A stretch of 64,000 nt of DNA from Colius striatus (lineage: Eukaryota; Chordata; Aves; Coliiformes; Coliidae). The DNA lies in contig NC_084767.1 of the NCBI RefSeq assembly GCF_028858725.1, positions 15,577,895-15,641,894 of the forward strand. Direction: 5' to 3'. This document shows positions 1-64,000 of this stretch, piece by piece. The notes under the pieces are model-generated. The model searched no databases, was not told the DNA's origin, and saw nothing but the letters and a program-made list of their open reading frames with translations. The translations under genes and the position numbers were made by a program. Every line of letters begins with the position of its first letter. Within the stretch, counting starts at the first letter, position 1.

Positions 1-157
1 GTTCCCAGTGTTTCACCGCCGGACAGATAGCATATTCCTTAGGAGCAAGACCTGTGTCTTATTGCTGCAGCTAGCTCAGTTGGTTTGAAGTGCACTTTGA
101 AGAATTTATGTTTTCCTGTATAGCTGACAGTATTTCTCTTTCACTTGAACTTTTTAG

Positions 158-1898
<1,741 letters not shown>

Positions 1899-3944
1899 AT
1901 TCTGTTCCTCCAACCCATTGGTTAACATGATGTTTCCGTGTACTACCACTGTACTTACGGGGTGCTTGTGTTAGTTTGTCATGCACTGTTGAAAGAATCC
2001 AGTTTGTGCACTTTATTGTGGTGCCACTATAGCATGTTTGAGGGCAAGTAGGTCCTGTCTAAACAGCACCTAAGATTTCGAAGTTCGAGACTGCTCTATC
2101 CAACTTTAGCAAACACAGTTTCCATCAACGTTTTTCTATTACAGATGCATCCATCTTGTTCCAAAACCACCACATAGCTTTTTTTTTTTCTTTAGCATCC
2201 AAGAACTTTGAGACTTTCGTTATTACTAACTTTTTGCATTACTGAAGAAATTATTAATACATAATGCTACACTGAACTACTCCTCTGGCCCGTTTTTTTA
2301 TTACAGGGGAAAAAAAGTCAGCAAATAAAATGTACAACTCCTTTTCCTGGAATATTTGCAAAACAGACTGAAATTTCCTTTCAAAGGACTGCTGTGGAAC
2401 AACTTTAATTTTTTGGTATTCTAAATTGCACCTATAACACAGTAATCGTTACCATCTGTGGATTTTGCTCATTACTGGTCATGTTTCCTCCTTCATAAAG
2501 ATGACAGTGGACAAACCAGAAAGTGACCTTGCTTAGTGTCTTTTAAAACTTGGAAAACGCTTAAGTTCTGTCACATGCTGCCTCCAGGACTTACGTTACT
2601 GTTTTTGATTTTTCTTATTTGATGGATTATTGTTTATCAGTTAGTGGTGACATAGTGTTCTGTCTGAATTGGATACTGCATCTCCGCTTTCGGAAGATTT
2701 GAGGAACATAACGAACATTTTGGTGTATGGGAAACCTGATGGCTCTCAGACTCCAACAGAAAAGAGCTGGTTTAGGACAGTTAAAAGTTCCACTCTGCCT
2801 GAAAGAAGGATGGTATCAAGGGCTAAAGTCAGTGTAGTTAATGGCGTACCACAGGGCGAACTGTCAGGTTTGAATGAAAAAGTTACTGTTTATCACAATT
2901 TTGTTTTACAGTTGGAGAATAAAAATAAGTGATCTAACCCTTACAATGTAAGCAAAACAATTTATGGGCCTTGCATGATTTACCTTTGGAGTTGAAACTA
3001 AATAACGTTTTGAGTATCACATCTGCTGTGCTGAATGATGATTTAGCTACTAGCTTGATATGCTCCGCAGCAGCCATCAGCAGCTGGTTTGAGGTGGCAA
3101 ATTTTGTGTTAACTGGTGCTTTCTCAATGATTCTTTTTGTTTGTTCGTTTGTTTTCTTCAAGGTATCAGTTGGATTGTGGCCATGTTTTGCATGCACCTG
3201 CTCTCACTGCATGTTTTATGACTGGCTAATGTCACCGTGGCTATTATTCACCCTGCTTTATCAAAGACCAAAAAAGAACTTTCTCACAAAGTAAGAGATG
3301 GCTGGCATGGAACCTCATAGGCTTGCTGTTCTGTCATGAAGCATATGATACGTTGAAAGTGGGATTTTAGTGCTCAGATTTTATCTGTGTACTGTGGAAT
3401 ACTTCTTGGTTTGTTTTACTCTGTAGGCATGTAATTTTGGAATTGAGGGGAAAAAAAAAGCACTAAAACTATTGAGCACTGGTGGTATGCCTTTAATTTT
3501 AGATTTTTAACTGCAAAAGGATCCGGGACCTTAGACAATGATGAGGTTAAACTAGTCTTGAGACCATTTACCAATTTCATTCAGTTCCATTGTGCAATGT
3601 ACACTTCAGTTCCTTTTTTATCAGTCTGCAGACACGGGTGTATCCAAACATTTGAAACTAATGTGTACTGTATAGTGTTGTACATGAATGTTTGTGTTTT
3701 ATATACCACATGCAAAATGTCAATATGCACTATTTAAATGTTTTAAATAATATATTCCTCCTTTATAATGCTTAAATCTATATGATTCCAATATTTTTAT
3801 AAGTGAGTGAGTGATCAGACTGGTTCCAATTCAGAATTAACAGCTGCTTTGTGTTTGTTATGCAGTGTTTGGCTGTTTACTCCGTATAGTAGATAAGCAT
3901 GGCAACAGTTACGCTGAGTGTGTTTTGTGCCATCCTTGTTGAGC

Positions 3945-3950
3945 AATAAA
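3945..3950 (+). terminator. FAM13B: proximal poly(A) signal of FAM13B
   Basis: AATAAA about 2.05 kb after the stop, directly followed by a second overlapping TAAATAAA-like run. It is a candidate for a slightly shorter 3'UTR. Confidence 0.5.
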
Positions 3951-4104
3951 TAAACAGTAGAACTAGGCATTTTGTGATAGAACAGTTTTACTTTGGTAAA
4001 AGCAAAACCTATATATCTATATGGATATATAGATATGGAATATATATAACTAAACCAGATATAATTGCATTGCTATGTCTGGTGCTCATTGTATAGACTT
4101 TTAT

Positions 4105-4110
4105 AATAAA
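4105..4110 (+). terminator. FAM13B: distal poly(A) signal of FAM13B
   Basis: AATAAA followed within 40 bases by a T/G-rich stretch (TTTATTGTCATAG), the usual arrangement around a cleavage site. It is the last such hexamer on this strand before sequence character changes. Confidence 0.6.
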
Positions 4111-4130
4111 AGTACCTTAACCTTTATTGT

Positions 4131-6544
4131 CATAGATCTGTTTCTCATCATGCTTTCTTCTCCATGACCATCCCTTAAAAACGGGCTGAGTCCTTTGCTG
4201 TTCCCATATGTATCCATAGTTTCAGGGTGTTGCTGAGTCAGGTCAGAGCTGTGTGTGCTGCTGATAGCTCAGATGCTGCGACTTTCTTTTAAGCCTTGTT
4301 TTACCAGTTTAAGCTGTGTCTGCCTCAGCAGAGGCTGAAGGGAAGTGGCCAAATCCCTCCAGAGCTCTAGGCCTGGCTTACCACATGAGGGGGGCTTCAG
4401 TTCCTGTGGGGTGCTGGCACACAGAGTGGTGAGCCCAGCAGGAACAGATAGCGAGACCCACTCCTTCCTGCTCCAGCAGTAACAGCTCTGGGAGTAGATG
4501 GGGCAGAGAGATGATTCAGCCATTTCTTGGGCTAGTTAATTCACTATCATTTGCGTCTCTGTAGTCCTAATGATCTCTTAGCCTTAAAAATCAGTATCTT
4601 GACAGTTACTGCTGAGTTTGTGGCCAGAAAACACTGCACACACTTCTGTAAACTCAATAGGATGCTTTATCTGTGGGCCACAAAGGTTTTTTTTTCCCCC
4701 ACAGTACATTGATGTAAGTTCACATGAAAAGTGATTGAGGTCTTTCAAGCTGATTCTTCTGTTATATTTTGTGTAAATCCTGCTCTCTTCAGCCTAAGGC
4801 CTGACAGAGGATAGAAGAACTGAAGGTGAAGACTCTGTGCATGTGTGTCAGGTAAATGGGAATAGGAGAAACAGCTAGGGAGGTGAGGGAGCAAGTGACA
4901 GGAGGCTGAAGGCAGTCTGAAGTACATTCTTTAGGGTGGAACAGAATGACCTTCTCTCTGATCACATGGCTTTTCCTCTGGAGAAGGGAGGAAGGGAAAG
5001 CACAAATTCTTAGGCCATTAGCTTGAAGAACAGAGAAGGTTGCTGCAGATCTGGTTTACAACCCAATTTTCCTTAGCCGCATTTATTCAGTGAAGCCTGC
5101 TCTGATCAAGAGGCTAATGAGACAAAAATCCGTCAGATAGTGGTTTGGTGGGAAGTCCTTCACATGCATATACAACAAAGCAATGAAATAAGATTTTAAT
5201 GAAGGAAAGTAACAGTGTTGAACTGTGTCAGCCAAAAGGGAGGAGAAACACATTTTTAAGGGTGCAGAAAGCTCGGTGGAACTGGAGCAGATGTTTGCTG
5301 AAGAACAGTTCAGAGCCAACACAGATATGCAGTATTCCCAGCTTTATCTCTTTAAACAGGATTGCTTGAGCTATGTTACTGCGGGCCAAGGAGCTTGCTG
5401 GGAAAGCAAGGCAGGCTGTAAGGAGGGTTTTCTGTCCCCAGAGTAGTAGATCAAGGTTGAGGAGTGCTTGAAAGCTCTCCCATGAAGTTCTGGGTAAAGT
5501 GTTTAAAGGTTTCGAGACTGTGTTGCACCAGAGGGGTTGCCAGGTCAAAGGTGCTGTCCATCTGCTTTCCTGCTATGTCACATTATTGAATAACCAAGAC
5601 AGATCAACAGTGTGTTTCTTGGGACAAGTGTCCTGGAACACTGCATAGCAACAACCACTCTGCTAGAAGGAAGAGAGGTTTCAGTTTAAATTGTTCCCTT
5701 TTAGAAGAGAGAGGATGTCCTGGATTGGCCAGGAGGCTGAAGATGAGTGAATCTGCCAGGCAAACCAGTGCATGGCTGCATGGGGCAAGTGATGTCTTGG
5801 AGGGTCCCTTCCGACGCCTGTCTGCTCCATTCACCGTGTCACAGAACCACGTGTGTTACACACAGACCAGAGCCAATGTAAAGGTCGGTCAGTGCTCTCC
5901 ATGCAGATGCCTAAAGGCTTGAGGGAAGATGTGCGACCCGCTGTAGCCCGGCAGCTGTGGCGCTTGGCACCGGGCCGGGCTCCGCTTCCCCAGGGTCTGG
6001 CCGCGGCGCCGGGCGCGGCGCGGAGGGATCCCACACCTGCGGCCCGCTGCGGCGCGGCCGCGGAGGGATTCTGGCGTGGCAGTGAAACAAAGGCGCTGGT
6101 ATTCGGCGGGTGCGAGGCTGGTGCGCGGCGCCCTCTGGCGGCCGCGGCTGTTCGGCCTGAGGAACGGGACGGCTCCTCTTGCCTGTTTGTGTGTTTGGTC
6201 ATTTGCATTCAGAGAAAACAGTTTTGGAAGCACTGGGTGTCTGGAACAAGGACTGTTGAGCATTATCCTTGGCAGCAGCTGCGCTCACCCCAGGAGGCAG
6301 CATGGCGAGGCATGGGCTGGCGGCTGCGAGCTGGCAGTGCTGGAGCAAGGGGCATGGGCAGGCCTGGGCTGCTGCCTTGGCTCCTGAGTTACACACCCGT
6401 GTCTCGCAGCAGAGGAATAAATCTCATCCAGGCAGCTGTAGAGCTGCCTACCCATAACTCTAGCGAGAGAGAGATCAGTTCTCGGTGTCAAAAAGCACAT
6501 GAAACTCTCAGAGGAAAGACCTCAAAGCAGCAGTAGTGTGTATC
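4131..6544. other. intergenic gap between converging FAM13B and PKD2L2
   Basis: No spliced gene could be supported on either strand. Only the CpG island at about 5925-6175 stands out. The long open frame at 5853-6536 comes from GC-rich sequence and has no recognisable domain. Confidence 0.6.
5925..6175. promoter_or_regulatory. CpG island without an assigned gene
   Basis: A sharply bounded GC-rich block dense in CG dinucleotides (for example GCCGCGGCGCCGGGCGCGGC) in otherwise AT-neutral DNA. It sits downstream of both FAM13B and PKD2L2, so it is not the promoter of either main transcript. It may start a non-coding RNA or be a GC-rich repeat remnant. Confidence 0.5.
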
Positions 6545-6550
6545 TTTATT
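6545..6550 (-). terminator. PKD2L2: poly(A) signal of PKD2L2
   Basis: AATAAA on the minus strand (TTTATT on plus), 113 bases beyond the PKD2L2 stop codon. This gives a short 3'UTR. Confidence 0.7.
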
Positions 6551-6662
6551 AACAGAAACATTCTTCTCTTATCCAGAAATAGAAAAAAAATAAAGGTGGG
6601 GGGAACTTTGGATTGATGCAAAATGGCATGAAGAGTCAGGCCATCTCCATTACCAGGTGAGC

Positions 6663-7351
6663 TCAAGTTTTTCGCTGTGCTCTCTTGTCTGTAATACTCA
6701 ACGTGGTTGTACTAAGTGCGTCGAGTCTTTCACTAATGTTATTTAATTCCCTTCTCAACTCAACTGTATACTTGAAAAGCCTAGAACACACAAATAGGCC
6801 CCACAGACTTGAGCTACTGCTGCCCCTGAACTTGCATTTGCAACCTCCCTCTTTGCTACTGAGTCAGCTGCCAAAGGTCTAAGTCCCAAAATACCCCTGT
6901 GCTAGCACAAGGTCTTCAATCTCTGCCTCCCTTGCCCCCCTCCCTGGGCAGTTACAGCAAGATGTTCTGGAAGACTGACAATATTTTAAATTCTTGTCCC
7001 ACCTCATTCTTGACTAATGTCCTTACATGCTGCTCTGCTAAATTCTTCTATTTTTTTTCTTCCCTCCCTTAGGGCAGCAGTTGTCAGACAGTATAAGTGC
7101 ACTTAAAATATTTTAAAGTCGCTGACTTTGGTCTTGTATCTCTCAGGTTGTTACTTGTGAGGGTTTCAGTTAAGGCTGCGGCTGCCTTGGGATGGGACTA
7201 AGGCTGCAAGAACACACACAGACACTTACTTATAAAATTCTGCAGTGGAGACGTAGCTCTGGGCTGTGGCTGAGGCCATATACTCTGTAGACAGATGCTG
7301 TTGATCAAGTCTTTCTTTCCCTTCCTGTAGCACTGATGCCTTCAACTGGCT
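6663..7351 (-). CDS. PKD2L2: PKD2L2 exons 12 and 13: C-terminal helix and stop
   Basis: Exon 7230..7351 encodes [18 protein letters not shown] and continues to EFY; exon 6663..6780 encodes [19 protein letters not shown] and ends at TGA. The pattern aligns with the human C-terminus (KERLEKKYYS, then FLYAVELEKELHYINLKL). Heptad-like spacing of Leu and Ile suggests a short coiled coil. Confidence 0.85.
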
Positions 7352-10300
7352 CTATTCAACACCAGAGAGATTAAAAAAACCCAACAAACATCACAGACAA
7401 AGCCAGCATGGCTCATGGGGACACCTGTAACAGTCACTCATGCAGGCAGGGGCATGTACGCAGGAAAAAAATACATGCATCTTTGGGGACCAAAATGTTG
7501 TCTGGCTGAAAGTAGATTTTCCTTCTGGCTATTCAAACAAGTCAGGATATAGGAATACACATTTTCTTTCAGAATTGAGAGAGATGGCAAACATTATGCA
7601 TAGCAGTGTTTACAGCTAGCCGAGGGGCTTTTCCCTGTCATTGTAGAAGTGATTTTAAAAACTCCATATGGTTTAAAAGTACTTGCACAGGCTGACCCTG
7701 AACTAACAAAGACTGTTGGAAACCTTTTTATAAAGCAAAAGAAAGCCACAGTTATCTTTCTTCTTGCTGCAGATGCAGCCAACAACCCAAGAGATTGCTG
7801 TAAAACTTGTTTACCATACATCTGTTTAACATTGGGGTAAATGCCCAGCTCACAACTTTATACCATTGCCAGGGCACAGTGACCTCACCCTACTGCTAAC
7901 TCTGATATTGCAGTGTATGACCTTGCCTGAACAAGCTTTCATTTGAACTTCTGTGCATGACTGAGGATTTTTCTTTTTCATTAGAATCATCCTATGACAT
8001 TAAAAATAGTAGCCCCTGGAGAAATAACTTTTGTAAGCAACAGTGTGGATAACTGTGACTCCTTTTGTATTATTCAACTCATGAAATATAATCAGAGGTT
8101 TCTAAGAATATAGGAAAGAATAAAGCCTACCTCTTTGTTAGCACTGTCTTCATTGGAAAGCTCAGAAAGCTGAAGACTCCTTGCTTGTCATTCATACAAA
8201 CGAGAAGACACACAAGTCCTGTGAGAATAGGTCTGTGCTGGGAGCATGGAGTAACAGCAAATGCCGAGCTCCTACCTTTCGTGCTTGGCATCCGTTGCTG
8301 GTTTCTTCAGCTTGAGCTTGACAAGGGCTTTATTGTAACTCTAAACATAGAGGAAGTTAAGGATGAGAAATGGCTTGTGTATAATCAGAGACACAAGGAC
8401 TTGCATGTGAGTAACAAATGGTCACATAATGCCTTGGCAACGAGAAATCCCAGCAGTCTATCACTTTCTTTGTTTCCCCAGCTCAGCAAATTTACTCTGC
8501 TATATCTCAGTTTTGTCACAAAAAATCCCTGAAGTTGGTAGCCAACCAAATCATAGAATCACAGAATGGCAGGGGTTGAAAGGGACATTTAGAGATCATC
8601 TAGTCCAAACCCCCTGCAGAAGCAGGTTCACCTAGATCAGGTCACATAGGAATATGTCCAGGTGGGTCTTGAAGACCTCCAAGGAAGGAGACTCCACAAC
8701 CCCTCTGGGCAGCCTGTGCCAGGGCTCCGTCACCTGAACAGTGAAATAGTTTTTTCTTATGTTTAAGTGGAACTTCTTGTGTTCCAGCTTCATCCCATTA
8801 CCCCTTGTCCTGTTGCTAGCTACTATATCAAAAAGGGATATCCCAACCTCCTGACACCCACAATCCAGTAAGAGTTTCTGTTTTTGGGCATGCTTAGTTA
8901 TCTTACTCTAGTCCAGGGTAAATAAGAGAATGAGCTTGAGTGGGGGAGTCTAAGCAGTGCTGTTGTTGGCCAGGGACTATCCCTTCCTTTTCCAGAATGA
9001 AATTCAGGTGTAAATCACACATAAAATCCCCCAGGAAAACTCCAGGCAGACATGGCTGTGAGCTCTCCCCTCCAATGTGGTCAATGTTGGTCAGCTGTAG
9101 CTCTGAATGACCAGGTCTCTCACCCCATGCTCATCTCAATCTTATCTCACAGGCGATGCTGTTTTCCCTAATTACAGGCAGGTTTCTAGGCAGGGATACT
9201 GACTTGTCCCCGTTGACAGGACTGCATGCAATCTCTTTGGCTTCAGTATATGCATTTGACAGGAAAGCAGGAGGCCATAATTTCAAGTTGAAGTGAGAAG
9301 CTGGTGGAAAATTTGTACCAAAAAAAAAAAAAAAGAGTACAAAAACTCTTTCTAGTGCATAAAACTGGTCTGAACTTTGTGGAGTTCTAAAGGTACATAT
9401 TTCTATTTGTCTTCCCATGCAGAGAAGATGTTTAGTTTCTCAGTTTGGAAGAGCAGCACCAGTAAGCTGTGAGGAAAGCAGATGACAGGAGATATCAGGC
9501 TGCTCTTAAAAAGCACTTTTGAAAGGGCGAAGGTGGGCTCTTTGCACCTGAACTCATATGCTACTGTTGCCATTAGCAGCTCCTGTGGGTTTGATGGAAG
9601 GATATCTTGTATCTGTCTGTCTACTGTTTAAGTGAAAAATCAAGAATTGGGTGTTTTTAAATGGTTATGTCCCAGTTGTTTGAGGCTCTTTGCTAGTGAT
9701 GTAGGTTTGAACTCCTCCTCTTATCATGAATTAAATGAGGCAGTTACAGAAGTGCTTACTTACCTGTCTAAAGAGATCTCTGATCTGAAGTTCATGACTG
9801 GGTATCTTTTCAAAGTCTGCTTTGACTTCTGAATAGGTGTCGTTGATAATAGCCAAAAACATATTCTGCAGAGGAAGGATGCAGTTAGTCATTTGTTTCT
9901 GGAAACTGCATTTGTGTTCTGCTGGGGCTGTTATTTTGGGGGTTGTCCTATTCTCGGACATGTAACTAATTGAAGAGTGCAGGCGTGCTCCTGATGCAGC
10001 TAAATTATCTGATACTCTTAGGGAATATTTCTGGGAGACAATTTATTTCCCATCTGTAGTATTGGCTAAAAGGGCCAGCTCCTTGGAGATAATGGATTTC
10101 CTGTCATATATTTTCAGGTAGTGTTTCAATCTGAAGTAATTAATGAAAACATCTGTCTGACTACAGCAAACCTGCACCTACACAATCCCATCAAAATCTG
10201 TCTTTAATCTTCCTCCCTGACAAGGCTCACATTGTACAGCTTACAAGAGCACCCACTTAAGTTTTCAGAAGTGACAATCTCAAAAAAATGGGTGGTGCAG

Positions 10301-13300
10301 TCGAGTGAAAAGTGCAATGTGGTGCTAAAGCCCCTTTTGTGGTGATCTGGAGGAAGGGAGAGCTGTGGAATGTCTTGTCTGCTGGGAACTCCTGCGTAAG
10401 ATTTTGGACTGTCTCTGTCCAGGTGTACTGAGGGGCAGCCAGGGAAAGCCTAGAGTCATCTTGGGGTGAAAAACAGTGCCTCAGAGCACTATTCAGCAGT
10501 TCTCTACTGCTTGTGCAAAAGGAGAAGCATTTTTAAGGAGATACCTACCAGCAAGATGAAGAACACACAGAATACAAACGTGATGAAGTAAAGAGGTCCA
10601 ATGATTCTGTTTGCCGCATCTATGGCTTTAAAATCAAAATCTCCCAGCACAATACGAAACTGTGTAAAGCTGGGAGTAAAAAAATACCAGAGTGAGGTTA
10701 ACTGGTATCTCCTAAAGAGAATTACCATATTATCTTAACCCCAAAAATGCAAAAGCAATTCCTACAACTGAGACTGGTTTCCCCATTGCCTTAGTCACTC
10801 AAATCAAAAGGCAAGCCAGGATAATACAGCAACAGTAATTAAGTGTCTAGCATGGATTTGAAAATTTGAAGGTAAAAAAGAATTTTTATGAGAAAATACT
10901 TTCATTTTGGATAAATCACTTGGGTGATTAGTTGGTTTGTTTTTAAATTATTTCCTTTCTGCTCCAGCTTTATGACCCCTTCTGTTAGTACAGAACTAAG
11001 TCAGTAGGAGTACAGGTCCTTATGACCCTCATAAGGGATTTTGTTTCTAGCATAAGACAATTATTTCTATGTATTGCAGCATCTTAGAACTATCTCATAT
11101 CCACATGGATCCAGTGCAATCTATTTTTATGGTTTAGAAGTGCCTTAATTTTACATGAAAAGCTGCTTTCAAATAATGTGGTACCCTAAAGATCTTTCCT
11201 TAAGCTTGTGAGAAATACAGCCGTGGGCCAAAACACAGCACACAGTGTGGGTGACAGGTTAGGGTTCCTACAAGTCAATGGTGTGAGGGCCATCAGAACC
11301 AGTTCCAGCTGGCACCTGAATTGATCTGATGGTATTAGTACAGTGAGTGGCTGAAAAAATCTGGGGAAGAAAGTACCAGAGCCAGCAGACTGGTTTTGGG
11401 GACTCTCGGCTATGCAGCTGGATGTTTTCCTAAAACAACAGTAATTCCTGTTTGTAAATGTGCTCAGCTTGTTCCCTGAGCCCTTTGGGTCTCTTGAGTA
11501 GTTCTTCTGCAGGTTTCATCCTGGGGACTGTCTCACGCACCCAGTGGCAGGTCCTGCTGGGTAGTGTCATGTTCTTGTCTCTGAGAAAGGCAAAAGATAA
11601 CAGCTGCTAGACCTGCCCCATTGCCCAGGGGCCTCGTGACACAAGACGTAGTTGTGTTGAGAGCTGTGGGGACTACAGGTGACTGACTCCTGAGCTGGCC
11701 CTTCTTATGCTCCCCTAAGTATGTATGGGCTCTTTTGAACATATGAAGGCTTTGGGAAACAGATCGTATGGCCAACAAAATTGGGAGCATTGGCTCTATG
11801 AAATCAAGTTAAGAGTTGGAGACTCATACTCTTAAGTTCTGCTTGGCAGAAACTAGCTTGCACCTGTTCCAGCTAGGGGTTTGGTAGCAAAAAGTTTAGA
11901 AAAAAAGTTTAGTAGCATACATGCAGTTTTGGAAAGTGGAAAACTCTTCAACTTGCGACCCAAAGACCAGATAGCCTAACTGGGCAAAGGCAAAGAAAAT
12001 GATGAAGAACATGATGCCAAATCCAATGATGTCTTTGGCGCAGCGAGATAGAGTAGAGGACAGCTGTGTCATGGTTTTGTTCAAGCTTATATACTTAAAT
12101 ATCTGCAAGAGAACAGAACATACTGTTATTAGAGATCAAAATATATTGCAACTTCTTAACAGAATTTCTGGAGTGTTATCCATAATCATAACTTAAAGGC
12201 TACGTCTTACCTAGAAATGACTTGCATGGGATGTATCTGTAAGGAGAACTAAGATTGTGTGTGTTTCTGAAGAAGATGAATATTCTGCAGTGCAAATATG
12301 GGAATGTGTTAAAGCTGTTAGTGTGTAGACAGGTCTGGTATGTGTAGTCAGCTCCAGTAGATACAGTCCCTTGGTCATGGAGGTTGAAAGACATACCCCA
12401 TTCTTCTGTATCTGAGGATTCCCTGATGGCCTAAGTTGGTAAGAAGCCTGAAACGAGGCCTGAACAAAAGCCTTGTTCAATGACAGACATTGGTTATAAA
12501 CACAGTTGTGCTACTAAATTACCAGTAATCAGTCTGAGGGGAGGATGACTCAGGCGGAATGTGCAGCTGGGATACAGAACGGATGCTATGAGGAAGACTG
12601 TCACAGAACTGGTTAACAGCTTCTTCCTGCAGCATCAGCCTGGGAGCTGGAGGAAGGCAAAAAGCCTGTTTATTTCAAAATAACGTCATGATTTTACACT
12701 CAAGTCCTTGGAGCATGACTGTAAAACATGATATCCTCTGGCAGGTATGAGCACCTCCCTGCCTGTTTCACAGCCACTTTGTGATGAGTGTTTTACAAAT
12801 ACCTTAGGGGAGAGAGGACCTGTAAGCAGCTGGGATCAGGCAAAGCTGTGGGAAGTTTCACTCAGTCACTGAGAACACTGAGGCCACCCAAACCAAAGTC
12901 ACTAATGTCTGCTGGGTGCAGACCCCAGACAGGGCCAGCAGGGTTTGGTAGATCTGAGGGGCAGTGGCATGCAAACATGCAGGACTGGTTTGGCCCCAGA
13001 GCACCTGGTTAGGTATGCAAGTAGCCCCTGATCTTTGCAGTGTTTGCTACTCTGTCCAGAGATCAGCAAATATATTTGTGAGTAAGACTGAAATTAAAGG
13101 TGTCCTGGCACAAAGTCCCTTCTGAGTCAAATTTAGACACATTTTGCCTTCCCCTGCAGTTAGAAAGGAGCTACTGTTTTCATAGTGCTTTGCTACAAAA
13201 GCTATGAATAGCTTCACCCATTACAGCCATGCCATCTGTATAGGTCAGGCTATGACCTGGATAACACTGAGTCTACAAAAAGACTGCATTTGAGGAGGCT

Positions 13301-16300
13301 GTTTGGCCATGGTAATTTCCCAGCTGCTCCACTGGAGACAGCTGCCCACGTGCAAAATTGTTTTTTAGATGGCCTCAGAATTTGTGTGACCCACGTTTGT
13401 GAGGAGGCAGCAATTTTTAACTCTTTTGGAATCTTACAGACAAAATTCTCCCTTTTAGCTCCACCTTTGCAGTTCACCCATGAAAAGGTAAAAGTAAACA
13501 TTTACACTATGTTTGGAAACACTATGATTCTCAGGTACAAAAAAAAAAAAAAAGGAGTAAGGGTCAATACCTTTATCCAAGCAAAGAAGATGTTGACAGC
13601 AATCATATCATTGTAAAGGACTTGCCAGAATGCAAGGAAATAGAAGTCTGGATACATGTGGGCATCATACAGCAGCTCTTCCATTAGCAGAGACACTTTG
13701 ACAGTGCGGTAGATGTTGAAGGCAATGGCAAGGATGGATACCTGAAGGAAAGCAGAAAGAAGCAAGGGAAACTCAAGTCCAGCTACACCCTCTCTCTTCA
13801 GATTTGACACTCTCCATAGGAAAGACTGTACTGATTTCAAAGGCCCTTGGTTAGATTTGAGGAACCTGTGCTTTTCAGATGTTTTGTCATAAACCGAATC
13901 TGAGACTTTACTGGCCAAATTGCTTGTAATTGTACTGTGATAACTCTGGGCTTGTGTTATGTAACAGGCTGCATGCATTCTAATTTTACTGTGTTAGCTC
14001 TGTTATGCATTAGCACTTCCCTGCTCTGCAAAGATTAAGGCTAAAACAAACATGGTAGGTAATGAGTAGAAAGAACATGGAAACACAGCAACTTGACAGC
14101 AAGGCCAGAAAAGAGTTCAAATAGGCTGAACTACAGTGGGCCATGTGGCCTATTCAGCACACAACAGTGGATGACTGATTCTAAGCAGATTGGGCTGTTT
14201 TGGCTTGTTGCCTGTCCATGCAGTGCTAGCCTAGGCTGGCAAGCACAGAGGGGAAAGTCAAGGGGTAGCTCACCAGCAGCAGCAGCAAGTCCAGCCAGTT
14301 CCAGGCACTTCTGAAATATTTCTTTTTCAGTTTTATTATTTTTGTAGCTTCCTGGATCATGAATGTAATGATAAAGAGGCAAAAGATGATTTCACAACAA
14401 GCCAAGAAGTAATCATAATATGTGATGTATCTGAGGAGCTTCACAGAGTAGATATGTGAGGAAGTGAGAGCACCCCCAGTAGCAGGGAATTCTACCACCA
14501 ACCTGAAAAAAAGAATCAGGTGTTAGTTACCATCCCTTTAAATCATCTCAGCTCTTAATTTTCTCCTGTTACTTATTACTACATATTAATAACACCTTAC
14601 TGGAACTCCTGCATATCTAAGAGCTTCTTGTAAGGGTTATGCCAAGTTCCCCATGAAAAGAATATTATATGAAAAGAATATTATATGGTAGGGAAGGCTG
14701 AGGGGAAAATGGGAAGGTCTTGGGATACTCTAGCTATGATGTTTGGTTAAAAACATTTTAAGAAACTGTGTCAGAAGAGCAAATGTTCACCCTACCCTGA
14801 GTCACTCCTCTCCATAAGCTGACATCAGGACTTTGACCTTGCAAAAGGCTTTGAAATCTATTCCAATAGCAGCAATCAGCTGTACAAACCAGACACCATT
14901 ACAGAAAAAGGGAAAGGAAGGATCTGGGTCTGCTCCTGCAGTAACTGAATTTCTGCATTTGTAATGAATTACTGTCTTGCCAGCTGCTGCCTGAGAAATG
15001 TGGCCACATACGCTAGAGTTTACCAGCCTTTCCTTGTGTCCTTATGGAAGCAACATGCCTCAATAAATTGGGTTTCACATGTAGTAAAGGTAAGAACTCA
15101 CTTGATTACACAGAAGAGGTTTATGTTAGCATTATACGTTGAGAAGTCGATAAATACAACCCTGGTTCCTCTAGTGAGCCAGCTGTTCTGCCTGAGAAAC
15201 ACCAACTTCTCCCTGCTCTCCTGCTTCAGTTTAGGTAAGGTGAACATATAGCCGCCGCTGCTGTACAAGCCGGTAGATCCCCAGTACCATGGGGATACTG
15301 AGGAGGCTGAGGTGTATTTCCATCTGTCAGAAACAGGGAAACAAAGCAGCTTGACTGATGGAAACTGGACTGAAGTAAGCCTTAATTCTTATTTTATACA
15401 ATCCTTGTTAGTTTTTTCTTGTTATTCTGCATCCACAACTGACCACTTAAGCCAGACCTTTCTCTCATTTGCTAAATACTCAGTACATTCACAAAATTGA
15501 ATTGGTTATGAATGTGGATTTCGCCCAACACAGGTCTGACAGTTCATTACCTAAAAACTATCATAGGTAGGTGGAACATCTCTGGTTTACATAGTTCACT
15601 GTTACTGTTGCATGTTCACATGATCTTTCATTGGGTTATGCTAAATAAAGTGTGTGAAGCAGGCCTTTGGGCTCTGTTTGCAGAGCATTTTAGCATGACT
15701 CCAATTTATAAACATGTGATTTAAATTCAGGGCTCATATAATTGAGCATTTCTCCAGAGATGTTACTGGAGATAGACCAATATGTGCTTCTGCTGAACCA
15801 GAAGCACTATTTCGAGTTCTTCCTGTCTCTCTGCTATAGATTTCCCATGCCAAATTCCTGTCTATAATGTTGGCACAAAACCAAATCCATGGTTTATTTC
15901 AATGTAAGCAGAGAAAAACTCAGCTAATTGCACGCATGGTTGTTACTAGCTGAAGAACAGTGGCAGGAGGGATTTGGTTAAGTTTTGCAAAACATTTCTG
16001 TGCTGAAGTAGGATACTTACTCAGATCTGTTCCTTGGACCAAAGTCAGACCTGTCTTCTGCTTGATAATGATATTCACTGTAACAGTCTTCTAAAAAACT
16101 ATGGAAATATGGGTAGATGGAGCAAGTGTTGTTGCGTACTTTCAGCTGGCGAATCCGGGCTACTCCCAACAGCAAATTCTCATAGTAAATATGGCTGCTG
16201 TTGTTCTCGAGGGTTAACGTTGTGTTGTTATACCATTTGTCCCAGTACAGTCCCTCCAAAAGTGGTCCCTCTGCAAACTGTGTGTACAGGTAAGGTTAAA

Positions 16301-18250
16301 GATTCAAAAGAAGATTTAAATACCACTGTTACTCAACTTTTTAATATATAAATCTCTACAGGGTTCTCAGTTACTTCACAGCTACAGAGACTAAGCTAGA
16401 ATAAAAAAAAGTCCCACCTATATACTGTCTTATGAATATATTTACATTTCTCTGCCGTGAGACAATTCTATTCCCTAAGCAATTCTGTCAGGGAATTGTA
16501 ATGAGATTATTCAGGGTAAAACCTCAACATCTGTCTGTCTGGGGTTTCACTGAAAAGTTCTGCTGAATTCTAACCAAACACATTTAAACACAAACGCTCT
16601 GTTTTAACAAAATCTGTTGGTTATCTTAATTTCTGAAGCCCTGCTTTGGGATACATTTCTGACTAGGATTTTAGCTACCTGAATCTACACAAAGTATTTA
16701 TTTTTGAAGGCAAAGGGAAAAAAAAATCCTTCTTCTTTCTGGGTGTTTAAGCTTAGATGAAGATAAAGAGCGTTAAACTTAGGGAAAACACTATTCTGAG
16801 TCCAAAAGAACATGCCCTTATGGTCTGGCTCCATCTAAGCATGTCTTACAACTATTTCTAGTACATCAGCACACAGCAGTACACGGTTGTACACAGCACA
16901 TAGCTGTACAAGGGCTTACTAGTTCATAGACTAGCAGTAACAGACACCGAGATAATGGTGAGTACAATTTTCCCAAATGAATTGTTATAATCAGGCATTT
17001 CAATTTCTAAGGAAGAGTAAGGGGAGAAATTTTGCCTTCTGCTGTCAGTTGGGCCATGGTAATAATTTTAGGAAGTCTTCCACCTAGTAGTGAAAACAGA
17101 TGGTTTTACAACTGTCACTAAAATATGATGTAATGTAACAGGAAACCAGGTGAACAAGATGGTATGTTCTCCTGGCTGCCCCAGTAGAAATCATAAATGT
17201 GTTTTTAACAGTTGAAAGTCAAAAGAACTGCAAATCCAAAATATTTCTGGTTTTATTTATTAGACTCAGTCTAATACGGAGAATACGATGCAGCAACTAA
17301 TTGTCCTATTGTTTTCCTCAACTGACTATTAGGAAGTATCAGTATTATTGTTTGTACACAGAATTTCTGTGAATGAGTTGTAAGAAGTTATTTGCCTTTC
17401 TTCAGCTGAGAGCACAACATCTAGTATCCAGCTTTTGGGAGAAACAAATGACTACTGCTTTGAACACTGGGAATTTTTTCCCCTTTGTTCTCCAAGAAAA
17501 CATCTTTGTAATGAAAGCCTTACCCTCCAGAAATCAGCTCTGCTCCCAATACTCCTGAATCCACTCGTGTTGTCCTCGGCAGAGGGCTCCAGGAAGAGAT
17601 GAGACATGACCTTGTTCAGGTAGTACATGTTTGTGCTCACCATACCAAACGTCACTGCAAAGAAGGAGCAAGAAGAGGATACTTGCAGGCTGAAACCAGA
17701 GGATGACAACAGCTTCTAACCTTGCGTCTCGGTTGTCATGAAGTCATGCTGCTAGAAAAAGGCAGTCAGAGCAATTTCGACTGAAGTGACACTTTTGAGG
17801 GGATAATGACATGTGGAGTAATGACTAAATACTGAAAGAGGAAGAGCTTCTTTCTACATTAACTATTTGTAAGCAGCTGAAGCTGCCTCCGTCACTTGCT
17901 GACTTACGTATACAGAGGTCTGTCAGGAAAACGACGTAGACGACCAGCTCCTTCAGCGTTGCTTTCAATTCCTGTTCTCCGCTGCACTTAACCTCGGGCT
18001 TCGCGGCGACGGGAAAGGGCGGTGGGGAATCAGAGGACTGAGCCCTCGTTCCCCGGCGAGGTCCGCAGCCCGCTGGCCAGCGCGCCGGGGCCCCGGCTGT
18101 GCCGTGAGGCTTCAAGCACGGCCGCGGCCCCGGCGGCTGAGGTGGGCTGTGGGGAGCGGGGCCGCCCGACGCACCGCTGCCGCTCAGCCGCTGGCCCACC
18201 GCGGACGCCTCCGTGACGGCGGGGCCCCGGCGGCTCCCGCCGCTCCCCAT
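6663..18250 (-). CDS. PKD2L2: PKD2L2, polycystin-2-like 2 TRP channel (13 coding exons)
   Basis: Exons, first to last: 17908..18250, 17524..17654, 16021..16277, 15102..15323, 14274..14502, 13571..13741, 11921..12102, 10549..10669, 9764..9865, 8276..8340, 8131..8179, 7230..7351, 6663..6780. They sum to 2112 nt (703 residues plus TGA) and every phase fits. Order: Pro-rich N-tail (1-90), TM1 (about 97-118), extracellular polycystin/TOP domain (about 130-325) with NNT, NNS and NNT glycosylation sequons and the YNANINLFC and VEFPATGG signatures, TM2-TM4 (about 345-450), S4-S5 with [14 protein letters not shown]5, pore with LGD filter near 520-522, TM6 and [17 protein letters not shown]. The tail lacks the EF-hand of PKD2 and ends in a short helical segment, as in mammalian PKD2L2 (about 620 residues). 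Polycystins form tetrameric cation channels; PKD2L2's own currents are poorly known. ATG context is AAAATGG. Confidence 0.95.
8131..8179 (-). CDS. PKD2L2: PKD2L2 exon 11 (tentative small exon)
   Basis: A 49-nt stretch encoding [16 protein letters not shown], placed between exon 8276..8340 (ends two bases into a codon) and exon 7230..7351 (starts on a full codon). Its length of 3n+1 is what is needed to keep phase, and the donor is GTAGGC. The acceptor (GACAAGCAAG) lacks a good pyrimidine tract, so the left boundary could move by a few codons. The matching segment of mammalian PKD2L2 is poorly conserved. Confidence 0.5.
8551..8868 (-). mobile_element. CR1 LINE fragment
   Basis: On the plus strand it begins ATCATAGAATCACAGAATGG, the reverse complement of a CR1 3' tail, and continues with CCCTCTGGGCAGCCTGTGCC and CATCCCATTACCCCTTGTCC, typical of CR1 3' ends. 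It lies in the sense orientation of PKD2L2, inside the intron between exons 9 and 10. Confidence 0.93.
10549..10669 (-). CDS. PKD2L2: PKD2L2 exon 8: pore helix, selectivity filter and TM6
   Basis: Encodes [13 protein letters not shown] followed by [20 protein letters not shown]. The LGD triplet is the filter sequence of PKD2-type channels. The acceptor is TTTTTTTACTCCCAG and the donor GTAGGT. The next exon (9764..9865) continues [17 protein letters not shown], so TM6 is split by the intron as in the rest of the family. Confidence 0.93.
15102..16277 (-). CDS. PKD2L2: PKD2L2 exons 3 and 4: extracellular TOP domain
   Basis: Exon 16021..16277 begins [18 protein letters not shown] and carries [18 protein letters not shown]. 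Exon 15102..15323 begins with a split Glu codon then WKYTSASSV and ends [12 protein letters not shown]. Together they make most of the polycystin/TOP domain that caps family channels outside the membrane. Cysteines and sequons are kept at family positions. The 15324-16020 intron shows nothing else. Confidence 0.92.
17908..18250 (-). CDS. PKD2L2: PKD2L2 exon 1: N-terminal tail and TM1
   Basis: Starts MGSGGSRRG inside a CpG island and encodes about 90 residues of Gly/Pro/Ala-rich tail before the conserved [14 protein letters not shown] segment (TM1). It ends one base into a Leu codon at a GTAAGT donor. The tail is far longer than the roughly 35 residues before this point in mammalian PKD2L2. 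An internal start is possible, but no Met lies between the first codon and TM1. Confidence 0.85.
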
Positions 18251-18520
18251 TTTGAATCCTAACGGGCGCTAGCGAAGGCGCAGGGAGGCGGCGGGGCCGA
18301 TCCCCCGCCTCGGGCCAGTCCGTTCCCTTCGCCGCCGGCGGCAGGGCTGCGGCTGCCTCTCCCGTCCTCGGCGCTGACTCTTAGGGTTACGTTACGTTTT
18401 GTTAGCGGTGTGCAGCGGCCCGTCCCGCCCTGGCCCCCCGCAAAGCCCCGCAGAGCTGTGGCAGCGGTGCCCGGTAGAGCCCGCGCTGCCAGCTCGTATG
18501 CTGGCAGCCGTTCCTTCGCG
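17960..18520 (-). promoter_or_regulatory. PKD2L2: CpG island promoter of PKD2L2
   Basis: CG-dense block covering exon 1 and about 270 bases upstream of the ATG at 18250. No TATA box is evident close to the ATG, as expected for a CpG-island promoter. Its GC content also explains the Pro/Gly/Ala-rich reading of the N-terminal tail. Confidence 0.7.
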
Positions 18521-19596
18521 GGGGACGTTAAACGGTAAATCGCAGCGCCCGGTTTATTGTAGGCTTGAATTCAGGCAGTTAGGAAATTCCCTTCCTGCTG
18601 TGAAGAGCGGCAGGGAAGGCAGGATGTGTTCATTTAAATGTGTATTAATGCAAAGGCTTCGAGCTCAGGTGCTCCCAGACATTAGGAGAATTTGGGATGC
18701 TCTGGTGCCCGCCGTGGTACCACACAGGTACCCTTGGCCAAGCATCACGACGTCTTTACCTTCATAAGAAGCTTATGGGTGAACAGGGTATCAGCCTGCA
18801 TTAGATGAGCAAGGAGTGCAGCAGCGGGGGGAAGTTATTTTAGTGTGTTTAATTGGTCAGGCGGCCCAGAGAATATGCATGGTAGTAGAGATGCAGGAGC
18901 TTGATGGGAGTTTAATAGTCAGCATTGTTCAGTGCAGATTTGGGGTTTTTATTTAATGATACTCCAGTGGGGTGTGAAGGTAAGAGCTCATGTTTTTTCC
19001 ATTCTGGAAGATGCTCAGGTGGTTTGCTGACCAGTAGCAGCAACCTGTACAGCCCACCGTGGGAGGAGTTGAGGCTCAAAGTTTTTCCTTTATCAAGTAT
19101 AGATGAAAAATCTTCAGAGGTTAGGTTTTTTGGTGTTTTGCAAAATTGGGTTTTATGGTGTTTATTATTATTTTGAGCAAGGTGGCCAAGAGTAGCAGCG
19201 TGCAAACCTTTTAGATGATTCAAATCAACAGCTTGTTGAGAGTCAGATAAGTCACAGCCATTCCAAGATTAAATAAGTAAGGAAAGAAAAGAGAGTAGCC
19301 TTAATGCTTCATATTATACAGGCCAGGTTATGGGTCAACTGTGCAAGGAGAAAAAATATTGATGTTGCCTCACTGACATGTTCTAGTGTTAAGGGAGTGT
19401 CATCACCTAGTTTACACTAAATAGTCTATAGCTATCAGTTTACTAAAGATGGGGGGAGCAGATAGAGGAGGGTACCAGTGGCAGACTTAGTAGGGTAAGA
19501 ATCCATCTTTGTTAGGTTGTAGCTGATGCCAGACATTCATAGGCTGGTTTTAACAAATCAAGGAAGAGTCACAGCTGATACTGGTTATTTTAAAAT

Positions 19597-19602
19597 TTTA
19601 TT
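19597..19602 (-). terminator. MYOT: candidate poly(A) signal of MYOT
   Basis: First minus-strand AATAAA after the MYOT stop, about 400 bases downstream, giving a 3'UTR of about 0.4 kb. A further ATTAAA lies at 18911-18916. About 1.3 kb separates 19597 from the PKD2L2 start codon. Confidence 0.5.
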
Positions 19603-20002
19603 TGCCTCTAACTTACTCTCATAAAAACACTCTAGTCTAGTTGGTTTTAGTATTCAGATGGTACAGACTTCTAATATTATTTACCCCAAGTGGTATTAGA
19701 GAAGCAGTACAAACCAATCTACTTTAGCATGTAACCAAGCACAGGTGGAACTAAAACCACCCACACTTGTTAAAACTAATTAGCCTGCTTTCTTGGGCTT
19801 TATAGTTAAAATACAATACTCAGTAAACGGTTATAGTCACCAAACAATATAAATAAAACCTAATACGGTAAAACAGGAGCAGCTGAAAGTGCAAGAGTCA
19901 AAGTAAAAATCTGTAGATAGGTATTTTGCTAATTAGAGCAATCATCAGTTAACTGCATCTATGTTGTAATTGTCTCTTGTAGGTGTGAGTTTCCATTTCT
20001 GG

Positions 20003-20730
20003 TTAAAGTTCATCACTTTCATACAGTCCAGACTGCTCAGCCAAACGCTGAAATTCTCCTTCTGGTGAGAAAGCTTGTTTCACATCCAGTCCTCTTCCAT
20101 TAAGTGCCAAATACTTGCTAAAAGTTGGTCGAACCCGTAACTGCTTTGGGGCTGGAGCTGGCTTGTTTGCATGGGCTGGAAAAGAAAAATAAAACCCTCT
20201 TTCAGTGTCTTCCCAGATTGTGGACAGATCTGTGGTAGAACAACCCAATTGCTTTTTCTCTGCAACATAAACCAGAAAACTCTTAGGAAGAATTTAACAG
20301 ACAAGCCTATGTCTCAGACACCAGAGATTCATCTTTACCCTCCTTGGTATCAAACTGTAGTCTTTAAACAGTGCAAATAGCAGATGCAGACCATGTGCAA
20401 GGGACACATCACAGTGTCTTGGTACTAAACAAAAGAGTTTTTCCCAGGATAGTTACTTTTTGTCTAGTTCCATATCTTTGGAAATAAATCCTCCCAGCAG
20501 TCTGAGCTTTGTTACGTTAATCTTGAGAGTCTGTCCTAAATACCAGTGCCAGTGGCAGTTTCAGTTGGGGTTGTGCCACTGTGACATGGTACTTACTTGC
20601 AACCTCCAGCCTGGCATGGCATGTGGCCACACCTGCTCCATTGACAGCTGACACAGTGTACCAGCCGGCATCCTTCTTGTTTGCATTATGAATCAGAAGG
20701 CAAATCCTTCCAGTATTGTCATGTAACAAG
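20003..20730 (-). CDS. MYOT: MYOT last two exons: end of Ig 3 and C-terminal tail
   Basis: Exon 20597..20730 encodes DNTGRICLLIHNANKKDAGW and the YTVSAVNGAGVATC strand F-G region. Exon 20003..20175 encodes PAPKQLRVRPTFSKYLALNG and ends SGLYESDEL, then TAA. Almost every residue of the tail matches mammalian myotilin. The terminal acidic residues are the PDZ-ligand end. Confidence 0.97.
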
Positions 20731-23700
20731 CTGAAAAATGAAAGTGTTTTATGTGTAAGTGCTTGGAGGGGGAAGGAGAGATTATATTGAAATCAGAGAG
20801 TCAATTTACATGCTGAGGAGCTGAGAAGGCACTAGAACAATTCTTGCAATTCTATTTATACATAAACAGTATTTCTGTTAGGAGCCACCAGTGATTCACA
20901 TCATTACATCATGCAGGTAGCATCAAAGCCCTTCTGTAGCCTCAGAGCATGATGAATGAATTGCATGTTTCAGTCTTAAAACCATGCTTCTCCATGGGAT
21001 TTGTAACTGCTGCTAGAATTTGGAGTGGCATCTGGTCACAGTTTTCTCCCTGTGCCCTCCAAACGAAGCTCTGAGCATGGTGCCTGTCCAGCACATGGGC
21101 TTGTTCACCATGTGTCACAGATCAGGGCCAGATCTAGCTTTCCAGTTTCTGCTTTTAAACTGGGCTTAACAAACACTGGTTATTATTTTCCAACACACCA
21201 ATGGGCAACTCATTAGTAGGATACCTTATTCGGTCTGTATTATATTGTACCATTTCGTTGTTTCTTTTCCAGTAAATCCGAGGTGTTGGGACAGCAGAGA
21301 TCTGGCATTCGAGCCTGGCTGTATCTCCTTCAAAAACCTTTTTGCTTTGTGGCTTGAAGATGAAAGTTGGAGGAGTGTGATGTTCTTTTGCTAAATCAAA
21401 GAGGAAAGATAAGGAGCAGGAACTGTAAATATTGAACGCTAATACTAGAATTGCTTTTTAAGGTTTCAGAGTGATAAATTCAGGAGGGCACATGTTCTTT
21501 ACTGCAACTTAGCCTACAGGCAATTCTCACGAACATAAGGGTGTAGTAGACAATCCACTTTGGAGAAGAGTCAATCAACGTGTTATCAGTCCCAAGAGAT
21601 TAATAACTCTGTAATCATGGACATGCCTCTGCATCGAAATATCTCAGTAGAAATGCTTTGAAGAAATATGGCATTGCAGACATATGTATTAAAATAGTCT
21701 TGGAAAAGGTAAGGTGTTTGTTATCATTTAAGCCTGAATATCTGGAGATTTACCTCTGCTTGTTAATTTTGTCGCAAATACACAGAGCATGGCACTAGAT
21801 CACTGAGATTTTCATGTGTGGCCAGGTAATTATCAGTGCTCTCAGTCTTACCTATTACTTCCACTTTTACAGCAAAAGATGCTTCTCCTGCACGGTTGAC
21901 AGCCACACATTCATATGTCCCTGCATCAGATGATTTGACTGCTTCAAAAATAAAGGAGTGGAATCCCTTTTCTGACACTATCATTTTATGGAACTGATCT
22001 TGATGAACCATCCTTCCATTCTGATACCACATCACATCTGGAGTCGGCAGCCCACTAACCTGTGAAGGAAAAGAAAGCAGTGAAGAGTTAAGTAGTTTCT
22101 GAGATAATAAAAGCCTGTCAATGCTATAGGGAGTTTGATGTCAATAGCTATTCAGATCATGATCCTGCTGCAAAATTTTACAGTCTCACCAAGTTTTGAA
22201 TCTTAATGTGCTGCTGCACAGAGAGGAAAGCTCATGAAGTGCCATGTAAGGAGGAGCTGTAGCTATAAGACAGACAGTAGATGCTGTTCCTGCAACCCCG
22301 TTATTTGCACCTTGTAAAGTAGTTTTGATTAGGTCAAAGATACTCCTTGTGTGTTCACAGCTAGCATTGTCAGCAGTGCTGACAACTGTACTGTTTTGAT
22401 AACATATGTAGATAAACTGTCCTCCAGGTTGTCCATGACATTCAGAAGTTGAGCAATTTGCAGCAAAATGGCTAAAGGTGGTGCTGAAATCTGTCATGAA
22501 TTTACTTAAAGAAAGAGATTGGAAGTGATTAGAGAAAACCAAGCCAAGCCGCAATCAGCAAACATGCCTTACAATGAAGTTTCACGTGCAGAAGACTTAG
22601 GTTCTTTCATACCTTAGGGTTGGTAAAATTGCTATGCAGTTTCAAGCCATTCTGGCATTTTGTTGGTAACTAAGGCATTTACTTGGCAGATCTGCTCCAG
22701 CAAGGACACACTTACCTCAGAGAAGACTCATTAAATGCAGGCTAGTCCTAAACAGGCCTTGATGGACATGTGTCCAGCACATGTCCACTGAGGCTGGTGA
22801 AGTCCCAGTGCAAAGCACTGGGTTCCCTACCAAAATGTCTTCTTTCAGCACCACCTTAATATGCATTCTTCCCAGTGAAGTCTAGAAGATGTTCTATGGT
22901 GGTCCATATTTACCACTATTTAGCTTTAACTATGTTTTTATGTAGCCAGTTCTATTTACATTTTCCAGGGGAAAATGCTGAAACACTTCGCCATCTCCTA
23001 TTTCTTGGTTTACATTGCACAGAGAGACCCTGCACCATCCGCCATTAGTGCTCTGGCTTATTAAAATGCAAAGGCACTGCAGCTCAGAGACCTCTTCATG
23101 CCACACACCATACAGAGCTAATGAAACTGAAAGGCTGGTATTACTTTGAAGTCGAGCCTGCAGAATCGCCCCTCCTCAATAACTATGTCTTCGGGCACTT
23201 GTGTAAAACGTGGCTGAAAAAACTTTTCCTGGATTGAGTCATGTCCACGTTCATCTCCTCTTGAAGACGGTCTGCTCCTAAAAAGCAAGACAGAGACAGT
23301 TCATTGTGTAAAAGTTACCACAAATGGCATTGAAGCACTAATTGCAGGTAGAGTCCCTTAACATATTTAGGAAGCTGACAGTAGAGTTCTGGTTTGGTTT
23401 TCAGCTGTAAGGCATGGGTTTTGATCAACCACTTGTCTTGCTCCATTCAGCACAGAAGCATAACATAAGAAACCTTCATCTTTGGCCTAATATCCAAAAC
23501 AATTTTACAAAAGCAATGTAGGCTGTATTTCATCATGCTATGTTTCATCATTTACATCGTTTGATTGGCGATTAGTCCTTTAGAATACAAAGCATATTTG
23601 GCCTAGGTGCATGGAATCTTTACATCCCTGGTGTTATACTTAGAATTGACTGGATTAAGATCATGAGCATCATCAACCATCCCTGAACGGTAGCATTTTT

Positions 23701-26700
23701 ACTGAAAGGAAGTGAAGGAATCTATTATTTACTACTTTAGAAAATGTGGTAAGTAGTGAAGTAAAACTAACATTGTCTAGAAACATTTGCAATAAGGTCT
23801 TGAAGAAAAGCACAGCAGAGGTTTATGCATTACCTTACATGTGTTGTAGGAACCTGCAGCCTGATGTTTTCCGCATTGTGGTGCTTGGAAGGAGAGAAGA
23901 GACATGAGTTAACTTCGAAAGTTTAGAGATAAAACCACATGAGAAGCCGTTTTAAGTTCATATACTGACTACTGCTTAAAAGCAAATAGCATACTTCAGA
24001 AGTCATTGAGACAAGAGGTAAAAGAACTTGCATCAGGAGCTAAATACTCTGTTTTCACCCTAGGCTTTGCCATGACAGTAACAAGTACTATGAATAGAAT
24101 GGCATGGCTTCTCATCACTGCACAGGTGATAGGTGCAGCAGTTTTGTTTGGCACACAAGGCTTTTGGCCAGCCAGCAACATTTGCTAGAGAAGAGCTGTA
24201 CTACTAGCAGTATCTAAAATGAGAGCTAAGTACAGAGTGTCCTTCCCTATAGCAGGAATAGAAGTGGAATTGCTGGCAAGAGCTCTGTATTGTGCCCACT
24301 TAAATATGGTACCAATAGCAATGGACACATGCTGAGCTGGAAAATACTTTTCTTTCTAGATCACAGCACCAACTAAGTTTGCTGACAGCTCCACAATCAC
24401 ATGAGTAAATCTGCTAAAGTACCTAGGATTGATTCCTGCTAGGAACGTGGATGTTTGGAAAATGCAAGTAGAGTTTATTACCAGTGGCTCATTTTAGCAA
24501 TGGGGTCAGATAGAGGAAACACTGCAGGGAAATTTGAGGTGTTTGCATTGAGCCATTACAATGCTTGGTTCTGTGCTCTGTAGCCTAGTCCTGTGGAACA
24601 CTTAAACCTGGGTTTTAAAACTTCAAGCAAAGAAGCAGTCTTCAGTTCAGGGGAAGCACTACAGGAATGAGGGTTTTGCTGGACTGAGCTCAGTGCTGAG
24701 TCCAAAGGCAATTGCTTGTATCTGGTTATTTACAAAAATTCCATACAATTGTTACTTGCCTTGTGAAATAACATTGTAGTGATGAAGTTGCTGATAATTC
24801 TAATTCTCTGTTATATGGACTATGTAGTTAAGTTCCTGATGAATCAGGAGGCCAGATGAATCAGTGACTACAATATTTAGACTGAACAATGGGAATAAGA
24901 TCTCCCAAACATAAGCCAATAGAGATCTCCTTCCAATATTCCTTTTTATGCAACATTTCACACATCCTGGAAAGTTGGCAGGCATCCTGTTTTGACTGTT
25001 TCCTTGTTCTCTGCAAAAGATGAGGCTTCCCTTGATGACATCCATAATATTCCCTTCTTGCCTGCTGTTGTTGGGGAGAAATTGCTCAAACTGTGTATTC
25101 CTCCCTTGCTGTGACTTTAAGTGTCTCTTCACTGAAGAGTTTTGCTAAGTACACTTTGGAAGGTATATGCCAACCTGCTTGGCTCTCTGTGTGCATGTAG
25201 CAGGAGGGATATTTTCTTTGGCCATATAAGTACCCAGTGCCACATCACAGACATTTCCACTAACTTTGATCCTGGAAGTGCCAAAGAGAGCTTTTAACAG
25301 CCTCAATAACCAAGGAATGATACAAGTCCCCAACTAAAATGCTTTTGAAAATGTCACTAGCTATAGATTCTTGTCTGTCAGCACGTGGGCTGCTAAAATA
25401 ACTGCTTCACCTTCTCTTAATGATTGTAGGCCCCGGGAAGGGCTAAAACCCAACTGATCCCACCCTCTGGTCCTGACCTCTTGCAGTCAGTGTCACTTAT
25501 TCCAGTGACAGGTATAAATCTTGCTGTTCTAGCCAAGTCTGAACTTGGGCTGTTAGAGTGGGTACCTGTGTCCCTTGCTGTGCTGCTCTCTGCCTATCAC
25601 AGGCAGGATGTAACGGGCTGTGCAGCAGCTGTTAATTCCTCCCTGAAGAGGTCATTCTTACAGATCAGACCCAGCAAGGGGATGGTGCTTAAATTCATCC
25701 CTCTCTACCACCACCCGCCAAAAAACTACCCAAATCACTACTATACAGAGCTCTGCCAGTGAGAGCTGTCCCCTTTCTTCCCCTCCCCTGCACTGGTACC
25801 AAATAAATGCCATCTCTTGGCCTAATTTAGGTACAAACTGGTCACAGTACAATCACCAGGTAATCTATTCTAGAGACAGGTCCCCATTTACCTGTGCATT
25901 CTGCATATTGTCTTCACTTGGTGTTTCCAACACAGTTGCGGCAGTTACTGGTCCAAGCAGCCTGCGAGCCATTCTTTCTTCATAAGTTAATCGCTTAAAG
26001 CAGAGCAGAGAGGAATTCTAGTCAAAAGTCCATTTACTATTTCAGATCAGCTTGTAAGAGCACATTCATAGGCCACAAATTTGGGGTGTTATCAATTAAA
26101 GCAGTGGCTGAATAGAAACACCACGTCTGTTCCAGAGGGTCTGCCGTCTGTGATGCCTGATGAACTCAGCCTCAATATATACAGGGCTGAAATGCATAAA
26201 AGATTAAACTGCCTGTTCATCAAAGCCTCTCTAATGCCATCTGTGGCCTTCCACTCCTCCTCTTTCTCCACTGGGATTATTTATGGGTAACTGATGGCAT
26301 TATCTCAGAAGCCAGACTAAGTCCCATGGTACCTTTCTGTTAGCACTGGGAAAACTTCCCAAGTCATTCAGCTGTGGATTTGCTTCAGGGGCTAGAGACA
26401 TGATGGATGCTAGTGTCCCTTACTCCCAAAAAAGCAAGAGCCACACCAGAGGCAGACACAGCCGAAGAGGAACACCACTACTCCAAAAGCATAAGAGAAG
26501 TTTATGCCAGCACAACAGCCTCCTTATAAAATGCTGTATGCTGTATTGAGGGGAGGCAAGTATGGTTTCAGTTACATAACAGACATTCCTACAACATGGA
26601 TGCAGCACACAGGGATAAGTAAGAGCAGAGCTAAATCTGAGTTTTGTCAGTTGAGTTACTTCAGAAGAGTAAATTTTAGGAGTCCCCTGAGCACCAGAAC

Positions 26701-29700
26701 ACTTGACATTTCATTTCCCCCAAAGTTTACCTTGGGTTTGGATTTTGTGATGCGAGGACAAGCTCTGAATGGATTTCTACTGAGAATGGAATATGTATAT
26801 GGCTACCCCATGGTAGATGAGGGTTTGGGAAGGCTAGTGGGATTTTTCTTTAGAAGAGACTTTTTGCAAAACCTGTGAGAGATTAATATCCAGGAGGCTG
26901 TTATGGCTGTATCAAGTGTGGCTGAGATTGACCAGTTGGTTCAGACATTGTTGGAGGACAAGGGGAAGAGGACAGAAAGTGGTGATTGCATAAGCTTTAT
27001 TTTTAGCCTGGCTTCCTATGGGAAGATAAGCTGGCTTGCAATAGCAACCTTTCTTACAGCAGATAGGACATTCCTGTTAGGGACACATTAAATCAGATTT
27101 GACCCAATATTTTTTTTTCCCCTTTCAATATTTAAAAGTAATAAATATGACACAAACATGTTTCTTCTGATGGTAATGGAAAAACTCCTTTCTACTTCAG
27201 GGGAAAGAAGATGGAAATGATAAACACTGGGCGTTTACCAGTCTGCCTCCAGCCAGCAGCAAGGTTCCCACATTAGAGACCTGCTCACTCTAGCTTGCTA
27301 CAATGCACTTCCCTACTGGTAAGCAAATTTTCCCCTCTCATTTGGGGAAAGGAGATTTTCTTGGTAAAGGAGATTGCATTTCGTCCCTTCGTAGAACAAA
27401 TAAGCAGGTACTGACTCTAAGGGAACTTCTTAGAGGAGACAGACTTTAAGATAAAATCTCCTGTAGCTTCTTTTATTTGTTGCTGTTCATATAAAAAGAA
27501 TCAAATAGGTTTACCAGATGTGGTGATGCTCTCTAGAATGAGCTTTCGAATATTGGTACTTCTCCAAGTTCCTAATGATTCAGGGTGGCTTATTAACCCC
27601 AGTGTTGGAAGCCAAGGTGAAATCATGTGTGGAGAACTGAGGGATTCTCCTTGGGATTCTAGTTGTCTGTGGATGAGATGTTAAGTAGGATCCTCAGCAA
27701 AGTGTTCAAGTTTGTGCCACAGCTCTAAACATGTACCTTTCTCCTGACCCTAGCTTTATTAATTTGATTGCACAAACTCAGATAGTTTGAATGGTGTGTG
27801 TGCTGGCCAAGAGAGTAGGATAAGAGCTTTGAGCCATAGCAGCTCAAAGCCATCTTGCTGCATCAGATGGCTTTTGCTTTCAGAAGTGACTGCATCCCTT
27901 GCTGAAGTCACAGGAGATGCAGACATTCAGTGGCCACAGCAGATGCCTATAGATAGACTTACAGCAACCATCTCATTGCCCCACATTCAGGACAGCTTTA
28001 ATCGTGCACTAGCTATGTGCTGCCCCTCTACAGAAAAGGGCTTTCTCAGGCCTAAGCTGAACCTGGCCCACCAGTACAGCTGTTTGCATTCTAATAGCAA
28101 AAATAACTGTAAAGAGGATGTTTGCAAAGAAAGAGGTTGGATGTAAATCTTTCAGAACTGTGCCTTTTGTACCAGCCTTGAGTCATTGTCAGAAGAGATT
28201 TTTTTTGCATTTCTAATGCAAAAATGCAGGCACCTCACATTGAAAGAATATTCTGGTCATAAATGGCTCAGTGAACTCTTGCTGGGATCTGCTGAGGATC
28301 TGAATAAAGGTGCTTGGGGAGTGTTGCTCCTGCATTTCTGTCTGCTTTGAGCTCACTTTGGAGGCTCCAGGCTATGGGGCGTTAGAACTAGTCTCGGCAT
28401 CCCTGCTTGTACTACCAAGAGTCAGAGCAAACTGATTCTTCCACCAGCAGGTTTCCCTTACCTGGTTGCCATTCTGGAGAAGGCTGTCTTTGCAGCGGAG
28501 TTTCTTTTCCAAGTCCTGAATGAGGGCCTCTTTTGTTCCTCGAATTTCTCGGTCTGATGTCCTCTGCATAGAGTTGATGCTAGCTTGTTTGGTATACATT
28601 GGTTGTGAGTAACTACTCATTCAGGAAGAGAAAACAAAGTTATTCCTGTAGGCCTGCTTGACTGTTTGCTACAGCTGAATGCACACAAAAATGTGAACCT
28701 GCTACCTATAAACAGTGGTTCAAATGAACTGGTAAAGCATTTGGGAGACAGATAGGCTTGATGGCTTAATTGAGTATGAAAAACTTAAGGGGAAGAATCA
28801 TGGTCTAGCCCAGTCATTGAATGTCCTCCCACAATTCTTACAGCAGTTGTGGTCGCTGTTCAGCATCCTTACATCCTGCAGTGGCCCCTGCCTTGATTCA
28901 GGTGTGTGTAGTAAGGCTAGCAGGTTTTTGAGGGACCCAGTAACTCCACTGAGTAATGTGAGCCTGTCCAGGAGCAAGTTGTCCCTAAGAAACTGCATTT
29001 GTTTACAATTTCAGCTGTTAAAAAGGCCCTGGCTGCTGTGAATTCACAGCACAATCACAAACTAGTTGATTAAGTACGAACAAATAGCTTATTAGTGTTT
29101 ATTACTACTTATTACTACTGAGGTCCTTCTTCTTGGCCCCAGAAAGTTGCTTCATATAGCACTTCTGTCCAGATTTTCCATAGCCAAGCTTACCCCAAGC
29201 TAGGCTGGATCTTTAGGAGCCCTTGCTGCAACTCCTCATGTTAGCTTGATTCTGTAATACATAGTCAAGAGACTAAATCAAATCTTGGAGCTAGATAGTA
29301 GACTTGATACTGAAAGGTGCTAGAAAAAGAGGAGCATCCCTCAAAATGGATTGTGAAGGTCTACTAGAGGTCTCAGCACTCTGTGCTGCCAGGATCTAAT
29401 GCAGTTCATTACATGCAGCAGGGCCTCATATGTTGCAGTTGTGCTCAGCAAGTATTTATTCACAATCCTTTTCCTCCTGTTGCTTGGGAATTTCTTCTGC
29501 TGATTACAATAGGGTAGAAGGGTTATAAATCTGTTTGTATTCCCAGTGCTGCTTGGACTTGATAACTTGCCCAAATTATGACTTGAGAACTTCAATAATT
29601 TGCCCAACAGATTTAAATGTCTCGTGTCCCTATTTGCCCACTTGTAGCATGATTAGGAAAATAATTCCTTGCCTCACAGGATATTGCATTTAAGAGCAGC

Positions 29701-32700
29701 CTACTTGAAAAGCATAGAGAGGCACCAAAGCCTTTTGCTATGAAAACAAAACAAGCTCACCCTACCCACACAAACCCCAGACATGTACCTGACCCACACA
29801 CACTCCTTCAGTATTTTGAAGAATCATTCCTTAATGCCCCAGCCAGCCCACTCCGTTTTACCTTTTTTGCTTCCCACTGTTGTGTGATTCGGAAAAGCCC
29901 CAGAAACATTCAGAATTCCTAAATACAAACTGACTCTCAAACCTGAATTTATATCCAAGCCAGCAGGACCCCCCGCCCCTATCGTCTTTCTAACATCCTC
30001 GGTTGAGTGGTTGTTGCACATTCTACGCTGACTTTCTTCAAGAACTCCAGCTACTATTGGCAGGGATACACGTTGGTGAGAAGGCAAGACCCAGCTTTGA
30101 GATCTCACTGACCTTGTGAGATATTTGGATTACAGCCCAAAGGCAAAATGATATAATACATACTCAGGAAAGAATTTAGTCTTGGGTCTCAAGAGGTAAA
30201 ATTTTCAAGTGGCTGCCTTTCTGTCAGCACATACGATTAATAAAAACTGTATTGTACGTGAGAGTAGAGTCCCATCGCAATTTAAACCTGAAAATACTGC
30301 TGAGACTTACTAGGAATCTTGAAGTTGTTTATATGTGGGAAATACTACTGCCTTCCCCCCTCATCCCCATTCATTTGCCATGTTTGTTGATGGAAATTCA
30401 TTTGAGATCAGTGTCCATCCTCTGTTCTCAATACCCTTAAATAAGAGATTTCCATCAAATAAAACTGAACTGTTCAAACTGACTCCAGAAAACCCTCACA
30501 ACAGCCTGTGACATGACCCCTGTGCAGTTCAATTCCTGGTGGATACCCATCTGTCCCATGCAGAGCCCAAGGGAGAGCACTCAGCCTCCTAACCCAATTC
30601 ATGCAGAGTCCTGCCTCCAGCATCAGAAGTCAAGGGGGAGTTGTACCATTAGCTTCACTCAGGCTAGTGTTTCACCGGGCAGTCGGATTTGGGACAGTCA
30701 GTGCACGGGAGAGGCCAGGCCAGAGGAAAGCGAGGGGAGGTTAGAAGCCTGTATATACTTACTGAGGTTCCATAGGAGAAGGAGTTTGACTGTTATAGTC
30801 AGGCTGTGAGGGTAGCACCGAGCACAGGAATGCTGCAGGGGGTTGGTTAGGCATGGATATAAGCCGTTGCCCAGATGATGAGCTAGCAGGAGACTGCGCA
30901 GATGCAGGCGTGACGGGATATGTGGATTCCTTAGGGACACTACAGGAAGGCGAGGAGAGCGTGATTGAAGAGCTCAGCGATGACGAGGAGGAGAATTTCT
31001 GCCCACTTGGGTTACGAGGCTGTATTAAGATGGAAGACTGTTTGATTTGTCTGCTTGACTCTGTAGAGGCTGCAGGTCCTGGAGGCTGCTGTTGCCCTTG
31101 ACACACGTTCTTAGACTGGATAAAGTGTTTTGGACGCTCGTAGTTAAATGTGGTTGGTTGGCACATAGAGGAAACAGATGGGAAACTAGGGACACTCATA
31201 GGAGAGGTTTCACGGCTGTCCTGGCTTTTTGTTGGTGATAATTGGCTTTGGGTAGGTGGCTGGTAAAAACTAGGTGGTAGGCCACAAAAGCTTTCCTGGC
31301 TGGGCTCCTGGATAGAATGGAACCCTTGCCTTGCAGAATAGAGGCTTTCCTGGTGCGGATTTTCACTTAAGGAAAACAATACAGATAAAATAAAATGTAC
31401 ATCATCATACGAATCACAAATATACTGTGTTGTGAGCAGTCATTAGCAATCCAAAGAGTATGAATTTCAGGCAACTGACAAAGCTTGAGCTTAAAATGCA
31501 GAGGTCGATGATTGATTGGAGCTAATCTAGAACCGTATGAACATTTTCGATTACAATAACAAGTCACGCACTCCATGTGACTTGGATGCAGTGCTCACCA
31601 CTGCTATCTCATCTGCAAGAGCCCACTAAATAATAAAAGCAATACCAACTGGTTTATTGAGATGAGCCACCACCTGTGTAAGCGTACAGACAACTCTAGA
31701 TACAACTGCTAAGCAAGGTAATGTGCCACATACCATCTTAACTAACCATCTCTGGATCCTGCAGTGTTGTGCCCTGTCAGAATACTGACTGTGCTGTTAC
31801 TCAGAGAGCTGGCTATTTGTGCTGAGAAATTCCTTGCACCATAGGGAAGCATGGAACAGCTTCCACTTGCTTTTGAGCCTAAAACTAGGCCCTCAAAACC
31901 AAGTATCCCGATTTCTTCTCTAGCGGTTTTTAAATTCAGAGCTTTTTATATCCCACTGAGGTTGGGGATTGGAATGCCAAGAACTGTGCTTTTTGTTTTG
32001 AAGTGATTTCCAGAGATTTGCTATTAGGGCCAGTAATTACCAGAGCGATATAGCTGTAGGATAAAGCAGGGGAAGCCGAGCTGTTCAGAGGACCTGCATT
32101 AACTTTGCATGTCCTTGATATCTAAACCTGGTCTTTTCACGGGCTCAAAACCCAGGAAAGTTTCATTAGTGTAAACTTGAGCCAGTTTGTTAAAACTGAC
32201 AAACAATCTCCAGGATAAATAAATGACCCCCTAAAATAAATGTAAAGCCACTAATAAAAAATGAGAATATAAATCCACAGTTACATCTGCTGGAAAAAAT
32301 GGTAATCTCGCCGCACTGAGCTCAGCTGTTTCACTGCTATATATACCCAGTGTATTGTATTCCTCCTGTTGGAGAGCCCGAAAAAGGGCTCCATGGGGTC
32401 ATAAATCCCCGACGAGCTGAAGACATCGCTCTCCCTCTGAAGATTCAAAGCTTTTATTTTCTAAAGGTAATTAACAATATTAGTTGTAAATTAACTGTAC
32501 ATTAACAGGATTTCTAGTAAAAAACCCCCTAACTTTCCCCTTATCACGCTCTTGGAATTTGCAGCTGGCTCAAAGTTTTGGAGCATGTCCACTCCATGTT
32601 CTCATTCCCTGGTGCAGAAAACTCATTGAATCTGGGGGTTTTTAACATTATTTTTTTAGCACTACTTGTGCACAGATTCATTCCTTTTACCTACAGCCTG

Positions 32701-35700
32701 TATACAGCAACCAGCACCTATTTTGTTTTCTAGAATGCTGGACGCAAACAAGGTACAATGCAGAGACTCACTTGTCCTAGCAAGAGATAAGTTACTTTTC
32801 CTCAAATCATTCCACCTTCATTTGTGTGGGAAAAAAAATTATCCAAGACCTTACAAAACCTAACCAATGAGTAATAACAGAGATACTCAGCTTTTTGGGT
32901 TTCTTCTTGCCTTGTTAACTCCCACATTACCTTTGACACCTCGGCAACACCTCGGGATGTTTCTACCTCGTGCCCTGCACCTTCCCACCTCAGCTGCCCC
33001 AGCAGCATCCCAGGCAGGAGTGACGTGGAACAAAACCCACCCGCAGCACCTTACCTACAGCCTGGGGGTGGTCACCGAGGCTCTGACCGGTATTTTGGGA
33101 AGGAACCGTCATCCACTGGCCCGGGCTGTCATAGCAGCCTCTTCCCGGCGCTCCGGGCCGGCGGCTTTAACGTGCTGCCAGGCTGTGACACGGTGACCTG
33201 CCTGTCCTCCTGCCCGCACCGCTGTCAGAATAAGAGTCTCCGGCAGCCCCGCGGGGACACTTCATTTAAGGGCCGGGCCCCGGGGGCTGCGGCAGGTGCC
33301 CGCCGTCAGTAAATCACCCGCGTGGGCCGCGGGAGGACTCGCCGCCAGAGCCCCGCGCCTGCCCGGGGCCCTGCCCGGCCACGGGAGGAGGGAGCGGGGA
33401 GCGGGGAGCTGCTGGCTCCGGCTTTCCCTACAGCAAGATGAAGCGGCTCCCGGTGTTCAGCCGGAGAAGCGGAAGAATTGAAGGAGTCGATAGCTACCGG
33501 ACAGAAAAGTAGCGGTTTTTTAGGCTGCAACAGCCGTCGTGGAGCAGCAGGAAGGACTGCAGCTACATGCTTAAACGCCTCTAAATCACACTCCATTGTC
33601 TCAGTGAAACATCGTTTAAAATTAATTTACTCTTCGGCTGTAGCTAATTGCCTCGGTAGTGATAACATCCTGGTACTGCTTTTAAGGCTGTGTACTCAAA
33701 GGCTGCAGATACCTGAAAGCCAGACGTAAATCCCCATTATGAATTAACTCCCCAGCAGCATATTGGGCTGAGCGACCTGTGGGTGCCCAGGGCTGCTGTG
33801 CCCTCCTCCCCTGATGCCACTCCCAGCTTTGCTCAGGTATGGTGCTTATTCAAGAGCAGTGGCATGGCTCAGCGATGTGCCTGAAGAGTCATCAACTGTA
33901 TACCACGAATAAAATATAGTTGGTGTTAGAATAGTATTTCACATTCTGTGTGTGTTACTACAGAGAGTTCCTTGGGTTAAAAGATGCAACTCTGGTGTTT
34001 TCACCAGAACAGCAACAGATCCTGCTGGCAGATTAGGTGATTTGTATCCCTTTCATCAAAGGCTTCATTGCTTAATTACATCTTAAATTAACATTTTAGT
34101 GGTTTAAGCATCTGAATTATACCTTGGCAACTGTTCCTGAACATGCGCACTAATGCAAAGCCCTCAGCACAGCCAGTGCTGCAGCTCAGCTGCCTGTGGG
34201 CTCTCAGTTGCCTCTTCTTTCCCTTCACTGAACTGGTGAGTATTTCAGCACAGAGATCTTCAAGAGTGAATTCACATTTGGAGTTTGTATTTCAATATCA
34301 GTGTATCATTTGTGGAAAAAAAAAAATCTACATAGCAGGTGTTGAGTGCTAATTTATTGAGTTCTAATTTATTGGAAGTTTCTGGTGATGAAAGTGGTTA
34401 AGGGAAGAAGCCTGTCCCTAGTTGTTGAGGAGTTTATTTGCTTTTTAAGTAAAAAAAGTAATCCGTAGTTTGCACAGAGAGTTGAGTACTTAGAAAAGGT
34501 AGCTCTAGCAGGATCATTTGCCCTGTAGGAAGCTGTGAGCATGATAAAGGTCAGGCTCTGTGCTCAGACAGGCTCCGTGGCTTCCCAGAGACTTCAGTGA
34601 GGGTGCAGCATGCATGTTTCAAACCTGAAGTTGTCTGCAAAGTGTGAATTTAAGGACAGCTATATGCCTTGAAAAGGTTGGGTACAACTAGGACAACTTG
34701 TGTGGGAGAGGAAGAACAGAAAAATGTGAGATCCAGAAGGTAAGAAAAAAATTGAAAGAACTAGAAGCTGAACTAATAAAGGCAGAGGAATAAATCTCAT
34801 AGCCTGTGCCAGCGTAACTTAATAGTACTCTGACTGGTGCTGAGAGGTATTAGAAACCAGCTTTTCTGTAATGCTTCAGTTTACTTTCTATGAATGGTGA
34901 CTTGTTGTGTTTGATTGGGTTCTCATAGTTGCTTGAGTTATGTAGTAAAAAATAGCAAGGGAAAAAAGATTATCTTGCTTATTTACTGGGGAATCTTAAA
35001 AGCTACCTAAAAGACTTGGCAGTATACTTAGTGCCTGAAGCCACTTCTTGTGCTTGGATTAACTTCCTTTAATAAAGTTAATAATCAGTGTGGACTTTGT
35101 TCTGCTTCTTTAAGGCTGTTGAGAGGATACTGTGAGCAGATATAAAGGGCTCAGAACAGAGTAGCTGGTAGTGACAGTCTTCTAGGATTGCATTTGCTAG
35201 CTTTGATTGAGTGGCTGTTGCCAAGCGATAATTTGGAGAAGTATGAGTACAACGGCTTCATTCATTTCATAGTTATTACCAGTAACAGCTTTGTTCTGTC
35301 ATTGCTGTCTTTGTTGTTCTTTCTTTTTGTCTTTAGTAATATGGTTGCAACCAAATATGCTACACAAGAGAGTCATATGGCTATATCTGTCTAACAAGAC
35401 AGTTATTGTACAGTTAGACTTTGGAGATAGTTGCTTAGTTTGAGGTAACATCAGCATTTACAACGTCGAGTCCCATTCGGAACGATATTTCAAAGCATGT
35501 GGCAATAAGGCTGTGAGCTTTAAAGAGATTTGAATGCTCATCTGGTTCAGCATTGCTGTCAGTCAAAAGCACTCTGAAGCTCTGTATGCTGGGTAATGTT
35601 TTATGCAATCCCGATTTTTAAAAGCTCTTACATAGCTGATGTTGGTGGTATGTTATATCACTTCATGAAGAACATTAGGTACTACATTTCCAGCTATCCA

Positions 35701-38700
35701 GAACTTTAAAAATGCAACTACAGCTCACTGGTACTGCTGCAAGCAATCAACTTTACAAGTACTCATCCTAAGCTAAGTATCATCTGAAAGAGATTCCCCA
35801 CAGATTGCTTTTTAGAAATGCCAAAATACAGACTTCCTCCTGCCTTTGAGAAATCTGTAGAGAGGCTGGAAAACTAGTCCAGTTCTAAAAAGCTGGCAAA
35901 TGTCTCCTATTGCCTCTGTTCCAAGAGGTAATCATGCCAGAGATTTTATAAAAGGCCTTCATTTTGCTTCAGCAGATGATCAACAGTCTGACGTTGTTTA
36001 AAACAATCATCACGTAAAGATTACAGGCTCTTGGTCTGTGTTAGATGCTCCCAAGCAAACAGCCCTATCTCTAGGCTTTTGGACCTGGGCTAGTTGAGCA
36101 TGAGTTAACTTGAATATAGTGCTGCATTTGCTTGTGACTTTTGAAGGCAGCAGCAGCACGTGAACAAGCTGTGAGCAAGTCCTCTGCAGCTTAGCAATGG
36201 TTCAATCTCCTAAAGCCTGTGCAAGTTACCTTCAGATGGGGTTTTGATTTTGCAGTGGGGTCTGCTTAGAATCCCAGCTGATTTCCCTGGAGCAAGCCTG
36301 GATTTCATGGGAGGGCTCAAAGCTAAACTGAGAGCCTCTTAGTGATCTGCAGGTTGTTGAAGCAAACTTTGTGATTTAGCAAAAAAATTCCTGTGCACAG
36401 AGACATTTGTATTGAAATATGATCTCTCCTGTAATGGATTTGATTAAGGCTGTTCGGAACTGTTAAAATAACCACTTTAGTTAAAGTGGCTGAGTATATC
36501 CAAACTATTTACACATGATATAACAGTATCACTCCAATGCAATGCTGGCATTCAGCTGAGAGAGGAGACACGTCTACTTTATAGCTCCCACCTTCACAAA
36601 CAGGAGTGAGGAAACTCCTCTGCAGTGCTGCACTTGGACCTCTTAACTGTCATTACCTAAAGTCCTCCTTATGCTCCTTAACACCTGAGAGACACTACAA
36701 AAATCTGGGATGGATTTGCTAAGATGTGCATTCTAACTTGTTTTGTTTCTCTGGAACAATTAACTGACAATGCAATAAGTAGATAGCTACTTTGCTGCAT
36801 TTGGGACAGAAATTGGACTGAGTCTTTTTTTAAGATGAAAAACGTTATTCCTGTGGGGAAATCTCCATCTCCCAAGTGGGAAGTTGTCTCTATTGGACTG
36901 TGGGACAGTTCATTCTCTCCAGTGGGTCACAGATTCAGTACTTTTCCTCCACAGAGTGCTTTACAGGTACTGTCTGCACATTTACAGAATCTTGAGTTTT
37001 ATTGCTGTCTTTCAGAATGAGAAACACAAGCATCAGCTGATGCGCCCTGGCCAAAGCAGCAGAGGAAGATAGTTCCTTGGTACTGTGATCTTTGTCTCAT
37101 GCTCTGCTGTGGAGCCCAAGTTCTTCTAGAGGCTAATTATTTTGGATGATGCTTTAGTTACTTATGTATAGGTGCATCTGAAAATGCCATTAGGCACTTA
37201 ACTGAGTGTTTTGATAATTTTGTACTTTGTCAGATGGAGTGTGTGCTGTTCTGTAGCTGAGCTGGTGTTACATGTTCCCATTGTCAGACAGGCAAACAGC
37301 TCAGGTTACTCCATGTGCATGTTTCCTTGTTAGACTGTAAGGCACAGGAGCTTTGCAGTTAGAATCATAGAAGCATTACGATTGAGAAAGGCCTTTAAGG
37401 TCATTGAGTCCAGCCACTAACCTCATACTGTCAAGCCCGTCACTAATTAAACCATGTCCTTCAGCACCTTGTCTATGTGCCTTTTCAATATCTCCAGGGA
37501 TGGTGACTCCACCGTCTCCCTGGGCAGCCTGTGCCTGTGTGTGTAACAACCCTCTCAGTGAAAAAATTCTTTCTAATGTCCAATCTAAACCTCCCCTGGT
37601 GCAACTTGAGCCCATTTACTCTTGTCCTAATTGTGGTGCTGAGGTCACTAGAAAGTTCACCCCCTAAGTATCATATAAAACTAATGCAGGGATGTGACTT
37701 TTCTCTTTTGTCTTACCACAGAGGTGAAGCCTGAGGTGAATTCTCATAAGCGCCATGAAAGTCTTCAGCTTCACTCTTGGAGTTCATCTGACTGAAGTTT
37801 GTGGCTTCTGCTCGACTGCCCAGCCCTGTTGTGTCTGTGCTGTAGGACAGCAGGCTAGCTGCCTCTCGATCCTTGGCTCCTGTCTGGCTATTCCTAGGGA
37901 AGGTGGGTTTCTTCATGGTAACTTGCATAGCAGGGCTGTGGGCAGCACTCACAAAGCTTTCCAGCTCTTTTGCTCCTGGAATTAGAATTGTCCACAAGTC
38001 AGGTAGAAAGCAGTGGTCGTTTACCAGTATAGTGCACTGCAGTAACAGAGGGAGAGAAACTAGTATGTCTGTGAAGGAGGATGAGAGTTCAGCCTGCCTG
38101 GGCCCTGCAGGAACCAAGACCTCCACAGCTGCTTTAGCCAAACCTGACTTCTCCCAGGGCTGGTGAAATTTAGTTTCTATGGAAGATGCTGTTCCATTTG
38201 GAGATGGCTTTCAGCAGAAGCTAGACACCTTGTGTTACAATAAAAAAAGTATAGTTACAGCCAAGGTGTTGGTCTGACGAGGACTCCCTGAAGTGATGAA
38301 ACTCAGGGATGAGTCCTCCGTGAGAGGGAACATCATCTTCATCTTGTCATCCTTGACCCGCGAGAGAGAGACCAAGAGCAGAAATGCAGAACAACTTGCA
38401 TCTAGCTTTGAGAAGTACCCAAGCAGACTCCATTTTTGGGGCATTTCTTTTCTTTTTAGACTAGTGACTTCTACTTGACAAATAACTGTGACTCTATCTG
38501 ATGTTCAGCATCAGCAGAAAATTCTCTTGTGCTTAGTTGCTCAGGTCAGATATCCACATGCTTACCTGGGGAAACGGAGAGACGTGCACTGGATGCTGCA
38601 GATCCAAATTCATTTTCAGCAACACATTTAAATATTCCAGAGTCTTCTGGAAAAGCTTCTGTAATAACCAGGGTACAGACTTCCTCTGAAATCACAAATT

Positions 38701-40613
38701 CAGACATGCTGTTGTACCATAGAAGCCAAATGTTAGCTTGTAGGAACTGGCCCTTACAGAAAGACTGTTGCCTTGTGATGGGGCTTGACAGCAATAAAAT
38801 GCAAATAAGGGATGTAAAGGACATAGGAAGTCAAGGGATTCAGAAGGAGTGAAGTTGAAGGAAGAATCTTTCTTCCAATGACTTCAATGAAATGAAGCAC
38901 ATTTTTTTCCTAAATTCTGTCTTTTCTTGTGTGAGTTTAAACCCCAGGAAAGATTGTAGTCAGAGGGGTTAATGAGTTTTCCCTTAATATATAGGGTACT
39001 TTTCCTTGACTGAATGTAAGAGAGAATAGCTCTTTCATTGTGTTGTGAAAAAATTCAGGGCCTTTCAGGTGCTTGTATCAAAATGAAGAAAGCTCTTAGC
39101 CTGGTGCTGAATGCTATCTTCTGTCTACTCTTTGAAGATTATTGTTGTATCTTGGATGAGGTGGGAAAAACTAAGTGTGGGGTAATTAACCAATGAGACA
39201 TCTAACAAAAAATGTGTGGCATACTTACCAGGAACTGCTGATGAACAGGCCTCTGCTCAAAATAAGAGAAAAAAATAAATGGTTATAATACCATAATGGA
39301 AGAAAGACCTTCAGCCCTTCCTTTACCACCTTAGCTGTCATCTTGGTTACAAAGGGACCACCTCCTGTTCTGTCCATCAAGAGAAATAGTATCTAGATAG
39401 GAGAAGATCAGGTTTGACTGGAAACTGATGGTACAAACATCTTTTTGCTGAGGTAATACAGAAAGAACTCCACAGATTTTGGAGTTAGTCACTGTGAATT
39501 TGGCCCACTGGAGTGATGACCTCGTGTCTGGGAGAGTTATAAATTGTTTAGAATGTGCTTATATTTCACCTTTTTCCTGTGTTCATCAGTAGTTATACAA
39601 AGACAATGCCTCTATGTCTCAGCAGTACTTTCATTAGTAACTAACAGCATGGCAGTCTCCTCCCATTGGGCCTGACCTGCTCACATTGCCAGAGAACGCA
39701 CAGGCTCTGTACTGCAGCCTGTGACTTCAGGTTGTCTGATACTTGTAAAGTGGACTCTGCCTCTGTGAACGCGTACATTCTCTTAATTTTTATTGCAGTT
39801 CTTGTTTCACTCTTGTACAGTAATTTTAGTGGCACAGTGATATCAGACATAGTAATACCCACTTTTTCGTAGTATTCGGAAGTCAGCAGAATCTGTGATC
39901 TGATCATATTCTCTGTACCAGTGAACCTGTAAGGTGGGTGTAGCACGAATGCGACATTCAAATACCACTAATTGACCCTTTGTAGCTCTTATGTTTTGTA
40001 GACCCTGAAGGAGGAAAAAAAACTGTGTTAAATATTTCCCATTGAAGCAATTATTCCAGAGTGATACACTCTACAGTGAAGAAGATGAGCTCGTGCCCTT
40101 ATTTTTATTTTACTTATAACTGTTGATCTAATTCTAAATGCATTTGCAGTGAGTTGTAAGTGGAGTTGTTTGGTTTTTTTCACCTCTAGACCAGTGCTCA
40201 TTAAAAGGTTTTATCTTGCTTATGCGTTTAAATAAAGATACAAGTGCAGGAAAAACATCTGTTCCAGTGGATACAACATAATAAGGGAGGTTACTATGAG
40301 AGGTTTCCAGTTCAGCCTCATTTGTAAGAAATAAATGAGGTGAATTCACATAAGTGGTTCTGTCTGCCTGGAACGTTTAGCAGGTAAGATGTTTGATAGC
40401 ATTCCTAATGAAACAAATGGCTTTTTTTAAAATTGTAAATGAACCAGCTTCCCAGCCTCAAAATACCTTCTGCTGGAGCAAGAAAACTCAATATCTAATG
40501 CTAATGGCTGCAGAACAAGCTATGTCTTTCTGCCAGCCTGTGCTCTTTACCTTTGTAAACACAGGTGTGCTTCCATAGGCTGACCCAGTCAGGCTCGCTG
40601 AGGGACTCTGCAT
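20003..40613 (-). CDS. MYOT: MYOT, myotilin; predicted long form with three Ig domains
   Basis: Exons, first to last: 40551..40613, 39863..40004, 39229..39252, 38566..38685, 37717..37975, 30763..31365, 28462..28615, 25892..25993, 23834..23883, 23145..23277, 21852..22059, 21225..21390, 20597..20730, 20003..20175. They sum to 2331 nt (776 residues plus TAA) and all junctions keep phase. Order: palladin-like Ig (about 17-116), Ser-rich linker, myotilin Ser-rich region (FNYERPKHF at 276), EALIQDLEKKL helix (about 440), Ig (about 525-620), Ig (about 625-720), C-terminal tail. The last nine exons match mammalian myotilin closely. Myotilin cross-links F-actin at the muscle Z-disc and binds alpha-actinin and filamin C; its C-terminus (ESDEL here, ESEEL in man) is a PDZ ligand for ZASP- and FATZ-type partners. 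The first five exons have no counterpart in the mammalian protein. Gene identity is near certain; joining the upstream exons into one transcript is inference from phase and homology. Confidence 0.85.
21225..23277 (-). CDS. MYOT: MYOT exons for Ig 2 and start of Ig 3
   Basis: Exon 23145..23277 (PRFTQVPEDIVIEEGRFCRL) opens the first conserved Ig domain. Exon 21852..22059 (VSGLPTPDVMWYQNGR, then KMIVSEKGFHS and DAGTYECVAVNRAGEA) completes it. Exon 21225..21390 (FIFKPQSKK, then LECQISAVP and WKRNNEMVQYNTDRI) opens the next Ig. The Cys, Trp and DAGxYxC residues of I-set Ig folds are present. In mammals these domains carry actin, filamin and dimer contacts. Confidence 0.96.
23834..28615 (-). CDS. 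MYOT: MYOT exons between the Ser-rich region and Ig 2
   Basis: Exon 28462..28615 encodes GTKEALIQDLEKKLRCKDSL, the short helix conserved in myotilin. Exon 25892..25993 encodes RLTYEERMARRLLGP. The 50-nt exon 23834..23883 encodes HHNAENIRLQVPTTHV. Acceptors and donors are canonical. The introns 23884-25891 and 25994-28461 hold nothing I recognise. Confidence 0.95.
28616..30762 (-). other. MYOT: MYOT intron without recognised content
   Basis: Between the Ser-rich exon and the EALIQDLEKKL exon. I see no repeat family, RNA gene or additional exon. Confidence 0.6.
30763..31365 (-). CDS. MYOT: MYOT large Ser-rich exon, open upstream of the mammalian start
   Basis: A 603-nt exon. It begins with one base completing a codon after TTTTCCTTAAG and ends two bases into a codon at GTAAGT. 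From codon 276 it reads FNYERPKHFIQS, the start of mammalian myotilin, but the preceding codon (31149-31151) is ACA, not ATG. About 70 further codons precede it in frame, Ser/Pro/Gln rich (SIQEPSQESFCGLPPSFYQ). In-frame Mets lie at 31197-31199 and 31164-31166, both with weak start context. The Ser-rich disease region of human myotilin corresponds to KFSSSSSLSSSI here. Confidence 0.95.
32336..32348 (-). promoter_or_regulatory. MYOT: candidate TATA box for a short MYOT transcript
   Basis: Minus strand reads GGGTATATATAGC. CAGCTG E-boxes, the type bound by MyoD-family factors, lie at 32562-32567 (upstream) and 32323-32328 (near the expected start). It is about 1 kb upstream of exon 30763..31365. 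A chance match cannot be excluded. Confidence 0.25.
33030..33490. promoter_or_regulatory. intronic CpG island in MYOT
   Basis: CG-dense block (for example CCGCGTGGGCCGCGGGAGGA) within the large MYOT intron. It may be an internal promoter for short myotilin, a promoter of an unrelated non-coding RNA, or a silent GC-rich block. Confidence 0.5.
37361..37645 (-). mobile_element. CR1 LINE fragment
   Basis: Plus strand begins AGAATCATAGAAGCATTACG, continues GAAAGGCCTTTAAGGTCATT and CCCTGGGCAGCCTGTGCCTG: the reverse complement of a CR1 3' end. It lies in the MYOT intron, with its edge only about 70 bases from the donor of exon 37717..37975. Confidence 0.9.
37717..37975 (-). CDS. MYOT: MYOT long-form exon: Ser-rich linker
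   Basis: A 259-nt exon after TTCTAATTCCAG, ending at GTAAGA. It begins by completing a Gly codon and reads AKELESFVSAAHSPAMQVTM, ending with two bases (TG) of a codon. The following exon supplies T, giving Cys-Glu-Asn-Pro-His. The stretch is Ser/Thr rich with no fold I recognise. Its exact phase fit on both sides is the main evidence that the upstream Ig belongs to myotilin. Confidence 0.8.
38566..38685 (-). CDS. MYOT: MYOT long-form exon: second half of N-terminal Ig
   Basis: A 120-nt exon following ATTTGTGATTTCAG, donor GTAAGC. It encodes EVCTLVITEAFPEDSG, then FKCVAENEFGSAASSARLSV: strands E to G of an I-set Ig domain with the D-x-G-x-F/Y-x-C signature. The wording EEVCTLVI...EDSG resembles EEICTLVI...EDSG of palladin and myopalladin. 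Confidence 0.85.
39229..39252 (-). CDS. MYOT: MYOT long-form 24-nt microexon
   Basis: Flanked by a strong tract and acceptor (TTTTTTTCTCTTATTTTGAG then CAG) and a GTAAGT donor. With the flanking bases it reads KACSSAVPE, giving RILRKKACSSAVPEEVCTLV across three exons. Palladin and myopalladin carry a similar insert at this place (KKPRSMAEPEEICTLV). Because 24 is a multiple of three, skipping keeps the frame. Confidence 0.75.
39863..40004 (-). CDS. MYOT: MYOT long-form exon: first half of N-terminal Ig
   Basis: A 142-nt exon after TTTCCTCCTTCAG, donor GTGGGT. It encodes GLQNIRATKGQLVVFECRIR, then VHWYREYDQITDSADFRIL. The Cys and Trp of the Ig fold are present, and the motif GQLVVFEC...WYRE...DFRIL is that of one Ig domain of palladin and myopalladin. 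Confidence 0.85.
40551..40613 (-). CDS. MYOT: MYOT long-form first coding exon
   Basis: A 63-nt exon after CTTTTCTATGCTTTACAG, donor GTAAAG. It encodes MQSPSASLTGSAYGSTPVFT and a final Lys, the run-in to the Ig domain (palladin family proteins have PVFTK here). Its first three bases are ATG. Joined to the 42085-42158 exon the start context is ACAATGC, and the upstream frame contains stops, so translation probably begins here. Confidence 0.7.
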
Positions 40614-40844
40614 CTGTAAAGCATAGAAAAGTGATTTTTTTTTTTAGCTTGAATTTCTCACATGCAGAAACCTATCTGTGTGGCTGGCACTTTACTTTGA
40701 AACAGAAGAAGGTATCAGACTGTTTTATCATGTGCCATCCTAATAGATACCCTGTGGAGAGTCTCCATTCAGGTGCTCCAAGAGGAAACGCCTCCCTGGC
40801 CTGTGAACACCAAGGTTGTGGAAAGAGGAGCTGATAACTGGTAA

Positions 40845-41032
40845 ATGTTTCTGACTGGAGCAGGCTGCCCAGATGAGTTGTGGAGTTTCCTTCTCTAGAG
40901 ACATTCAAAACTCAACCCACCTAGACAAGTTCCTGTGTGACCTACTATAGTTGGTCCTGTTCTGGCAGGGGGGTTGGACTGGATGATCTTTTGAGGTCCC
41001 TTCCAACCCTTAAGATTCTGTGATTCTGTGAT
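40845..41032 (+). mobile_element. CR1 LINE fragment
   Basis: Reads CAGGCTGCCCAGATGAGTTG, then GGACTGGATGATCTTTTGAG and ends ATTCTGTGATTCTGTG. Plus orientation, antisense to MYOT, between the probable 5'UTR exon and the first coding exon. Confidence 0.92.
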
Positions 41033-42084
41033 CTCAGAGCTATAAGACAACTAGTTGCCCACATTTTGTAGTCTCTATGTAAAAATCAGTGAGGCTTGCC
41101 AATAGTAGTCTCCTTCTACAGAGATTTCCTACTTGGTTTAGTTGATCTCAGGTCTAGCTCTTTTTGGTTTGTGTGCTATATGAAGTAACTACAATGAGAC
41201 TGAATGTAGAGAAATGAGCAGGAACTTTGGTGTTTTGTCCTGAAATCCCCCTGTAAAGCTCCACTGGTGCAGAGGTTAAAATAAGGTCTCTGGTTAATCA
41301 AGAAAGGCAGTTTTCAGGTGATCAAATGTTTGCAGTGCAGGACAGGTCCTTATTCCTTATGGTGGTGCACTGAAGTGCACTTTCATTGGCCCAATCTAGC
41401 TTTTGAACTACATATCTTGCATATAAATGTGCAACTGGAATGCTTGGATTTGTTTTGTGTTGTCACTGGTCTTTTATATCATCACTCTTTTTTTCAGAAA
41501 TAACCCAAGTTATCATCTCTTTCCCTCCCAGCCTGAGTTAAGTTGTTAGTCTGTCTCTAGATAGTCTGACCTCCCTAGCTCTTGACCAAATATGTGCTCT
41601 AAACCAACTATCTGTTATGAAGTGAATCTTTGGAGTAGGCTGACAAATAGCTGAGCTGCATGGCAACCCTTCAAGCATTTCCAGCCCTGTTGCCTGCTTC
41701 ATCACTTCTCTTAGCAATTCTGTCTGGGAAATGTTCCAAGCCAGAAAACCCTTTTCAGGGCTTAGGATCCATTCTTCAGATTCATGATGACCCTTGTGTC
41801 TTAGTCATTTACTGAAGATGTGCTTAAGCTGATCCTTACAAAGTATTTGTAGAATACTATAAATACTTTAAAAAATGTGTGACCTACTTTTTGAGGGCTG
41901 AATTAAAGTGGTGTAACTGGTGAACTGAAGTCTAGAGACTTCATTGGCTGAGGAACCAACAGTCAACAAAACACTGGTGACTTTCCACTTTTTCCTAGCT
42001 TGAGGGAAAAAAATAAACAGGACAGGATAGAGACAGAGACTTCAGCAGGCTGAATATACTTGACCCAACAGTCTTTGTACTTAC

Positions 42085-42158
42085 TGTGACATTCCTCTGG
42101 CCCTGCTAAGATGCTGAGACTTGAAAGGAGGCTTAGCCTTCGGATTTACCCTATGAAC
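42085..42158 (-). other. MYOT: probable 5'UTR exon of long MYOT
   Basis: A 74-nt segment between TGTTTGTCTCTCCAG and a GTAAGTAC donor. In the frame of the next exon it has TAG, TAA and TAG. The alternative open frame (VHRVNPKAKPPFKSQHLSRA) would hit a stop within the next exon, so a non-coding role is the better reading. The acceptor means at least one more exon lies further upstream (higher coordinates). Confidence 0.5.
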
Positions 42159-45100
42159 CTGGAGAGACAAACATAACTTGGTTTGTTTAGAAGTATCTCC
42201 TTTTCCTTACAATGCAACAATGGCTCTGTTTCGTGAACTGAGCATGTGTTGGCTGGAGAGCAAGTGGTATGTTCCAGAGAAAACAGAAGCATCCTTAGTA
42301 TTTGAGAGTAGACTCAGGTCACCCACCTTCTTTTAACTGAGGTTATGAATGCAGACCTTTGTAAAAGACCCAAATCCCCCATGAAAACTGGCTTCAGGGT
42401 GGAGATCACATTTTTCTGCATTTGGATGGAAGAATCTAAAGAAAACTCTTGTTACTTTAGCTAAAGTGGTACCTCATAAACCAGCTAACAGATCCTTCTC
42501 ATAAGGGCTGTAGTATACTGGATTGACATAAAAAAAGAGTTACTGATGACTTATTAGCTCACAGTACTAAGTGAAGGTTTACAGATTTCATCTTTGTTTC
42601 CCTTTTGCTATAGCAAGAGAGATTTTTCTTGGTGGAGTACTGCAGGCTAATGATCCTGGTTTCTCCTAGGCCCAGTTGCATCAGCAAAAATGCTGGTCTT
42701 GATAAATAACTTGCAGCAGCAGTGGTAACTTCAAATTTGAGGTTTTCTATCTGACTGTCACTGTGTCTTGAAGTCACATTTATAGAGATGCAGATAGGTG
42801 CATGGTGTAGAGATATGGAGGCAACTCAACAGGCTAGGATTTAGTTACCTCAAATGGGCTACAAAGGCACCCATCTCATCAAATAAAATCAGCATATACA
42901 TCTGAATGCTTCAGAAGCTTTGCATAGCTGTTTGGTCCAAATAATTTATTTGAGCTCTGTTCTCTTTCTTTCTTGCTTTCTGTCACTCTCCAAAACAGTC
43001 ATAACTGATTACAGTGAAGGATATTTTGCAGTCTCGTTGGATTTGACTGGTGTAGCCACGTGTCAACTGCAGGCAGCCATGTGAGACAATGGGCTGCTGC
43101 AAGGCAGGCAGGCATCTCTGATGAGAACGTGTCACTGTGTGCCTCATCCAAACCTGCAGTATGTTACCCTTGGCCTTGGTCCAGCAAACTGGTTACACAT
43201 GTACTTGGACCACCCATGGCCTTCATATTTCTCTCTGTTGCTCTTGAGTTATAAGTATCTCTCAAGCAGTTCCAGGATGGCTCCTGTCCAAGGTTATGTC
43301 ATGTGGCCATCAACAGGGCTGGGCCGTGATGCAAGGACTGGAGGATAATCCCAAGCTCTTGGATGTGAGAGGAGAGCCTGGGAAGCCAATGTTATTGCGT
43401 TGCCCTGGGTTCGCGCCACAAACCAATCCTGGCTGTGTTCCACCACAGATCCCTGTAGTGCTGTTTGCATTGCCTCCTTGCAGTCTATCAGGTAGTGGTC
43501 AGTGTAGTCAATTTTCAGGAGCTGTGAAACAGGCTGATTTTTTTCTTTCTTTTTTCTGATTTTCTGCCAGAGAAAAAAGGGCAGTGAAAAATCAGGTATG
43601 TGCAGACTGTGAAAGGAGCCCCTGGGCTGACACATCTGCTTTAAAGATCACCTCACACAATTGAAACAGCATCAGCAAAAATCTGTTGGTGAATCTATCT
43701 CCCCCTTTGTACAATAAAAAACTTAATTCTCCTCTGGAGATAGAGGAGACCATTAATCTTGGTTGTTGCACTGTCTCAAGTCTGAAATTGGGCAGGACAC
43801 ACAAAGAAACAGCAGGCACAGACATGCTCCTTAGCAGGAGTAAGTGAACTGGTCAGTGGTGGGAATGTGGCAGGTTGTGGTTTAACATTGAAACACAATG
43901 AGGCACTCCACGAAACTCCGACAGAAAGGCTGGACACACCTTATCTGCAGTGAGAAGCAAGATCTTGGAGAGAGGTTGGTCTACTGAACTGAATAACAAC
44001 AGCTTCTAACAAGATTCCAGCCATAATAAAACAGGCACTGAACTTTAGCACTAAGCAGGAATAGCACTAGCTTATGAATTTGTGCCCAAGACACTTACTC
44101 AGTTGTGTGGCATTAATTCCTCAATGCGATGATTACTGCTAAGACCTTCTGACCATGGCCAAAGATGATGGCTGTCAAAGTTGCAAGTGAAACTGGACTG
44201 ATGCCATGTAACATGCCAAGCACAATGAATACAGGAAGCTATATATGTGATGCTGCAGCTGCAGCTAGGCTAATCTCTTGCCAAAGCAGATCTTATGAGT
44301 TCAATCGAGAGGAGATCCCACCATTGGGAAGTCTATTTGGGCTCGGCTGCTGTAGGTGTGTCTACTGTTTAAAGCAAAAACCATCCTTGAAATCCACATT
44401 GGCTGGAGCACTGTGGTTTGTAGGTAAACTCATCCATGTGTGTGGTTTATGTTAGATGCTCTGCTCTCATCTCCTGTTTTGTGGTCCTTCCATTTCACAG
44501 TTTACTTCTCATTAGTTTGTTGGATGATTTCACTGCTATTATTGAGTTGGAATAAATAAGAGTTTATAGGAATAGATGAAAAGGCTTATAAGTTTCATTA
44601 CCGGAACAGTCACTGGTTTAGTCTGAATTTCCTGGTTTTGTTTGAGACCTGGTAACATTGAGGCTTGGTGTATTTAGTGAAGCAGGAGACTTCTAGGTGT
44701 GCTGAATGTGATGGCAGGCTGAATGTAGGAGAATAGATGCACTGAGAACATTTGGACTCTGGCTGCAACGCTGACCAGCCCTGCTCCTACTAACTGGTTT
44801 CACGTGATTGAAATGGGGGGGCTTCTGTGTGAGTGCAAAGCGGATTTGTATATGTGGCCGTCCAACTTAGCAGTAAAAATGAGATGAGGTCATTCAGCTT
44901 CCAAGAAAACACTAGAACATTACTCTCAGGGATCTGTTTTCTCTCTGATGTGTCTGCTTTTCTTTAAGTTATGAGTGATGCTCCAAGCTTCTTTAACTAT
45001 CTGTTTTCAGACTCCTGTGATCCTGTTCCCGGGTCTTGCCAAGCTGCAGGCATTACGTGCCCCTCTGTCCACGTTTGCCTTGCTAAGCAGAGAGGCTGTC

Positions 45101-48100
45101 TACAGCAGGTCAGCGGAAATGTGGCACTGTACAGCTTACGCCCTTGAAAGAGTATGCAGCCAAGGTTTTACCTTGGTGAGTCATTCTAGCAGTCCTAGCG
45201 TCTCATGTAAATGTCAGCCTTTACTTAGTGTAACTCTAGATCTTTGTGATGAAGACGGAATTAGACTCAGCCAAATGAAGGGTCCAAGGACCTTTGCAAC
45301 TCAACACCAGAATGATTACAAGGTACATACAGATCATGCTGTTGACACAAACTATAATGACGACATTCTGGCATTACCTGAATAATTGACATGGCTGCAG
45401 AATTATGCTATCTGCAACACAAGGACAAATTTAACACGCAGTTAGGAAAGTATTAAAGCTGTGGGGAGCCTTTTAGCCAGGTGTTTAGATCATGGAAAAC
45501 CCATTAAATCTGTTTTAGGAACAAAATGAGCATCTGCTAGATGCTCAAATGCCCCCCTTTGTAAAGAGTGGATGTAGTGAGGAAGACAACAGTTTAAAAT
45601 TTAAACTTAGAAGTAAGGCAGTCCTAGACTGCCTCACCATGTTAAAGTACCAGCATATCTTTTATTTAGGAAGTGGGCTTTAATAGATACACAGGATAAC
45701 AATCCTCAGTCTGTTTGAAATCAATGCATTTTTCAAGCTGCTGATACTTGATCATGTTATTCATTTTCATAGACATATTCAAGCTTTGGGAGTGATTACT
45801 AGACACATGGATATTTTGTGTCTCTATCCCATATGGCTTAACAGTGATATGAACACAGGACTGCAAAGAATGAGGCTTTCCCAAAGGCAGTGGGATGGAG
45901 AAAATTGTGTCTGGAAGTGTATTTCCATATGGCTAAATTGGGGAACTTGTCACCACTTAAGTAGTGAGCTTTCTGGTTTTGAATTACTTGATGACGTGAA
46001 TATGTGATTTGAAAATGACTTCTATATTGTTCCTGGGGTTGAATAACAAGACTTCTGCAGGAAGTGAGAAAAGAGTGATTTATTTGTCTCTCTTCACACA
46101 TACCAAGGATCCTGAGACGACAGGTTAGATTGGAGGGAAATTTGCAGTAGTTTTAAACTGTGAAATGGTTTCTTGCAATGACTGCTCTTTGTGTGGGGAG
46201 AAGGGCAGGGTTGCCTCTGCTAAGATATTCTGAAAATAAGCAAATAGCTGTAAGGGGTTATATTAGCCATTGATATGCTATTTGCAGAAACTGCAGAATG
46301 CTGATTAGATTTGAAGCTTGCTGAGAGTCTAAGTCACAGGAATGGAGCTGAACACTGACTAGGTTTCAAAGACCCATTTTTTGGTAGCATGTTTTCAGAA
46401 CATGTAGCACTAAAGTGTCCTTTTTTCAAAGGCTCATTTTCTATGCATTAGGTTTTTAATGTCTCCCACCAAGCAGACAGGATATTAGATTTGCATCTCT
46501 AAAATTGTGTATGACACTCCTGTGGGCACCTCCATGGCTGCTGTTCAGGAGGGGTGGAAAGGTGCTCTGGCTTTCAAGGGCAGGCTGCCTCTGGGATTAG
46601 CAAAGGCTTTCCAGCAGGGAGAACAGCATGGCTGCTGGAATGCGTGCATTGTGCTCCCTGCTGCAAAGTCTTTGTTAAGCTTGAGATGAGTTTGTCCGTG
46701 TTACAGGGCAGAATGTCACAAGGAAAAGAACATCAGCAATCTGAAGGTAATGGCGTTTGGGTAACAGTAGCCTTAGTATAGGAAAAAGCACAGTAGAGAG
46801 CTTAATCTTGGAATTAGTTAAGGCATGTCTCTGATGGGATGGTGAGCATTTGCAAACACACCCTGCGTGTGGCTCACGTGGCCGTGAAGTCTGTAGGATG
46901 GTGGTGTCCATGGGCAGCGTGCTGGGGTGCACGTACTCAGCTTACTGCTCATGGTACGTATTCCACTCCAAGTACAATGTGAAGAGACGGGGCTTAAGTC
47001 TCTCTCCCTTCAAATCACCCATTGATTGCTTTGAAGGTCAGCGATCCAGCCCGTGGAGGGGAGCAGAGGTTTCTCCTGGCGTGGCTCTGGGGCCGCCTAG
47101 CGGGGTGTGCTCTGGGAGGAGCTCGCAAAACAGGGCTCAGAGTCAATTAATTTTATCCCCTGTATTACATGCCTCTTCCAAGTACAGCTGTTTTTCAGGG
47201 CTGGAAAATCCTGGCTTTCCCTCCCTTATTTGGATAACAGCTGAACTGCTGACAGATATTGGACACTTGAGTCAAACTGGAGTTCCTAGAACCAAGTGAC
47301 TAAATCTCTTTTAAGCACCGACATTAAAGACGCCTAGAGCTTATTTTAAGAGATGCTAAGCTTCCACTTGAAATCATAAGGCTCCATACTTGTTAAAGTA
47401 AGTAGATTAATATCAAATGCAGATCATGGCCATTTGTTTCCTTTCTTCCCTAAAAAAAAACCCAACCCTGCCCCACTTCTTTGCATGCCAGAGCATTACA
47501 GGGATATGGAAGGATTTTGAGTCCAGACTGCCTGACATATGAAGGCTGCAGATCCCGGGGACTGTAGCACATGAAGACTCTGGTGCCTGTGACTGTAACT
47601 TGCAGAGCACAAGCAGATGTGAACAAAAGCCATAGTATTTGTGGAGTCCCTGGGCACTCTTACACACCTGCCTGCTCTCTGATGCCTGTGCTTTGTGTAC
47701 CTTTGTCATTCCTGTTGCACAGGCACATCCCCGTGGCTACATTTGGTGGGAGTTGGGGATCCTTTATGTGGACCCTAAGGACAAGTGATGAGTGCCATGG
47801 TAAGAATGGTGTTTCAAGAACCTGGAAACTATTTCTGCAGTTTGTATGCTATGTAGTAAGAAAGCTAGGCCACATTATTTCCTGAAAGCCCTGAGGATAC
47901 ATCTACAGGCCCACTCTCCTATGGACTGCAACTTTCTAAGAGTTCTGTGTTGCCAGTGCTTGAATCGAGAGGCAGTTCTGAGTTGACCTGGTCTGGTACC
48001 AATCCTTGAATGAACTGATGGCTCAGTTTCCCTCCTTGTGCCAGTGGCTCCTCCTGACTGCATGAGCCCAGCTATGTGGTGAGGAGGGGATGAATCAAAT

Positions 48101-48647
48101 TCTAGTACTCCCTTTCATTGCTGACTGCTGGAGGATCTTTTCCCATTTCCCCATGGACACCTGCAGTGAATGATGAAGCAAAGCTTCAGACCTAATGCAT
48201 AAGACAACCTAGATTTGCTTTTTTTTTTTAAAAAAAGTAGAAAGTACCACAGTAGGCTATTCAGCCAGCAAGCAAGTTAACCTCTCCTCTGAGTCATGAG
48301 GAGGATTAAGTTAACAGGGCCAAAGAAGACAGAGGGCAGTCTAGCCAGCTGGGGCACACCTTCCAAGGTGGTGATGTGTCATTCCAGTAAGCTTAGGAGA
48401 TGACATGAATTGTGTGGTCAGTGGATACAACTGAGTGTGACTCATGGCTTTGCCATCGGGTGCTCTAGGAGTGATATGCTGGTTCTGCTCTCTGGGCTGT
48501 TATATTTGTGCTTTCTGCAGAAGACAGCATGCTCTCATCTCCACCATCCCAAACCAGACCTGACACCTGTGTCCCATCTTCACAAAGGAGTATCTGTGAG
48601 CAGCACTGTACAAATGGTGCCTGCTGTAGCATCCAGTGTCACACGGG

Positions 48648-48716
48648 ATGTCATTACTATACTAGTTATGTCATTACTATACTAGTATTGACATGGGATG
48701 TCGTTACTATACTAGT
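48648..48716. repeat. three-copy 19-bp tandem repeat
   Basis: ATGTCATTACTATACTAGT occurs at 48648-48666 and 48668-48686, and with one change (G for A) at 48698-48716. Copies one and three are both preceded by GGG. Confidence 0.85.
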
Positions 48717-51700
48717 AATTACCAAAATGACAGAAGAGCCTTTAAGTCCTAAAGCCTCATGCTTTCATTTAGCTGATTTAAATTGTTTTGAATAGGAGTG
48801 AAGACAAAGTATATCCTCATATGGGAACACATTGAAATGGGATGTTTATAAACTGTTAGTAGTAGCTCAGTTGCACTCAGAAAAAAATAGGAATCTGGGT
48901 TAGCTTTTCCAGAGCCTGCATAATATTTTTCTCCAGTGCTATGCAAAGCAGTGAACACCTGCTGTAGCTTCTGTCATCTCCTGTCACACAAGCATGCCCT
49001 GGGTGGTTATCCCACAGCGTATCCTGACTGGTGGTCTGATGCCTCTGTCATATAGCCCTGATGTCATCAGAGATGGTAAATCTGGAGATGAACTGAAGCT
49101 CCTGAGCTCACCTCCCCTCTTGTCACTCTGCACGAGGCCCCTGAGCTACCAGTGCTCTTGCTGTGCAACGGAGAGGCTGCAGCGAACACTGAGGTGAGTG
49201 AGTTTCCTGCCCTGGCCCTGGCACCTTGTCTGATCTCTAGTTCTGTGAGAGCTGTTTCCAGCCTGTGTCTCAGGCAGGGGGGCCTGTGCACCAGCATCGC
49301 AGCACTTAATCTTTCAGGCTACCCACTGCTGCACTTTATCACCTCACATCTGTGTCCACAGTGAATCTGAGGCTAAAAATCTTGCCCTGGTTCAGCACCA
49401 CTCCCACTGGGCACCCATTCATCCAGGGCTGCTGCTGGGGGCTCTACCATGGCCTGGTCTGCCCTGCTCCAGCGTGCCAAAGCCACCAGCCCCCAGGCTG
49501 GGCAGTGCCAGTGCTTCCACCAGTGGAACAATGTCAGAGGGTAAGATGTTAATTTGTACAATCATACAAGAAACCCAGAATCCCACTGGAGACTGTTTGC
49601 TTGAGGGGGATGTTATTTAAAGCTCTCTCATCTCTGGTTTCCCTGACACGCCAGGAGATGTTTTTAGCTCACTCGCCTCCTGACAGCAGCATCTGAGCTG
49701 CTGGGGAGAGCCATCACCATGCCCCCACGTTGGTGATGTGAGGATGTGCCCAGAAGTGCCTTCCCCGGGGTGGCATGCCAGCACTATATCTTTCCCCCAG
49801 CAGCTGTCGGGTTGGTGGTGGGCATGTGAACCATGGGGCAGCCACTGGTCACTAGTGGTCGATGAAACCAGCTCCCTCTGCAGCACTGTGTGCAGTGCTG
49901 TGGGGCAGGCAGGCCTGAGGGTGGGAAGTGAGCATCCAAAGAATGTGGTCTTTGGCCACCTCATGCTGGGGCAGGGCTCTTCCCTCTGCCACCACCTGAG
50001 CCATGGAGTTATCTCAAGTGACTTACTTTAAAATGATGTAGGCTGTTAGTGCTGTGTGGTATGAGTGTTGCAATGAAGGAGCACGGGCATGGAGCTGTTA
50101 CTGATGCCAAGAGGAGGAGGGGATTTTCTGTCATTCTGGCCTTGTGTGGCTCTTGCAGAGGCTGGAGGGCTACAGTGCATCAGGGCAAAGATGGGAGTCT
50201 GTTAAATGCTTGCTTTTAGTTCTATGTCTAGGCCAGACTCTATTTCTCATCTATTCATCAGAGAAGCTGGGGCAGCAGTTGGCATCTAAAAGGGAGTCTG
50301 AATCTATAGCAACAGCTCTGGTTCCACCAATGGGGCTCATGGTAATTATCCAAAACTGCTGGGACCCAGAGTGCATCATATAAGCAAGCCTGGAAGACCT
50401 GCAGTGGTCGGAGTACTGTCATCCCCTTGCACATTCTGCAGTATCACCATGAAGCTCAAAACAAGGACCTACTTGTTGCACTGTAACATACAGTCAAAAA
50501 ACTATCCCAGCCTCAGAACTTTACTCAGAGAACAAACCATACATACAAGTGCAAATAATCAGAATATTGCTAAACACTATCATTTAGAAGCATATTTGTA
50601 GAACTAGGCATAGACTATGAAGCAGTTGAAGTTGCCAGTTCCCAGAGCTGCGATTATTCAAGTTGCTTAGGTTAAGCTGCCACTGTACAGTTAAAGGAAG
50701 CTTTTTATAGGGAAATTATTTTACAAACCCTAAGTAATTTAATAGAAAATTGAGCTGGCAAACTGTTGCATAAAATTAAATAACTTGCACAAGAGTTTAT
50801 TAAATGAAAAATAAACATACACCTGGCCTAATACTTATTTTTTGTGTCTAGGAAGCATTAAGACTGGACTGTTTAAGCTCTCACAAACACAATTTTTATG
50901 GCAGTGATGTGTCCAAGGAAGAGAAAAGGTTAGTTTAAATGTATAGCCAAGGCATTTGGGCTTCCACAAAGTACTGTGTGCCTGATTTATGCTGAGCAGT
51001 GAACTCTTCTTTGTTGGGGAGCTCACATGCTGGCTGACAGGTTGTACAGCCGAAACCTTTCCAGGAAATATGATCAGTCTAAATTTAACTATGTGGACAG
51101 CATTTGATATGGAAGCAGCTGGTGTTATACAGATCTGCGTGCTTGTCAAGCAACCTGAGTGCATTGCTAAAGCAAATATGTTCATTTCCACCTAAAGGCA
51201 ATCTAGGAAGCCAGGCCCAGTTTTAGCTTGCACTTAATTCAATATAAAGCAGAGCTGTAGCTTTGTAACCAGAGATGTGCTGTGCCCAAACTGTTAGATT
51301 GTAGTGCCATTTCATTAGAACGGTGAGATGTGATTTATTTTTCTTGTCCCATATTGCAGTTCATGCCAGTACATACCTGTTTCTGTTTACAACTGACAGA
51401 AAGGTTTCCTGGTCATACTCTCCATGCTCCCCTCTTGTGAAAAGGTTTTCTACAGTGGAAAGTTTATCTAATGAAAGCCAGCAGTGATCTGAGCCGAAGC
51501 TACTGGTTGGTGGTTTCTTGACCTATTAGACGTCATGTTAATCGCTGAAGAGTATCTCTAGGCAGTGATCTCAGTGGACTCTCAGATTGCCCAGGCACAC
51601 ACTTCCTCGGTAGAAAATCTCTAAAAATACAGCAGGGCTTGAATTTTCTGTCTATCTGAGAGTGACAGAGGTAGCATGTCTGTTAAACTCGAGCTCTAAT

Positions 51701-54700
51701 GCCTATAAGCAAGTGATGCTGCTTAATTACTGGAAAGTGTCAGGAAAACAAAAATGCCCAATGTGGTGCGTACCCAGCTGCTCTGGAAACACCTCACCCA
51801 TCAGCACTCAGTGCCGAACATGGTGGTGTCTGGAGGGCTGTGATCTCTAGCTAGGGCTGCAACCAGAGCCTGTAGCAGCCCTGGCACTCAGAAAGGGGTT
51901 GTCCCCTGACAGCCATAGCCTTTGGAAATTAGGAAATGATAATATGAAGGCATGTGTGCAGTGCAAGGCATGGGAGAGCCAGAGCTTTGTCTCTGCCTGT
52001 CCTCCCTGCCAAAAAAAGAGTTTGCTTCTGTCAGTAAAGTTTACTGGTCAGTAAATGCATTTAAAGTGTTGTAGGTTAAATAAGCAACAGAAGTAGAAGC
52101 GAGTTACAGTTCTTGTTAATAGTGAAGACACCACTGAATTTTCTTGCTACCTTTTGCAACCACAGCTAGGAATTTCTCTAGGAGATAACACAGTGTTATG
52201 GATAAAGACCTTGGATACCCCAAATCTACAAATTAATACAACTGAAAGGCAAAATCTGAAAAGGAATTGTTGATATCCAGGCAACAGAGGGAATAAAGTT
52301 CCTTTCGAGAAGTAGGTCCTGCACTCAGATTCGCCTCATCCCCTGGTCTGCTGAGGAAATGTGTGTTCCTCAGCTATTCCATCATTTGGAGCTGTGAGGC
52401 CCCTAACTCACACAACCCTGGTCCCTGTTTTCACTGCACTCTGGATTAGGGCTACATTACCTACAGGTAATGTACAAGACATTTATTGTGCCACAGGGCC
52501 AGGTCTGTGAGTGTCCTCCACTGCTGGGCTAGAAGAGGCTACTTTCTCAGCTCTGCCCATTGCTTGAAGTTACTCTGCTGCTGCCCTGTTGCAGGAGGCA
52601 CAAATTGAGTGTCCTACCTCCTTGTCTTCTGTGAAGTAATATCCAGGCAATGTGTTTTCGTGGCACATGATGGAACAGTGAACTTTCTTAGCTGTAAATC
52701 ATGTACTGTTAGAGTCACAGTAGTCTGTGCTGCTGAAAGGTAGAACATGGTGAAAGACCAAGTCCATGCCTGTGGTTCTGGTTACCTCTGTTATGTACAA
52801 TTCCCAGTGCTATTAAAAGACTCCCACTGGGACGATGTATTATATTTTCTGTCCACTTTCTTCCCTGTAGCATCTCTATCCCTTCTCTTTTTAGTTTGCT
52901 GGTGAGCCACATTTAGGAGGAAGCTGTGGAGCCCAACTGGTGCTCTGCTGAGCCTGCATCTCAGCTGAGTGCCTTGTGTACCATTTGCCTCTTCTCTCAG
53001 CCCAAGACACTAAATGAAGTACTGGTGGATTGACTGCTTGCAAAGTACGTCATGAATGAAGTGAGATGTTCAAGGGGGCAGAACTCACCATGCCTTCACC
53101 CCTTGTACATGTGCTGTAGAGCTGGGATGCCCTCTGGTTGGCATCTTGTCTCTTGCTCTGGAAACCAAAGTCTTCCTGGGTGTGAGGGTAAGAGATGCTC
53201 AGGCATGCAAGAGGACTGAGACAAACATGCTGTGAGGTTGGAGTTCCTGGTTTGCCAGGATGCTCAACTGAGCACCCTTGATGAGCCTACAGGTAAGAGC
53301 AGAGCTCAGGGTGCCAGAAGAGGGAAGGCTGCTATCTCAAATAAAAAATCATATTGCTGCCTCTCCTTCACACCCCCTGAAAAGCCCTGATGTAACTTGA
53401 GAACATGATTAGTATGCTAGAAATTAAAGTGTTACTCACCTCTCTTAAGCCATCAGGTTGGTTTTGGGACTTTTGCTGCAGCAGCTTGAATCAGCACTGA
53501 GTCTTGATGTGGAAAGCCTCTTCTCCACCAACTCCCCTCCAAGGACTGAAGGCTGTCTGGGGTGGTGGGTTACATTTCTAATGTTCAGATCCCTGCTTGT
53601 GAGTGATGGCATGGCGGGAATGTCAGCTGCATGAGAATAAACTGCAGCAATTTGTTCCCTACAGACTGCTTGAAAGTCAACAGAGCAGCACCATTAGCTG
53701 GAACAAACCAGGTCCACTGTTGTGAGATACAACAGTGGCCAGAACCATAGTTGATTATAATTTATCATGCTGGTAGTACTGAGTGCTGGAAAGATGCCAT
53801 CTCAGGTTAACAGTGGCTCTTTACATTGAAAGAGAGCCAAGAAAGGGAAGTGTAGCAAAACTTCATTAGAAGCAGGACTCTCTTATACAGATCTGGAATG
53901 TAAAGAATTTCCTATTCAGTTGGGGTATAAAGAAAACCTGAGCTTCTCTTCTGTCCAAGTGCTGAGGAATGCAGAGGGGTAGCTTGGGTTCTGTGGAACC
54001 AGTGCATGTCTTGCTAACCTGAAGAGTTTCTCATTAGCATCCTTTAGACTTGGTAGAAGAGCTGTGTAAAGCTCCTGGCAGCCGTAGCAATTTCCTGATG
54101 ATGGCAGAAGCACAGTACCATTACATGCTTAAATTTGAAGCAAGGTGCCTTATTCAATGAGGTACCATGTGGGGGAGGAGCTGGAGGGAGGGCATTTCTG
54201 AAGGGCAGGGTTGTGTCTGTGCCCAGTGTTAGTGCAGCAAGTTTATAAGGAAATTCCTCTGCTCCAAAATGCTAGTTATCAGCTCATTTGGAGGAACTGC
54301 TTTGTTTAGATGCACAAAGGGCAGGAGGAGAGATCCCCAAGCAGAACTGTCCATCGCTCTGAAAATGTCTGTAAATAAACTGAATCTTATCTTCTACCAT
54401 AGCAGTGGACTTCCACAGCTTAAGGCTGAAAAGGTGTTAGATTGTTCAGTCTTGGCATTGTCAGTCTTCATAACCTACCTGCTTTGCAAAGCCCTGCCCA
54501 ACCGTCTAAGGCCCACTGAATTAATTACCTTTTGTGGGGTTCTGGAAGTTTTCCCCAGATTCCCAGTTTGAAAATGTGACTTACAGTTGGGTTTCCTGCA
54601 AGCACAAGCTCTTAAATTTTTCCAGTTACCTGCCTGCTTCATTTATGCTGAGTCCCAGAGGCTGTGCAGAAAAGTATAAATTGCTTTTGGCTAAAGCATC

Positions 54701-55464
54701 TCTCCTGGCACTGTTATTAATGTTTGTATCTTTTTGTGTGTGTGTGTATGTGTCACTGTAAATTGTATGAAGGCCACCTGGTCCTGAGGATGAGTGGATC
54801 CTGCCCTCCAGCATGGACCATGGTGTAGGAGTGCCCTGGGAGCTGCACCTGCTTCCTTTGGCTGCTTTTTGCCTCTGGTTCTCATGCGCTCCTCTCTTCC
54901 TCCTGTGGACAAGCATCTCTGCAGCAAGTCAATGGGATTTACTCAGACCCTCTGGCCTGACAATCTAGCCCAAGGAATTTAAACTATTATTCACCTCTTG
55001 ATGGTGTAATTATCAGATGAACTTTTGACCCTGGCTTGAATGCAGGGGTGGTGGGAAGAGATTGGCTATTCCAGCCATCTTAAACCCTTTCCAAAATGGA
55101 AAAGCAGCTGGTGTAAAGGCCACAAATGCTGGGGCCCTTCTTCCTGAAGTGCTTTGTCAGGGACCTCTGAAGTGACATTTCAATTTATACCACATCAGAC
55201 TCTGAGACAGACAATTTTTATTTTTTAGTTTTATTTTTCCAAAAGGGGTTTCTGCATGAAGGCATGGAGAACAAAATGAATGTGTGAAAATGAATGAGCC
55301 TGCCCTGTAGAGAAACTAGGTATCTTCACTGGCAAGTTGCTGTCTAGAGTAGTTTTAACAGTAAGCATTGAATTAATTCTTATGGTTGGATTCAGAGTTC
55401 AGGCAGAAACTTCTCACTTCTGTGAGGAAATCACAGAGCACATGTTCCTAGTCTTATATGAAGA

Positions 55465-55775
55465 AACTGAAAGGAGATTGTAGCGAGGTGGAGATCAGTA
55501 AAGAGTGTAAGGATAAGAGGAAATGGCCTCAAGTTGTACCAGAGGAGGTTTAGATTGGACAGTAGGAAGAACATTTTAACTGAGAGGGGTTTGTTAGACA
55601 CCGGCACAGGCTGCTCAGGGAACCGGTGAAGTCCCCATCCCTGGAGATACTGAAAAGCCGTGTAGCTGAGGTGCTGAGGGACACGGGTTAGTGATGGGCT
55701 TGGCAGTGTGAGGTGTGTGGTTGGACTTGCTGATCTTAATGGTCTTTTCCAACCAAAATGATTCTATGATTCTGT
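55465..55775 (+). mobile_element. CR1 LINE fragment
   Basis: Contains AAATGGCCTCAAGTTGTACC, AGGAGGTTTAGATTGGACAG and CATCCCTGGAGATACTGAAA, and ends ATGATTCTATGATTCTGT, the CR1 3' tail. Confidence 0.93.
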
Positions 55776-56281
55776 AAGTTGGTGTTTATATCATGAGGCA
55801 GCTTAGCGTAGGGAGGCAGCTTGACAGTGCTATGAATTTTTGGAGAGGAGCTCCAGGTAGCTAGAAAGCCCCAGATGGTCTTTCCCAAACAGTGGTTTAC
55901 TTCTGGTAGTCAGACACTGGTTGAGGCTAACTGCTGGAAGAGAGGATGCTGAGCAGACAGGACAGTCTGCATCTTCCTGTTGTACATGTTGGAAACTGGT
56001 GGTGCCCATTGTGGTAGTAGTCAGGGCTCTTCCTCTAAGATATCCTCAGCAAAGTGCAATGAACGTGGTTGGAGCTAAAAGTAATCAACTGTGAGCAGAG
56101 TAGAGACTTGGCGAGGTTTCAGTCACACAGAGGTGTCATTGCCAGAAGGTGTCACAGCTGGCCTGTGGTCCAAAGGCAGTGGAGGGGCTGTGAGTGTGTT
56201 GCTGGGAGGATCCCCAGTCCCTCCCTCCCATCTCTTTACCACTGAGGTCTCCAAGTGGGTGGCAAACATCAACAGATTCAT

Positions 56282-56360
56282 CCAAGTTTGACTGATTATA
56301 CTTAGTCAAACCTGTCTGAAACTGGACTCACCAGTAGACTGAGCCAAGTTTGACTGATTA
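56282..56360. repeat. direct and inverted repeat pair
   Basis: CCAAGTTTGACTGATTA occurs at 56282-56298 and again at 56344-56360. The first copy is part of a perfect inverted repeat, GTTTGACT (56286-56293) and AGTCAAAC (56304-56311), with a 10-base loop. Confidence 0.8.
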
Positions 56361-58754
56361 AACTCAGACAAGCCCATGTGACGCTAGCAATTGTTGGGCT
56401 CCCTCCATCTTCCATAGTACACTGCTCCAAACCAAAATTTGGGTTGATATGGTTACTTTGGCTTCAGAGGAACAATGTAGGTTTATGTGAGGGCTGTGTT
56501 TGGACAACAGGATACATTTGACCTTTCTCCTGCCATTACCAGTTGTTCCCCTATGATCTGATATTCTCACGGAGACAGACAGATCAGTAGTTTTAGCCTA
56601 GATACTTATCATGGGTATCTCAGTGTAAATTCAGATTATCTCTGATGATGTTAGGCAAATACTTGTCTAAATTATGCTGGCAGGTATTTGCAGACGCGAA
56701 GGGGTTTGAGCAAGCATGGTGGAAAAAGACTGCAGATGAGTGTGAGTGGTTTGGAATTGTGTTATTACATAACAAAAGGGGCATTGCTGGCAGATGTCCT
56801 CAATCATCTGTCAATATTATCTTCTGAAAGCAACTTAGGAGAGGTGCCTGCTTGCTCTCCATATGCTGAATCTCAGGAGCAGCGTTTTAATGAGGAGACT
56901 GACCAGCCTCAAATTGAAGTTCACTCAGAGTGTTGCAATAGAGATGTTACTATAAGATGCCTCGAGGCATCCACTTCTTGGATGATCTTACAGCTATGCT
57001 TTCTGGCAGCATTCCCTAGGATTTAACTTCAGACATTTTGACATATCTAATATATTTTCCACTGTAACTTAAACCTGTGCCAGTCTGGACTATACAGACA
57101 TCTATAGGCAATTTGAGGAGTGGTGAACATTGTTGTATGTTTGCCAGTCCTGAGTAGGATGCTTACCCATATATCTATAGAGACAGTGTACCGATGTGCC
57201 CCCAAGCTGGGTCCTAACAAAGCTCTGCAGGCTGCATCATGATACAACACCACAAATAGGTCAGAATTCTTAGTGAGTTTCCCCTGTGGATGTAGGTCCA
57301 GCTAGAGCTATTTCCAGAGAGGGATGTTTTATCCTGACCTTTCCCTAAGCAACCTACTTGCTAGTGCAGAAAGGATTGTGTTCATCATGATCTCTCACTC
57401 CATTTCCCATCATGGCAGTGATTCTTACCATTGGCTTTTCCCATTGGTACTTAGGAGACAGAGTCAATTTATTGAGGTAGAGAAGATGGCTAAAAGCACA
57501 GACTTTTCCTTTTGGCATGCCTCAGCCCGAACAAACCAGAACAAATGCAGCATGTGGATCGCCTGCACTTAGCTTGCGCCACCCAGGCTTTCTGTTTTTA
57601 GCTCTGGCAGAGGCTCCCTCCGCATACTCAGAATGCCATCCCAACAGCTGCAGCTCTCTTGATGGCCACACAAGCACCTCTGGCCCTCAAGTTTGCAGGT
57701 TTCAATGTCCATAAGCAAGGTCATTTAAAAATTACATTGCCTTTACTCTGACAGAAATATTCTACCTGCCTTCACTGTATGGCATGGCACATGTCAACTG
57801 GTATGGATAGGAAGAGGCACGGTATCTGGTGTGAGACCTGCTTTCTGTCTGGACAGCAAGCTCAAGTGTTTAAGGCAGAGCACAATTGTCAGTTTAAATA
57901 ACTCTCTGGAAGGATAGTGGAAATGATTCTCATTCAAAGCAGCTGAACTGGACTCCACTTGTCAAACTCTAACAAAGATCTTATGAGCTGCTGTCTGTGT
58001 TAGGTCTGAGTGCAAACTGAGCATCTTGAAAAAACAGTGGACAAGTGGTTGTGTTTGTTTGTGGTCCCTCAGGTGACTCAGGCTGTAGCAGTCTTCTGTC
58101 CTCACAAAGGCAGAGAGCAGACAGGTCCCCTGGCCCCGTGCTGGGCAGATGTGCCCCAGCACTGAGTCTTACTGAGTTGTCACAGGGCAGCACCTTCCCC
58201 GCCAGGGTAGCTAGGACCTGCTTCCAGAAAGATTTGTCACCTCCTGCCTGACTGAAGGGGGTCCTGAAAATGAGGTCTTGACTGGAGGATGGGTGGCTGA
58301 AGCAGGCTCCAGGGGAGGGGAGGCAATCGGCATGAAGGGTTGGGGGTTGTGAGACTCTATTGGTGCCTTCAGTGGAGAAGCTGGGTGAGAGCAGGCTGGA
58401 TTTCTATTTGTTTTACATATGGAGCTGGTTCCGTGGGTCGTAAATAGTAGATGAGTTTGTAGGAAAAGAGCTTGGTGCTGTTCTCCTCAGGGCTGCTGGG
58501 TTTGTGAGCTCCAGGAGTCATGCTCCTGGCTGAGGACCTAAAGGTAACTAATTAAGCTAAAGTGAAAAGTGAGTACCTGGCTCTGGCTTTATCCTGCTCT
58601 TTGCTTCTAGAAGGGCATTGTGTCCAACTTCATGCAGCATTAAAGACTGTCAGCAAGGATTTGCTTGTGATAGTTCCCATGTAAATAAATCTTGCCTAAG
58701 CCCCCACTTACCCCTAAACCTCCACAGCATTCCCTGAGGCATCTGAAGGATTTT

Positions 58755-58960
58755 CGTTGACGCCGGGGACTCTCAAGCCGTGTGGTTTCGCAGCGCCAGG
58801 ACTCGCCCGGGTGCCAACAGCCAGCCGACGGCAGGTGGCACCAGCGCCCCGCGCCTGTCCCGCCACCCGCGCTGGTGCCGCGGAACCCGCGCGGCTCCTG
58901 GCTCAGCGCGGCAAAGCCTGCCGAGCGCTTGCGCTGCGAAATTGAGGCCGTAGCAGAGGT
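58755..58960. promoter_or_regulatory. CpG island in the gene-free stretch
   Basis: Short CG-dense block (for example GGTGCCGCGGAACCCGCGCG) about 16.6 kb upstream of the probable MYOT 5'UTR exon. No gene is attached to it. It is a candidate distal promoter, but direction is unknown. Confidence 0.45.
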
Positions 58961-59129
58961 GCGATATTGGTGTGGGTTTTTTGTATCTATACATAAGCAT
59001 CTTCACAGACAGCTGCTGGCTGTCATTCTTCCTGTAATTCTTCTTCCCATCTGGAGCGTCTTGCTGCGGTGGTTTGTAGAGGAACAAACAAACAAAAGAT
59101 CTGTTTTCTGCTTCGTGGCTGATGGGTGA

Positions 59130-59552
59130 GGCAAAGCCTCTTATTGCCCAGGTGGGCCCAGACCATGAGGAAAGGCTGTGGGATCTGGGGCTGTTCAGCC
59201 TGGAGGAGACTGAGGGACGATCTCATTAACACTTACAAGTATTTAAACGGTGTATGTCAGGAGAATGGGGCAATATTTTTTTTCTGTAGTGTCTAGTGAT
59301 AAGACTAGAGGTAATGGACAAAAGCTGGAACACAAGAAGTTCCACTTAACCAAAAATTACTTTACTGTTCAGAGGAGGGAGCCCTGGCACAGGCTGCCCA
59401 GGGAGGGTGTGGAGTCACCTCTGGAGATTTTCAAACCCGCCTGGATGTGTTCCTGTGTGACCTGATCTAGGTGGACCTGCTTTAGCAGAGGGATTGGACT
59501 AGATGAACTCTACAGGTCCTTTCCAGCCTCCACCATTCTGTGTGATTCTGTG
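59130..59552 (+). mobile_element. CR1 LINE fragment (longest copy in the window)
   Basis: Contains GGGGCTGTTCAGCCTGGAGG, AACACAAGAAGTTCCACTTA, GGCACAGGCTGCCCAGGGAG and ends CCATTCTGTGTGATTCTGTG. Plus orientation. Confidence 0.95.
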
Positions 59553-62500
59553 ACCAGCCACTGCCAGGGACTGGGACAGGCAGCAGCTTGGTGAAGTCAC
59601 AGGGGAGGATGAGCTGCTTTGCTAGCTCCCCTGTCCATGACTATGTGTGGGAATCTGATGAAAACAGACAGGAATTTAGCCCCTGTTTTAACCTGGGGCT
59701 GTCCTTCTGCTTGATATGGTTTTGGCTGTGGCCTCAAGCTTTACATGATTACAACCCCATCTTAACAAGCATCTTGTTCTCACCTGCTGTAAATGAGGTT
59801 GCTTCTTAATTATTTGTGTGACTTGGAAGTGGCAGGAGCATAGAAAAAGGTTGTCAGGCTTTGATGTTAGCAAAATGTAAGCTGTGATTACATAAACAAG
59901 CAGAATAAATTGTAGTTAAAGACCTCACAAGTGATTGCCATGTTCTGGCCTCTCAAACCGTGTAGATGATTCCTTGTATCCATCCTGTATTTTGGGAGGA
60001 TTCTTGTCCCTGCTTACTTCCTCTGTGTAAATGAACATCAAACTCTGCTGCATCGAATCTGTTAGTTTGCTTCAATATCATTAATTTGCTTTCTTTATGT
60101 TGTCCATGTGTTGTAGAAAATAACAACAGTATACAATAAAAGTAACACTTCTCTGAAAAATGTCAGCATTCTTGCTTTTTAAAAAATTTAAATTAGCAAA
60201 AAAACCCAGTCTCTTTTAGCAGCTTCTCACTTTGCAGATATGAGCTGTGGCTCAAAGATATCCTTGGTGTGTGAGTGCCACGAGCAAATACTGTGGTTAT
60301 TTTTGGAAAACATATTTCCTGTCAATCATTTTTTGGATAAAGCTCTATTCTAACAGGATTTGACCTAATGTAATGTTTTGCTGCATATACTAATATACAT
60401 CCTACTAACAGTCAGTATCACAGAGCAAGAGGATCTTAGTATTGAGTCTCAATTCTGTTGAAGATGAGGGAAAAATCTTTTGTTGATTTAAGCACACATC
60501 ATATATAGCTCCAAGTCTCCAAGAGGGACAGACTAAGTAGCATGTGCACTTGAATACTAAGAATGAGTTCTGGTGTGTCAATTTAGGAGTAGATAAATAA
60601 GGAAAATAAGTAAAGAAAAATAAGGCAATTTTTATTTTGCATAGAGCAGCTGCATGAAGTAGGTCTGCACCTGGAGGCAAAGGGTCTGGGTCTTGCAGCA
60701 CAGGTGTAAATCACTATATTCAGTGGTTCTGTGCAGAATGGTCCTCAGTTCATACATGAAGCAGGAGACACTCAGGCTTTTTGGCCCATTAGTGCACAGC
60801 TGGTCAGCTTGCTCCTCAGTGTGAATCAGAGAACAGCTCTGAAAGCTGCTGTTTGCACTCAGCAAGTTGCTGCCTGTTGGTGTGAACTGAAAATAGCCAC
60901 TTTTCCATCTGCTGGGCTCCATCAGGGCCTCTCCATCCTGCCTCGCTTGCATCATTCAGGAGGAGAAGGAAGGGAAATAGACATTTGAGATGAAGGCTCT
61001 TCCTGACTCCAGGCCCTCTGGGTGGGAAGGAGAATAGGGGCCCCTTCCTCCCCAGCTTATGTCCATGGGTGACATACAGCAGTGCTAGTGTCCTCTGGGA
61101 TAGGTTTGTACTGACTGATGCAGCATTATATAGAAATACCTATGTTTCTAAGGGCTATTTCTAAGACCAGCGTTGCTTTCTGTGCAAACCCAGTGAGCTG
61201 GTAGGATGTCACCGATTTTGGTTCCTGCCCTGACCTCCTAGTTTGTTGTGTGTTCTTGCACACAGCTTTCTGTCTGAAAGATGTAGTGAGATATTTGAAA
61301 AAGGAAACAAAACAACACTTCTGAGTTTTTACTCGTTTTACCCCAGTTTCTTTTCTGAGGTTATTTTTCAGGTCCTGCTACATACCTACTACAGTAAGGG
61401 TGTGGAAGTGCTGATTATTTTAGTGTCCTTTGACCTGCTAAGTAGAGAGCTCTAGGATTGCTCTGTTGAGGAAGGGCAAGTGCTTCAACATAATGGGGAC
61501 GCTTACAGCTTAGTTTGGGTAATCATTTCCTTTGAATCTTACTGAGGAAGGGTTCCTCAAAAAGCAGTGCTGCTGTTTGCTTAAAACCCTACTTCAACTG
61601 ACAAAGAACACTTAAATTCTTACAGTAGTGGAACATGCCATTTCCTTACAATTATTGCCAGTGACTCTGCAATCTGGTGGTTTCTGCAGGGACACAAGTG
61701 TTGCGCTCCAGATGATGCTGGGCTGCTCTGTGCTAAGGAGTCCTCAGTTCTTTGCCTAAGAAGCATCAGCTCTGGCATTTCTCCATTGCAGAGCCTACAT
61801 GAAATTAAACATTTGAGAGCTACCACAAGGGAGGGGAGTTGAAAATTAATTCAGGAATTGGAAGATAGAAGGAAAGGACAGAAGAAATGACAGTCATTAT
61901 CTGGAGTGATATTGAATTGCTCTTTGTCTCTTGGTTACTGGAGAGAGCAAAAGCTCTGGGCATAGCTCATTTACTATTTAACAAGCATATCTGTATGTAC
62001 ATATGCTTTACCTTAGGCAAGCTTATGGAACTATTAGTAAAAGCTTTTAAGCTGTCAAGTCAAATCTGCCCGAGCTAGCAATGGGCAAATTCATTGCCTT
62101 TGCTTGTCTTCGCCAAACATGGACATCATCTGAGTTTCTGCTTGGTGTCTTTCTGTGCATCTCTCATTCTGCCCTTGTGTTTGTGACCATCCCTGTGGCT
62201 TTGCTCCTGAGCTACGTAGATACCTGAGAGGTGGGTGCTGTGGGCTGCTGCCTTGCAAGGGCGCAGCTCTGCTCTGAGCACATGGGGCAAGGAGAGTTGT
62301 TTGCAGTAGTGTCTGGGAAAGAAGACTGATCTTCTGAGGGATTTGAATACCCAAGCCCATTAGAGTTTCCTGGGAAGTATCAACTCAGATTCATGCTGGC
62401 ATACTTTGGAAATCTTTTAAAAGTAAGTGCCAAAAATCAATGTATTGCAAGACTCCCAGCATGTAATTCTGAACCCATTAGGAGAACTGTATTAATTTTG

Positions 62501-64000
62501 AAAAGAATCTTTCCATTTTAAATATTACTTTGAATGTATTTTGAACTTGTGTATCAGCCAGAAGGGGAACAATTAAATCAAAGGAAAGATTACTTTTTGT
62601 TTCTTTAATTGTGATGGATTGAATCACATGCTGAAGGAGAATATCTACAAAGTGTATCTAAGTGCAGAAGCAAAAATGAAGATTGATCTTAGCTGTTCCA
62701 CTCCCTATGATAAATGTATATTTATGCAATGCATTCCTTTTTGTATCTTGATAATGCTAAGGGCCCACAGTGCATGAATTAATTTTGCTGAGAACTGCAG
62801 TGAGGTTATCTCTGAGCCCGTGTAGGCATGAGAAACCAACCTTTATTCTCAGATCCTGTATATACTAATTTATACTCTCATAATTTAAAAGCTGCATAAG
62901 GGAGAGGAGAAACATCCCAGACTGGATGCATTGCACCAAGCTCTAGTGTAATTCAAGATTCAGAGAACTATCACATGGATATTGCCAGTACTTTCTTCCA
63001 CTGTCAGTGCCATGGGACAGAAACTGGAAGCTGAGGCACATAAGATTTTGTGACAGCCCTAAATTAGACATTGGATTTCTCTTCAAGAGAGTAATTCTTA
63101 GGAAGCAACTTTGAGTGGCTCTCCAGCTGCCCTGCACTGGGGCAAAACTTCTCCTGGGAGTGAAATGTTGACCTAAGAGCTACCTATGCGGGCAATTTGG
63201 AGAGGTAAACCAAAACTAACATTGAGACTGGAAGCAATTCTCTAATCACGATGAGACTGGCTCATCCTGGAGGACTGAGAAGATGATCTAGGAGCCCCAA
63301 ATCTTGAGTGGGGACAAACCTATATGGTCATATTCTGTCCTGGTCCCACTGACCTGCTCTCATCACTGTGCAGGACTGGATGAAAAGCAGTGCAGTGAAA
63401 AGGCTGGGGCTGCAGATTTAGCCTGAATTGTCTTGCCTGAGAATAGTTTATATGGATTTGTGTGATGTATAGACAGTGCTTTAATCCATGCTTCTCCTAC
63501 CACCAGCAGTTAATTGTGATCGTTAACTGCAGGTTCCATAACTGTCCTGCACAACTGCACTAATTGTAAATGATGACATTTCACTACAGGAAAAATCACT
63601 GTTTGCAGAAACACTGCGAAGCTCCAGTAGTCTCTGTGGTGCTCTGTAATGAAAGTGCAGTAGGTGAAAGGGGGAGGGCTCTAACAACTCATGTGATAAC
63701 CCTGCCCTTAATTCAGAGTCCTCTGCCTCCCTGAGCATCTTGCAAGCTGTAAGATTGAAGGACTAGAATCTAAAACCTGCCATAAACTCTGAGTTAAGCA
63801 AGACAAAGGTTGCTTTGGTGCGAATGAAATAGAAGCATCGATTCCCCTTCTCTCTCTCCAGCTACTGGGAATGGAGGTATTCACAGTCTAATTTGCTTGA
63901 TTGTGGAAAACATCTCCCTCCAAATATCCAGTTAGGGATATTTGAATTCCCTAGGGAGCCTGTGAAAGACTGCTGTGCTATGAGCAAGGGTTTTACTGGT

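Follow-up and report, generated by a model that had tools for sequence, protein, structure and literature searches.

Myotilin is a Z-disc protein in which mutations cause muscle disease, and it has been studied as a protein of 498 residues with two Ig domains. The locus analyzed here, from the bird Colius striatus, raises the question whether a bird myotilin gene encodes, in addition to these two domains, a palladin-type Ig at its N-terminus, and how such a long form would relate to the familiar short one. We followed this question in a window of 64,000 nucleotides, i.e. the whole stretch of DNA that was analyzed. Coordinates are window positions, and all MYOT exons lie on the minus strand.

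When joined and translated, 14 minus-strand exons from 40613 to 20003 give a single frame of 2331 nt, corresponding to 776 residues, with its sole stop at the end and GT/AG borders in 13 of 13 introns. Exons 1 to 5 are entered in phases 0, 0, 1, 1 and 1, and exon 6 (30763-31365, 603 nt), which encodes FNYERPKHF and the internal Mets 259 and 270, is entered in phase 2. This agrees with a preliminary description of the locus, in which five upstream minus-strand exons with splice sites and unbroken phases into the FNYERPKHF exon had been reported. The upstream exons are exon 1 (40551-40613, 63 nt, encoding MQSPSASLTGSAYGSTPVFTK), exon 2 (39863-40004, 142 nt), exon 3 (39229-39252, a phase-1/1 microexon of 24 nt), exon 4 (38566-38685, 120 nt) and the linker exon 5 (37717-37975, 259 nt). 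Exon 6 is followed by exon 7 (28462-28615), for which counterparts were found in palladin (PALLD) and myopalladin (MYPN), exon 8 (25892-25993), for which a PALLD counterpart was found, and exon 9 (23834-23883), which is taken from the joined frame. Exon 10 (23145-23277) starts the first of the two standard myotilin Igs (myotilin Ig1) and is the counterpart of palladin Ig4, and exon 11 (21852-22059) supplies the remainder of this domain according to the joined frame and the comparison with palladin and myopalladin. Exon 12 (21225-21390), the counterpart of palladin Ig5, starts myotilin Ig2 and includes the linker AKEHHT, exon 13 (20597-20730) completes myotilin Ig2, and exon 14 (20003-20175) encodes the C-terminus ESDEL and the stop in the joined frame. 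Of the three-Ig form of 776 residues proposed in the preliminary description, the coding capacity is borne out by the intact frame; the length is approximate, the acceptor of exon 5 being uncertain.

For the C-terminal Ig pair, two PDB chains named 'Myotilin' (2kkq, 7.8e-47; 2kdg, 4.5e-42) are closer matches than 2dm3 (8.2e-32), a chain named 'KIAA0992 protein' that we take to be palladin; long titin and Robo chains with many Igs come to comparable E-values because several domains are summed. Judged from this pair, which is closest to the solved myotilin Igs, the 14-exon gene is myotilin (MYOT). Primers published for pigeon MYOT (PMC11271864) match exon 12 with 2/18 mismatches and exon 13 with 0/20, and by this match it is the same gene as the known bird MYOT. 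A CR1-like repeat, like the pigeon primer match, fits a bird genome. The AKE linker between the two C-terminal Igs, here AKEHHT, reads AKEHKR in myotilin, AKEAHK in palladin and AKEVKK in myopalladin (PMC5479843) and on this comparison is common to the whole family. From the FNY motif to the stop, the bird gene encodes 501 residues, close to the 498 residues that mammalian myotilin, described as encoded by 10 exons (PMC8002584) and as having a two-Ig structure (PMC5479843, Puz et al. 2017), comprises in total. Just downstream of MYOT, on the same strand, lies a gene of which one exon matches a polycystin domain (1.6e-14). The neighbor of human MYOT is PKD2L2.

Profiling of the first 403 residues of the long frame gave an I-set match of 1.2e-18 over residues 17-114, in line with the earlier proposal that the upstream exons encode one complete I-set Ig. 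Exon 2 encodes the first half of this domain, exon 3 lies inside it and exon 4 encodes the second half. Mammalian myotilin has only two Igs, as does the predicted short frame described below; the long frame adds a third at the N-terminus, of the I-set type. As comparison genes we used two genes of the same genome (1.21 Gb), on contigs C4 and C10, which we take to be palladin and myopalladin, respectively, from homology and human sequence; MYOT lies on C11. In genome searches, the MYOT Ig exons matched palladin with 64% (E 1.3e-10) and 46% identity (E 5.3e-10) and myopalladin with 58% (E 1.9e-10) and 54% identity (E 8.0e-7). An unsplit Ig on contig C13 had a slightly better E (1.0e-11) but lower identity (46%). 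Over the whole domain, the N-terminal Ig is 59% identical to Ig2 of palladin and 59% to Ig2 of myopalladin, whereas the Ig1 halves reach 34% and Ig4 and Ig5 of the two proteins 24-36%. Palladin Ig3 gave 23% by tblastn, outside the whole-domain comparison, and myopalladin Ig3 was left out. In a domain tree, also built with Ig3 left out, the N-terminal Ig clusters (90/92) with the Ig2s and with the Ig1 halves, without a separate Ig2 fork and with none at the starred level. One scan each of a general genome-contig collection and a viral-contig collection gave no relative of the N-terminal Ig, as expected for such collections. The predicted long form would yield peptides such as GQLVVFECR and EAASLLSYSTDTTGLGSR.

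The exon architecture of the upstream region is shared with palladin and myopalladin. The pre-Ig exon opens with MQSP in MYOT, VQSP in palladin and AQSP in myopalladin, in each case flush after an AG acceptor, and in all three genes it ends with VFTK or IFTK; the counterparts of exon 1 are thus the palladin exon VQSPTSYL...STPIFTK and the myopalladin exon AQSPTNYL...APVFTK. The exon encoding the first half of Ig2 has 142 nt in all three genes, and a 24-nt phase-1 microexon follows at the same place in each. Among 24-nt candidates, a palladin query string scored 33 for the palladin microexon (next 4) and 36 for the myopalladin microexon (next 8); with the MYOT string as a control, the palladin microexon came second (11 versus 12) and the myopalladin microexon first (13 versus 1). 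Among the 17 candidates in the MYOT intron, the MYOT microexon shared the top score with one other when the palladin string was used (11 and 11) and ranked first with the myopalladin string (13; runner-up 9). Based on the 59% identity to each Ig2 together with the shared intron positions, the 142-nt exon and the 24-nt phase-1 microexon, the N-terminal Ig is by sequence the counterpart of Ig2 of palladin and myopalladin, which makes the earlier assignment to a palladin-family Ig more exact.

The correspondence extends into the body of the gene. The FNY-type exon opens in phase 2 in all three genes, exon 6 is homologous to the FNYARPKQF exon of PALLD over MYOT residues 216-391, and the stretch of exon 6 preceding FNY is homologous to palladin coding sequence. 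In an exon-by-exon comparison, the order of palladin is preserved in long MYOT all the way from Ig2 to the stop, and the two genes share Ig2 and the microexon, the FNYxRPKxF exon, the later exons and the C-terminal Ig pair. In contrast to palladin, long MYOT lacks counterparts of Ig1 and Ig3 in this comparison, in which the exon 5 linker also had no convincing match. Myopalladin, which shares the 142-nt exon, the microexon and the phase-2 FNY-type exon, differs in its motif (FNYTPTKQF), in having one Met before the motif in that exon and in being described as a single five-Ig form (PMC10069870).

The degree of divergence bears on the age of the upstream exons. The Ig2s of palladin and myopalladin are 67% alike, and the N-terminal MYOT Ig is 59% identical to either. 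Myotilin Ig1 is 53% identical to both its palladin and its myopalladin counterpart, which are 71% identical to each other, and myotilin Ig2 is 57% and 49% identical to its counterparts, which are 69% identical to each other. The N-terminal Ig has thus diverged like the two standard Igs of myotilin and therefore looks anciently inherited and long constrained. The equal distance to both relatives and the similar behavior of the standard Igs argue against a recent copy from palladin as well as against constraint lost long ago. Over the 46 codons compared in exon 2, the first, second and third codon positions differ at 19, 8 and 26 sites from palladin and at 19, 9 and 25 sites from myopalladin; over the 37 codons in exon 4 the counts are 11, 7 and 21 and 10, 10 and 22, respectively, so that in both exons the third positions differ most. 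If birds keep Ig2, the common ancestor of palladin, myopalladin and myotilin very likely had it. By parsimony, with both relatives and this bird having the domain, mammals would have lost the N-terminal Ig.

A bridging exon is needed between exon 4, which ends in phase 1, and exon 6, which is entered in phase 2. Within a stretch of 7,200 nt, a filter for an acceptor pyrimidine content of 0.6 and a good donor left four open bridging candidates, with acceptors 38068, 38059, 37921 and 37834; three of them are at least 200 nt long and all four use donor 37717. For exon 5 as originally placed (37975-37717), this upholds the donor and leaves the acceptor in doubt: acceptor 37975, with 0.53 pyrimidines, is below the filter, as the accepted exon 4 (0.59) would be too.

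The 5' end of the long form raises a related issue. The ATG of exon 1 (40613), flush with its acceptor, is aligned to a Val in palladin and an Ala in myopalladin that lie inside their frames, and its position at an acceptor implies that a further 5' exon is to be expected. By sequence comparison, translation of the long form probably starts at this ATG, after loss of older upstream coding exons. An element on the minus strand at 41888-41994, possibly a relic or a 5'UTR exon, is similar to the linker between palladin Ig1 and Ig2 (local score 45), with KVTSVLLTVGSS against KTTSVSLTIGSS in the palladin linker exon, followed by TTLIQP against TTAVIQP. No other site on the window's minus strand scores as high (next 34; tblastn E 0.024), and on the plus strand, scored in the upstream 23 kb only, the best was 31. 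The element has the expected place and order, but 7/300 shuffled queries score as high in the 23 kb; the myopalladin linker had no match at this site, and the site was absent from the matches listed by a genome search with palladin Ig1, the linker and the next exon. Its donor, behind a run of five A, is in phase 1 and unfit for exon 1 (phase 0), a misfit for which an assembly error at the run was considered. The element may represent the trace of an even longer ancestral gene or a first exon that stays untranslated. The upstream 23 kb of the window hold no credible copy of palladin Ig1, and among the matches listed by the same genome search, those on C11 were the N-terminal Ig, the first of the two C-terminal Igs of myotilin and one site at a distance of 2.5 Mb. 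The best palladin Ig1 match, at 63816-63893 (E 9.5e-5), lies on the opposite strand and contains a stop, and was rejected.

The preliminary description had held that FNYERPKHF is preceded by no Met, which would force the use of the upstream exons. This argument is contradicted by exon 6 itself. Met259 and Met270 are in frame in this exon, 17 and 6 residues before the F of FNYERPKHF, and in palladin of the same genome two Mets stand equally far from the F (PMSILNSHTSPTMQSSSSFNYARPKQF), the first of which we take to be the start of human 90-kDa palladin. It is also weakened by a fit of RT-PCR primers for duck MYOT, designed from GenBank duck sequences (PMC10998670), to an alternative first exon in intron 5, the 6.35 kb between exons 5 and 6. 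The forward primer matches at 33227 with 4/20 mismatches (0/200 shuffled primers were as good in the intron). The reverse primer fits as a junction of 33055 with 31365, 14 + 10 bases with 5/24 mismatches (0/500 shuffles were as good, best 7); it had no unsplit match within 6 mismatches, and a split search limited to 4 mismatches found none. For these primers from another species, the shuffle tests followed a match already noticed by eye, and the split point was set with the sequence in view. The predicted first exon of the short form (33055-33227, minus strand) measures 173 nt from the start of the forward primer to the donor (CTGTAG/GTAAGG), its 5' end being the primer match and not the true start; it would be spliced to 31365, an acceptor that the junction fit supports.

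The predicted first exon and both duck primer matches lie in a CpG island (32901-33700), a candidate internal promoter, in which positions 33050-33500 have a GC content of 0.68 and an observed/expected CpG ratio of 0.79. It is one of four CpG-rich stretches in the window, and there is no CpG island between 33.7 and 58.5 kb. The palladin and myopalladin stretches examined (palladin 58430001-58460000 being left out) hold no CpG island, so that the likeness to an internal palladin promoter is one of layout only. TATA-like sites at 32345 and 31950 in intron 5 were considered as short-form promoters and dropped in favor of the 33.2-kb exon. The predicted short transcript contains an upstream frame of 75 codons of which the TGA overlaps the ATG of Met259. 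In total, these sequence features point to a short form of 518 (from Met259) or 507 residues (from Met270) with its own promoter, and this form is probably the main product.

Combining these observations, we suggest, with reasonable confidence, that MYOT of this bird is nested in the manner of palladin, with one internal start for a two-Ig protein and one upstream start for a three-Ig protein. In this model, the CpG-island promoter at ~33.1-33.6 kb would give rise to the familiar two-Ig myotilin of 518 or 507 residues, and the intact upstream exons 1-5, stemming from the gene ancestral to palladin, myopalladin and myotilin, would give rise to a three-Ig form of ~776 residues to which a palladin-type Ig2, ~160 residues ahead of FNYERPKHF, and a linker are added. 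On this view, the long form would be transcribed and functional, the internal promoter would be used in this species, and mammals would have lost the long form. The model parallels palladin, which has been called a 'nested gene' that uses alternative start sites (PMC2859948) and is reported to have four alternative promoters and forms of 200, 140 and 90 kDa with five, four and three Igs (PMC10069870). Multiple start sites within one gene, predicted here for bird MYOT, would thus be a shared trait, and the three-Ig and two-Ig forms of bird MYOT would be analogous to 140-kDa four-Ig and 90-kDa three-Ig palladin.

Mammalian myotilin is reported to bind F-actin via the Ig pair and flanking regions (PMC8062120), and the C-terminal Ig pair common to both bird forms would anchor the protein to F-actin at the Z-disc. 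In a two-hybrid screen, the Ig1-Ig2 region of palladin, with Ig1 and Ig2 together, bound CARP/ANKRD1 and FHOD1, and its authors hypothesize that only 200-kDa palladin with the CARP-binding region goes to the I-band (PMC10069870). The extra Ig of long MYOT could provide a second contact, perhaps with CARP/ANKRD1 or FHOD1, these partners being a guess, and the short form would act like mammalian myotilin.

Alternatively, the upstream exons may be the remnant of a recently silenced front, with all myotilin made from the internal promoter. The absence of a CpG island just upstream of exon 1 and the fit of the duck primers to the short form are consistent with this scenario, as is the candidate linker exon at 41994-41888, which looks frame-broken and would then reflect a stepwise erosion of the front. 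However, frame and splice sites are kept in 5/5 upstream exons, and the divergence of the N-terminal Ig does not exceed that of the standard pair in myotilin. We consider a silenced remnant unlikely; judged from one genome, a very recent silencing is still conceivable. In a different scenario, which we regard as improbable, the upstream exons would encode a separate, early-ending protein of ~203 residues that contains only Ig2 and is never joined to the myotilin body. Read-through of the exon 5 donor gives a Trp codon and at once a stop, one of the seven A(A/T)TAAA sites in this intron is an AATAAA at 37003, and early termination is listed among the sources of palladin isoforms (PMC10069870). 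Yet the exon 5 donor is GTAAG, exon 5 bridges phase 1 to phase 2 exactly, and the part of exon 6 ahead of FNY is homologous to palladin coding sequence.

Conversely, as in the preliminary description, the three-Ig form could be the myotilin of this bird, without any short form, a proposal that could draw on the absence of a Met directly preceding FNYERPKHF. The agreement of the in-frame Mets 259 and 270 with Met positions of palladin, and the fit of the duck primers to a first exon in intron 5 within one of the four CpG-rich stretches, make it very improbable. Least probable by far is a recent gene conversion or a misassembly that placed palladin exons in front of MYOT: the resemblance to palladin, and nothing else, speaks for it, whereas the N-terminal Ig is as distant from palladin Ig2 as from myopalladin Ig2 and the exon 6 stretch has no close second copy in the genome (next match E 2.66). 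We therefore favor the nested gene with two starts.

Puz et al. 2017 aligned 85 vertebrate myotilins and noted birds only for an 11-residue N-terminal insertion (PMC5479843). That text does not speak of three Igs, a third Ig or an N-terminal Ig, and the noting of this insertion alone suggests that the bird proteins retrieved were short. Among the papers listed by literature searches, judged from titles, starts of abstracts and passages, none concerned a third myotilin Ig; database gene models may already include the long frame.

The nested gene with two starts provides a conceptual framework for a wider, tentative proposal. Birds, and perhaps all non-mammalian vertebrates, might express a distal-start three-Ig myotilin, equivalent to 140-kDa palladin, that brings partners of the palladin Ig1-Ig2 region (CARP/ANKRD1 or FHOD1, for example) to the Z-disc or I-band, mammals having lost this isoform; we regard this as less likely than not. 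If a long isoform was indeed lost in mammals, our understanding of myotilin function and the models of myotilinopathy would cover only half of an ancestral two-isoform system. Based on the intact frame, birds may have the capacity for a myotilin longer than the mammalian form that has been studied. If birds keep the palladin-type Ig2, mammalian myotilin would be a pared-down version, equivalent to just the short form. This would recast the kinship of the three family members and offer a natural comparison for the role of the N-terminal Ig in muscle.

Reading through the donor of exon 5 (37717), the last exon upstream of the long-form intron that ends at the exon 6 acceptor (31365), gives a tryptophan codon followed immediately by a stop codon, and an AATAAA motif lies 0.7 kb past this donor on the minus strand (37003). 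Together, these two elements would allow a product consisting only of the palladin-type Ig2, the N-terminal Ig domain of the predicted long form of myotilin.

Further upstream, 1.3 kb before exon 1 (40613-40551), a minus-strand segment at 41994-41888 is possibly a relic of the palladin exon that links Ig1 and Ig2; its donor has the wrong phase and is preceded by a run of five A residues. Between this possible relic and exon 1 lies a minus-strand element (41033-40900) that we take to be the end of a CR1-like repeat. A CpG-rich stretch at 58501-59200 (GC 0.56-0.59, observed/expected at most 0.89), outside the genes assigned in this analysis, could be a distant promoter of the long form or could be part of another gene. 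Directly downstream of MYOT and on the same (minus) strand, a CpG island and exons of a polycystin-like gene lie in 18800-15100, one of these exons matching the Pfam polycystin domain at 1.6e-14.

The predicted transcript of the short, two-Ig form (33227-33055 spliced to 31365) contains an upstream frame of 75 codons whose TGA stop overlaps the ATG of Met259 (ATGA), and this overlap possibly provides stop-restart control of short myotilin.
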